From: a bacterium
Lineage (GTDB): Bacteria; Patescibacteriota; Minisyncoccia; UBA6257; JAGOQP01
Length of the DNA stretch: 45,740 nt
Assembly (NCBI GenBank): GCA_021801825.1
Contig: JAJYXK010000013.1
Location: forward strand, 1-45,740
Direction of reading: 5' to 3'
Shown here: piece after piece, positions 1 to 45,740 of the stretch
Numbering within the stretch: the stretch's first letter is position 1
Layout of the letters: each line of letters opens with the position of its first letter
Position numbers and translations under genes: made by a program
The notes under the pieces: model-generated
The model's database searches: none
Told to the model about the DNA's origin: nothing
Seen by the model: only the letters and a program-made list of their open reading frames with translations

Positions 1-100
1 GTGGGTTGGTTATTTTAAATCGCCTTATTAGACTTAGGTGGTTATTAATTAGAAAGATGTGACCCTCATATCTCTGTGCATAACTTATACAACATACCTT

Positions 101-126
101 AAAAAACAGCCAATGGGGCTGTTTTT
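101..126. terminator. Rho-independent terminator-like hairpin
   Basis: aaaaacagcc-aatg-gggctgttttt inverted repeat with T tract. Confidence 0.6.
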
Positions 127-259
127 GGGGGTTGGAAATGCCCTTGACAGATGGGGTTGCTTATTTTTGAGATATGGTGTATAATATAGGCAGCTTTTTG
201 AGAAAAAGAAAATAATAAAAATAAATATATAAACCAAAAACAACGCACGGAGGTGCATT

Positions 260-1168
260 ATGAAACGCAATATCTTTTATTTCGTTATCCTCCTGCTTGT
301 TATGTGTATTCTTCCTGCAGGAGTTTTTAGTCAAACTGGATCCTTAATCCAGAACCTTACTGCCAAGTGGGTTAATAAAGTCCCTTGGCTGTCATATTCA
401 AATACTCCACAAGCTGAGTTTAAAACTTATGTTGATTCCTGTACTCAATTAAATTGTTATGTGAGGGTTTTTGAGCAAAAAGATCTCCCCATTATTACTG
501 ATGCGGCCTACTTCAATTGGATTGCGGATCCCGCAGAAACATTACAGGTCCCTGACTCTGTTAGGGTGATCGCAAAAGTTATTTCAACAGATCCTCAAAA
601 TCTTCCCATTGTTAGTTTGCAAGTTAAATTATTGCAAAAGAGTGTGGGTGGAGGATATTTCAGTGAGTATAAAGACATTAATTCCACGTGGAGCACGTAT
701 GTGTGGAAAACTACTGATACCTATCGCAAAGTTCCATCTTTCGAAGGGTTTGGTATTGGAGTTATTATTGGTCAGTCTCCAAATGCGATGAAAGCAACTA
801 TTGCTGTAAAAGTTGTTGAGCTTTGGAAAAACGGCGTCTGTTACTATCAGTACCTGTTCAAACCCGACACCACTGTTTCTGTTGAGGATGCTCCAACTAT
901 TCCTACTAGTTTTGCGCTCTCTCAGAATTATCCCAACCCGTTTAATCCGAGTACTCGCATAAAAGTGACTATTCCTGAGGCAGGAACTTACGAGTTAGCG
1001 GTATATAATAGCATTGGACAGAAAGTTTCGGTTATCATTTCCGAGCAGCTTTCTATCGGCATATATGAATTCACTTTTAGTGCCGGAAAACTCTCATCGG
1101 GGGTATATATCTATCGTTTAATTGGTAGAAATACCTCTCTTTCTAAGAAAATGTTATTAGTTAAATAA
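260..1168 (+). CDS. Secreted protein with T9SS (Por) type C-terminal sorting domain
   Basis: N-terminal signal peptide; C-term SFALSQNYPNPFNPSTRIKVTIPEAGTYELAVYNSIGQKV...SSGVYIYRL...KKMLLVK matches the classic Por secretion tail pattern; SD-like ggagg upstream. Confidence 0.85.
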   Translation: MKRNIFYFVILLLVMCILPAGVFSQTGSLIQNLTAKWVNKVPWLSYSNTPQAEFKTYVDSCTQLNCYVRVFEQKDLPIITDAAYFNWIADPAETLQVPDSVRVIAKVISTDPQNLPIVSLQVKLLQKSVGGGYFSEYKDINSTWSTYVWKTTDTYRKVPSFEGFGIGVIIGQSPNAMKATIAVKVVELWKNGVCYYQYLFKPDTTVSVEDAPTIPTSFALSQNYPNPFNPSTRIKVTIPEAGTYELAVYNSIGQKVSVIISEQLSIGIYEFTFSAGKLSSGVYIYRLIGRNTSLSKKMLLVK

Positions 1169-1205
1169 TTATTTAATTTTTCTTTTATTGTTCATTAACA
1201 AGAGG

Positions 1206-1233
1206 GCACTCGTCTCACGGCGAGTGCTTTTTT
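1206..1233 (+). terminator. Rho-independent terminator
   Basis: gcactcg-tctcacgg-cgagtgc followed by tttttt. Confidence 0.75.
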
Positions 1234-1292
1234 GTTTATCCACTCCTTTTGAGTTTTATTTTATGCTATACTATGGTCAAATAAAAAATTAT

Positions 1293-4200
1293 ATGTACAA
1301 ACGCATCTTATTATCATTACTTTTAATCGTCGGAGTTTTTGGAACCACCTCGTTAACACACGCATTGCCTGTGGAGAGTGTGGGAGTTACCCCTAGTCAA
1401 CAAACGTTGTCTTATGCAACGGTTCCGGTATATCAAAATGGAGTGCAAACAGGAACCACTAAGGCGTATACTGGATCTATTCTTGTATCCGTAACAAATC
1501 CCCAAAAAAAGAGTCTTTGCGTAACGGTTCCTTCAACGGTTTCTCTTGGGGGATACACCTTTCCTGTTGCGGGACGTGGTATCTCGGGGAGTGGGCAATG
1601 GGTTGGCGACAATCAAGTTTGTGGAAATGACAACTTTCAGGTTTCTGTTTCTATTAATGTGAAGTCAACAACTGGCGCAGCATTAGATGCTGGAACATAT
1701 TCATATCCAGTAACCTCAAATTCTTCTGGATATGAGAGTCTTTCCGCGAGTCTTATTATTTCGCGAGTTGCATATTCGGTAACCGGCGTTACACTCGCAC
1801 AGTATAATGCTAATGTGTATGATGCTACCAACTGTGATGTTTCTCAGGCGCAAGACCCCTACCAAGCAGGAGATTATAGAATGTGTAGAATTCTCCCTGT
1901 AAACAATAGAAACGGTTCAATCTTTGTAAATGGTGGTCCCGTGGGTCAAGTTGGGTCATTTATTACTGATGATCCCGGAACTACAGGAACATGGTCTCTT
2001 TATCTACCTAATTATAGAGCAACTATTCAAGGGGGAGTATTTTATGGTGGTACCGCATACAGAATATATACTGCGGCGCGGTTTGTGAATGGCGCTTGGC
2101 AAAAATCTTATGTGACCGAAATCGCTATAAATCCCGTTTCTGGACAGGGAGATTTCAGTAATGTGGATAGTATAAATATCTACACTCCTATGTCTCTTAG
2201 TTATAATTCTTTTACGCTTACCCCCGCGACTCAAACACAAACTACTACTCTTTCCGAATCATATTCACAATCGGGAACAATTTCTTTTAATGTTAGTGAC
2301 AGGGTTGGGGTTTCCTGCGGTGATGTTAATATGTCTGCCGTGGCAAAGGGCCCTCTGGCAAACTATGTGAGTGGTATTCAGGGAAATATCAATACCTCGT
2401 GCGCACCAACGATTTCATTTAATATAAAACCTTCATATGTTTCTAATCAGATAGTGTATAGATGTCCTATTGATGCTAATGGAGTCGATGAAGAGGGAAT
2501 TCCTCTCGCAGGTAAAATCGTGGCGAATGGATCGGTGAGTTGTGGAAGAGTTTCAACTATGGGAAACAAACTGGTATATCCATATGCCGATACTATCCCC
2601 ACTACGCATTATTTAAAAGACGACATTGTTGATAGTAGCGCTATTCAATTTGATGTTACGGGGAAAACATATGATGGATATATGACTATTGGAACTTCTC
2701 GTACCGTAAGCGCAACGGTTGTTCTTAAACCAACAGCTCCTACCAAGACTATCTCAATAAAATCAGGACAACCATCCGCCTCTTTTTCTGGGGATTCAAG
2801 GAATCAGACTGTTACTATTCCTGTAACCATAACTGCGACTGGATTTTCAAGTGAGAATGAAATTATTGCAAAGAGATCATATGGAGAACCTTTAAATAAG
2901 TTTCTTTCGATAGTTAGTTATTTTACTACTAATACTTCTTCATCAATTGTGAATGGGGCTACTACTCTCACAATCAATAAAAGTCTTACCATTGTTCGTA
3001 ACGGAGAAAATCCCACTTCTGATATAATTGGAGATATCCGACTCACTGCATTTAGTACTGATGGAACCGCTACTGCCACTCCAATAAATGTAAAAGTGAC
3101 TATTGATGGTCCCATTCTCCCCCCAGGAGATTTGCAACTACTTCCGCGATTACAATCAATGCATGTTGCAGAAAAAGATCTTCCCAAGACTGTTTTCTTT
3201 GATGTGACGGCAAGTACGACCGCTGACTGCAATTCAATTTCATACGTGAATGGATATCTTCCAGACATCACCCCAAGCTGGGTAACTCCCATGCGTGGAT
3301 TTGGGGGGAATAAATGTTTAACTAGATTTGCTGTTGCTTTACCCCCAGATGCTCTAAGTCACCTAAATCAATCTAATAACTCATTAATTGGAGTGACTGC
3401 GGGAACTGCGACTATAAATGGAACTACTACAACTGGGTTTGCGGGATTCTGGGTGACTGTTGATCCTTCTATTGTTGTTCCACCGACAACATTAACCGCA
3501 CATCTTGATTTGAGTAAATCTGGAGCAAAAGTTAATGAGGTTATAAATGCGACCACAACTTCAACAGGAGGAAGTGATCCTAAAACATATAAAATTAATT
3601 TCGGTGATGGCACAGGTGATCAACCAGGACAATTTCTCAGTCATGCGTATGCGGCTTCGGGATCATATACGGTGACGGGTACGGTGACCGATGCAAATGG
3701 CGTGGTAGCAACTGATTCAAAAGGAATTAATATCAATACGGTAGTTGTATCCGACTTGAAGGCTTTATTGTCGGTAAGTCCTACGCAAGTGGATGTGGGC
3801 GATCCTGTACAGGCGGCTCTCTCTGCTTCTGGAGGAACGGGACCATACTCTGCGTATAAAATTGATTTTGGTGATGGCACAATTTCAAACACTTCATCTG
3901 CGTCAAATTCATATGATTCTGCCGGCACGTATACCGTGACAGGAACTATTACTGATACAACGGGAGCTACCGCAAGTGTTAGTAAAACTATTTCGGTAAA
4001 TTATCCACGTATTCAAGCAGGAATCACTATTACTTCACCAACTCCTCAATCGCGTATTATTACTCCAGATAAAGTGATTGTGGCGGTATCAGCGAGCGGG
4101 GGACGAGGCGCGGGTACGTATAGATATTCCATAGATTTTGGTGATGGATCTTCTCCGATGGTGTATTCCAACGCAGGAGGTAGTGTTACCAATATTCAAC

Positions 4201-4667
4201 ACACCTATACAGCCGTTAGCTCGGTGACTAATTATCAGATTCAAGTAACCGTTACTGACATGGCGGGGCGCGCTCAAAGTGATAGCGCAAGTGTTACGCT
4301 TACTGCATATCCACCGCTTGCGTGTACCTTGAATATGAATAAGTCCATTGGACTTCCTCCATTTCATCCAACCTTTATCGTAAAGAGTAAAGGAGGGACT
4401 GAAAGTAAGTATCGTATTCTTATGAACGCCGATGGGGGAACAAAAGCGACCGATGAGGCATTTGTGAGCAATCCTGCTACTGCGTCTACTACCTTGAGTC
4501 AATACGTTTACTTAAGCTCAGGATCATATAGTCCAGTCGCTCGTGTGTTTGACCTAGATCTTATCGGAAGTGGATTTCTTGTGGGAACCAAGAATGCTTC
4601 TACTACCTGCGCTACTTCCACGACGGTTCTCTCAGGAAGTGGGGGAGAAACAACTCCAGGATTGTAG
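1293..4667 (+). CDS. Large secreted PKD-domain surface protein
   Basis: Start moved to MYKRILLSLLLIVGVFG signal peptide at 1293 (after the terminator); repeated PKD signatures (INFGDGTGDQPG..HAYAASGSYTVTGTVTD; IDFGDGTISN..YDSAGTYTVTGTITD; IDFGDGSSP..HTYTA). Confidence 0.85.
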   Translation: MYKRILLSLLLIVGVFGTTSLTHALPVESVGVTPSQQTLSYATVPVYQNGVQTGTTKAYTGSILVSVTNPQKKSLCVTVPSTVSLGGYTFPVAGRGISGSGQWVGDNQVCGNDNFQVSVSINVKSTTGAALDAGTYSYPVTSNSSGYESLSASLIISRVAYSVTGVTLAQYNANVYDATNCDVSQAQDPYQAGDYRMCRILPVNNRNGSIFVNGGPVGQVGSFITDDPGTTGTWSLYLPNYRATIQGGVFYGGTAYRIYTAARFVNGAWQKSYVTEIAINPVSGQGDFSNVDSINIYTPMSLSYNSFTLTPATQTQTTTLSESYSQSGTISFNVSDRVGVSCGDVNMSAVAKGPLANYVSGIQGNINTSCAPTISFNIKPSYVSNQIVYRCPIDANGVDEEGIPLAGKIVANGSVSCGRVSTMGNKLVYPYADTIPTTHYLKDDIVDSSAIQFDVTGKTYDGYMTIGTSRTVSATVVLKPTAPTKTISIKSGQPSASFSGDSRNQTVTIPVTITATGFSSENEIIAKRSYGEPLNKFLSIVSYFTTNTSSSIVNGATTLTINKSLTIVRNGENPTSDIIGDIRLTAFSTDGTATATPINVKVTIDGPILPPGDLQLLPRLQSMHVAEKDLPKTVFFDVTASTTADCNSISYVNGYLPDITPSWVTPMRGFGGNKCLTRFAVALPPDALSHLNQSNNSLIGVTAGTATINGTTTTGFAGFWVTVDPSIVVPPTTLTAHLDLSKSGAKVNEVINATTTSTGGSDPKTYKINFGDGTGDQPGQFLSHAYAASGSYTVTGTVTDANGVVATDSKGININTVVVSDLKALLSVSPTQVDVGDPVQAALSASGGTGPYSAYKIDFGDGTISNTSSASNSYDSAGTYTVTGTITDTTGATASVSKTISVNYPRIQAGITITSPTPQSRIITPDKVIVAVSASGGRGAGTYRYSIDFGDGSSPMVYSNAGGSVTNIQHTYTAVSSVTNYQIQVTVTDMAGRAQSDSASVTLTAYPPLACTLNMNKSIGLPPFHPTFIVKSKGGTESKYRILMNADGGTKATDEAFVSNPATASTTLSQYVYLSSGSYSPVARVFDLDLIGSGFLVGTKNASTTCATSTTVLSGSGGETTPGL

Positions 4668-4752
4668 AATAGTAAATATAGAAAATAAAATCCAAAACCC
4701 CCGAGAGGGGGTTTTGAGTTAAACCAAACTCTTTCAATCTTATCTATTGTGT
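4638..4752 (+). repeat. Direct repeat copy A (PKD gene 3' end + terminator)
   Basis: Near-identical to 10895-11005 (gtgggggaga..caactcc.ggattgtagaatagtaaatatagaaaata..caaaacccccgagagggggttttg..ttaaa.caaactctttc). Confidence 0.85.
4693..4716 (+). terminator. Rho-independent terminator after PKD gene
   Basis: caaaacccccgagagggggttttg hairpin. Confidence 0.75.
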
Positions 4753-4814
4753 ATTTATATAAAATGTGGTTAAATAAACTTAGTATATTACAATAAAATA
4801 AAGGAGAAATAATT

Positions 4815-6128
4815 ATGTTGTATAAAACATTGGATTCGCCACTTTCTATTCACTTAGAGGTGAATACCTCTTGTAACCAGAAATGTATTCATTGTTATAA
4901 TTTTTGGAGAAAGGAAGATAAACCAGTCTTCATTAATCTAAAAAAAGAACTTGCTGAGCATATAGTGCAACAGCTGAAGAGGTTTGGGGTGTTTCACGTT
5001 GTTCTTAACGGAGGGGAGCCTCTTATGAATTTATCAACCCTTCTCTTTCTAATAGATGCTCTTTCAAGAAATCAAATTAGTTTTTCTCTTAATACTAATT
5101 TGACCCTTCTTACTGAGTCATCGGCGCAAAAATTAAAAGATGCTGGACTTGAAATTTTGCTTACGTCGTTACTTTCACACAATCCTGCGGTTCACAACTA
5201 TCTTGCTCAAGAAGAAAATTCTTTTGAAAACTTCTTAAACGGTTTCAAAATTGCTAAAAAAGTTGGCTTCAAGATTACTGTTAATATGGTTGTATCTAAA
5301 GTGAACAAGAGAGACATTTTGGGGGTCGGTCTATTAGCGAATTCATTAGGGGCTTCGTCATTTTCTGCAACGCGAGTTATGCCTCAACATCCTTACAATT
5401 CGGATTTTAATGAGTTACTCGCCTTAGACAATGGGGATGTTGATCATATAATTAAATCGCTTATGATTTTACATTCTGATAATATTTTTGTTGAATCTCT
5501 TATCCCATATCCAACGTGTTCTTTCAACAATAACGCTGAATTCCTTGTCCTTGGAAGAAAGTCTTGTTCTGCTGGGAAAACCTCGTGTGTTATAGGGGCC
5601 GATGGTCTAGTTAGGGCATGTCCTCATGATAGTAAAGTATATGGAGATATCAAAAATGAAAATCTTGGTTTAATATGGCAAAACATGTCTGAATGGAGAG
5701 ATGGAAGCCTTATTCCTCTTGAATGCAAAAAATGTCATTTCTTTTCACAATGTGGCGGTGGATGTCGCATGACATCAACACATGTGTTTGAAAAAGATAC
5801 GGCTATGAGAGAGAACCAAATGGAATCAAAACACAATATAGCTATATATCCAAGTATGAAATCTCTTGATGGAATTGCTCTGTTGAGAGTAAAGGAAACT
5901 TGTAGATTTAGAAAGGATGGAGAACTTTGTGTTATAAACACCGGAGGAATGAAGAATGTGTTCATAAATTCGGAAACGTTTGGTTTACTTTCTACACTTT
6001 ATTCTGAAAAATCAAAATTTACAGTGTCTGAGCTTATTACTAAGTATGATTTACATATGAATTTGGAAGAATGTTGTAATTTCTTCTCTCATCTTGTAAA
6101 CAGGGGTGTTATTGAGATATTGACCTAA
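4815..6128 (+). CDS. Radical SAM/SPASM peptide-modifying enzyme with C-terminal PqqD-like (RRE) domain
   Basis: CNQKCIHC (CxxxCxxC) near N-term; SPASM Cys pattern C..GKTSCVIGADGLVRACP...C..C.FFSQCGGGCR; C-terminal ~75 aa FRKDGELCVINTGGMKNVFINSETFGLLSTLYSEKSKFTVSELITKY..LEECCNFFSHLVNRGVIEI resembles PqqD; SD aaggag. Confidence 0.85.
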   Translation: MLYKTLDSPLSIHLEVNTSCNQKCIHCYNFWRKEDKPVFINLKKELAEHIVQQLKRFGVFHVVLNGGEPLMNLSTLLFLIDALSRNQISFSLNTNLTLLTESSAQKLKDAGLEILLTSLLSHNPAVHNYLAQEENSFENFLNGFKIAKKVGFKITVNMVVSKVNKRDILGVGLLANSLGASSFSATRVMPQHPYNSDFNELLALDNGDVDHIIKSLMILHSDNIFVESLIPYPTCSFNNNAEFLVLGRKSCSAGKTSCVIGADGLVRACPHDSKVYGDIKNENLGLIWQNMSEWRDGSLIPLECKKCHFFSQCGGGCRMTSTHVFEKDTAMRENQMESKHNIAIYPSMKSLDGIALLRVKETCRFRKDGELCVINTGGMKNVFINSETFGLLSTLYSEKSKFTVSELITKYDLHMNLEECCNFFSHLVNRGVIEILT

Positions 6129-6196
6129 TCTTTTATCTATCCTACTATTAAGATGGTACACTAAGTACCTATTAGCTAATAAAGACGGAGTTTCCA

Positions 6197-6334
6197 ATGG
6201 AACTCAAATTTGTTTCTTTACTTAACCTCACAGATGATTGTAACAATCTATCCTGTTGTGAAAGTGGTAGTGGTGGATGTAACACGTGTCAATCAGGATG
6301 TGAGGGGGGGACAGAGGAGTGTGATGGAGAATAG
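6197..6334 (+). CDS. Cys/Gly-rich 45-aa putative RiPP precursor peptide
   Basis: Not in ORF track; translates MELKFVSLLNLTDDCNNLSCCESGSGGCNTCQSGCEGGTEECDGE (7 Cys); ggag SD 6 nt upstream; directly downstream of radical SAM gene and upstream of a terminator. Confidence 0.75.
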   Translation: MELKFVSLLNLTDDCNNLSCCESGSGGCNTCQSGCEGGTEECDGE

Positions 6335-6366
6335 CTCTCCCGTCTCGTTTGTTCTCTAGTATTAGA

Positions 6367-6401
6367 GCCCGTGCTATTTTGGCACGGGTTTATTTTTTTT
6401 T
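6367..6401 (+). terminator. Rho-independent terminator after precursor gene
   Basis: gcccgtgc-tattttg-gcacgggt followed by T-rich tract. Confidence 0.8.
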
Positions 6402-6424
6402 AATTTCGTGTAGTATATATGCAT

Positions 6425-7129
6425 ATGAGTTATCCTCACGTTACATTTCAATACAATATAGATAAAGATATCTCCAATTTGAAAATTGGACTCGCTGTTG
6501 CGCACAATGGAAGAAATAACGACGGGGAAATATCTCATATTGTGCGAGTTTATGACGCCAATCCTACAGATGAACAGCTATACGCCTATGTCAATAAGTG
6601 GTGGGGCGGTAGGGAACATCTAAAACCTCTTATTTTAGAACCTCTACAATCGTATTGGAATTCCGTAGAACATAGTTTCTTTGAAACACTATATTCCAAC
6701 ATGCAGTTAGATTCATGGTATGAGGTAAAAACTATTGATTCATTTCTCAGCATCCGTTATGGGTGTGGGTATAATGAGAAGGAAAATTGGTTTGCAACTA
6801 GTGTCCACGCGAGCTCTTTTCGAAATACTGCGACCGCCATGCATGAAATTATGCATATTTTCTTCCATAAACAGTGGTGGAATTTTTGTGTATCACAAGG
6901 GATTGAAAGTTCATATATATGGGATATTAAGGAATCATTTACTACACTTCTTAATGTGTGGTTTGAGGATTTGCTAATTGATACAGATTTCGGATATCCC
7001 GAGCACCAGAATTTACGCACAAAAATACGTGAGTGGCATCAAGAGAAGGATGATTTCAAAACTATGTGTGAAAAGGCGTGTTTGTATATGAAAGAACATC
7101 CCGAAGAACACGCGAAATGGAAAGTTTAA
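6425..7129 (+). CDS. Putative zincin-type metallopeptidase (HExxH)
   Basis: TAMHEIMHIFFHKQ (HEIMH) with a downstream acidic residue WDIKESFTTLLN; start 6419 or 6425. Confidence 0.55.
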   Translation: MSYPHVTFQYNIDKDISNLKIGLAVAHNGRNNDGEISHIVRVYDANPTDEQLYAYVNKWWGGREHLKPLILEPLQSYWNSVEHSFFETLYSNMQLDSWYEVKTIDSFLSIRYGCGYNEKENWFATSVHASSFRNTATAMHEIMHIFFHKQWWNFCVSQGIESSYIWDIKESFTTLLNVWFEDLLIDTDFGYPEHQNLRTKIREWHQEKDDFKTMCEKACLYMKEHPEEHAKWKV

Positions 7130-7295
7130 GTTTGGGATTGTCTTTATATAAGAGAGGGTTCATTTTTCTTGTTCTTTGTGCTCTGGTTCTTGATCCAGAT
7201 GATGTGTCGCTTCTTGAGAAAATAGTCCCTCAATTTATCCTTAATCTCCATAGCAAGATGTCTCTTCAAAAAACTGTTTTATGATAGTTAATATA

Positions 7296-7841
7296 TTATA
7301 GGGCAGTTTTTTTGAACGTAAGATTATTTGGATCTAATCCTTCAGATTTTATTATCTCTGTGGCAGTCCCCTTGATGATTTGTGAATTCTTGATATTCAG
7401 AGATTTCAACAATGTGTTTACGTCTTTTTTGCTAGACGCTTCAATTTCCATATATGGATTCATATTTGGATAAGTGTCTAGTTCTATTTTCGTGTCTTTT
7501 AATTTATATTCTTCTCTTATTTTTTCTCTATTCCTAAAAATTTTAAATCCCATAAATTCTAGGATTTTCTTTGCCTGTTCAAAACTACTAACCTGTATTT
7601 CATACTCGTCTCGGATTTCAAAATTTTTGTCTTCTTTTTTTACTTTTATGGTTAGAAATGTTTTTTTCCCCTCTTTTCGTAATCTAAGGGAAGAATACGC
7701 GCGTTCTTTTTGGGCTGATTCAAAATACAACTCATGCATTAAGGTTGGTTTCATAATTAACTTTCCCCCAATTTTTCTTAAATCTCTGCGCACTCTTTTT
7801 ACGTCAATGTCTAATATTTTTATTTCTATTTCTCTTTTCAT
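7296..7841 (-). CDS. CYTH domain protein (class IV adenylate cyclase/triphosphatase-like)
   Basis: N-term MKREIEIKILDID (ExExK), R-rich strands, LRLRKEGKKTFLTIKVKK, ELDTYPNMNPYMEIEA. Confidence 0.8.
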   Translation of the reverse strand: MKREIEIKILDIDVKRVRRDLRKIGGKLIMKPTLMHELYFESAQKERAYSSLRLRKEGKKTFLTIKVKKEDKNFEIRDEYEIQVSSFEQAKKILEFMGFKIFRNREKIREEYKLKDTKIELDTYPNMNPYMEIEASSKKDVNTLLKSLNIKNSQIIKGTATEIIKSEGLDPNNLTFKKTAL

Positions 7842-7847
7842 ATTGGA

Positions 7848-8588
7848 TTATATAAATAACAATTTGGTTATATCATTAAATATTTTTACCGACAAATCTA
7901 TTTCCTCTCTTAGTTTCTCTTCTGATATTATTGTTACTTCTTTTTTCGCCCTCATTTCCTCATATTTTTTTAATTGCTTGATTATTCTTATTGGAAGACT
8001 TTTCTCTGCTAAATATATGACTTCTCTGTATGTTGAGGGTGCTAGTTGTGGCTCTGCCAAGCTTTGTTTTAATATTAGAAAAATAATTTTTATGTTCTTT
8101 TTTAGTAATTTCTGAAGACTCTTTTTATCCTTGGTATGTGTAAAGATATCGGCGTTTCTCCTTAAAAAATTTTTATCCTGATCTGCAAGGGTTGCCCAGA
8201 ATCCATAGATAAAATCTTGGTAACCCATCGCGGGGATTTTTATATTTTTCTTTATTAAAACCTTTGTTTTTCCGAGGAAAAATAAAAAATTTTTAATTTT
8301 CCCATGTAATTTTCTTGGCTCGGTGTGTTCTATGGTATATTTCGAAACAATCATGGTGTCTATCTCAATTTTTGCAAGAGATTCTAACTCTTGCTCACAT
8401 TTTTTTACAAGTCTTAGATTTAGCGAATCTATCTTGTTTAAAACCAATAGCACATCTATGTCACTCCACCCATGGACAAAATTTTTTCTTCCAACGCTTC
8501 CTCCGACGATAAGTAAATTAATGTTTTTTCCCAAGGTCTTCCTATATGTGAAATGAATGGTTTTTAATAATTTATTTATATCTACCAT
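7848..8588 (-). CDS. Pol-beta superfamily nucleotidyltransferase
   Basis: LLIVGGSVGRKNFVHGWSDIDVLLVLNK (GGSxGR...SDID) plus downstream acidic residue KIEIDTMIV. Confidence 0.75.
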   Translation of the reverse strand: MVDINKLLKTIHFTYRKTLGKNINLLIVGGSVGRKNFVHGWSDIDVLLVLNKIDSLNLRLVKKCEQELESLAKIEIDTMIVSKYTIEHTEPRKLHGKIKNFLFFLGKTKVLIKKNIKIPAMGYQDFIYGFWATLADQDKNFLRRNADIFTHTKDKKSLQKLLKKNIKIIFLILKQSLAEPQLAPSTYREVIYLAEKSLPIRIIKQLKKYEEMRAKKEVTIISEEKLREEIDLSVKIFNDITKLLFI

Positions 8589-9412
8589 AATAACATATTT
8601 AATTTTTTTGTTGACCAATTAAATTGGTGTATAGATCGATTTTTAATATAAGTTCCTGGGTTTAGTTTTATCACCTTTCTATTATCTTTGACTACAAGCG
8701 ATCCATGAAGAATAAACATATTTTCAAATATTTTTGTGTATTCTTGTAGTGTTTTATTCATCACGTTTTTCTTCGACGATATTATTAATTCTTCTATTTT
8801 TATCATTCTTTGCCCAACTCCGTTTTCTGGTATAAATTTTTTCCTTTTTATTATGTCTTTTCTGCAATCATTTTGTTCTAAGCATTGGTATTTTTGAATC
8901 CCTATTTTTTTTCTTAGTAATGTTTTGTTAAATTGAAGATATCCATCCCTCTCTCTTCCATAATCGTCCTGTATTCTTATGAGGTTATATTTATTTGGGG
9001 GAGATTCTAGCTCTAAAACCCTTGAATAAAATACTTTGTCTTTATTAATTGTCTTATGAGCAAGCCCTGCTTTAATGATTCTAAAATCACCAGGATGCAA
9101 TACATTTCTACTACTAAGCGTCTCTAAAATAATATCTCCCTGAATTACAATATTTAGTGTATCTTTCTGGGGATGACAATGTAGTGATGTGGAAGACGTT
9201 GGTTTTATGTGAAGTTCCCATATTTCTACTTTTTTATTTTTTCCACACAGATATTCGTATCCCCATGGTTTTTTCACTATAAAATTTTTAAAGTCAAAAG
9301 CGCCAGTTCTTTTTATCTTTCTAATAGATTTATTTCTGATGATACGCGCGTCTTTCTTTGTTGGGTTAATTACTTTTTGAGATTTTATAATATGTGGATA
9401 TTCTGTAATCAT
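8582..9412 (-). CDS. Cupin-domain protein (mannose-6-phosphate isomerase-like), apparently bicupin
   Basis: VKKPWGYEYLCGKNKKVEIWELHIKPTSSTSLHCHPQKDTLNIVIQGDIILE; second cupin-like half FENMFILHGSLVVKDNRKVIKLNPGTYIKN. Confidence 0.75.
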   Translation of the reverse strand: MITEYPHIIKSQKVINPTKKDARIIRNKSIRKIKRTGAFDFKNFIVKKPWGYEYLCGKNKKVEIWELHIKPTSSTSLHCHPQKDTLNIVIQGDIILETLSSRNVLHPGDFRIIKAGLAHKTINKDKVFYSRVLELESPPNKYNLIRIQDDYGRERDGYLQFNKTLLRKKIGIQKYQCLEQNDCRKDIIKRKKFIPENGVGQRMIKIEELIISSKKNVMNKTLQEYTKIFENMFILHGSLVVKDNRKVIKLNPGTYIKNRSIHQFNWSTKKLNMLLW

Positions 9413-9936
9413 TTGTTTTTCAAAAAATCTATTATGGCCTTTACGAACGGTGCAAGATCTCGTGGGTGTCTGGATGTTATGATATTTTTATCTACTACCA
9501 CTGGTTCATCTTGATATATTGCCCCTGCATTTTGTAGGTCATCTATTATGGCGCGATAACACGTTGCGACTTTTCCTTTCATGATTTTTGCAGAAATAGG
9601 AATCCATACTCCGTGACAAATTGCTGCCACTAGCTTGTTTTTGTTGTACATATCCATAACAAAGTTTAAAACATCCCTGTTCATCCTAAGTCTATCTGGG
9701 CCCTCATTTCCTCCTGGGATAACAACACAGTCAAAATCATTTTCTTTGAGATCTTCTAGCTTTATGGTCCCTTGCATAGGAAATCCAAATTTCCCAAAAG
9801 CTGTCTTCTTCTGATCCGTTGCTATTTCGATTGAAATATTTTCTTCCTCTTGTAGCCTATAGAAAGGATAAATAGCTTCTTCGTCTCTGAAATCTGTTTC
9901 TAGTAAGATAACTATTCTTTTTGTTGTGTTGTTCAT
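9409..9936 (-). CDS. DJ-1/PfpI family protein
   Basis: DCVVIPGGNEGPDRLR...KLVAAICHGVWIPISAKIMKGKVATCY (nucleophile elbow AICHG). Confidence 0.85.
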   Translation of the reverse strand: MNNTTKRIVILLETDFRDEEAIYPFYRLQEEENISIEIATDQKKTAFGKFGFPMQGTIKLEDLKENDFDCVVIPGGNEGPDRLRMNRDVLNFVMDMYNKNKLVAAICHGVWIPISAKIMKGKVATCYRAIIDDLQNAGAIYQDEPVVVDKNIITSRHPRDLAPFVKAIIDFLKNK

Positions 9937-10778
9937 GTTTTTTGTTTTATTGTTGAATTATGTTTTGTAGTAATCCCATTTCTTTTCAAATATTTAATAC
10001 CGGCATTATCTCCATAAGGAAAAAGATAAGAGACTTTTTTAATTGAGGATTTGGCAATTGCTTTTGCGCACATCAAGCAGGGGGGTATTAAAATATGCAT
10101 AGTACATTTATCTAGATTTAATTTCTTCTTTCTAATTTCCTCTAGTAATAGAATTTCAGCATGTTCTTCGCTAGCTGAATTTTTTGACTCTGCAATAATT
10201 TTACCATCTTTGTCTTCCAGCACGGCTGTTATCTTTGAATGTAGCCCATTACTTAGAATTGTATTTTTAAGTAATCTTTTTGAAATTTCATCTTGCTTCT
10301 GTTTCGTGTTGATTGAGTATAGTTTTTGGCGATTAAGAAAATCAGACAAACGAAAAGGGGCGTATTTAATGTCTAATTTTTTGTACGTTTTTTTTATCTC
10401 TTCTCCAAGTTTTTTTCTGTAGGTTATATTATCATTTTGGAACGCGATTGTTTTTGGTTTTATTTTTTTTATACACTCGGTGTCGTGTGCCGTTTTATTT
10501 TCAATTAACACATAGTCTACAAAATTTAGTGATGAAATAATTTGAGCACGAGTACTATGTGTGGCCGAAAGTGGACTAGTAAAACCCCTTCTCTGTAAAA
10601 CCATCTTATCTCGCTGAACAATCACAATGAGTGGGCGTCCTTGTTTTGATGCCCACTTTAACAATCTAAAGTAGTATTCATTAAAAGGATCAAAAGATCC
10701 ACTAATTAGAGTTGCTGAATTCTGTTTTACCAGAGACGGAATCTCTTTTAGTGTGTAAATCTTATTTTTTTCACACAT
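9933..10778 (-). CDS. Cytidylyltransferase-like domain fused to CMP/dCMP deaminase-like domain
   Basis: N-term LISGSFDPFNEYYFRLLKWASKQ...; C-term EEHAEILLLEEI...ILIPPCLMCAKAIAKSSIKKVSYLFPYGD (HAE + PCxxC). Confidence 0.75.
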   Translation of the reverse strand: MCEKNKIYTLKEIPSLVKQNSATLISGSFDPFNEYYFRLLKWASKQGRPLIVIVQRDKMVLQRRGFTSPLSATHSTRAQIISSLNFVDYVLIENKTAHDTECIKKIKPKTIAFQNDNITYRKKLGEEIKKTYKKLDIKYAPFRLSDFLNRQKLYSINTKQKQDEISKRLLKNTILSNGLHSKITAVLEDKDGKIIAESKNSASEEHAEILLLEEIRKKKLNLDKCTMHILIPPCLMCAKAIAKSSIKKVSYLFPYGDNAGIKYLKRNGITTKHNSTIKQKT

Positions 10779-10803
10779 TTTTATCTTGTTTATCTTGCCG
10801 TGT

Positions 10804-10809
10804 ATTATA
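10804..10809 (-). promoter_or_regulatory. Candidate -10 box (TATAAT) for minus-strand five-gene cassette
   Basis: attata on + = TATAAT on -, about 30 nt upstream of the 10778 start; -35 is weak. Confidence 0.4.
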
Positions 10810-10894
10810 TCACGTTGCTAAGTTGATGAAAATGAACTCCTTAAAGCCATTGGGTTGTGTAGATATTAGTCATTTGTCTCTATATAAATGGTCT

Positions 10895-11005
10895 TGTGGG
10901 GGAGACAACTCCGGGATTGTAGAATAGTAAATATAGAAAATAGAAATTCAAAACCCCCGAGAGGGGGTTTTGTTAAATCAAACTCTTTAAACTTTTATCT
11001 TTATA
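10895..11005 (+). repeat. Direct repeat copy B (remnant PKD gene 3' end + terminator)
   Basis: Encodes ...GETTPGL* in the same context as PKD gene end; terminator caaaacccccgagagggggttttg at about 10949-10972. Confidence 0.85.
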
Positions 11006-11020
11006 TTTTATACTGATTGT

Positions 11021-11482
11021 ATGGTTATATATATTGGCTCAGATCATCGTGGTTTTACTTTAAAAGAGGGACTAGTGTCGTATCTTAAAGGTGTTGGATA
11101 TGAGGTTGTGGATTGTGGTAACACTGAACATAATGAACAAGATGATTATGTTGATTTTGCGAGCGCGGTAGCGCGTCATATCAGTAGAGATCCCAACCAA
11201 CGGGGGATTGTGTTGTGTGGATCGGGAGTTGGGGTTTCTATCGTGGCGAATAAATTTTCCAACGTGCGTTGTTCACTTTGTTTTTCTTCTGATCAGGCTA
11301 TCGCGGCGCGACATGATGATGATGCAAATGTAATCGCGATTCCTGCGGATTTTATTTTGGGAGACGCGGCGAAAAAAATGATTGCGGTGTGGTTGCAAAC
11401 GCCTTTTAACGGTGGGGATGCCTATGTGCGTCGTTTGCAGAAAATCAGCGAGGTGGAATATGAGGTAAAAGAAAAAATGTAA
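11021..11482 (+). CDS. rpiB: Ribose-5-phosphate isomerase B
   Basis: IYIGSDHRGFTLKE...GIVLCGSGVGVSIVANKFSNVRCSLC...ARHDDDANVIAIPA. Confidence 0.9.
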   Translation: MVIYIGSDHRGFTLKEGLVSYLKGVGYEVVDCGNTEHNEQDDYVDFASAVARHISRDPNQRGIVLCGSGVGVSIVANKFSNVRCSLCFSSDQAIAARHDDDANVIAIPADFILGDAAKKMIAVWLQTPFNGGDAYVRRLQKISEVEYEVKEKM

Positions 11483-11496
11483 TTGTTCGTTTTGTT

Positions 11497-12081
11497 ATGC
11501 TCAATCATAAAGGGAAGAGGTTGTGTATTACGGGCATTCCAGCTTCAGGAAAATCTTATTTAGCAAAAAAACTCGCAGTTGATACTGGGGGAATCTTTGT
11601 ATCTTTTGATGATTTAAGAGAGGGTCTTACTCATGATTTTGTTTATGGGAAATGGGTAAATTTTTATTATAATATTAGTGATGAGAGGGAGTATTATTTA
11701 GAAACCCCTCCTGATGTTCTATGGAAAGATATTGTTAGTCAGTCTGAGGGGCTTTGGCCTGTTTTTCTTGAACATATTCATTCTTATGTTAATGAGCCAC
11801 GCCCCGTTATCTTTGAGTGTGTTAATCTTTTACCACATCTTGTGGTACCGGATTGTGGTTTTCCTGAGATAGTGCTACTTGGTTCTTCTCAAAAGGAAAT
11901 TTTAGAGAGAAACAAAAAAGATCCGCGTTGGGGGAAGACTACTTTTTTACAAGAAATTGAGGCTAAGAACTTTTTTCTTGTTGAACGTCCACGATACAAA
12001 GAAGAGGGAGAGCTCTTTGGCGTCTTTATTTCTGATAATTTTGACGACGCATATTGTTTTGGGTTATCTGTCTTGAAATAA
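11497..12081 (+). CDS. P-loop kinase-like ATPase
   Basis: GKRLCITGIPASGKSYLAKKLA Walker A; FVSFDDLREG. Confidence 0.7.
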   Translation: MLNHKGKRLCITGIPASGKSYLAKKLAVDTGGIFVSFDDLREGLTHDFVYGKWVNFYYNISDEREYYLETPPDVLWKDIVSQSEGLWPVFLEHIHSYVNEPRPVIFECVNLLPHLVVPDCGFPEIVLLGSSQKEILERNKKDPRWGKTTFLQEIEAKNFFLVERPRYKEEGELFGVFISDNFDDAYCFGLSVLK

Positions 12082-12177
12082 TCAGAATTAATAAATATTA
12101 AGAAGGACCCCTGTATATAAAAGTGAATTTGATTCTAAACATTTCTACGCAACTCTTTTTGGTGTATACTGTTATAT

Positions 12178-12822
12178 ATGGAAGTTATTCCGGTTGTTAA
12201 TAGAGAAACTGTTTCTGATGCAAAACAGTGTTTAAAGATTCTTGAAAATTTTTCTTCTCGCGTCTCGCGAGTTCATTTTGATGTGGGCGTTCCACCGGTG
12301 TCTACTATTCGCATTCCGTTGTTTCCACAAGTGTTTGAGGCCTACAAAGACACATTTTCTTTTGAATTACATTGTATGGTTCCCGAAACACTTTTTTTCT
12401 CTAGGGCTCATCGCGCTCCCGGAGTCGCGCGAGTGTATTATCACCTAGATGAGATTCATGATGCTGAAAGATTTGAACGACAACTGCTTTCGTGGAGAAA
12501 ACAGGGAATTGATGTAGGGGTAGTGGTGCGTAGCTCTGATCTTCTTAAGAATATAGTGCTACCCAAAAGTGTGCGTAGTGTATTGGTACTCTCGGTTGTT
12601 CCGGGTCGCGCGGGACAGAAATTTCATACTCGCGCATGGAAAGTGATTTCGTTTTTGAAAGAGAAATACCCGCGTGTTATACTTACTGTTGATGGAGGAA
12701 TCACTCCTCCGATTGTCAAAAAACTTGCAAAACTGGGTGTCTCACGGGTTACCTCTGCAACGTATATTTGGGAAAGTAAAAAACCGGAGGAAGCGTACCG
12801 CAAGTTAGTAGAGAGTGATTAG
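12178..12822 (+). CDS. Ribulose-phosphate 3-epimerase-like protein
   Basis: RVHFDVGVPP, FELHCMV, VLVLSVVPGRAGQKFH, VILTVDGGITPPIVKKLAKLGVSRV. Confidence 0.8.
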   Translation: MEVIPVVNRETVSDAKQCLKILENFSSRVSRVHFDVGVPPVSTIRIPLFPQVFEAYKDTFSFELHCMVPETLFFSRAHRAPGVARVYYHLDEIHDAERFERQLLSWRKQGIDVGVVVRSSDLLKNIVLPKSVRSVLVLSVVPGRAGQKFHTRAWKVISFLKEKYPRVILTVDGGITPPIVKKLAKLGVSRVTSATYIWESKKPEEAYRKLVESD

Positions 12823-12890
12823 TCGCGAGTATCTAGTAGAAATTTTTACTCAGCCCTAACCCCTAAACCCTATTTACTCATATATTTACC

Positions 12891-13748
12891 ATGTATCTTT
12901 CTCACAAACACATTAAACAGTTATACGGCATAGCAAATCATCTGAGAGAAGATGTCATCACTATGCTTGAAAAGGCGGGTTCAGGGCATAGCGCGGGGTC
13001 ATTGGGTATGGCTGATATTTTTGCGGGGTTGTATTTTGGTGTATTAAACCATAATCCCAAAAAGCCACTATGGAGCGATCGCGATAGAGTGGTGCTTTCT
13101 AATGGTCATATTTGTCCGGTTCAATATGCCGCCTTAGCTCGCGCCGGATATTTTCCACTCAAAGAATTAGAAACTTTGCGCGATTTTAAATCTCGCTTAC
13201 AAGGACACCCACATCGGGAATCATTGCCAGGAATTGAAACTACTTCGGGTCCTTTAGGAAGTGGTCTTTCTCAGGGGATTGGTATTGCGCTTGCGGGACG
13301 TATGGATCACAAAAAGTATCAAACCTACGTGATTTTATCTGATGGAGAACATGACGAAGGACAAACCTGGGAGGCGGTTCTTCTCGCGGGAAAACTTAAG
13401 CTAAATTCTCTTACTGCAATTATTGATAGGAATAATATTCAGATAGATGGATTTACCGAAGATGTTTTACCACTTGGGTCATTGCATGAAAAATATGAAG
13501 CATTTGGATGGCATGTTATAGATGTTGATGGGCATAATATAGAAGACTTTATAAACGCCACCTATGAAGCAAAAGCTGTTTATGAAAAGCCGACCGCAAT
13601 TATTGCGCATACTATCCCGGGGAAAGGAGTCTCTTTTATGGAGCGCTCATACGCGTGGCATGGCGCGCCGCCATCAAAAGAACAAGCTCGCGCCGCCTTG
13701 CGAGAATTGCGTACACTTGGAGGAAAAATTAGAGGAGAGAATGAGTAA
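12891..13748 (+). CDS. Transketolase, N-terminal subunit
   Basis: GSGHSAGSLGMADI, GHPHRESLPGIETTSGPLGSGLSQGIGIALAGRM, LSDGEHDEGQTWEA, IDRNNIQIDG. Confidence 0.92.
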   Translation: MYLSHKHIKQLYGIANHLREDVITMLEKAGSGHSAGSLGMADIFAGLYFGVLNHNPKKPLWSDRDRVVLSNGHICPVQYAALARAGYFPLKELETLRDFKSRLQGHPHRESLPGIETTSGPLGSGLSQGIGIALAGRMDHKKYQTYVILSDGEHDEGQTWEAVLLAGKLKLNSLTAIIDRNNIQIDGFTEDVLPLGSLHEKYEAFGWHVIDVDGHNIEDFINATYEAKAVYEKPTAIIAHTIPGKGVSFMERSYAWHGAPPSKEQARAALRELRTLGGKIRGENE

Positions 13749-13826
13749 GTAAGTATTAAGTATTATGTAGGTAGTATGTATTAAGGAAAGAGAAGAACTA
13801 ATCATAAATCTAAATAAAATATAATT

Positions 13827-14150
13827 ATGGAATGGGTAAAAAAAGTTTATATATATTTGTTTTCTGCGGTGGGGTTGGTTTTGGTTGTTATTGGATCTGT
13901 GCAAATCATTAATGTTGCTCTCAAAACGTATGTGTTCACTCAGGCAGACATGGTGTACGTGTATCCGCAAATACAGCCAGTAAATCCTACTGATAAATTT
14001 ATCCAGCCGGATCCAAATGAACAGATTGCATATCAAGAAAAAACACGCACAAGTACTCGTCAACGAGATGTTGCGAATGCAATTGCTTTATTAATAGTTG
14101 GTACCCCACTGTTTCTTTTTCATTGGAAGCTTATTAGAAAGAACGGCTAA
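13827..14150 (+). CDS. Hypothetical protein with two predicted TM helices
   Basis: Hydrophobic N- and C-terminal segments; lies between the transketolase halves. Confidence 0.6.
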   Translation: MEWVKKVYIYLFSAVGLVLVVIGSVQIINVALKTYVFTQADMVYVYPQIQPVNPTDKFIQPDPNEQIAYQEKTRTSTRQRDVANAIALLIVGTPLFLFHWKLIRKNG

Positions 14151-14177
14151 TTTTATTAGATATTAGTTATTATTCAC

Positions 14178-15170
14178 ATGTTACACATTTCTCAAAATCT
14201 ATCTCATGACATTTTTTCAAAATCAGTTCCTACTGCGGCACTGCGCGATGGATATGGAGAAGGATTGCTTGAAGCAGGGCAAAATTCTCAGGTAGTTGTT
14301 CTTACCGCCGACGTTGAAGAATCAACTCGTACTCATACCTTTCATACATTATATCCTGATAGATTTATTGAGATGGGAGTGTCGGAACAAAATATGGCGA
14401 GTGTTGCCGCGGGACTTGCGGTTTCTGGGAAAATTCCCTATATCAATGCATATGCAGTGTTTTCTCCGGGAAGAAATTGGGAGCAAATTCGGACTACCAT
14501 TGCATATAATAACGCAAACGTAAAAATTGCAGGACATCATGCGGGTATTTCTACGGGTGCAGATGGCGCAACACATCAAGCAATTGAAGATGTGGCTTTG
14601 ATGCGTGCTATGCCGAATATGATGGTGCTTACACCCTGTGATGCGATTGAGGCGCGCAAGATGACGGTTCAGGCGGCGCTTATTAATAAACCTATATACA
14701 TACGATTACAACGCGAAAAAACTCCGATACTTACCACGAAAGAAACTCCTTGCACCATTGGAAAATCTGAAGTTTTTTGGATGCCTAAATCAAAGAAATA
14801 TTCAGTGGTTTTGTTTGCTATGGGTCCTATGGTGTATCAAGCATTGTTAGCTGCGCGAGAATTGGAAAAACTTAGTATTGCTGCAGTTGTGGTGCGTGTG
14901 GGAACCATTAAGCCGTTTGATGAAAAAACTACTATTGAATGGTTAAAGAAAGCGGGAGCAGCGGTTACTATTGAAGATCATACTATTTATGGAGGACTAG
15001 GTTCAGTTGTTTCTGAGGTTGCGGCGCGGTCATGTCCCACTCCTATTGAAATGGTTGGAGTCGCTGATGTTTTCGGACAATCGGGAACCGCACATCAGTT
15101 ATATAAAGCATATCACTTAGAGGTTGATGATATTGTACGAGCGGCAAAGAAAGCAATAAAACGTGTGTAA
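14178..15170 (+). CDS. Transketolase, C-terminal subunit
   Basis: VLTADVEEST...RFIEMGVSEQNMASVAAGLAVSGKIPYINAYAVF..., HHAGISTGADGATHQAIEDVALMRAMPNM. Confidence 0.92.
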   Translation: MLHISQNLSHDIFSKSVPTAALRDGYGEGLLEAGQNSQVVVLTADVEESTRTHTFHTLYPDRFIEMGVSEQNMASVAAGLAVSGKIPYINAYAVFSPGRNWEQIRTTIAYNNANVKIAGHHAGISTGADGATHQAIEDVALMRAMPNMMVLTPCDAIEARKMTVQAALINKPIYIRLQREKTPILTTKETPCTIGKSEVFWMPKSKKYSVVLFAMGPMVYQALLAARELEKLSIAAVVVRVGTIKPFDEKTTIEWLKKAGAAVTIEDHTIYGGLGSVVSEVAARSCPTPIEMVGVADVFGQSGTAHQLYKAYHLEVDDIVRAAKKAIKRV

Positions 15171-15175
15171 TTACT

Positions 15176-16174
15176 ATGGACATTCTTACTATCGGAACAG
15201 CTCTTGTTGATTATATTATACCCGTCTCCGTGAAGAGCTCTGGAAAGAAACTTACTTTTGAAAAAGGAAAAAAATATGAAATTCATCCTCCGGTGATGCG
15301 CGCAGGAGGCGGCGCTTTGAATGTGGCAGTTACGTGCGCGCGTGCAGGTAAACAAGTAATGCTGGCATCCGAGTGGGGTTCTGATGCCGCGGGTTCATTT
15401 CTAGAACGAAGCATACGAACTGAGGGAATTGTTCCTCGGATCACCATTTCTCAAAAACAACCCACGGGAACTTCTTTTGTGTTGGTTTCTCCTGATGGCG
15501 AGCGAACGGTGTTGGTTTCTCGAGGGGCATTAAATTCGTTTTCTCTTTCTGATATTCCCGCGCGAGATCTTCAAAGAATTTCGTGGGCATATATTGTTAC
15601 TGGATCGTGGTCTATTTCTACGATTGAAAAATTACTACGCTTGTTATCTCGAGCTGGTATATCTACGGTGGTAAGCCCCTCAGGACAGTTACTTACGCAT
15701 GATAAAAAATCTCTTGCGCCTATTTTTTCTCTTAGTGATGTGGTGATTATGAATCGTAGCGAGGCGGCATTAGTGACTGGAATTCGCGCAACGCAAACAA
15801 AAACATTATTTAAAGAGCTTGATAGCATGGTTCGTGGTATTGTGGTTATGACCGATAGTAGCAAAGGAGTAATGGTTTCTGATGGGTCTCGTATGTTTAG
15901 CGCGCCCGCGTTTGATGCCCATGTCGTTGATGAAACAGGAGCGGGTGATGCATTCGGAGGAGCTTTTATGATGGGGCTTATAGAATCTGGCGCTCGTTGT
16001 GGTAAGGGGGTGTGTAGTGAGGAGGAGATGATTTATGCGCTTCGCCGAGGTTCCGCGAACGCCGCATCTGTTATAGAACACATGGGGGCTACGGAGGGGA
16101 TTCTTACTAAAAAACAATTTTTGACTCAAAAAAGATGGCGCACGTACCCTGTTAAAATTATTCATTTGAATTAA
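15176..16174 (+). CDS. PfkB family carbohydrate kinase
   Basis: GGGALNVAVTCARAG...; DETGAGDAFGGAFMMGL (PfkB signature). Confidence 0.9.
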   Translation: MDILTIGTALVDYIIPVSVKSSGKKLTFEKGKKYEIHPPVMRAGGGALNVAVTCARAGKQVMLASEWGSDAAGSFLERSIRTEGIVPRITISQKQPTGTSFVLVSPDGERTVLVSRGALNSFSLSDIPARDLQRISWAYIVTGSWSISTIEKLLRLLSRAGISTVVSPSGQLLTHDKKSLAPIFSLSDVVIMNRSEAALVTGIRATQTKTLFKELDSMVRGIVVMTDSSKGVMVSDGSRMFSAPAFDAHVVDETGAGDAFGGAFMMGLIESGARCGKGVCSEEEMIYALRRGSANAASVIEHMGATEGILTKKQFLTQKRWRTYPVKIIHLN

Positions 16175-16185
16175 CTTATATTTTT

Positions 16186-16713
16186 ATGATTGTAGTATTT
16201 ACCGGAAATGGAAAAGGAAAAACTACTTCATGTTTAGGGCACATGATTCGTGCGGCGGGGCAGGGGAAACGAACACTCATGCTCCAATTTATTAAGGGTC
16301 CATGGATTTCCGGCGAGCATATTTTTCTTGATACGCATCCCCAGGTCAGAGATCATCTAGAAATTGTTCGTGGAGGAAAGGGGTTTGTAGGAATTTTAAA
16401 TGATCAACTACCATTTGCGACGCACCAACAAGCGGCGCAAAAGACATTACAGCGGGCTTTGCGAGCCGTGCGAACAAAGAAGTATGACCTCATTGTTTTG
16501 GACGAAGTTAATGTTGCGGTTTCATTAAAACTCATAAAGCCCTCTGAAGTTTTATCACTTATAAAACAAGTTCCCGCTGATAAAGTTATTATTTTAAGTG
16601 GTCGCTATGCTCCTGCAAGTTTTATTCGTGCGGCTGATTTAGTCACCGAAATGAAAGAAATAAAACATCCTTTTTCTAAAGGTAAAAAAGCGCGGGTTGG
16701 TTTTGAATTTTAG
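16186..16713 (+). CDS. CobO/BtuR-like corrinoid adenosyltransferase family ATPase
   Basis: MIVVFTGNGKGKTTSCLGHMIRAAGQGKRTLMLQFIKG...YDLIVLDEVNVA. Confidence 0.8.
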   Translation: MIVVFTGNGKGKTTSCLGHMIRAAGQGKRTLMLQFIKGPWISGEHIFLDTHPQVRDHLEIVRGGKGFVGILNDQLPFATHQQAAQKTLQRALRAVRTKKYDLIVLDEVNVAVSLKLIKPSEVLSLIKQVPADKVIILSGRYAPASFIRAADLVTEMKEIKHPFSKGKKARVGFEF

Positions 16714-16751
16714 GGTATAACTAGAGACTAAATACTAACGGCAAAAGACAT

Positions 16752-18218
16752 ATGCGTTTGTCTCAGATTTCTTTTTGGTTTTTTATATTATCAATGGTGG
16801 GCATGGGTGGTGTTGCAATTGGGATACCTATTTTGTATATAGCAAGTGTGGCGATTCTTATGGGAATCGTTTTTTCTTTTATTGGATTTTTTACCGACAC
16901 GCATATATGGATATGGAGAGGAATTGTGTGTCTCTTTGTTTTATGTGGCGCTGTGTATGCGCTTTGGTATACATCTCTGATCACTCGTGGGCCATCAGTT
17001 AGTTATTATAATGAACAAAATATTTCAGGACGTGTGATCTCATATCCTCGTATGTCTGATGCTACACAATCATTTTTGTTGAAAGTTTCTGAGAGTGTTG
17101 TTTCTACGCGCATTTCTTCTACCTATCGTGTTCGTTATGGAGACGCTATTTCACTACGTGGAGCCATAGAGCCGTTATCAAGCTCCACACAATATTTGGC
17201 TCGTGATGGCGCCATTGGGACTCTTTCATTCGGAACACTCATATCTATTACTCCGCCCACCTCATTTTCCTTACTAAGAACGTTATATGCGGTCCGTGAT
17301 GTGGTGGTGGGTGTTTTTAATAAAGTTTTTTTGCGAGATCAATCGGCGCTTGCTTCGGGATTATTATTGGGTCAGCAAAGCGCTTCGTTTTCCGGTGAAT
17401 TAAAGAATGATATGAAGCAGAGTGGAACAACACATCTTGTTGCGCTTTCGGGATATAACATATCAATTATTATTCAGGTACTGTATGGCATTGTGGGATT
17501 TTGGGTGTCGCGCAATAAATCTTTTCTTATAATGATTGTGGGAATTATTTTATTTGTGTGTATGACGGGAGCGGAGGCGTCGGTAGTGCGCGCCGCTTTC
17601 ATGAGTTCTTTACTGCTAATCGCCGAACGACTTTCTCGTATATACGATTTTGCTCAAGCAATGGCGGTGACCGCATGGATTATGGTTATACTGAATCCAC
17701 TCACGGCGCCGTTTAACATTGGTTTTGTATTATCGTTTGCTTCTTTGTGGGGGATGTCATACCTTGGTCCAATCTTTTTATCGTACCTTAATCGTATCCC
17801 TGTTTTATACACAACTCACTCAAAAAAATTGTATACCGTTATTGTGCAAACACTTTCTCAAACATTGGGGGCGCAGATTGCTGTTGCTCCATTGTTGATG
17901 GTGTGGTTTGGTGGAATTTCCATTTCTGGGGTTATAACAAATGTGGTGCTTCTTCCTTTAGTTCCCTTGGTAATGGGGCTTTCATCTTTTGTTGCGCTTG
18001 CGGGTTTTTTGTTTTTACCATTCGGATGGCTGGCGTCTTTTGTGGTAAGTCCGCTCCTTTCGTTTTTCTTGTGGGTGATTCATGTGGGAGCGCAGTTTGG
18101 ATTTGTCACACATACGATTTCATGGTGGGTTGTGGCACTTTGTTATATGGTGTTGTGGTGGATTGTGATACGATATAAAAAAATGTCTGTTTCTACTAGT
18201 ATGGCGTGCGCAGTGTAA
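16752..18218 (+). CDS. ComEC/Rec2 family DNA-uptake channel protein (membrane part)
   Basis: SALASGLLLGQQSASFSGELKNDMKQSGTTHLVALSGYNISIII, multiple TM helices. Confidence 0.88.
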   Translation: MRLSQISFWFFILSMVGMGGVAIGIPILYIASVAILMGIVFSFIGFFTDTHIWIWRGIVCLFVLCGAVYALWYTSLITRGPSVSYYNEQNISGRVISYPRMSDATQSFLLKVSESVVSTRISSTYRVRYGDAISLRGAIEPLSSSTQYLARDGAIGTLSFGTLISITPPTSFSLLRTLYAVRDVVVGVFNKVFLRDQSALASGLLLGQQSASFSGELKNDMKQSGTTHLVALSGYNISIIIQVLYGIVGFWVSRNKSFLIMIVGIILFVCMTGAEASVVRAAFMSSLLLIAERLSRIYDFAQAMAVTAWIMVILNPLTAPFNIGFVLSFASLWGMSYLGPIFLSYLNRIPVLYTTHSKKLYTVIVQTLSQTLGAQIAVAPLLMVWFGGISISGVITNVVLLPLVPLVMGLSSFVALAGFLFLPFGWLASFVVSPLLSFFLWVIHVGAQFGFVTHTISWWVVALCYMVLWWIVIRYKKMSVSTSMACAV

Positions 18219-18235
18219 ATAAAATATTTTTTACT

Positions 18236-19084
18236 ATGTCTCGTTTTATCTGGATAACTTTATCTTTATGTATATGTGCCGCAGGCGCATTGTGGGGATA
18301 TATCATTTTTGTGTCCGCTCCGCATGGAACAGAATTATTTTTTCTACCCGTGGGGCAGGGTGATGCGCAACTAGTTCGTGTTGGGGGCATAAATGTTCTT
18401 ATTGATGGAGGTCCGAACCGAGGCATACTTTCTTCATTAGACACTATTTTGGGTGCGCGGGGCCATATTGATATTGTGTTCGTTTCTCATGGACAGACAG
18501 ATCATATACAAGGGTTGTTTGATGTTGTGTCCTCTCGTCCTGTTGGTGTTTTGTTGTATCAAGGGGCGACGACTCCGTTGCTTGAACAATTATTTGTACG
18601 CGCCCGTGAGTATTCTGTGCCCGTGGTACAAATAAAAACGGGATCTACACTTTTATACAAAGATGCTTTGTTTGAGGTGTTGTCGTTTGAGCCGTCTATT
18701 CATAAGTTTGACTCAAGTGGTATTAATGACGATTCATTAGTTCTTAAATTTACGACCCCTGGGGGATGCGCGTTGTTTACTGCTGATATTGGTTCTGATG
18801 CCGAACGACAACTGAGCTCTTATTATAAAAATAAATTAGATTGTGATGTTTTGAAAGTTGCTCATCATGGATCTAAAACTTCATCACTTCCCGAATTCTT
18901 GCGAGCTGTTTCTCCTGCGCTTTCTGTTATTGAAGTTGGGAAGAATTCATATGGACATCCTACGCCGGAGGTATTAACACGTCTTGCTGGTGTGGGGAGT
19001 AGGATACTCCGCACAGATCAAGATGGAATCGTACGGGTGTTATTACAACCAGACAAATTAATCATATCTTCTCTAAAAATGTAG
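18236..19084 (+). CDS. ComEC-type metallo-beta-lactamase domain protein
   Basis: FLPVGQGDAQLVRVGGINVLIDGGPNRGI, VFVSHGQTDHIQGL, VLKVAHHGSKTSSLPEFL. Confidence 0.85.
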   Translation: MSRFIWITLSLCICAAGALWGYIIFVSAPHGTELFFLPVGQGDAQLVRVGGINVLIDGGPNRGILSSLDTILGARGHIDIVFVSHGQTDHIQGLFDVVSSRPVGVLLYQGATTPLLEQLFVRAREYSVPVVQIKTGSTLLYKDALFEVLSFEPSIHKFDSSGINDDSLVLKFTTPGGCALFTADIGSDAERQLSSYYKNKLDCDVLKVAHHGSKTSSLPEFLRAVSPALSVIEVGKNSYGHPTPEVLTRLAGVGSRILRTDQDGIVRVLLQPDKLIISSLKM

Positions 19085-19138
19085 GAAAAATGGGCGTGGT
19101 GTTGTTTTTTTGCTCATTTTCTTATATTCTTGTTTCAT

Positions 19139-20530
19139 ATGAAACTTTGGATAAAAGATATTGTACATAAAGTTGATGAGACGGTACTTCTCGCAGGATG
19201 GGTTGCAAACCGTCGTGATCATGGAAAGCTTATTTTTATTGATTTGCGTGATCGAAGTGGGGTTTGTCAGGTGGTATTTGGTCCATGGTCTGGAGAAGAA
19301 ATTTACTCCCAAGCACAAAAATTGCGTAACGAATGGGTAATTCAGGTTGAGGGTTTGATAAAAAAACGACCCGATACCATGGTAAATCCTGATATTATAA
19401 CCGGAACTGTTGAGGTTGAGCCAAAAACTTTAGTAATTATGAATGAAGCAAAGACCCCACCGTTTCCGCTTGAGGGAGATGGGTATGATATTGATGAGGA
19501 TTTGCGTATGAAATATCGCTATCTTGATTTACGCCGCGAGCGTATGAAGAAGAATTTACTATTACGCAGTAAGGTATTGCAGCTCATTCGTGAGTTTATG
19601 ATACGTAATGATTTTGTAGAAGTTGAAACGCCAACACTCACCAAGTCTTCTCCAGAAGGCGCGCGTGATTTTCTTGTGCCATCACGATTGCAACCCGGAA
19701 AGTTCTACGCGCTTCCACAAGCTCCACAACAGTACAAACAACTACTTATGATTGCGGGGATAGAACGATATTTTCAGCTTGCGCACGCAATGCGCGATGA
19801 AGATCTTCGGGGAGATCGACAACTTGAGCATACACAAATAGATCTTGAAATGTCATTCACGACCGAGCAAGAGGTGCGTGATCTCGTAGAGAACCTTATG
19901 ACATATGTTGCAGAATCATGCGGGAAGAAAATCTTACAAAAACCATTTCCAGTTTTCACGCATGAGGAGGCGATGAAAAAATTCGGCGCGGATAAATTTG
20001 ATCTACGCGAACACAAAGATCCAAATATAATGGCGTTTGCATGGGTTATTGATTTTCCGCTCTTTGAGTGGGATGAAAATGCTAAGCGGTATACTTTTGC
20101 GCATAATCCGTTTTCTGCTCCAAAGCCCGAATGTGTGGAGCAGGTATTACGCAAAGAAGATATGGGTAATTTACGTGCTCAGCAATTTGATTTGGTATGT
20201 AATGGATATGAACTTGCCTCAGGAGGGGTCCGTATTTCAGATCCAGCAGTGCAAAGAAAGATTTTCGAGATCATGGGACTTTCAGAGGAGGAAACGGAAA
20301 AAAGATTTGGACATCTCATTCACGCGTATGAATATGGAGCACCTCCACACGCAGGAATGGGGCCTGGATTGGATAGATTTATTATGCTCTTAGCGGGTGA
20401 ACCAAATATTCGTGAGATAATTGCGTTCCCAGTTTCATCGAGTGGACAAACTTCCGTAATGGATGCCCCCTCAGAGATTGAAGAAAGGCAGCTAGAGGAG
20501 TTATATATTGAAATCCGTCACAAAAAATAG
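19139..20530 (+). CDS. aspS: Aspartyl-tRNA synthetase
   Basis: OB-fold N-term WVANRRDHGKLIFIDLRDRSGVCQVVF; RYLDLRRERM; FVEVETPTLTKSSPEGARDFLVPSR; GMGPGLDRFIMLLAGEPNIREIIAFP. Start 19130 or 19139. Confidence 0.93.
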   Translation: MKLWIKDIVHKVDETVLLAGWVANRRDHGKLIFIDLRDRSGVCQVVFGPWSGEEIYSQAQKLRNEWVIQVEGLIKKRPDTMVNPDIITGTVEVEPKTLVIMNEAKTPPFPLEGDGYDIDEDLRMKYRYLDLRRERMKKNLLLRSKVLQLIREFMIRNDFVEVETPTLTKSSPEGARDFLVPSRLQPGKFYALPQAPQQYKQLLMIAGIERYFQLAHAMRDEDLRGDRQLEHTQIDLEMSFTTEQEVRDLVENLMTYVAESCGKKILQKPFPVFTHEEAMKKFGADKFDLREHKDPNIMAFAWVIDFPLFEWDENAKRYTFAHNPFSAPKPECVEQVLRKEDMGNLRAQQFDLVCNGYELASGGVRISDPAVQRKIFEIMGLSEEETEKRFGHLIHAYEYGAPPHAGMGPGLDRFIMLLAGEPNIREIIAFPVSSSGQTSVMDAPSEIEERQLEELYIEIRHKK

Positions 20531-20571
20531 TAGTGTTATAAGCATTATTTACTAATTATTATAATCCATAT

Positions 20572-21648
20572 ATGAAAGGAGTATCTTTTCCTTTGTTCAA
20601 AACAAAACTTGAAAACGAATCAAAGAAATTTAACTTGGAGGATCCGATAGGACGCAAGGAATATTTTGTTACCAAAGCTCAACCAGATATTGAAAAAATT
20701 AAAGAATATTTAGATGGTGGAAACACCTTTTTAGCAATTCTGCTTGGAAAGAAAAATTCAGGTAAGGGAACGTATTCAAAACTATTTGCAGAGGCAGTTG
20801 GAAAGGAGCGTGTTTTACATATATCGGTGGGGGATATGGTGAGAGAGTTAGATACTATTGTGCATGACGAATCGCAACGAGCGGAACTTGAAGAATTTCT
20901 TAAAAAACACTACCGCTCTTCAATGCCACTGGATGAAGCGTTGGAAGCTATAAAGTCTCGCTCTACCCAATTTTTGTTGCCAACTGAGTTAATTCTTTCT
21001 CTCTTGCGTCGTAAGATTGAGAATGTAAAAGGAAAAGCAATTTTTATTGATGGATTTCCAAGAAATCTTGATCAGATTTCATATTCACTTTATTTCCGTC
21101 AGATTATGGGATTTAAAGATGACCCAGACTTTTTTGTGTTTATTGATGTTCCGGAAAATATTATTGATGAACGCATGAAATATAGAGTTATCTGTCCTAT
21201 TTGTCATGTACCACGCAATCCTCGTTTGTTAAAAACAAAGGACGTCGGATATGATGCTTCTACAAAAGAATTTTATTTAATGTGTGATGATCCTGCGTGT
21301 AATAAGTCCCGCATGGTTCCAAAAGAAGGAGATAGTCTTGGGATAGAAGCGATCCGAGAACGTATTGAGTTAGATGACACTATTATGCGTTCATTATTAG
21401 ATATGGATGGGGTGTCAAAAATATATCTTCGTAATGCATACCCTGTTTCTGAGGCTCCTACATATATTGCTGACTATGAAATAACCCCTGGATATTTCTA
21501 TTCGTGGGATGAGGCAAATCAAAAGGTAATTACCGAAGAAAAGCCATGGACAACGTTTGATGAGAATGGAGTTGAATCATACAGCCTTTTCCCTGCTCCT
21601 ATTGTTGTTTCTCTTTTGCATCAAATAGCAGAGAAGTTAAGCTCGTAG
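20572..21648 (+). CDS. Adenylate kinase family protein with N-terminal extension and Cys-containing lid
   Basis: LAILLGKKNSGKGTYSKLFAEAVG; IFIDGFPRNLDQ; CPICHVPRNPRLLKTKDVGYDASTKEFYLMCDDPACN. Confidence 0.8.
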   Translation: MKGVSFPLFKTKLENESKKFNLEDPIGRKEYFVTKAQPDIEKIKEYLDGGNTFLAILLGKKNSGKGTYSKLFAEAVGKERVLHISVGDMVRELDTIVHDESQRAELEEFLKKHYRSSMPLDEALEAIKSRSTQFLLPTELILSLLRRKIENVKGKAIFIDGFPRNLDQISYSLYFRQIMGFKDDPDFFVFIDVPENIIDERMKYRVICPICHVPRNPRLLKTKDVGYDASTKEFYLMCDDPACNKSRMVPKEGDSLGIEAIRERIELDDTIMRSLLDMDGVSKIYLRNAYPVSEAPTYIADYEITPGYFYSWDEANQKVITEEKPWTTFDENGVESYSLFPAPIVVSLLHQIAEKLSS

Positions 21649-21677
21649 TTGACTTTTCTGCCTTTCGGGTGTATCTT
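21649..21677 (+). promoter_or_regulatory. Sigma70-like promoter for rpmB leader
   Basis: TTGACT (21649-21654), 17-bp spacer, TATCTT (21672-21677). Confidence 0.55.
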
Positions 21678-21683
21678 TCGGCT

Positions 21684-21809
21684 AGAGTCCTACTAATATT
21701 TTTCCGAATCAAATATTAAGTTTAGGGAGGACGAATCTATGCATACCGAGGTATTCATATGAGTCCACCCACCTGACATATAGTCGGGAAAAACTTTCAG
21801 TAGGGCTCT
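21684..21809 (+). ncRNA. Structured RNA / candidate 5' leader upstream of rpmB
   Basis: Closing helix agagtcctact (21684-21694) : agtagggctct (21799-21809); internal helices aatattt:aaatatt, ggac+atgcatacc:ggtattcat+gtcc, cctgac:gtcggg. Confidence 0.6.
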
Positions 21810-21828
21810 TTTAACTCGTTTATTTTTT

Positions 21829-22017
21829 ATGAAAACCTGTTCAATCTGCAATAAGGGATCGCAAATGGGTGGAACTCGCATAAAATTGCGTGGAAATTAT
21901 AATCCAACAAACTGGTCTCGCAAATATCCAAATTTACAGAAAACAAAAACCGCGAAAGGAGAGCGTGTGATTGCGTGTACCAAGTGTATTAAGAGAATGG
22001 CAAAGGACGCAAAATAA
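21829..22017 (+). CDS. rpmB: 50S ribosomal protein L28
   Basis: CSICNKGSQMGGTRIKLRGNYNPTNWSRKYPNLQKTKTAKGERVIACTKCIKRMAK. Confidence 0.8.
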   Translation: MKTCSICNKGSQMGGTRIKLRGNYNPTNWSRKYPNLQKTKTAKGERVIACTKCIKRMAKDAK

Positions 22018-22036
22018 TTTTTCAACTACTGTAAAA

Positions 22037-22064
22037 AAAGAACCTCAACAGAGGTTCTTTTTGT
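22037..22064 (+). terminator. Rho-independent terminator
   Basis: aaagaacctc-aaca-gaggttctttttgttt. Confidence 0.75.
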
Positions 22065-22134
22065 TTCAGGAAACTTTGTACTTTGGTGTGTGGGGTTGTT
22101 GGTGAGTTTTTGTTATGATTCTCAAAATTTGCTT

Positions 22135-22175
22135 GTCCAAGATTTTTGACGATCGTCAAAAATCTTGGACTTTTT
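22135..22175. terminator. Perfect 36-nt palindrome with T tract (terminator-like)
   Basis: gtccaagatttttgacga/tcgtcaaaaatcttggac followed by tttttg. Confidence 0.55.
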
Positions 22176-22243
22176 GTTTTTGTGGTATTTTGCGGTATCA
22201 TAGATTAGGTTATTATGTATAAGGATTATTATTAATTAACTAT

Positions 22244-22277
22244 AACCATGTATTGCGCGTATGCGCATAGCATGGTT
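22244..22277 (+). promoter_or_regulatory. Hairpin just upstream of the ATP-cone/Mrr gene
   Basis: aaccatg-tat-tgcgc-gtat-gcgca-tag-catggtt, ending 12 nt before ATG 22289. Confidence 0.4.
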
Positions 22278-22288
22278 GATACATTGGA

Positions 22289-23119
22289 ATGAAACCACGT
22301 CTTGTAAAAGCATCGGGAGAAATAGAATCATTTAATGAGAAAAAACTTGCCGAATCATTACGTCGCGCAGGAGCCTCTCGCAAACTTATTTCTCATACAC
22401 TTGCCGTAGTTCGTCCGAGAGAAAATCAGAAAGTTACTACGCATGTTTTGTATAATAAAGTTTTTAATACTTTGTGGAAGCTAGATAAGGGAACCGCGCA
22501 GCGATATTCACTCAAGCGTGCAATTATGAATCTAGGTCCAGCGGGACACGTGTTTGAGTCATTTGTGGGCCGTATCTTCCAGGAGCATGGATATGAGGTT
22601 CGTGTAGCGCAGATAGTGCAGGGAAAATGTGTAGCTCATGAGGTTGATGTCTTGGCGCGTAAAGAAAATAAACACTACATGATTGAGTGCAAATATCATA
22701 ATCAGATGGGTGTTCGATCTGATGTGAAAGTAGCGCTGTATACCTATAGTAGATTTCTAGATATTAAGTCTGCGTGGGAAATGTCGGAAAAAGGAGGGGA
22801 TATTCACCAAGGATGGCTTATTACAAATACTCGTCCGACTTCAGAAGCGATTGCGTATGCGGAATGTGTGGGGGTTCGTATTATTGCGTGGCGGTATCCG
22901 CGGGGAGCTGGACTGGATTATTTCATAGAATCAAAACAGTTATATCCGGTAACTATTATCCCTTCATTTCCTACCTCTATGGCGGAAAAAGCTTCAAACG
23001 ATGGAATTTTATTGGTCCACGACATATTACAAAAACGTCCCGAAGAACTTGCTCATTTATTTATGATTGATATGCGTCAAGCGCAACGTATTTTAAATGA
23101 AGCAAGGGCGTTAGGGTAA
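22289..23119 (+). CDS. ATP-cone domain fused to Mrr-like restriction endonuclease fold
   Basis: VKASGEIESFNEKKLAESLRRAGAS (ATP-cone); FESFVGRIFQEHGYEVRV...HEVDVLARKENKHYMIECKYHN (D..ExK nuclease core). Confidence 0.8.
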   Translation: MKPRLVKASGEIESFNEKKLAESLRRAGASRKLISHTLAVVRPRENQKVTTHVLYNKVFNTLWKLDKGTAQRYSLKRAIMNLGPAGHVFESFVGRIFQEHGYEVRVAQIVQGKCVAHEVDVLARKENKHYMIECKYHNQMGVRSDVKVALYTYSRFLDIKSAWEMSEKGGDIHQGWLITNTRPTSEAIAYAECVGVRIIAWRYPRGAGLDYFIESKQLYPVTIIPSFPTSMAEKASNDGILLVHDILQKRPEELAHLFMIDMRQAQRILNEARALG

Positions 23120-23161
23120 ATTTGTTTTTTCCCATTAAACAAGGTAATTTAATGAGACTAA

Positions 23162-23232
23162 CGGGCTGTAGTATAACGGCAGTATACACCCTTGGGGTGG
23201 GTGCGACCCGGGTTCAATTCCCGGCAGCCCGA
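23162..23232 (+). tRNA. tRNA-Pro (GGG)
   Basis: Acceptor CGGGCTG/CAGCCCG, anticodon stem CACCC/GGGTG with loop TTGGGGT, T arm CCGGG-TTCAATT-CCCGG. Confidence 0.9.
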
Positions 23233-23373
23233 CAGAAAACAAAATATTTTCTTAGTTTTTATTAAAAATGGTTTGATTTGACTATTTTTAAGGTTTGGTT
23301 CATATTGAAACTCCTTTTACTCCCATTCGTTGTAATAGGTATAAAAACCCTATTTTTACCGCATTCTTAAGTA

Positions 23374-25194
23374 ATGTGGCTATATTTTATGCGTATTTCA
23401 CCATTTTTTTCATTTTTAAGACGGATTTATGCCTATATACGACCGTTTCGTTGGCATTTTTTGGCGTCCCTTGGTTTTGTGGCTTTTGCGCAGGGGGTGT
23501 CTATTATTACTCCGCTTATTTATGGGAAGATTGTTGATACGCTTTTTATTAATTCTTCTTTTGCTCAGGCGGCATGGTTGGTGGGAGCTTTGTTCGGCTT
23601 GTGGATTGTTAATTTAATTGTTGGTTATTTTAGAGATAAATATGAATTGAAACACCTTGATTTTTGGGTTGATAAACATACGGCGAAAGTTTCCTTTTCA
23701 AAATTTTTGTCTCTTTCTATTGGACAACACAACAATCATCACTCGGGAATCAAACAAAATATTATGGATCAGGGGAGACATTCTTTGTCTGCATTAACGT
23801 ATACGTTTTTGTACGACGTGTTTCCTGATCTCATTCGTTTAATTTTTATCTTAATTGCCATTACGTGGTCTGATCTTACTATTGGCGCAGTTGTGTGGGC
23901 GGGAGCAGTTCTGTTTTTGGTTGTTTCTCTCTTCTTAAATAATAAATTTCATCCTCGCGTGCGCGCGTTGAAAGATATGGCTGATGAAAATGGGAAAGTT
24001 GAATCTGAAATTCTTAGAAATGTTGAGTTGATTCAGGTAAATGCGCAAGAAGAAAAAGCGTTGGGAGAAATTGAAGCGAGTAATCAAAAAATGGGGGAAC
24101 ATGGCGCCACGACATGGTTGTGGTTTGCATTTGCGTCTCGTCTCCGTGACACCATCTCCATTGGAACTCGTGTTGTGGTCATGCTGTTGGGGGTATGGTA
24201 TGTATCGCGAGGGCTTTTCCTTCCTGGATATATCGTAGTGTTATTCTCTTGGTCAACAGACGCATTCAGTCGTCTTTCTGAGCTTGGATATATTCATCGT
24301 CGTTTGCTTGATATGGGTACTTCGGTCCAAAAGTTATTTGAATTTTTTGATGTTCCTCCGGCAGTTGTTTCTGTTGCTTCACCTGCAGCTTCTATTATCG
24401 GATCTGTTTCATTTGATCATGTCTCGTTTACCTATCCTCGGCGTAGATATATCACCAGTGATTCTGACAAAGATGATGACGTGGTAGTTGAATCGTCCTT
24501 AAAGCCGGCGTTACAAGATGTTTCTTTCACCATACCTGCGGGTTCACGAGTTGCTATCGTGGGACCTTCGGGGGCGGGTAAATCAACCATTGTACACTTG
24601 TTATTACGCGCCTATGATCCCGACCAAGGACATATTTTGGTGGATGGAACAGATATTAGGGGTTTGCATTTATCAACGTATCGTCGATCCATTGGGTTGG
24701 TTGAACAACAAGTGGCGCTGTTTGATAATACGCTACGATACAATCTTACCTTCGGAAGAAATATTTCTGATCCTGTTCTTTCTGATACCGAGTTACTTAC
24801 GATAGCGCGCATTTCCCGTGTTGATGGATTTATTCATAAGTTAGAAAAAGGATTTGATACTATTATTGGAGAAAAGGGAATAAAACTTTCTGGAGGAGAG
24901 CGGCAACGAGTGGGTATTGCACGTGCGCTCGCGAAAAATCCTCGTATATTAGTTTTTGATGAGGCTACGTCTAGTCTTGATACTGAGAATGAACATCTCA
25001 TTCAGGAATCTATGCGCGATGCTTCAAAAGGACGCACTACTATTGTAATTGCGCACAGACTTTCTACGGTGAAGGATTCCGATCAGATTATTGTTTTGGA
25101 AGAGGGGAGAGTAGTTGGTGTTGGGACACACAAAGAGCTTCTTAAATCGTGTTCTACGTATGAAACTTTAGTAAAACATCAATTGGAAAAATAA
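23374..25194 (+). CDS. ABC transporter, fused permease/ATPase
   Basis: TM domain then Walker A VGPSGAGKSTIVHLLLRAYDPDQGHILVDG, LSGGERQRVGIARALAKNPRILVFDEATSSLDTENE. Confidence 0.93.
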   Translation: MWLYFMRISPFFSFLRRIYAYIRPFRWHFLASLGFVAFAQGVSIITPLIYGKIVDTLFINSSFAQAAWLVGALFGLWIVNLIVGYFRDKYELKHLDFWVDKHTAKVSFSKFLSLSIGQHNNHHSGIKQNIMDQGRHSLSALTYTFLYDVFPDLIRLIFILIAITWSDLTIGAVVWAGAVLFLVVSLFLNNKFHPRVRALKDMADENGKVESEILRNVELIQVNAQEEKALGEIEASNQKMGEHGATTWLWFAFASRLRDTISIGTRVVVMLLGVWYVSRGLFLPGYIVVLFSWSTDAFSRLSELGYIHRRLLDMGTSVQKLFEFFDVPPAVVSVASPAASIIGSVSFDHVSFTYPRRRYITSDSDKDDDVVVESSLKPALQDVSFTIPAGSRVAIVGPSGAGKSTIVHLLLRAYDPDQGHILVDGTDIRGLHLSTYRRSIGLVEQQVALFDNTLRYNLTFGRNISDPVLSDTELLTIARISRVDGFIHKLEKGFDTIIGEKGIKLSGGERQRVGIARALAKNPRILVFDEATSSLDTENEHLIQESMRDASKGRTTIVIAHRLSTVKDSDQIIVLEEGRVVGVGTHKELLKSCSTYETLVKHQLEK

Positions 25195-25237
25195 CATTCT
25201 TTTTTTCTCGTTGGGTAATGTGTTATACTAATTTCAT

Positions 25238-26188
25238 ATGGAACAGAAATCTAATGCACTTGAAAGTACACGCGTAGTTATTATTGGAAGTGGTTTTGTA
25301 GGATCTACTGCGGCGTTTGCTATTTTGGCGCAAGGTATTTCCTCTGAAGTGGTTCTTATTGATGTTAATAAAGAAAAGTGTATAGGAGAGATTCTTGATT
25401 TAGAACAAGCGGCTTCTTTTGTGCCACGCGCAAAGATATGGGCGGGGGATTATTCTGATTGCGCAGATGCGGATATTATTGTTATTACCGCGGGCGTTGG
25501 TCAAAAGCCGGGCCAAACACGTATGGAAATAGCAGATGTTGATGCCAAGATTATGAAAGAGATTATCTCTAATATACGACCGTATGCAACAAATGCTATT
25601 ATCTTAGTTGTGAGTAATCCGCTTGATGTTATGACGTATGTGGCACTAAAAGAATCTGGCCTTCCTAAGCAAAAAGTTTTTGGTACGGGAACGACACTTG
25701 ATTCTGCTCGCCTCCGATACTATTTAGGTAACGAGTTTCATCTTGATCCTGAAAATATTGAAGCCTATATTTTAGGTGAACACGGAGACACCTCTGTTCC
25801 TATTATTTCTCATATGAATGTTATGGGTGAATCACTTACAAATTTTCCCGAATATTCTGAAGATAAAGTACAAAAAGCATTTTTTAATGCTCGAGACGCC
25901 GCGTATGAAATCATCAAACGAAAAGGAGCGACGTACTATGCTATCGCATTTGTTATCGCTCGTATGGTGCGTGCCATATTAGATGATGAGGGGCACGCGT
26001 TTCCTGTTTCTACTCTTTTGGAGGGAGAATTTGGATTGCATGATGTGTGTTTGTCAGTGCCCGCTTTAGTCGGAAGATCGGGGATACAAAAAATCATTCC
26101 CCTTACACTTTCGGAATTTGAGCAGGAGCAGTTACAGAAATCAGCGCAAGCTATTAAATCGGTGATTGATACCGTATTGCCAAAATAA
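25238..26188 (+). CDS. ldh: L-lactate dehydrogenase
   Basis: VVIIGSGFVGSTAAFAIL; VITAGVGQKPGQTRMEI; VVSNPLDVMTYVAL; GTGTTLDSARLR; ILGEHGDTSVPIISHMNV. Confidence 0.92.
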   Translation: MEQKSNALESTRVVIIGSGFVGSTAAFAILAQGISSEVVLIDVNKEKCIGEILDLEQAASFVPRAKIWAGDYSDCADADIIVITAGVGQKPGQTRMEIADVDAKIMKEIISNIRPYATNAIILVVSNPLDVMTYVALKESGLPKQKVFGTGTTLDSARLRYYLGNEFHLDPENIEAYILGEHGDTSVPIISHMNVMGESLTNFPEYSEDKVQKAFFNARDAAYEIIKRKGATYYAIAFVIARMVRAILDDEGHAFPVSTLLEGEFGLHDVCLSVPALVGRSGIQKIIPLTLSEFEQEQLQKSAQAIKSVIDTVLPK

Positions 26189-26196
26189 ATGTTTTG

Positions 26197-26267
26197 TCGG
26201 GGTGCCGAGAATTGAACTCGGTCTACACGCACCCGAAGCGTGCGTACTACCGGCATACGCCACCCCG
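26197..26267 (-). tRNA. tRNA-Pro (CGG)
   Basis: Minus strand: CGGGGTG...CACGC-TTCGGGT-GCGTG...CCGAG-TTCAATT-CTCGG-CACCCCG-A. Confidence 0.9.
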
Positions 26268-26311
26268 TTACCAAAAAACATATCACGCTATTATAAAAAA
26301 GTGAAGCAATT

Positions 26312-26989
26312 ATGAAAAGAAAATCTTTTTCTCCTGATAATTTTGTTGAACCCAACATTGATGATGCGATGAAGAAAATGCATACCAATGAGTACATGGA
26401 CTATTTGGATCATTCCGAAAATGAGGAATGCCCCGATGATTTTGAGGCTGTATCTCTAATACAGAAGAATAATCTCCAATTGAAATATGAATCTTGCCCC
26501 GTACACGATCAAAAAATATTCGCTGAAATTGAACAAGGGTCGTTTGCTCACCTGAATGAACTTACGACACTTCCTGATTCTATCGCAGAGATTATTTCAC
26601 GAAAATTAAGCTTTCTAAATCTTGCAGGAATTATTGATTTAACCCTAGAAGCGGCTCATTTTCTAGGTAACCATAAGGGTAGGTTGTTTTTGTGTGGAGT
26701 TATTTCCTTCCAACCTGGGGTTGCTCAAGAATTAGGACATCACGAAGGATTTTTGGACTTAGCGCGACTTGCGACAATTTCTTATGAAGATGCGTGTGCA
26801 TTATCTCAACAGAAAGGAGATTTGCGACTTTCGGAATTGTGTTTGAATTTTGACGCCGATCATGCTGCAGAGTCAGAAAAAATACTTCGCGCCTTTGTTT
26901 ATCATGAAGGAGAAATATTATTTTCCCCAGATTTACAAAGTAAATTTGAGCTATATAAAGAAGAATCAAAATTTAAGAAAGTTATATAA
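26312..26989 (+). CDS. Hypothetical protein with ~23-residue Leu-rich repeats
   Basis: Repeating units DLTLEAAHFLGNHKGRLFLCGVI / SFQPGVAQELGHHEGFLDLARLA / SYEDACALSQQKGDLRLSELCL. Confidence 0.65.
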   Translation: MKRKSFSPDNFVEPNIDDAMKKMHTNEYMDYLDHSENEECPDDFEAVSLIQKNNLQLKYESCPVHDQKIFAEIEQGSFAHLNELTTLPDSIAEIISRKLSFLNLAGIIDLTLEAAHFLGNHKGRLFLCGVISFQPGVAQELGHHEGFLDLARLATISYEDACALSQQKGDLRLSELCLNFDADHAAESEKILRAFVYHEGEILFSPDLQSKFELYKEESKFKKVI

Positions 26990-26990
26990 T

Positions 26991-27332
26991 ATGATTACTT
27001 ACGAAGAATTTAAAAAGGTAGAACTACAAACGGTTGTTATAAAACATGCTGAGTGTGTAGAAGGATCGGAAAAGTTATTACGCTTGGAAGTTTGTGATGG
27101 AAAATTGGAAACAGGCGAAGATAGAATGAGACAGATTGTTGCTGGTGTGGGAACAGTATATCAACCAGAGACTCTTGTGGGAAAGACGATTGTTATTGTG
27201 GCTAATTTAGAGCCACGAAAACTTATGGGATTAGAAAGTCAGGGGATGCTCCTTGCGGCGAGTAATGAAAGTGAAGGGCCTATTCTTCTTACTACTATGA
27301 GCGACATCGTCCCGGGAAGCGAGATTAAATAA
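26991..27332 (+). CDS. tRNA-binding (EMAP/Trbp111-like) domain protein, MetRS beta-like
   Basis: ITYEEFKKVELQTVVIKHAECVEGSEKLLRLEVCDG...IVAGVGTVYQPETLVGKTIVIVANLEPRKLMGLESQGMLLAAS; start corrected to 26991. Confidence 0.88.
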   Translation: MITYEEFKKVELQTVVIKHAECVEGSEKLLRLEVCDGKLETGEDRMRQIVAGVGTVYQPETLVGKTIVIVANLEPRKLMGLESQGMLLAASNESEGPILLTTMSDIVPGSEIK

Positions 27333-27390
27333 CTATTTCATTTCTGTATAAATGATGCTATGCTTCATCTAGAACTAAACTGGAGTATAT

Positions 27391-27495
27391 ATGGGACTAG
27401 GGCATTATGTTGTCGGAGCGTTTTTCCTCGGATATTTTATTGTGCTCTTCTATATTGTGTTTTATAAGGAAAAAGAAAAAGGTGGCTCAAAATAA
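27391..27495 (+). CDS. Small single-TM protein (34 aa)
   Basis: MGLGHYVVGAFFLGYFIVLFYIVFYKEKEKGGSK, tggag SD-like; not in ORF track. Confidence 0.4.
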   Translation: MGLGHYVVGAFFLGYFIVLFYIVFYKEKEKGGSK

Positions 27496-27807
27496 TTGTG
27501 ATAATTATGAGGTGCCTTTTTTTGATTTCTTATTATAAAAATAAAATAACTCTTAAAGAGTCGTTTCTATTCAGTGGGTCTTATCCCTATTGTGCATCGG
27601 GATGACCTCGTTATGATGTTTATTTTTGAGTGTGTGGACTTGGTACGAAACCAGTGGAACGAAATATTGCGAGAATTGGCCGAATGGAATCAGCTCAAGA
27701 TCGCTGAAGCACTGCTTGCTACCAGATAATGACAGTTTAGCCGATTTTTCCGAGTTTGTGAATGGAACTAACCGGACCCGAACTTAGCTCACCGATTTCT
27801 GCCCCGT

Positions 27808-27914
27808 GTTTGCCCCTTGGGCGAGCTTTGTACCAAGAGTAGACGTTTGATGCCATCCTTGACCGTAACCCACCGGTTTGACCAAAATCGAGAGCCTAAA
27901 AACGATTTGCTTAA
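27808..27914. repeat. Noncoding repeat module, copy 1
   Basis: gtttgccccttgggcgagc (27808-27826) and cgatttgcttaa (27903-27914), 76 nt apart; cf. 35274-35378. Confidence 0.55.
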
Positions 27915-27938
27915 TTTAAGCAATTCACATCGAGTGTT

Positions 27939-29867
27939 TTACTTAAACAATCGTAAACCATTTAAAATTACAAGGATCGCCACGCCAGTATCTGCGGCTA
28001 TTGCGATACCAAGATTCGATATGCCAAAGATTGCCAGGACGACAAAGGCTACTTTTGCGATAAGTGCCGCGGTTACGTTTTGTTTTACGACACGCAAAGA
28101 TTTGTGACCCAGTTCAACCACTTGGGGAATGTTTGAGATATTATCATTCATGAGAGCGATGTCGGCAGTCTCTATGGCGACATCTGAACCTTTAGTACCC
28201 ATAGCAATACCAACGTTTGAAAGCGCGAGCGATGGAGCATCATTCACACCGTCACCAACCATCGCAACCGAACCATATGTATCCCTAAGCATTTGAATTC
28301 TCTTAACCTTTTCATCAGGCAGAAGTGATCCGTATGCCTCCGATATGCCGAGTTCTTTTGCCACGTACGAAGCGGTGTGCTGGTTGTCGCCGGTTAGCAT
28401 TACTGTCTTTACGCCCAACTCACCTAATCGTTTGATCGTCTCTTTTGATCCGTCCCTAACTTTATCGGCGACAGCCAAAGCCCCCATGACCTGCTTTCCT
28501 TCACTTACCAAAATAAATGTTTTACCTTCTCGCTCCAGCATTTCTGTTTTTTCAATAATTTCTTCGGTAGATATTCCGTGAGCGTCCAATAGTTTCAGGT
28601 TTCCTACGCAATGATCAAGATCATCGCATACCATGCACGTCGCCCTGCCACCCTTACCTGCGATATTCGTATAGTTCTGCATGCTATGGGGATTGATACC
28701 TTTTTTTTTGGCAAAACTTAAAATGCTTTTGGCGAGGGGGTGCGATGAGAATTGTTCAAGACCGGCCGCATCCTCAAGTACCTGTTCTTCAGTAAAGCCG
28801 TTGAATGTGATCACGTTGGAAATATACGGTTCACCCAGCGTGAGCGTACCGGTCTTGTCAAAAGCGATTGCGCGTATTTTTTTCAATTCTTCCAGATGTT
28901 TACCGCCTTTGATAAGCACTCCTTTCTTCGACGCCCCACCGATTGCGGATGTTATGGTGACCGGTGTTGAAATGACCAGGGCACAAGGACAAGCAATAAC
29001 TAGGAGAGTAATGGCGCGTTCAAGCCAGACCAAAAACGGATCGCCAATCAAAATGGGCACGCCTGCTCCAATAATAACCGCAAGAAATACGATGGAGGGC
29101 GTGTAGTATTTTGCAAAACTATCTATAAACTCCTGTGTCGGGGCTTTGGCCTTTTGTGCCCGTTCGACGAGGGAGACTATTTTTGAAAAAGTCGAGTTTT
29201 TGCTTTCTTTGGTGACTTCGATTTCGAGATACCCGTTTTCGTTGAGTGTTCCGGCAAAGACACTGTCTCCCACACGCTTGTCTTTGGGTATCGACTCTCC
29301 GGTAATAGTCGCCTCGTTGACCGCAGAGAGGCCTTTAGTGACCTTTCCATCGAGCGGAATAAGTTCGCCTGGACGCACCGATACCACCTGTCCGACTTTT
29401 ACATCAGCGACCGGCAGATTTGTGCCGTTCAAAAGAGTCGCCGTCTGTGGAGATTTGCGCATTAAAGCTTGCAGTGCCCGGCGTGACCGATTAATCCCAT
29501 ATTCCTCGAATGCTTCGGCGAGAGAAAAGAAAAAGACGACCGCCGCCGCCTCAGGCAGTTCGTTTAAATAAATTGCGCCAGTGGAAGCAATAACAACCAG
29601 TGCGTCGATATTAAGAAATCTCTGTTTGGCAATGCCTCTCCATGCGCCTTTTACGACATAAATACCTCCGGAGAGGATGGCAAGGTAATAAATGGCATTT
29701 ATGATCGATGACGATATGGAAAAGAAACTCAAAATAAAGCCGAGGACAACACAAACCCCTGCCACCTTTGTAAGGACTTTTTTCCAATTGAATTGTGGCG
29801 TGACTATCGAGGTTGCATTCTCTCGATCGCAGTGATCACACGCATCGTTTTTTTCTTCTTTTTGCAT
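27939..29867 (-). CDS. Heavy-metal translocating P-type ATPase (Cd/Zn type)
   Basis: ATITGESIPKDK, VIACPCALVISTPV (CPC), AFDKTGTLTLGEP, MLTGDN, AMVGDGVNDAPSLA. Confidence 0.93.
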   Translation of the reverse strand: MQKEEKNDACDHCDRENATSIVTPQFNWKKVLTKVAGVCVVLGFILSFFSISSSIINAIYYLAILSGGIYVVKGAWRGIAKQRFLNIDALVVIASTGAIYLNELPEAAAVVFFFSLAEAFEEYGINRSRRALQALMRKSPQTATLLNGTNLPVADVKVGQVVSVRPGELIPLDGKVTKGLSAVNEATITGESIPKDKRVGDSVFAGTLNENGYLEIEVTKESKNSTFSKIVSLVERAQKAKAPTQEFIDSFAKYYTPSIVFLAVIIGAGVPILIGDPFLVWLERAITLLVIACPCALVISTPVTITSAIGGASKKGVLIKGGKHLEELKKIRAIAFDKTGTLTLGEPYISNVITFNGFTEEQVLEDAAGLEQFSSHPLAKSILSFAKKKGINPHSMQNYTNIAGKGGRATCMVCDDLDHCVGNLKLLDAHGISTEEIIEKTEMLEREGKTFILVSEGKQVMGALAVADKVRDGSKETIKRLGELGVKTVMLTGDNQHTASYVAKELGISEAYGSLLPDEKVKRIQMLRDTYGSVAMVGDGVNDAPSLALSNVGIAMGTKGSDVAIETADIALMNDNISNIPQVVELGHKSLRVVKQNVTAALIAKVAFVVLAIFGISNLGIAIAADTGVAILVILNGLRLFK

Positions 29868-29871
29868 ATAG

Positions 29872-30042
29872 TTATTGTTTTAATTCAGCTGTGTATGCCT
29901 GCCCTGATACGGTCTTGTCTTCGGTCTTCTGGTTATTTTCTTTCGCTTTGGACATATACCAGCCAAAGACAAGAAACAACGCAAACAAAACTACCGTGAT
30001 CGCAGCCTTCTTTGGTTCTATTTTATCAGAATGTTGATGCAT
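29872..30042 (-). CDS. Small single-TM protein (56 aa)
   Basis: MHQHSDKIEPKKAAITVVLFALFLVFGWYMSKAKENNQKTEDKTVSGQAYTAELKQ; just upstream of ATPase; not in ORF track. Confidence 0.55.
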   Translation of the reverse strand: MHQHSDKIEPKKAAITVVLFALFLVFGWYMSKAKENNQKTEDKTVSGQAYTAELKQ

Positions 30043-30054
30043 ATGTTTTTAATA

Positions 30055-30750
30055 TCACACCCTTATTTCTTTAACATTATTATTCATAATCTTTGAAACC
30101 AGTCCTTGATAAATTATTTTTTTGATACCTTTCAGATTTGCGCCATGCTTGTTATAGAAGTCGTCGGGCGAATCAAAAATGCCGTAATCTTTTGCGATGC
30201 CCTCGCTCTGAATGAAAGTATCACATTCGTTCCACTTAATCTGCAGATTGTTAAAATCTTTCACATCAACACCGAATCCGCAAAAGGCCCCCTTGGCGTC
30301 TCTGAATTTTGACTTGAGACCTTTAAGATAACCAGCATCCAATATCAGTCCTTCCAGGCTGTACCATTTTTCATTGAAATAGACTTCAACCCAGCTGTGA
30401 ATGATTTCCTTCGGGGCAATGAAATAAGCAAGGCCGTTGATCAATCCTTTTTGCAGTCTTTTATGAATTGCAAATCCGTGGAACCTGCACGGAACTCCAA
30501 CAGCCCTTAGCAAGGCCATGAACAGCGTGCTCTTGGTATTACACTGGCCAAGTCCGTCTGCCAGTACATCTGAAGCTTTGATGTCGTCGGATTTATTGTA
30601 TCCGAACTGAACATCATTCTGTACATAATCATAAATCTTGGCGATCTTATTTTTTTGATCAAGGTTACGCCAGCCTTTCTGATCGATAAGATCAGAAATA
30701 GCCTTGCTCTCGAAATCAAGAATTTTTGTTTTCTGGATATACTTGTTCAT
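30055..30750 (-). CDS. Transglutaminase-like cysteine protease fold protein
   Basis: GLGQCNTKSTLFMALLRAVGVPCRFHGF...IIHSWVEVYFNEKWYSLEGLILD (Cys-His-Glu/Asp). Confidence 0.75.
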   Translation of the reverse strand: MNKYIQKTKILDFESKAISDLIDQKGWRNLDQKNKIAKIYDYVQNDVQFGYNKSDDIKASDVLADGLGQCNTKSTLFMALLRAVGVPCRFHGFAIHKRLQKGLINGLAYFIAPKEIIHSWVEVYFNEKWYSLEGLILDAGYLKGLKSKFRDAKGAFCGFGVDVKDFNNLQIKWNECDTFIQSEGIAKDYGIFDSPDDFYNKHGANLKGIKKIIYQGLVSKIMNNNVKEIRV

Positions 30751-30777
30751 AATTTTGCAAACTACTTAAGTACTAAA

Positions 30778-31542
30778 TTAACGCGTAGTCGACTTAGGCG
30801 CCTTAGAAATCGCAGATTGTATCAATGTCTTAAAATCTTCATAGCCGCGCGGATTTTCGATCTTCTCGCCATTCAGAAAAAATGAGGGCGTGCCCTGAAG
30901 ATTGAGTTTTTGTCCTGACCCGCGATCTCGTTCTATGCGGTCTTTTAATTCTTGCGATGCAATATCCTTGCCATACTGATCCATACCAAGTCCGATTTGT
31001 CGGGCGTAGTTTTCAAAAATCTTGGGATCAGGCGCCTGCTTTTCACCCCAGTCTCTCTGGTTCTCAAAAACAATATTATGCATCTCCCAATATTTTCCCT
31101 GTCGACCGGCCGCTTCCACGGCAAGTGCCGAGGTCATACTGTTTTTATGGCCTGGCAAGGGGAAATATCTGTTGATAAATCGTACTTCGTTGCCGAATTC
31201 TTCAGCTAAACGCTTCACGACAGGATAATACGCACCGCAAGCTTCGCATTCAAAATCAAGATATTCCACAACGGTAACGGGCGCATTTTTGTTTCCTTTT
31301 GTCCAATCATCTGCGACAGCTGTGAGCAATTCGCTGGTTGGAACTACCGGTCTGCCCGAGACGTACCAGAATATTCCGCCAATTGATCCAGCAATAATAA
31401 GTATGATCGCGAACCGTTTCGTCCACTTCTTTACTGCTTTCGACCGCTCCCGCACCTGTTCTTCTTTAGCTTTCTCTTGCTGCCGTAATTCTTTCCGCTC
31501 TCGCTTGGTAAGTATCTGGTTGTTTTGCTCGTTTGGTTCCAT
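30778..31542 (-). CDS. DsbA-family thiol oxidoreductase (membrane-anchored)
   Basis: N-terminal TM; VTVVEYLDFECEACGAYYPVVKRLAEEF (CEAC); GTPSFFLNGEKI. Confidence 0.88.
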   Translation of the reverse strand: MEPNEQNNQILTKRERKELRQQEKAKEEQVRERSKAVKKWTKRFAIILIIAGSIGGIFWYVSGRPVVPTSELLTAVADDWTKGNKNAPVTVVEYLDFECEACGAYYPVVKRLAEEFGNEVRFINRYFPLPGHKNSMTSALAVEAAGRQGKYWEMHNIVFENQRDWGEKQAPDPKIFENYARQIGLGMDQYGKDIASQELKDRIERDRGSGQKLNLQGTPSFFLNGEKIENPRGYEDFKTLIQSAISKAPKSTTR

Positions 31543-31564
31543 GATATATCAATTAATGCCAAAT

Positions 31565-32641
31565 TTATTTAATAAGTTTTTCCGGTCCGACTGCCCGGTC
31601 ATACCTTCTGCCGTCAAACATAATGGTGGGTATTTTTATCGTTTTTATCTTATCCTCTACGATCTCTTTTTGATTAGCCAAACTCAATCGTACTTCTTCC
31701 GAATTGGCCATTTGCCGTATCTTGTCCCGATCTTCTTTTGAATACCCGATGTCTGCCAACCACGAGAGAATCATATCCTCGGCCTCTGTCGAGGTGTAAA
31801 TCGTATTGAACTTGATTTGGTAAACAACATTATCAATATCTTTTCCGGTAAAGATTTTTTCCAGAATCTGCCAGTCTGCTGGCACGTTCGCCGAAGCCAA
31901 CGGAAAACGCTTTACCGCTTCTAAGTACGAAGCGACCATTTTTGAATGAGGAAAACGATATCCGTTTGCCTGTTTTGTATCGGGTATCGGGTATACCAAA
32001 TAGGTAAGGTTATATCTGTCGGCAAAGCCTGTGTCCTTGATGTTGCCGAACAGTTTGGCGCAAAATTTACAGCTTGGATCTACTATCTCAAGCGCAACAG
32101 TTTTACTAGAATCATAGGGTTTGTAGTAAGAATTTGATTCAGAGATAAATTCATTCGGATTCCATTCTTTGAATCGATTCGGAATCATTGTGATTGTTTC
32201 TCCAAGAGTAAGAACACCGTCTTTTGCCCAGGTGAATACTTGCCCTTCTTTCAGAGAAACCCAAAAGCTAGGTTTCCCAGAGTTTATTCCACACCCACCA
32301 CCGCCAAGTGAACATGATTCTGGGTTATTGGGGTTGCAAGTGTCATAAACTAAGAGATTGAGACCGCTGTTCAATACTATAAGAAGGCTCCACACGCTTA
32401 GAATTACAAAAACCGAAGCAAAAACCCCGATCCAGCGGTCGAGGAATCTGGCCAAACGCGGTTTGGTGATAATGAATCTTCTCAAAAGTTTGGCCTTGGC
32501 TTCTTCCTGAAAATTAATATCGCACGGCCTGAAGGTCATTTTTCGAAGCGTACACTTCCATGCTTTCTTCGCCAAAGACCGGTAGCTGGCCGAAAAGACG
32601 CCAAGGATTGCAAAAATGATAAATGCCGCAATGCAAAACAT
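31565..32641 (-). CDS. Membrane protein with thioredoxin-like domain
   Basis: TM helices; VALEIVDPSCKFCAKLFGNIK (CKFC); KIPTIMFDGRRYD. Confidence 0.7.
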   Translation of the reverse strand: MFCIAAFIIFAILGVFSASYRSLAKKAWKCTLRKMTFRPCDINFQEEAKAKLLRRFIITKPRLARFLDRWIGVFASVFVILSVWSLLIVLNSGLNLLVYDTCNPNNPESCSLGGGGCGINSGKPSFWVSLKEGQVFTWAKDGVLTLGETITMIPNRFKEWNPNEFISESNSYYKPYDSSKTVALEIVDPSCKFCAKLFGNIKDTGFADRYNLTYLVYPIPDTKQANGYRFPHSKMVASYLEAVKRFPLASANVPADWQILEKIFTGKDIDNVVYQIKFNTIYTSTEAEDMILSWLADIGYSKEDRDKIRQMANSEEVRLSLANQKEIVEDKIKTIKIPTIMFDGRRYDRAVGPEKLIK

Positions 32642-32644
32642 GTT

Positions 32645-33841
32645 CTATGAGTTAGCTATGATTGTTTGTAGGGTTTTTACGAATGATTCGACCTGTTCTT
32701 TCGTGTTGTTGAGACCAAGGGAAACTCGCACCAGGGGTGGATATTTTTTTAGATTCTTCAGATAATAGTGACAGCAGAAATAACCACTCCTCACCATCAT
32801 TTTTTGTGCGGAGAGGAAAATGGCCAGCCTATGAGAGTCAATCTTCTCCGAGTAGAAACTTAAGATCAGACTTGGGGAATTGTTTATAAGTTTCAATGAT
32901 GGAATGCGAGACATTTCTTCGAATAGGAATTGTGCAAGCTCTTCTTGATGAACATACGCAGGCATACCTTCAGGCTTGTAGCTTTTAAGCCAATCCAAGG
33001 ATGCTCCTAAACCTATGATGCCCGCGAAATTCTGCAGACCAATTTCCAGCCGACTACTCAAGTCGTCCGGATCGGATATGAGCTGGAAACTTTCAGCTTC
33101 TACATCTTCCACCATGCCCCCGCCTATGAACCCGATGTCGAGCAAAGTCAGAAGGGATTTTTTGATAACAATTACTCCAATACTGGGACCGTACATCTTG
33201 TGGCCGGAAAAGAACAATGCGTCAAAATCGCTTTCACGTATTACTTTCTGGTCATGGCTCATGCTTTGAGCGGCATCAACAAGCACTATTCCGCCCGTTT
33301 TGTGGACATCAGAGGCGATTTCTTTCAGATTAGTCAGCTCACGTCCATCAATGTTGGACATGCTGTTTAGAACCACGATCGCACCCGCGACATCTTCTTT
33401 GTCATACGACAGCGATCCGTCGTCTCTACGCTCTAAGAGGACGCGTGGAATGTTCAGTCTTTTTGCGACGCTGATAGTCGGTAGAAAAACTGAATTGTGC
33501 TCGATGTCCGAAGTTATAATTTTCGTGAATTTCGGTGGCAACTGACCGAGTACCAAATTCAGGCCATATGTGGTGTTAAGCGTAAACGCCACCGCATATT
33601 CGGAAGCTGATTTACCTACGAAAGCGAGTACTTTCTTTCTCGTCTCTTTTATTTTTTCATCCAACTTTACGCCCCAGTCGTATTTTACCCGTCCTCCACA
33701 AGAATTGTATTCGTGGTAATACTCCGACATCGCATCTATTACTTGCTCCGGACGCAATGTTTGGCAAGCCGAATCAAGATAGACAGTCTTACTGTCCAGA
33801 TATGAGAAGTCGAATGGGTTTTTATTTACTGATGATTGCAT
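32645..33841 (-). CDS. Class V aminotransferase / cysteine desulfurase-like
   Basis: YLDSACQTLRPEQVIDAMSEY; VLVDAAQSMSHDQK; DALFFSGHKMYGPSIGVIVI; start corrected to MQSSVNKNP. Confidence 0.88.
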   Translation of the reverse strand: MQSSVNKNPFDFSYLDSKTVYLDSACQTLRPEQVIDAMSEYYHEYNSCGGRVKYDWGVKLDEKIKETRKKVLAFVGKSASEYAVAFTLNTTYGLNLVLGQLPPKFTKIITSDIEHNSVFLPTISVAKRLNIPRVLLERRDDGSLSYDKEDVAGAIVVLNSMSNIDGRELTNLKEIASDVHKTGGIVLVDAAQSMSHDQKVIRESDFDALFFSGHKMYGPSIGVIVIKKSLLTLLDIGFIGGGMVEDVEAESFQLISDPDDLSSRLEIGLQNFAGIIGLGASLDWLKSYKPEGMPAYVHQEELAQFLFEEMSRIPSLKLINNSPSLILSFYSEKIDSHRLAIFLSAQKMMVRSGYFCCHYYLKNLKKYPPLVRVSLGLNNTKEQVESFVKTLQTIIANS

Positions 33842-33843
33842 AA

Positions 33844-34638
33844 TTATTTTTCCTGCAACGCTTGCTCGATGAGTGCTTTCACTGAAGCGTAAGGCTGAGC
33901 ACCGTTTAGAGGGTACTTCTTGCCATTCTTGGCGACCACGATACTCCATGGCGTGCCATTGCCTCCCGTCGCTTGCGCGTTTTGAGCATCCTGCTCAACA
34001 TGCTGGGCGTACTTTCCACTATTTAAACAGGTGTTAAATTTGTTCACGTTGAGACCGACATATTGGGCGATTTTTGGAAGCTCTGCCGAATCAAGGCCGT
34101 TATTGGATGGCGTGACTTCATAGAGCCGATCAGTATACGCCCAGAATTTCTCCGATCCGCCTAATTCATTGGCGCACTCCAAAGCCTCCGCTTCTTTGGA
34201 AGCCTTGGTGTGCAGTTGTACTAACGGGAACTGGCGGTAAACCCATGCCACCTTGCCGCTTTTGCCATACTCATCCATGACTTGCTTCATGGTGTCATGG
34301 AAGCGTTTGCAGAACGGGCACTCGGTGTCCGAGTATTCTACGATATTAACCGGCGCATCCGGATTGCCGCGGATATGATCTTTTGCCGAGATTGCGGCCA
34401 TTTGATCTAGCGATCCGATGTCTTCCTGCGGAATTTGCTGATTCGCAATCTTATTATTCGCATTGTTCCCCGATACAGTCGGGGTAGCAGAATTTTTCCC
34501 TGACGAGTAAATTACTGCGCCAGCGATCAGCGCTCCGGCCACGACAATAGCCAAAGGAACCATGTATTTACTTGTTTGCGAAGAGATGACTTTGAGTTGT
34601 GATGATTCCGCTTCGTGATGTTGATGTTCTTCAGTCAT
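33844..34638 (-). CDS. DsbA-family thioredoxin-like protein
   Basis: N-terminal TM; VNIVEYSDTECPFCKRFHDTMKQVMDEYG (CPFC); GTPWSIVVAKNGKKYPLNG. Confidence 0.9.
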   Translation of the reverse strand: MTEEHQHHEAESSQLKVISSQTSKYMVPLAIVVAGALIAGAVIYSSGKNSATPTVSGNNANNKIANQQIPQEDIGSLDQMAAISAKDHIRGNPDAPVNIVEYSDTECPFCKRFHDTMKQVMDEYGKSGKVAWVYRQFPLVQLHTKASKEAEALECANELGGSEKFWAYTDRLYEVTPSNNGLDSAELPKIAQYVGLNVNKFNTCLNSGKYAQHVEQDAQNAQATGGNGTPWSIVVAKNGKKYPLNGAQPYASVKALIEQALQEK

Positions 34639-34683
34639 ATTTATAGTATTTATGGATTATTAATGAAATACAAATAAAATAAA

Positions 34684-34730
34684 CCGGCATTGAGACCAAA
34701 CCCGTATGCCAAAATACGGATCAGTGCCGG
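34684..34730 (-). terminator. Two-helix structured element (terminator-like) between 34743 and 34638 genes
   Basis: ccggca..ccgtat-gccaaa-atacgg..tgccgg. Confidence 0.45.
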
Positions 34731-34742
34731 CTAAAAAATAGG

Positions 34743-35147
34743 TTAGTAAATTTTTGGGTTGAGAATTCCTTGCGCGAATGCAAGCTTCAGGTGATTGAAT
34801 AAAGAGAGTTCTGGATTTTGTATGTTATAAACATGTCCTATCGATGTGCCCTGAATATCAGATTTATTTCTTAAGCCCGACCCGAACACTACAACTAACA
34901 ACAATATGAATAGCAGAGAAATGACAGTAGAAACATTGGGTAAGGTTGTAGCAAGTATCTGCAGGGAACTTATATGTTCATAAACGGTTGGGCAACCTGT
35001 CTGTGCCTCGCTTATAGGACACTGGGTGGTTTGAGTCTTAAAATGATAGATCGTTTCTACCGATCCCCAGGAACAAGCAATACTAATAACGAAAGTTATT
35101 AGGACTAAAAAGAAAGCAAGTGATTTTATATGTTTGGCGATTCCCAT
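34743..35147 (-). CDS. Hypothetical membrane protein
   Basis: Two hydrophobic segments (SLAFFLVLITFVISIACSW; VSTVISLLFILLLVVVFGSGL). Confidence 0.55.
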   Translation of the reverse strand: MGIAKHIKSLAFFLVLITFVISIACSWGSVETIYHFKTQTTQCPISEAQTGCPTVYEHISSLQILATTLPNVSTVISLLFILLLVVVFGSGLRNKSDIQGTSIGHVYNIQNPELSLFNHLKLAFAQGILNPKIY

Positions 35148-35273
35148 AGATTCTAAAATTTTAGCATAATTTATGCCCTTTAGGAAATTATCTATTATTA
35201 TTAAAACTTGTAGCTAGTAGCTTGAGGGTACTGCTCGCTGAATACAAAGAAGAATAACCCAGATTTGCCATTT

Positions 35274-35399
35274 GTTTGCCCCTGGGGCGAGCGGTTGAGC
35301 CGAGGTGAGAGATTTGCACCGATCAGAAGCCCGAACCGAACGTAAACCATTTTTGCGACCGTAATGCGATTTGCTTAACTTTTCAAAAGTTAAGCAAAT
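35274..35399. repeat. Noncoding repeat module, copy 2, with 31-nt palindrome
   Basis: gtttgcccctggggcgagc (35274-35292), cgatttgcttaa (35367-35378), palindrome atttgcttaactttt-c-aaaagttaagcaaat (35369-35399). Confidence 0.55.
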
Positions 35400-35418
35400 T
35401 ATCACGAGTCATATTTGC

Positions 35419-35623
35419 TTAACCCTTTTCCTTTTTCGGCTCGGACATTAAATCAAAAATCTTTTTAGTCTCATTGATAATTTTTTCTCGCAATTTAATA
35501 TCTATAATCGCTCGCTCTAATACCTCCATAGCGTTTGATCCATCAATACCGTTTTGCTTGATTACTCTCGCAAGGTTAATATAGGCCACAAAGGCAAACC
35601 GCACGTACTCCTTATGCTTATAT
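35419..35623 (-). pseudogene. 3' part of IS-disrupted HEPN gene
   Basis: In-frame continuation YKHKEYVRFAFVAYINLARVIKQNGIDG... of the gene at 36632-37501 when the IS is removed. Confidence 0.75.
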
Positions 35624-35664
35624 ACTATGAATAACGAAATGCATCTCGTAACATAATTTGATAA

Positions 35665-35698
35665 AATACAAGCGGCTCCTTTTGGAGCCGCTTGTATT
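35665..35698 (+). promoter_or_regulatory. 15-bp hairpin abutting transposase start codon
   Basis: aatacaagcggctcc-tttt-ggagccgcttgtatt then ATG at 35699. Confidence 0.65.
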
Positions 35699-36502
35699 AT
35701 GAACACCTTCTTAACAATCTACGACAAACTCAACACTATCGTATCACAGTTCTTCAAAACATTAAAATTCAAGGAGCGGGAACATTCCAAAGGTCGGAAA
35801 CCAATACTCAAAAATTCCGAAGCGGTCACGGCTGTCATTTTCTGGAGGAGACAGAACATCGGCAGTAAGAAGTCTCTATACGAAATTCTAGAACCTTCGA
35901 TGTCTTACAACCGCTTTGTTGTGGCCCTAAACAAAACGGCAAAATATCTGGCGACAATTATCACGGCTGTCATGAAATTTCTCCGCAAAAACGCTCATTT
36001 GGTTAAATTTACAGATTCAACCGAGCTTCCTGTCTGTCTCAATAAAAACGCAAAACAGCATAAGACTATGAGAGGACTGTCGGCTAAATCCAAAAGTTCC
36101 AAAGGTTGGTTCTATGGCTTAAAACTTCACCTTTCGGCTGACTGCCAAGGAAAAGTTTTGGCGATAAAGTTCACACCGGGCAATTCTAATGATAGGAGCA
36201 TATTCAAAAAAATGAACGACAAACAGAGAGGGTTATTCGTAGCCGACGCGGGCTATGTGTCTGAAGAGCTTGAGCGAGATTTTTTCATTGAACATGAACG
36301 ATTAGTCATTACTTGCCCGCGCAAGAATATGAAAAAACTTTCGGTTCCATGGCAAATCAGTCTCTTGAATTTGCGAATGAGAGTGGAGATTCACTTCCGC
36401 GTTCTCAAGGTTTGCTACGGACTGGTTACATCGCTTCCTCGTTCCATCGATGGTTACTTGACCCATTATATTGCCGCCATTGCTACCCATCTCATATCTT
36501 AA
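35699..36502 (+). CDS. IS982-family-like transposase
   Basis: VKFTDSTELPVC...GWFYGLKLHLSADCQGKVLAIKFTPGNSNDR...LFVADAGYVSEELE...RMRVEIHFRVLKVCYGLVTSLPRSIDGYLTHYIAAI. Confidence 0.85.
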   Translation: MNTFLTIYDKLNTIVSQFFKTLKFKEREHSKGRKPILKNSEAVTAVIFWRRQNIGSKKSLYEILEPSMSYNRFVVALNKTAKYLATIITAVMKFLRKNAHLVKFTDSTELPVCLNKNAKQHKTMRGLSAKSKSSKGWFYGLKLHLSADCQGKVLAIKFTPGNSNDRSIFKKMNDKQRGLFVADAGYVSEELERDFFIEHERLVITCPRKNMKKLSVPWQISLLNLRMRVEIHFRVLKVCYGLVTSLPRSIDGYLTHYIAAIATHLIS

Positions 36503-36631
36503 TTATTGAAAGTTTCGGTTTTCCTTGCTGTTTCTTCCTTGAATCTTTAGTTTGAGCTTGTTTTTTTCAAAACCACAGACGGCTGTGGCGAGTTTAAAGT
36601 GTATTTAAAAACGCATTTCGTTATTCACAGT

Positions 36632-37501
36632 ATATAATAAGTCAAAGTCGGGAGTTGGAATGTTGTTGTATGCAGTGGGGCTTTCTTTTGCAATTTGTTC
36701 AAAAAATGAGCCATGTACGAATGCGCTTCTCGCTGAATATAATTCTTTTATGTCTTTTTCAACGTCGGGGAACCTCCAAGCAAGCAATGCGGCCATACGT
36801 TTACGTAAACGATACATAACTTCCTCATTACGAGCGTCACCGGCAGTAAAAAGAGCCTCAAGGATTGTCGCCATCTCTGCCGATTCTCTTTGCCAGCCAA
36901 ATGAACTTTTTGAATTCTCATAGTCTGACAATCCTGAATACAGGAAAGCGGCTACAAACAACCTCCAATCCTCTTTATTCCATGACTGAATACGATCTAA
37001 ATGCCAGCTACCATATTTTGATTGCTCATAAAGCGTCTTATAAAAATCTACAAAGTTTTTATTATTAAAGATTGAGTGGTTTTGATTGTGGAAGTAAATC
37101 ATAGGATCTTTACCGTGCGTCTGACGCATAATACCCATATCAGTTGCATGGAAAACGGGATAGAGAAAATTTGGAGAGTAAAGGTTTAGCAAAAATAACG
37201 TCTCGGCATAACTAAAACCGCCCTCTTCAAGGGTATTGGGAATAAGCAAACCCCATGAGCATTTTTCGTATTGCTTCTCAGTAATTCCAAATAAATCTTG
37301 TACATTATCCTCAATTTTGTAATTACGAAGTACATTATCATTTATCGGTGCTATTTTATTCTTTAATGCACCGACAAATTCATCTGTGGTAAATTTCTTG
37401 AGATTCCAAAGCTCATATCCATCTTTGAGCTCAAATAATTTAGTGTCCTCGTTTATGGGATTGCCAGTAAAGGCAAAAAACATTGTTGTTGCTCTAGCCA
37501 T
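36632..37501 (-). pseudogene. 5' part of IS-disrupted HEPN-motif protein gene
   Basis: Start MARATTMFF at 37501; KELYSARSAFVHGSF (R-x4-H HEPN-like); ORF runs into IS right end (TVNNEMRF). Confidence 0.7.
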
Positions 37502-39311
37502 TTGGTTTATCGTTTTTTCTGATGACGGACAGGCAAAGTAGAATGTGGAATAGTCTGTTCGCAATTTGTTCATCAGCAAATGCGTTTTTATTAATGCCAT
37601 GCGCCAAGTTATTTCTTAAATTCCAACCAATGCGTGAAGTGAGCAGAACATGGAAATAATATTCAACGTCCTCGCCTTTAGTCCCAAAAATCTTTTTTAT
37701 AACACCCGATTTAATTAATTCATGTAATGACTTTTCATCATAACCGCCATCATCATTGGGTTTGATTGTTGAAACGCCACTAGTTTTGCAAAGATTTCTG
37801 ATAGCATCTTCAATAAGAGGAATTATAAGATTACTGAATGCAAGAAAATCTCTTGTCCAATACAAATTAAGTGTCTTCAAAATATAATTCTTATCTTCCG
37901 GACGAAATACGGGTGATAGGGATATCCCTTGATATAGGATATCTGGTGTGTAATATTTTATAAATTCATCAAAAGCCCACTTTAAAAAAGGCGATTGAAA
38001 ATGTAAATTCTGTGAGAAGTGTCGGAGTAAATGCTTGTCGTAGTCTTCGTTAATGGGGCCGAATTGTGCCGTGGGATAATTAAACTCCGATACAACTGTG
38101 TTAGTAACTAGATATTGAAAAACATATTTACTTGAAATATCTTTTAGTTGTTTATCGACATGATCTTTCTTCAGAATAAAAAATATTACCAATTTAGAAA
38201 TTACTTTATTTATATCATCGGTCGAATTTTCTGATCGCTTTTCTCCGAAAATTGAGTCGAGAAATTGTTTAATTTCCTCGTTTTTTATTGTAAATTCAGT
38301 TGATACTTCATGAGTAGCAAATTTCCCGCGCTCACCTATATTGCTAATTTCGGCTCTTATTCTTGTTGCGGCCTTTTTTGCAAACTCAAATTTAGAATAA
38401 CGTGAATAAATGTCTGAAATTTTTTCTAGGTAATTCAGTATTAACAAACCATCAGAATTCGCTTGTTTGCTGTCACGAAATGATTTTTCTAATTTAGAGA
38501 GCACTAATTGTAGTTTTTCTTCATTCTCGGTCAGAGCATAGTGTTCAGCAAGCAACACAACGGCACATTCGATATTCCAAGTGTTTGATTCTTCTGATTT
38601 TGATAAACGGTCCAACCTATTTTCTAAATCTAGCAATAAAGTATTTTTCTGCTCGGCGGTAATTTGATTAAAATTGGTATTTTCAAGAAGAAGCCACCTG
38701 AAAGCATAGCCCCAAAGTCCAGGCTTATCATCTTCGGCGAATTTGTTCTCTGTCTCGATGATTACCTGAACTAAGCTACTTAAACGCGAAGAATCATTAA
38801 TTTGCTTTGCTAAAGTGAGGGCGCGTTCTAGCTTGTCCTTACAACCGAGCCCATCATCAAGATTTTTTGCACAAATTTCCAACGTCGCATCTATAACTTT
38901 TTGAACCATTTTGAAATCAAACGATCCGTTTTTAATTTTCGGTTCAAAATCAACAACTAGGTCGGCATATCTACAAACGATTATTGGATGTTTAGAAGCG
39001 TTTGCACGTTCGCGCCAATAATTTAACATCGCCTCGTCAACCGATTTTATGCTAGGGAATTCAACCATCTGATTTTTATCGTTCGGCAAAACAAACATAG
39101 GGCCATAGTATGTGCCCCAACCAGTTTCTTTATTTCGATAATTTGCTAAAAATTGAAACGCTATATATTCGGCAAGTTCGTGTTTATCAGTAAGTTTTTC
39201 ATCTTTGACTTTAAGGATATCCCGAATTTTTTCGCCTATCTTAAATTCATCGATTGGCTCGATGTTATTATCAAGATCTTCGAGATATTGCTTTAATTCT
39301 TCCCTGATCAT
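37494..39311 (-). CDS. 605-aa protein with C-terminal HEPN-like motif (DUF4209-like)
   Basis: IGWNLRNNLAHGIN (R-x4-H followed by G); overlaps next gene by 8 nt. Confidence 0.6.
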   Translation of the reverse strand: MIREELKQYLEDLDNNIEPIDEFKIGEKIRDILKVKDEKLTDKHELAEYIAFQFLANYRNKETGWGTYYGPMFVLPNDKNQMVEFPSIKSVDEAMLNYWRERANASKHPIIVCRYADLVVDFEPKIKNGSFDFKMVQKVIDATLEICAKNLDDGLGCKDKLERALTLAKQINDSSRLSSLVQVIIETENKFAEDDKPGLWGYAFRWLLLENTNFNQITAEQKNTLLLDLENRLDRLSKSEESNTWNIECAVVLLAEHYALTENEEKLQLVLSKLEKSFRDSKQANSDGLLILNYLEKISDIYSRYSKFEFAKKAATRIRAEISNIGERGKFATHEVSTEFTIKNEEIKQFLDSIFGEKRSENSTDDINKVISKLVIFFILKKDHVDKQLKDISSKYVFQYLVTNTVVSEFNYPTAQFGPINEDYDKHLLRHFSQNLHFQSPFLKWAFDEFIKYYTPDILYQGISLSPVFRPEDKNYILKTLNLYWTRDFLAFSNLIIPLIEDAIRNLCKTSGVSTIKPNDDGGYDEKSLHELIKSGVIKKIFGTKGEDVEYYFHVLLTSRIGWNLRNNLAHGINKNAFADEQIANRLFHILLCLSVIRKNDKPNG

Positions 39312-39339
39312 TTCTCATTAACTTAGATCTACGCTTCTC

Positions 39340-40137
39340 TTAAAGAATAACGGTCACTTTTTCATACAACATTGGCCAGCTATCCTGACGCATTCTAAAT
39401 TTGGTACCGTGATTATGACCACTGCGAGCATCGAAGTCGACGAGAATCTTTGCTTCTTCAATTGCTTTCAAAAATCCCTCAAAGCTGAACTTTTGAAGCA
39501 TCATAACCTTATTGTATTTGTAATATTCTTTTCCTCGGACTGTTTTGACTTCTGCCTGAACATAAAAACTATTCAAAAGTTTTGTACCGGCCTTATGTTC
39601 AAGATCATCAAAACCCCAATATGGCTGTGGATTAAGTTCGCCAAGTCCTACTCGTTCCTTTACCGCCTTAAGCCATTCGGCGTGTCGGATATCCACGCTC
39701 TTCGCATCAAAAGATATTAAGACTTTCTTTTCGGTCCGATCGATCTTTACCATAAAACCACGATCACTACGTGTAAGACCATGAATAGTCTGTCTAAAAC
39801 TCATCTCACCTTTTGGATATTTCTTTCCATCTTCCTGATGTGCCCAGCCATACTTTGGTAAAAGGACTTGTGGCACAAAACGAATAGCTCTAGGGGAGGG
39901 CTCAATGTGAAATAAAGTACAAAGAGAAGTTGAATTCAATCGTTGGGCTTTTAGTTCCCATTCGGCTGCATTTGGTATGGGTAAATTGTTTTCTTTGATT
40001 CCGAGTAAGTCCTCGAGAGTATTCCCGATACCGCCATGATTGCCCTTGCGAGCATTAGGAACCCACCCCATATTTGCAATCTCTTTTAATTTTTCAATGA
40101 GGGCCGGCTTTGTGTAAATTTTTGGTTTGTTTGGCAT
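39340..40137 (-). CDS. MvaI/BcnI-family type II restriction endonuclease
   Basis: GNHGGIGNTLEDLLGIKENNLPIPNAAEWELKAQRLNS (GNTLEdlLGI.eNN...ELK); C-terminal HNHGTKFRM. Confidence 0.85.
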   Translation of the reverse strand: MPNKPKIYTKPALIEKLKEIANMGWVPNARKGNHGGIGNTLEDLLGIKENNLPIPNAAEWELKAQRLNSTSLCTLFHIEPSPRAIRFVPQVLLPKYGWAHQEDGKKYPKGEMSFRQTIHGLTRSDRGFMVKIDRTEKKVLISFDAKSVDIRHAEWLKAVKERVGLGELNPQPYWGFDDLEHKAGTKLLNSFYVQAEVKTVRGKEYYKYNKVMMLQKFSFEGFLKAIEEAKILVDFDARSGHNHGTKFRMRQDSWPMLYEKVTVIL

Positions 40138-40141
40138 ATGT

Positions 40142-40969
40142 TTATAAAAGTTTTTGTTGAGCTTTATGATTTTTAATTCTTTTCTTGGCCATCTCGCAAT
40201 ATTCCGGCGAAAGGTCGATACCGATATAATGCCGGTTAAAATTTATAGCAGAAAGTGCGGTAGTGCCTGAACCCATAAATGGGTCCAGAATAATTTTTGC
40301 ATTTGTAGACGACACAATACGATCTATAAGATTTACAGGGAAAGCGGCCGGATGTTCGTTATTCATCTCCTGGGTAAATTCCCATACGTCACCGTGGCCA
40401 CTTGCCTTAGGTGATAATTTAAACTTAGGTTTGGCGATAAGATAGATCACTTCGTATGTCGGCACGAAGTAACCAGGATTAAAATTAAAACCGCCCTTTC
40501 TTCTCCAAATTATTATCTGGCGCACAGGAAAGCCACTTACAATATCCTGCCGATCCTGCAAAACACCTCCTTGTACTCGCCACTTGTGATTATAAAAAAT
40601 TGCGCCATCTTCGGGGATAATTCTCATCATCTCCGTTAAGCATTCACGTTGCCATTTCACATACTCATCATGAGGCATGCAATCGTCGTGATGTGAATAT
40701 CCATTTTGAAGAGCCGCATTTGCCCACTTACCCTTACTACCATTTTTCATTCCGTTACCAGTAGAGTTTTTGAGATTATATGGAGGTGAGGTCACTATCA
40801 AATCAACCGAACCATCGGGTATTTTTTTCATAATATCAACCGCGTTACCGCAGATGATTTTATTTAAAAAGTGATTAGGGTATTCTAACTTCATAACTTT
40901 GGATTTAATAGGACTCGTTTTGGTTCTTGTTTTTACTTGAGTTTCCATATTATTTTGAATGCTTTTCAT
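40142..40969 (-). CDS. Type II DNA amino-methyltransferase (beta class, probably N4-cytosine)
   Basis: VDLIVTSPPYNLKN (motif IV) preceding ILDPFMGSGTTALSAINFNRHYIGIDLSPEYCEMA (motif I). Confidence 0.88.
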   Translation of the reverse strand: MKSIQNNMETQVKTRTKTSPIKSKVMKLEYPNHFLNKIICGNAVDIMKKIPDGSVDLIVTSPPYNLKNSTGNGMKNGSKGKWANAALQNGYSHHDDCMPHDEYVKWQRECLTEMMRIIPEDGAIFYNHKWRVQGGVLQDRQDIVSGFPVRQIIIWRRKGGFNFNPGYFVPTYEVIYLIAKPKFKLSPKASGHGDVWEFTQEMNNEHPAAFPVNLIDRIVSSTNAKIILDPFMGSGTTALSAINFNRHYIGIDLSPEYCEMAKKRIKNHKAQQKLL

Positions 40970-41153
40970 TTTTCTTTTTTACATTACTCGTCTCCTCAAG
41001 AAAGGCATTGAGATCGGATTGCTTGATCCGCCAAACGCCCAATTTAGACGCTTTTAACCTGCCGGACTCGATGTAGCGAGTAACTGTGCGAGTATGTACT
41101 CTCAAAATTTCGGCAATTTCCTCAATGGTGAAAAGTTTTTCTATTTCGTTCAT
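40950..41153 (-). CDS. Excisionase/MerR-type HTH DNA-binding protein
   Basis: LFTIEEIAEILRVHTRTVTRYIESGRLKASKLGVWRIKQSDLNAFLEE; start corrected to 41153. Confidence 0.85.
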   Translation of the reverse strand: MNEIEKLFTIEEIAEILRVHTRTVTRYIESGRLKASKLGVWRIKQSDLNAFLEETSNVKKKNEKHSK

Positions 41154-41253
41154 AAAAATAAAATTAGTCGTTGATGCCATTTTACCGCTTCCGTATTCCA
41201 TTGTCAAAATAGTCGTATTTTGTCATAATACACTTATAGCTAATCTGATAAAG

Positions 41254-41361
41254 TTTAGTGAATGGGAGATGCAAAATGGGTCCGATTCACTAAATTTTCC
41301 GATTTTGCATAGTTTACATACTGTACTATGCAAAAAAGGGACTTTTCGCATAGTACAGTAT
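41254..41361. repeat. Alternating inverted-repeat (iteron/operator-like) array
   Basis: atgcaaaat 41269-41277 (-); ttttgcatagt 41303-41313 (+); actatgcaaaa 41325-41335 (-); gcatagtacagtat 41348-41361 (+); plus tttagtgaat 41254-41263 / attcactaaa 41285-41294. Confidence 0.75.
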
Positions 41362-41417
41362 AGTAAAAAAGGAAAAGTGAACTGGAAGTAATGATTAGGA
41401 TTACATCCAGTTAAAAA

Positions 41418-42104
41418 ATGAGTATGAAAATGAAAAAGGTCGCCAAGACTACCAGCTACAAATTTAATATAAGGAAACCGGTAGATTTTATGTCAACTTA
41501 CCGATTATCTGTAGCCACCACTGAAAAGATTTTGCGATCATCGATGAAATCTTCTGGTATATCTGACGGCGACCAGATCATAAAGCGCAATCAACCAGCG
41601 ATTGGGCTTCTTACCAAAGAAATTATAGAAACCAAACTCGAGGTAAAAAGTATCCGGTCCCTCTTGGAACGCAGAACGAGCAAGTTTGAGGGACTGACTG
41701 AATACGACCAGCATTTTATAAACACATTTGCCAAAGTAGCCGCTATTTCTTTCGCTGAATATTTTTCTCAAGGCAAAATCAAACCTGTTGAATTAAACCA
41801 GACAATTCTCCACTTGTCGGCCGAAGCCGATCTGTACCGTGATCCAAAAAGTAAGTACTGCTACCCTATGGGTAAAGAACAGTCTCGCCATCAAATAATT
41901 AAATATCTGATCGGCAAAGGGTATCAGGCCACATCAGATATCCGCATGGCTACCAGTGCCAAAAGCGACTCATCCGTCCGTTCTGCGATCATGAAAATAA
42001 ATGCCAAAGCCAAGCACGACCTAGAAATAGAGGAGAAATTGATTGAGGGCCGTCGCACTGATGGTTATCGCATCAATCCAGAATATAGAATTTTCTTGAA
42101 GTGA
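41418..42104 (+). CDS. Hypothetical protein, possible DNA-binding/regulatory
   Basis: 228-aa ORF directly downstream of the iteron-like region; HTH-like C-terminus. Confidence 0.6.
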   Translation: MSMKMKKVAKTTSYKFNIRKPVDFMSTYRLSVATTEKILRSSMKSSGISDGDQIIKRNQPAIGLLTKEIIETKLEVKSIRSLLERRTSKFEGLTEYDQHFINTFAKVAAISFAEYFSQGKIKPVELNQTILHLSAEADLYRDPKSKYCYPMGKEQSRHQIIKYLIGKGYQATSDIRMATSAKSDSSVRSAIMKINAKAKHDLEIEEKLIEGRRTDGYRINPEYRIFLK

Positions 42105-42141
42105 CGCTCGTAGTCCCCAAGTAATGTTAATAACTTTCCCG

Positions 42142-42167
42142 AAACGCTCACAAAATGAGCGTTTTTT
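42142..42167 (+). terminator. Rho-independent terminator
   Basis: aaacgctca-caaaa-tgagcgttttttg. Confidence 0.75.
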
Positions 42168-42206
42168 GTTTGCCAAAATTTCTCTGTGGACTATTTAAGG
42201 CATAGC

Positions 42207-42272
42207 GGGTCGTTCGCTACGATAAACACATATGTTAAGCGTAGAGCGAGTCAAACAATTAGCGAACGACCC
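42207..42272. repeat. 12-bp inverted repeat spanning start of 42232 ORF
   Basis: gggtcgttcgct (42207-42218) / agcgaacgaccc (42261-42272). Confidence 0.6.
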
Positions 42273-42447
42273 CACTCTCTCTGATAAACAAATCGAGGAA
42301 ATCAGAGACGGCTTTTATATGCTCTCGCAAGTGATTTTTGAACAGTGGCAAGCTGAAAGAAATAAAGCCAAAGAAGCCGAGCAAAAAGATAATAAGGAAA
42401 TTAATAACCAAAATGAATATGAAAAACCAATCGGACAACAGCAATAA
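42232..42447 (+). CDS. Small hypothetical protein
   Basis: 71-aa ORF MLSVERVKQLANDPTLSDKQIEEIRDGFYML... Confidence 0.6.
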   Translation: MLSVERVKQLANDPTLSDKQIEEIRDGFYMLSQVIFEQWQAERNKAKEAEQKDNKEINNQNEYEKPIGQQQ

Positions 42448-42679
42448 TTTTATCACCAGTGACTTCTATGTAGCCGCTTTCTTGCTTGCCAGCAAATATA
42501 AGCTTGTCGGCATAAACAAAACTGATGTTCGTCGGTTTCGTTTTGTTTTTGTTGATCAGCCGGGACGGGTTCAATTCGTGGAAGGATATTTTTTGGGCTT
42601 TGTCGACGTGAACGTTAAAGAGTTTGTCTCGGCGATCAAGGAACTTAAATCGCTGATGTATAACGACGCGATCGGTTGA
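42413..42679 (+). CDS. Small hypothetical protein (DUF5659-like)
   Basis: FITSDFYVAAFLLASKYKLVGINKTDVRRFRFVFVDQPGRVQFVEGYFLGFVDVNVKEFVSAIKELKSLMY; start 42413 or 42419. Confidence 0.6.
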   Translation: MNMKNQSDNSNNFITSDFYVAAFLLASKYKLVGINKTDVRRFRFVFVDQPGRVQFVEGYFLGFVDVNVKEFVSAIKELKSLMYNDAIG

Positions 42680-42698
42680 AAATAACTGAATATGAAAT

Positions 42699-43472
42699 AT
42701 GGAAAATCTGCCATTCGAAATAGATAACAATGATTACGTAAAGCTTCCCAGAAGCATCAAGACCGCCCTTGTGGACGGCTATTTGAGTTTTGAGGAATAC
42801 TCGGTCCTCGTCTGGTTGTGGATCAATGCCAATCCCCGGATTGGCAAAGCCCACGTAAGCTACGCCGGACTTTCCAAGGATTTCAAGGAAAAATATTCCA
42901 AAAATCATATCAATCGACTGATGTTGAACCTGAAGCGAAAGAAGTGGATATGGTTTCCGGTACAACAAGGTCGCAGAAGTTCGTTCCATGTTGATATCGC
43001 CAATTATCCTTTATCTAACGGCGGTTTTGTAGAGCTTGAGAAGCGTATCAAACAGAAGTCCGGCAGAAGTGAGAGCGATATTGATAAGCAATTACCAGCA
43101 GAAGTACCTACAGAAGTCAGTGACATTCGGCAGAAGTTGGAAAGCGACAGAAACACTTTAGTGGATAGGTTTTCTTTCGGTTCGGAAAGTTCGCTCGGCA
43201 GAAGTTCCAAGAACGACAACGAAAATGAAAATAAAAACAAACGATCGAATCGTGGTCGACCCGTAAGAGAGTTCACTCCCAAGTCTTACGAGGAACAGAA
43301 ATGCTGGGAGATTGCCCAAGATCTGGGAGAAAAAGATATGACATTCATCCTATCGGCTCTCAAGAAATACGGACTGACAATAATTGAGGAAGCTTACCGG
43401 TCCGTCATGGATCAGCCGGATAATAAAATCCGAAGTCGAGGTGCTTATTTTAATCGTTTAATGAATCTCTAA
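42699..43472 (+). CDS. Winged-helix protein, replication-initiation/DnaD-like candidate
   Basis: YLSFEEYSVLVWLWINANPRIGKAHVSYAGLSKDF..KNHINRLMLNLKRKKWI; C-term FILSALKKYGLTIIEEAYRSV...KIRSRGAYFNRLM. Confidence 0.6.
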   Translation: MENLPFEIDNNDYVKLPRSIKTALVDGYLSFEEYSVLVWLWINANPRIGKAHVSYAGLSKDFKEKYSKNHINRLMLNLKRKKWIWFPVQQGRRSSFHVDIANYPLSNGGFVELEKRIKQKSGRSESDIDKQLPAEVPTEVSDIRQKLESDRNTLVDRFSFGSESSLGRSSKNDNENENKNKRSNRGRPVREFTPKSYEEQKCWEIAQDLGEKDMTFILSALKKYGLTIIEEAYRSVMDQPDNKIRSRGAYFNRLMNL

Positions 43473-43473
43473 C

Positions 43474-43971
43474 ATGCCTAAACTCACTTACTTAAGACCA
43501 AAACATAAACGAGCCATAGAAATGAAATGGCAGGGTTCTCAGTACAAAGAAATTGCCAACGAGGTTGGAGTCTCGATTGATACGGTTAAATTCTGGTTTA
43601 GAGCGAATGGGTTTTTGAGAGAATCCTATAACACATACAGAGGCGAGCAAATTCTAAACAGGGACGTTCAGGAAAAACAAGAAAGAATAAAAGCACTTAC
43701 TGGCAATGGTTTGCCACAAAGCGCAACGAATATCATAGATTCTCTAAGTCTGCCGATCCGCAAAATGTTCCAGAAGCTACCGGCGAAAGAAAAAGATGCG
43801 GTGATGGAACGATTTTATGAATTGACTCGGGAGTCCGAGGAGAGAATGAATAACTACACTAAACGGCACCAACTCACACCAAATGACACCAAAAATGAGA
43901 AAGAAATAAATACACTTAGACCAGATAATGCCCAAAATAAGCCACCGGACCGAGCAAAATCATGCGAATAA
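43474..43971 (+). CDS. HTH (resolvase/terminase-small-subunit-like) DNA-binding protein
   Basis: AIEMKWQGSQYKEIANEVGVSIDTVKFWFRANGFLRE. Confidence 0.65.
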   Translation: MPKLTYLRPKHKRAIEMKWQGSQYKEIANEVGVSIDTVKFWFRANGFLRESYNTYRGEQILNRDVQEKQERIKALTGNGLPQSATNIIDSLSLPIRKMFQKLPAKEKDAVMERFYELTRESEERMNNYTKRHQLTPNDTKNEKEINTLRPDNAQNKPPDRAKSCE

Positions 43972-44100
43972 CTACACTTAAATGCAACAAAATGCAGTTA
44001 AATACAACGTTTGAGCAGAAAATCCGAGCTGTGGGCAACTCGAGCTTAGCTTGTTCCACAAAATAGCGTATGTTGTGTGTTGAGAAATCTCTGAGAAAAT

Positions 44101-45681
44101 ATGATGAAAGGAATTATTTACACAAGAGTATCAAGCGACGAACAGGTCAAAGGCACCTCGCTGGAACACCAAGAGGAACTTTGCCGGAAATACTGCAAGG
44201 ACAAAGGCATTGAAGTTGACGTGGTTTTCCGTGAGGAAGGCGAAAGTGCCAAAGACCTGAGCTTACAGAACCGCAAAAAGTTTCTGGAAGCTCTCGAATT
44301 CTGTCGCAAGAACAAAGACAAGGTCCAAGCCTTCGTCGTTTTGCGTGTAGATAGATTTGCCCGTAATGCCGATGACCATTTTGCTATCAGAAAAATCCTG
44401 GCGACATACGGCACAACATTGCATTCAGTCACCGAACCAATCGGAAACGAGCCGGTGGCTAAGCTCTTGGAAACATTTCTTGCTGGCATTGCTGAATTTG
44501 ATAACGCTATCAGAAAACAAAGATGCAGTGACGGCATGTTGGCCAGAATCAATCAAGGCATTTATCCGTGGAAACCGCCGATTGGCTATAAGTGCGTCAA
44601 CTTCAAAAAGCACGGCGAGAAAAAGACCCACGCCGATCCACCGCACGAGCAGATATTCCCGATCATTCAAAGAGGACTGAAAGAATTTGCCCAAGGTCTG
44701 CACTCGCAAAGCGAGCTGATGAGAAAACTGGACGAATGGGGTCTCAAGGATTTAACCGGAAAGAAAAGCACTCCTCAGCTCGTAAGCCGATTAGTAACCA
44801 ACTATCTGAAATTTTATGCCGGCATAATTACCAATCCGTGGACAGGCAAAGATATTGAGGGCCAGCATATTCCGATGATTACCAAGGACGAGATGTATCA
44901 AATCAAAATGATCCTGACCGGTAAAAAGAGACTGGTGGCAAAATACAACATCTTCAACCCAGACTTTCCGCTGAGACGAACCGTGACCTGTGCCGTTTGT
45001 GGACGACCACTGACCGGAAGCGCGCCTCGAGGTGGGATGGGAGGACGATATAACTATTATCACTGCGGAAATAAGAATTGCTGTGTGTTTGGCAAAAGCA
45101 CACCCAAACTGGAACTGGAAAAGATGTTTTTTGAATATTTAGAGAGAGTTACTCCAAAACAAGCGTTTCTCGATATCTTCAAGGAAAGCGTGATCGATAT
45201 TTGGAAAGAGAAAGGCCAGAGATTTGAAATGGAAGCCGAGAAGTGGAAAAAGAAACTGGAAACGCTCGAGGCAAAGAAAAAACGCATCTACGAAATGCGT
45301 GAGGACGGTTCTTATACCAAAGAGGAGTTTGTGGAACGAAAAGATGAAATTGAAAACGAAATATCGACTACCAGAATATTATCAAACGAAGCCCGGATCG
45401 AGCAGTTTGATATTGAAGGATCAATCATTTATGCGACCAAGTTCATAAGCAATCTCGGCCGGCAATGGTTTGATCTTGTGCCACACTTACAGCCCAAGTT
45501 CCAGAAACTGGTCTTCCCGGAAGGAATACCGTTTGAATGGAAAAAAGGATTTGGAACTGCCAAATTAGCAGTCATTTACGAGATGAATCGGGAATTCTCG
45601 ACTGAAAATTCTGCTTTGGTGGACCGTAGGAGATTCGAACTCCTGACCTCGTCATTGCAAATGACGCGCTCTACCAACTAA
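44101..45681 (+). CDS. Large serine recombinase
   Basis: GIIYTRVSSDEQVKGTSLEHQEELCRKYC resolvase domain; recombinase domain; zinc ribbon CAVCGRPLTGS..YYHCGNKNCCVFGKS; coiled coil. Confidence 0.93.
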   Translation: MMKGIIYTRVSSDEQVKGTSLEHQEELCRKYCKDKGIEVDVVFREEGESAKDLSLQNRKKFLEALEFCRKNKDKVQAFVVLRVDRFARNADDHFAIRKILATYGTTLHSVTEPIGNEPVAKLLETFLAGIAEFDNAIRKQRCSDGMLARINQGIYPWKPPIGYKCVNFKKHGEKKTHADPPHEQIFPIIQRGLKEFAQGLHSQSELMRKLDEWGLKDLTGKKSTPQLVSRLVTNYLKFYAGIITNPWTGKDIEGQHIPMITKDEMYQIKMILTGKKRLVAKYNIFNPDFPLRRTVTCAVCGRPLTGSAPRGGMGGRYNYYHCGNKNCCVFGKSTPKLELEKMFFEYLERVTPKQAFLDIFKESVIDIWKEKGQRFEMEAEKWKKKLETLEAKKKRIYEMREDGSYTKEEFVERKDEIENEISTTRILSNEARIEQFDIEGSIIYATKFISNLGRQWFDLVPHLQPKFQKLVFPEGIPFEWKKGFGTAKLAVIYEMNREFSTENSALVDRRRFELLTSSLQMTRSTN

Positions 45682-45692
45682 GCTAACGGCCC
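45617..45692 (-). tRNA. tRNA-Ala (TGC), CCA-encoded
   Basis: Minus: GGGCCGT TA GCTTAGTTGGTAGAGC G CGTCA-TTTGCAA-TGACG AGGTC AGGAG-TTCGAAT-CTCCT ACGGTCC ACCA. Confidence 0.93.
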
Positions 45693-45740
45693 ATATTAAA
45701 TTTTGTAAAGATCATCGGTCTCGCCTCTCGTCGTGCCGTC

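Follow-up and report, generated by a model that had tools for sequence, protein, structure and literature searches.

In Campbell-type single crossover and in homology-facilitated illegitimate recombination, both known from laboratory transformation and conjugation, cargo lies between two direct copies of a short stretch of chromosome, with an intact gene on one side and a truncated copy on the other, and no recombinase is required. Linear DNA can integrate through one-sided homology, or through circularisation followed by a recA-dependent single crossover (PMC3240628). In 3'-end genomic islands of the tRNA-gene type, bounded by attL and attR, a duplicated 3' end keeps or restores the target, and variable cargo occupies a fixed spot. 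Accessory blocks also occur in the streamlined genomes of Patescibacteria, where passages of one study attribute genomic islands to competence, conjugation and phages and report that competence and homologous-recombination genes are kept (PMC12455944).

Here we describe a block of about 6.2 kb in a patescibacterial genome, within a 45,740-nucleotide stretch of DNA (the window), that lies between an intact PKD-repeat surface protein gene and a short direct copy of that gene's own end. The layout resembles the products of Campbell-type or illegitimate recombination, though here such an origin would be read from one genome and analogous loci. It shares the duplicated 3' end and the variable cargo at a fixed spot with tRNA-gene-type islands, but it differs in having no integrase, a long repeat that is 10% diverged, and protein-coding targets that vary by locus. 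The patescibacterial islands are likewise accessory blocks in small genomes, but the retrieved passages of that study mention neither duplicated gene ends nor RiPP (peptide natural product) cassettes. The cargo is of the radical SAM/SPASM RiPP type, and that of a congener is of the YcaO/SagB azole type.

Results

A first-pass annotation had reported near-identical direct copies of the PKD gene end and terminator around this block. The two-copy repeat is real and its coordinates were right to within a few bases, with "near-identical" amounting to about 90% identity with small indels. In a gapped local alignment, 4639-4776 pairs with 10896-11031, and the strong core (Table 1) is 89.9% identical over 109 columns (BLAST, E about 1e-32 to 1e-34). 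The alignment score was 163, compared to at most 34 across 500 shuffles. Because the copies differ by small indels, an ungapped comparison gives only 72% identity; the two longest stretches of exact identity measure 29 and 24 bp. The copies share GETTPGL* (the last seven PKD codons and the stop), an identical 24-bp hairpin, CAAAACCCCCGAGAGGGGGTTTTG, and about 45 bp beyond it. Homology fades at 4745-4752 in copy 1 and at about 11000-11005 in copy 2, about 20 bp short of the rpiB ATG (11021). Since the duplicated tract spans the gene end and the terminator and reaches almost to the rpiB start, neither neighbouring gene is broken.

Table 1 Features of the block and its flanks.
Feature	Position	Strand	Basis and remarks
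PKD-repeat surface protein gene	1293..4667	+	1124 aa from ATG at 1293; Pfam PKD_4 1.5e-28; 3' end duplicated
Repeat copy 1	4639..4745	+	PKD gene end (GETTPGL*), hairpin, about 45 bp of 3' flank; joined to intact gene
Radical SAM/SPASM peptide maturase	4815..6128	+	Radical_SAM 2.4e-21, SPASM 3.8e-5
Putative Cys-rich precursor peptide	6197..6334	+	45 aa, 7 Cys; translation; no match in NCBIfam scan
HExxH putative protease linked to maturase	6419..7129	+	Motif HEIMH read from sequence; no Pfam or NCBIfam match
CYTH-domain protein, minus operon	7296..7841	-	Pfam CYTH 2.5e-14
Nucleotidyltransferase-fold protein	7848..8618	-	NTP_transf_2 9.8e-7; weak resemblance to oligonucleotide cyclases
Cupin protein, mannose-6-P isomerase-like	8582..9412	-	Cupin_2 5e-9
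DJ-1/PfpI family protein	9409..9936	-	DJ-1_PfpI 2e-47
Cytidylyltransferase-like and cytidine/dCMP-deaminase-like fusion, first gene of minus operon	9933..10778	-	dCMP_cyt_deam_1 2.4e-11, CTP_transf_like 2.7e-6
Repeat copy 2	10896..11000	+	Orphan PKD gene end, hairpin, 3' flank; immediately precedes rpiB
rpiB, right flank of block	11021..11482	+	LacAB_rpiB 2e-43; 93% aa identity to G001

The genome (654 kb in 24 contigs, 92% complete) contains two copies only, which rules out a dispersed element; other matches were short hairpin look-alikes with E > 0.01. The repeat has no Rfam match. The left edge of copy 2 is abrupt (10895/10896), and tblastn found no convincing PKD similarity upstream of its GETTPGL, in keeping with the annotation's view that the second copy lacks a PKD gene. 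Read without gaps, the two GETTPGL stretches differ in the third base of three codons (GGA/GGG, GAA/GAG, CCA/CCG), leaving the amino acids unchanged. This all-synonymous pattern suggests alleles or paralogues rather than decay, and is what would be expected of two functional alleles as opposed to a decaying scar. A gapped alternative for the first 20 bp, with one 2-nt deletion and one substitution, is about equally good and would point to decay after duplication. Polarising the differences with the congener G001 was uninformative (3 versus 2 sites).

The longest open reading frame of the PKD gene starts at TTG 1188, and the N-terminus of the protein is signal-like (MYKRILLSLLLIVGVFGTTSLTHA). 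Elsewhere in the window, a pair of genes at 16752-19084 appears ComEC-like from reading of the sequence, and a large serine recombinase is encoded at 44101-45681, outside the block.

The block consists of a RiPP locus and a five-gene minus-strand operon (Table 1). Relatives of the maturase, at 43-47% identity, are found in other families in unrelated gene surroundings. Compared to known radical SAM/SPASM RiPP loci, the maturase scores under all NCBIfam equivalog cut-offs listed and the Cys-rich precursor belongs to no family. Similar Cys-rich ORFs follow the maturases of relatives at L051, L052, L053, and L054, and homologs of the putative protease lie beside maturase relatives at L047, L048, and L051. 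The deaminase fusion has a single homolog (38%) among the other 243 genomes of the order; it is absent elsewhere in the genus or family, and a 380-genome sample of the phylum held none beyond itself. We rejected a defence system as the identity of the operon, as the resemblance to oligonucleotide cyclases and dCTPases is only weak.

Pfam and NCBIfam scans of the block genes recognised no integrase, transposase, or recombinase. A transposon or insertion sequence also fits poorly, with no transposase, a duplication of about 105 bp, and inverted-repeat pairs that are either the hairpins themselves or weak. The block is AT-rich: its genes, including those of the minus operon, have a GC content of 29-37% (43% for the peptide ORF), versus 41-45% for most flanking housekeeping genes, and values of 37-39% are also present among genes near the block.

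The congener G001 (WY3.bin166) has orthologous flanks, with the C-terminal part of the PKD protein 80-83% identical. Between them it carries one repeat copy and an unrelated RiPP cassette (YcaO/SagB and a DUF2268 protease), and tandem paralogous PKD 5' regions, 85% identical, lie just upstream. In G001 the flanks are thus conserved and the content between them differs. Since the cassette content of this spot varies, the block in the window is best regarded as accessory DNA, and the different RiPP locus in the sister species makes it look swappable and gained through recombination, not through a known transposon. Only 2 of the 244 order genomes carry this PKD gene, and the spot is filled in both. 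The annotation's proposal of an inserted block is supported by the congener, but the empty PKD-repeat-rpiB site that it anticipated was not found: the G001 site is filled and G002 has no PKD gene. Its other suggestion, a lost PKD paralogue whose 3' end stayed behind, is a possible alternative in view of the tandem PKD 5' regions of G001, and no second PKD gene ending in GETTPGL was found in this genome. Neither genome-wide dispersal of the repeat nor two repeats in relatives lacking the segment, which the annotation had named as counting against it, was seen. Order genomes, genome contigs, and viral contigs yielded no donor and no carrier of the PKD gene besides G001, and the repeat likewise had no match in viral contigs. 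In other members of the family, rpiB is instead usually preceded by gapA together with one or a few further genes.

The same layout was found at two other loci. In the same genome, an O-antigen-ligase-like gene is followed by a Fic gene and then by a 76-bp copy, 95% identical, of the final 26 ligase codons; no empty site for the Fic insertion is visible in G001, where the contig breaks inside the ligase. A ligase fragment on contig C23 was discarded as another scar, as it is cut by the contig end. In G082, from another family, 65-bp repeats of 95% identity, present in only two copies in that genome, flank an HTH/Doc pair, a related radical SAM gene, and a protease. The target genes of the three loci differ (PKD, ligase, and 5-hmdU-kinase-like). 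We also surveyed 12 related maturase genes (8 radical SAM and 4 YcaO) in sampled stretches, with control stretches partly from other genomes. Direct repeats span 2 of the 12, versus 3 of 257 control genes (Fisher p 0.017), a modest enrichment. The other 10 have no flanking repeat, among them those at L047, L050, L051, L054, and the YcaO loci.

Discussion

We propose that 4746-10895, accessory DNA at a variable PKD-rpiB spot, may well have been added by RecA-type homologous recombination anchored on the PKD gene end, and we give this reading middling confidence. In the ancestral state, the PKD end, the terminator, and rpiB would have stood in direct succession. The incoming DNA would have come from a relative whose cassette already sat downstream of the same PKD gene, and both block modules may have arrived together. 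The short common PKD 3' end of the transformed DNA would then have served as the anchor, either for a single crossover that took in a circularised fragment or as the one homologous side of an insertion whose second joint was illegitimate. After insertion in this direction, the PKD gene to the left would be intact, and the PKD end and terminator to the right, cut abruptly at 10895/10896, would be those of the recipient. An intact target on one side, a truncated direct copy on the other, and an abrupt outer edge are indeed what the locus displays. Against this model, about 105 bp with 10% divergence is a short shared tract for RecA to recombine efficiently.

The main rival, rather unlikely, is loss of a paralogue, in which an ancestral PKD1-cassette-PKD2-rpiB arrangement would have lost PKD2 from its 5' end, with the last codons and the terminator remaining. 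The tandem duplication in G001 indicates that PKD genes duplicate here, further ligase paralogues head other sugar clusters in the window's genome, and synonymous-only divergence (in the ungapped reading) would fit a functional paralogue too. However, this history requires a duplication, the entry of cargo between the two genes, and a deletion whose end point lies a few codons ahead of the stop, and copy 2 has no PKD trace upstream. Random deletions should also leave long remnants, whereas all three unrelated loci have short ones (65-106 bp).

It is quite unlikely that the repeat arose as a terminator-plus-promoter module copied independently of the block's arrival, as one of the repeated intergenic regulatory segments of these genomes. 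Intergenic direct repeats do exist elsewhere in the order: G204 has a promoter-hairpin repeat, and G217 has a promoter-like repeat in four copies, one ahead of each of two radical SAM genes, which we therefore rejected as a gene-end scar. Such repeats are rare, however, at about four loci in 583 kb of unbiased stretches, and the repeat in the window has two copies only and includes PKD coding sequence that a module of this kind would not need.

We consider a site-specific integrative element very unlikely. Here the gene 3' end would be an attachment site restored by the element's own copy, the repeats would be attL and attR, and the recombinase would be lost or act in trans. An intact gene on one side and a 3' end with its stop on the other are as seen for gene-end elements, and the window does encode a large serine recombinase elsewhere. 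However, the block itself has no integrase, a tract of about 105 bp at about 90% identity is unlike the shorter, identical cores that are normal for attachment sites, the G001 cassette sits at the same place without a second copy, and the target gene changes from locus to locus. Finally, a chimera of strains in this metagenome-assembled contig is highly improbable. The contig belongs to a 24-contig, 92% complete assembly, and the repeats sit at the expected place of a false joint. However, identity between the copies is 90%, exact runs do not exceed about 29 bp, both junctions are coherent and of distinct sequence, and a related layout recurs in other assemblies.

Insertion anchored on the PKD gene end may have a wider counterpart, although we regard the following as speculative and unlikely. 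Weapon-like cargo of Patescibacteria (RiPP cassettes, Fic/Doc) might be loaded repeatedly between a gene and a short second copy of that gene's 3' end or regulatory junction, by integrase-free, RecA-driven cassette exchange. The flanking duplicate would then enable excision of a circle and re-insertion in another strain, and a single spot beside a surface gene would be where sister species swap peptide products. Although patescibacterial genomes are minimal, they differ in genes possibly used on neighbours or hosts. Where one species has a radical SAM RiPP cassette at a fixed spot beside a surface-protein gene, its sister has a YcaO cassette, and a repeat records the insertion; this makes the way in which these mostly uncultured bacteria gain genes testable from sequence.

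The PKD-rpiB interval and its repeat

The DNA between a PKD surface-protein gene and rpiB is accessory DNA in a spot for RiPP cassettes, enclosed by two copies of the PKD gene end. We confirmed by gapped alignment the direct repeat claimed in the first-pass annotation: its core of about 105 bp has about 90% identity and the alignment scores 163, versus at most 34 for shuffled sequence. An ungapped search gave 72% identity because of small indels. The repeat contains the last PKD codons (GETTPGL*) with the stop, a 24-bp hairpin without differences between copies, and about 45 bp further, the homology petering out about 20 bp upstream of the rpiB start codon. The window's own genome (654 kb in 24 contigs, 92% complete) contains just these two copies, and a search upstream of copy 2 for a PKD gene remnant found none.

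Features in the window and in sampled loci of related genomes
Feature	Genome	Coordinates	Strand	Remarks
Repeat alignment	Window	4639-4776 with 10896-11031		Copies 1 and 2
Block	Window	4746-10895		Between the copies
Plus-strand module	Window		+	Radical SAM/SPASM maturase, 45-aa Cys-rich peptide, HExxH protein
Minus-strand module	Window		-	Five-gene operon, tightly packed or overlapping: CYTH, nucleotidyltransferase fold, cupin, DJ-1/PfpI, cytidylyltransferase-deaminase fusion
T9SS type A sorting domain (Por_Secre_tail) proteins	Window; G001	260-1168; L012:3443-4351
Transposase-like ORF	Window	35699-36502		IS4/IS5-type, judged by eye
DNA methyltransferase, other accessory genes	Window	36605-40969		Left of serine recombinase gene
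Large serine recombinase gene	Window	44101-45681		At contig end; gene end overlaps tRNA-Ala gene
tRNA-Ala gene	Window	45617-45692	-
Congener cassette	G001			YcaO/SagB-type fusion, DUF2268 protease, Cys/Gly-rich peptide (-), one more gene (-)
PKD gene 5' region	G001	L012:5726-6898		Tandem duplication, 444 bp, 85%
Ligase locus	Window's own, contig C15	L072:1521-4951
Radical SAM cassette between 65-bp repeats	G082	L049:7137-10099
Promoter-like repeat (TTGACT...TATAT)	G217	L053: 3773, 6855, 9411		One more on C13
98-bp repeat	G204	L052:2649-2746, 4489-4586
Intergenic direct repeats, 103 bp, 89%	G002	L013:3081-3183, 4040-4142		Flank transketolase N-terminal gene

The copies are also alike (about 90%) through the non-coding 3' flank, and the congener G001 (WY3.bin166) can be aligned only over the gene end and hairpin (78% over 73 bp); judged from these alignments, the copies are thus nearer to each other than either is to G001. 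Read without gaps, the coding part has three third-position differences and no amino-acid change, which over its seven codons points to a pair of functional gene ends and not to a post-duplication scar in decay; the same stretch can also be aligned with gaps, including a 2-nt deletion. Polarising the differences with G001 was uninformative.

The block consists of two modules, one per strand, with a GC content of 29-37% in the minus operon versus 41-45% in most flanking housekeeping genes. Relatives of the maturase occur in seven other genomes of the order (32-47% identity), where the surroundings are unrelated and the second module is lacking, and the cytidylyltransferase-deaminase fusion has a single distant relative in 244 genomes. 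The block is therefore probably composite.

Comparison with relatives

The PKD gene is present in only two of the 244 order genomes. In G001 it is 83% identical over the C-terminal 214 aa, ends in GETNPGL* and has the same 22-bp hairpin core after it; the rpiB protein is 93% identical, a different RiPP cassette fills the interval, and no second repeat copy lies between the PKD end and rpiB. By this comparison, the interval is therefore a variable spot with different RiPP loci in sister species. The G001 cassette is spread among other families too. From gene names read from sequence, gapA precedes rpiB in six further family genomes, the two being separated by one or a few genes, and the downstream rpe-transketolase order is conserved. 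The proposal that a segment of about 6.2 kb was inserted here holds in part: the block is accessory and the G001 spot carries another RiPP cassette, but an empty site was not found among the 244 order genomes, and another genome collection gave only G001 again.

The PKD proteins of the two species share a conserved C-terminal part but have different N-terminal parts; the gene is thus mosaic. The Por_Secre_tail proteins occupy the same place in both. As T9SS is a property of Bacteroidota and allies, they are unexpected in a genome that probably belongs to Patescibacteria/CPR, an assignment suggested by the genome sizes in the order (0.5-0.9 Mb), the gene content and the affinity to MAG WY3.bin166. 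At the contig end, the serine recombinase/tRNA-Ala region with its accessory genes is probably an integrated element.

Origin of the duplication

The observed layout matches what remains when a circularised fragment enters through a single crossover, or when one-sided homology is combined with an illegitimate joint. Both are documented for linear DNA in laboratory bacteria (PMC3240628). Competence and recombination genes are retained by Patescibacteria (PMC12455944), and a ComEC-like gene pair is present in the window. Since the duplicated tract reaches from the gene end almost to the next gene, neither neighbour would be broken, which would explain the survival of such insertions. The chief rival is loss of a second PKD paralogue that left its 3' end behind, for which the tandemly duplicated PKD 5' regions of G001 speak, though it requires more steps than insertion. 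The block is unlikely to be a transposon or integrase element, because no recombinase was recognised inside it and the repeat is long and diverged.

Similar layouts at other loci

Scanning 583 kb of sampled stretches for direct repeats of at least 45 bp, 0.8-15 kb apart, returned only four loci. One of them, on another contig of the window's own genome, repeats the window's layout of intact gene, cargo and 3' fragment: an O-antigen-ligase-like gene is followed by a Fic-family gene and then by a ligase 3' fragment (a 76-bp, 95% duplicate of the last 26 codons, stop at the end). In G082, which belongs to another family, 65-bp direct repeats (95%; two copies only in that genome) enclose a radical SAM gene related to the window's maturase, together with an HTH/Doc pair and a protease; the repeats begin with the upstream gene's last three codons and stop. 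A maturase in G217 is spanned by promoter-like repeats, in four copies. With the window itself left out, repeats spanned 2 of 12 related maturase genes versus 3 of 257 control genes (p = 0.017). This enrichment and the similar loci suggest, without proof, that duplicated gene ends around cargo are a recurrent route.

Copies of the G217 repeat precede two different radical SAM genes as well as two other genes, possibly placing RiPP loci under shared control. The G204 repeat looks like a strong promoter with a hairpin and T-run immediately behind it. Its two copies, close to a radical SAM RiPP locus, may each be a gene for a small RNA.

Accessory DNA flanked by direct repeats is of a kind already known; the interest lies in the spot, in the swap of RiPP classes and in the recurring duplicated gene ends.

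Follow-up and report, generated by a model that had tools for sequence, protein, structure and literature searches.

The window, the whole stretch of 45,740 nucleotides that was analysed, carries at 21684..21809 of the + strand a region of about 126 nt that appears to code for a compact 6S (SsrS) RNA; a covariance model built from relatives, R1, matches it at 21685-21808 with 109.4 bits, and the relatives also provide the link to the Rfam 6S family, RF00013. Its neighbours are an aspS-like class II aminoacyl-tRNA synthetase gene (19130-20530), an adenylate-kinase-like gene (20572-21648) and, on the downstream side, an rpmB-like gene (21829..22017, + strand) that starts 19 nt after the 3′ end of the RNA and codes for a 62-aa protein without Pfam match, the name L28 being that of an earlier, sequence-only reading; an ATP-cone/Mrr-like gene (22289-23119) follows. 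The proximity of an aspS-like gene to the 6S gene (window 19130-22017) is seen in the window's family and recurs in further families of the same order. Between the rpmB-like and the ATP-cone/Mrr-like genes, a perfect 34-nt palindrome, TCCAAGATTTTTGACGATCGTCAAAAATCTTGGA, occupies 22136-22169 and is followed by a T-rich run; it may act as a terminator or bind a protein.

The sequence-only reading had proposed a structured RNA of about 126 nt with its own promoter upstream of rpmB, and all the elements it described are indeed in place. The sigma-70-type promoter (21649..21677, + strand) comprises a -35 box, TTGACT (21649-21654), a 17-nt spacer and a -10 box, TATCTT (21672-21677); the predicted +1 lies at about 21684, where the closing helix begins, as had been claimed, and the promoter keeps this distance in the relatives. 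No Shine-Dalgarno-like sequence is present in 21810-21828, between the RNA and the L28 ATG, again in agreement with that reading.

The RNA, whose parts are all given on the + strand, is closed by an 11-bp helix formed by AGAGTCCTACT (21684..21694) and AGTAGGGCTCT (21799..21809), with two-sided covariation in each of the 10 modelled pairs. The AU-rich 5′ strand of the central bubble (5′-CB, 21695..21724) contains the conserved CCGAAUCAAA (family form CCGGAUCAAA, alignment A5) and leads to the apical, -35-like arm, whose two strands, GGGAGGAC (21725..21732) and GTCCACCC (21763..21770), are supported by covariation and pair as GGG-A-GGAC/GTCC-A-CCC, i.e., seven pairs around an A.A mismatch; the 3′ strand is the start of the ACCCACCUGG motif, and the RF00013 consensus has the same CCCACCU. 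The apical hairpin ATGCATACC-GA-GGTATTCAT (21739..21758; helix 3) covaries on both sides in 8 of 8 modelled pairs. The 3′ strand of the central bubble forms the hairpin CCTGAC-ATATA-GTCGGG (21772..21788; helix 4), at the same position as a hairpin of RF00013, and is followed by the 3′ strand of a P2-like inner helix (21789..21798), in which AAACTT (21791-21796) can alternatively pair with AAGTTT (21718-21723). Of the three helices that had been proposed besides the closing one, the GGAC/GTCC arm, longer than described, and the apical and CCTGAC hairpins were thus retained; an AATATTT/AAATATT helix within the 5′ bubble was rejected as a family feature, not being robust against a reversed-segment control (p = 0.1).

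The 126 nt from 21684 to 21809 fold with -41.2 kcal/mol, compared with -24.8 ± 3.5 kcal/mol in dinucleotide shuffles (z -4.68; 0 of 200 shuffles as good), while a longer stretch of 202 nt beginning at the promoter has a z of just -1.19; thus, the boundaries of the RNA matter. Analysis of 70 order-level relatives bore out the covariation expected of a conserved fold: pairing holds in 94.3% of the cells of the four modelled helices, against 71.7% in shuffled and 34-56% in slid alignments (50-56% when partners are slid by one column), and double changes occur in 26 of 31 pairs. RNAalifold on its own predicts a nearly identical structure; both this prediction and the covariation count use an alignment fitted to R1, which is biased towards the R1 structure, and the compensatory changes, with 500 double-change cells versus 116 in shuffles, far exceed what such an alignment should yield. 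Helices 1-3 covary and the 5′ bubble is unpaired, which gives the closing stem, central bubble and apical arm of the 6S rod, and helix 4, paired in 89.7% of cells and with double changes in 4 of its 6 pairs, corresponds to the small hairpin in the 3′ bubble strand of 6S RNAs of the B. subtilis type. The inner helix, AAGAU/AUCUU in many relatives, extends the closing stem and matches the 6S helix P2 in place; real partners score a mean of 4.84 versus 3.73 when permuted (sd 0.10; p = 2.8e-8 versus reversed segments), and the pairing is weak in the window RNA itself. Pairing of the kind needed for bubble collapse moderately exceeds the controls across relatives (p = 1e-4 versus reversed and 0.006 versus shuffled segments, with relatedness incompletely controlled) and is suggestive only.

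The genomes reached via the L28 protein are of Parcubacteria type (Wolfebacteria, Harrisonbacteria, Colwellbacteria, Liptonbacteria and others). When 149 relatives were searched at the DNA level, the RNA was matched over nearly its full length in one further genome of the genus and elsewhere in part only; these matches sufficed to seed a covariance model. The loci compared by eye have one common RNA, with a GAGYCC.../...GGGCUC stem, a GGGAGGRC...GYCCACCC arm and a CCUGRC...GYCGGG element. Model R1 was built from 15 aligned order-level sequences, without phylum-level ones, and has a match, nearly always one per genome, in 147 of 199 order genomes and 46 of 191 phylum genomes. The broader model R2 finds, again nearly always singly, 156/199 (order, E <= 0.01) and 84/191 (phylum, E <= 0.1); since its seeds include the phylum hits of R1, this higher count is an extension and not an independent test. 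No model match was obtained in 43 of the 199 order genomes, some of them nearly complete. Antisense matches of R1 reflect the self-complementarity of the rod and were excluded from later alignments. More than one copy is present in G097, with tandem compact 6S copies about 220 nt apart, both with good scores (G097:C1:131645-131769 and 131987-132110), possibly a 6S-1/6S-2-like pair, and in the phylum-level G252, with 6S-like copies on two contigs (G252:C1:6222-6343 and G252:C16:2405-2529).

The RNA had been described as not matching any recognised class, a statement that proves wrong in view of the coincidence of R1 and RF00013 matches in relatives. With a limit of E <= 10, RF00013 still has no direct match to the window RNA, nor did scanning the window against Rfam give anything relevant; the matches to Phage_DGR, rimP and STnc370 were at chance level. 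Among the 149 relatives, none exceeds the RF00013 cut-off of 46.4 bits, and the weak matches of G075 and G123 fall inside each genome's single R1 match. Across the phylum, RF00013 matches 20 of 191 genomes, three of them above the cut-off. Genome-wide, both models score in 11 genomes, and in all 11 they coincide in place and strand (G075, G123, G210, G215, G247, G249, G255, G291, G295, G373 and G382), including G373 (55.4 bits) and G255 (48.2), which are above the RF00013 cut-off. Conversely, R1 scores all 12 fetched RF00013 loci with E from 1.3e-9 to 0.025, that of G237 (60.2 bits) included, and RF00013 with laxer filters gives 42.5, 40.4 and 38.2 bits at the strong R1 matches L103, L105 and L110, and 20-24 bits at the order-level loci L018, L019 and L008. 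The core common to the RF00013 alignment and the compact RNA consists of the GGG arm, CCCACCU and the 3′-bubble hairpin. The coincidences, the construction of R1 without phylum-level sequences and this common core make the identification firm, and indirect for the window, where covariance-model homology to known 6S RNAs is reached through intermediates. These results suggest, with a probability of about 0.94, that the window RNA is the compact-form 6S RNA (SsrS) gene of a Parcubacteria-type bacterium, standalone, with its own promoter and normally in single copy; homology to the Rfam family, structural conservation, promoter and copy number are each supported by sequence analysis.

The sequence-only reading had left two possibilities, a standalone small RNA or an autoregulatory leader of a ribosomal protein gene, and the comparison of relatives favours the first. 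The -10 box lies upstream of the closing helix, mostly at a distance of 10-13 nt in the 70 relatives, of which 34 reach a promoter score of at least 9/12, versus 3.7 in shuffles; in 28, an intrinsic terminator follows the RNA at a distance of up to about 90 nt, where shuffles predict 0.3. According to the alternative, the RNA would be a cis-acting leader bound by L28, which would thereby repress its own translation. Indeed, the window has rpmB directly beside the RNA, an arrangement shared with several relatives in its family and some outside it, and no terminator was found between the two in the window, so that they may share a transcript in this genome. However, rpmB is not beside the RNA in many relatives, namely at several loci of the order and at most of those from the wider phylum; in L032 and L033 the two are over 100 nt apart; and the position upstream of a ribosomal protein gene is not constant, as it would be for an autoregulatory leader. 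The absence of rpmB and the frequent presence of the RNA's own terminator in relatives argue that the RNA is not an rpmB leader, and this reading, also in conflict with the homology to 6S, is very improbable. Positioned promoters, terminators and varying neighbours point instead to the independence from any one neighbour gene that is typical of 6S. In L032, L033 and L054, inverted repeats around a spacer end directly at the rpmB ATG (start 2001; in L032, for example, CCCAGTAACTTTACTTTA...TAAAGTAAAGTTACTGGG-ATG); they may represent an rpmB leader or an insertion that has nothing to do with the 6S RNA.

The RNA could also be a divergent form of another housekeeping RNA missed by Rfam, i.e., SRP (4.5S) RNA, tmRNA or RNase P RNA. 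Searches of the window's own genome, G000, the window included, with RF00169 and RF01854 yielded no SRP RNA even at E <= 10, which leaves one housekeeping RNA unaccounted for; either a missing contig or a divergent SRP RNA may explain this. The window RNA, however, matches neither of these bacterial SRP RNA families and differs in fold, being a closed rod with a large asymmetric bubble and a 3′ bubble hairpin; moreover, 6S is the sole Rfam family recurrently scoring at its position in relatives, and L106, L107 and L110 have a canonical RNase P RNA apart from it, and this explanation is considered highly unlikely. An Ms1-like RNA, i.e., another polymerase-binding RNA such as the one of actinobacteria, would have a 6S-related shape, and Ms1 is an example of a 6S-shaped RNA that binds core polymerase (PMC9130861), but it is about 300 nt long with extra 5′ and 3′ hairpins (PMC9130861), none of which is present in the model of the ~126-nt window RNA, which is homologous to 6S proper, and Ms1 is absent among the Rfam matches, making this proposal highly unlikely.

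In the published systems, 6S RNA sequesters the sigma-70/sigma-A polymerase during stationary phase and dissociates upon synthesis of a pRNA (PMC8876501, PMC8414754). By analogy, the window 6S RNA would fold into a rod whose central bubble mimics an open promoter; the rod would bind RNA polymerase containing the housekeeping sigma factor and block transcription when growth stops. Once nucleotides are back, the polymerase would start at about 21709-21710 and copy the 5′ bubble strand in the direction of the RNA 5′ end, and the short pRNA, 5′-(G)AUUCGGAAAAAU..., would open the P2/closing helix; the 3′ strand set free in this way would then base-pair with the distal part of the 5′ bubble, with release of the enzyme. 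The template position of the first pRNA nucleotide (21709..21710, + strand) is predicted from the hallmarks of pRNAs, which are GG at positions 4/5 or 5/6 and an A just upstream of the start (PMC8414754): a start at U21709 would give a pRNA reading AUUCGGAAAAAU, with GG at 5/6, and one at C21710 would have the A just upstream. The CCGGAUCAAA-type motif is common in relatives and fits GG at 5/6 or the upstream A, not both at one start; either U21709 or C21710 is the predicted start. Three sigma-70-family matches, one of them within a 467-aa frame, are found in the own genome, and these proteins may be the targets of the 6S RNA. A length of about 126 nt should in principle be sufficient, since artificial 6S-1 variants of 78-82 nt retain binding and pRNA templating despite a roughly tenfold loss of affinity (PMC8876501). 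A further idea, which we regard as rather unlikely, is that a minimal 6S of about 126 nt is a near-universal regulator in the order and, in some families, also the promoter-proximal part of the rpmB transcript; if true, such a dual-role RNA would connect polymerase idling with ribosome supply.

The window RNA is thus of a known kind, compact and divergent in sequence, and out of the reach of the current Rfam model in the order. 6S RNA, undetected by the standard model in these lineages, would be present in most of the sampled order genomes and in much of the sampled phylum, offering a natural minimal 6S to set beside the artificial truncations, and small-genome organisms could be searched for this global transcription regulator. 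No open-access paper was found in which 6S RNA and any of the names Parcubacteria, Candidate Phyla Radiation or Saccharibacteria appear together; for Patescibacteria there was one, mentioning each term once.

Compared with the 6S RNAs of RF00013, the window RNA is shorter, about 126 nt against the published 160-200 (PMC8414754), has short arms and is below Rfam detection; it shares with them the closing stem, the asymmetric central bubble, the GGG-closed apical arm and CCCACCU followed by the 3′-bubble hairpin, as well as the normally single copy, the sigma-70 promoter and the coincident model matches. The E. coli 6S RNA (ssrS-fau) is different in length (183 nt) and out of reach of model R2, which gives no match to it, and its 9-bp 3′-bubble hairpin forms only on unwinding of the downstream helix (PMC8876501); however, according to its record, its gene immediately precedes a protein gene in the same orientation, just as that of the window RNA precedes rpmB. 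B. subtilis 6S-1 RNA has much longer apical and closing arms, but in its free form it contains a small 3′-bubble hairpin, and its collapse pairing joins the distal 5′ bubble and the P2 3′ strand (PMC8876501); similarly, the window RNA has a 3′-bubble hairpin and a possible collapse helix between AAACUU of the 3′ strand and AAGUUU of the distal 5′ bubble. Finally, GG at positions 5/6 is described for the pRNAs of LAB, close relatives of the 6S-1 pRNA (PMC8414754), and the window pRNA would have it as well if its start is at 21709.
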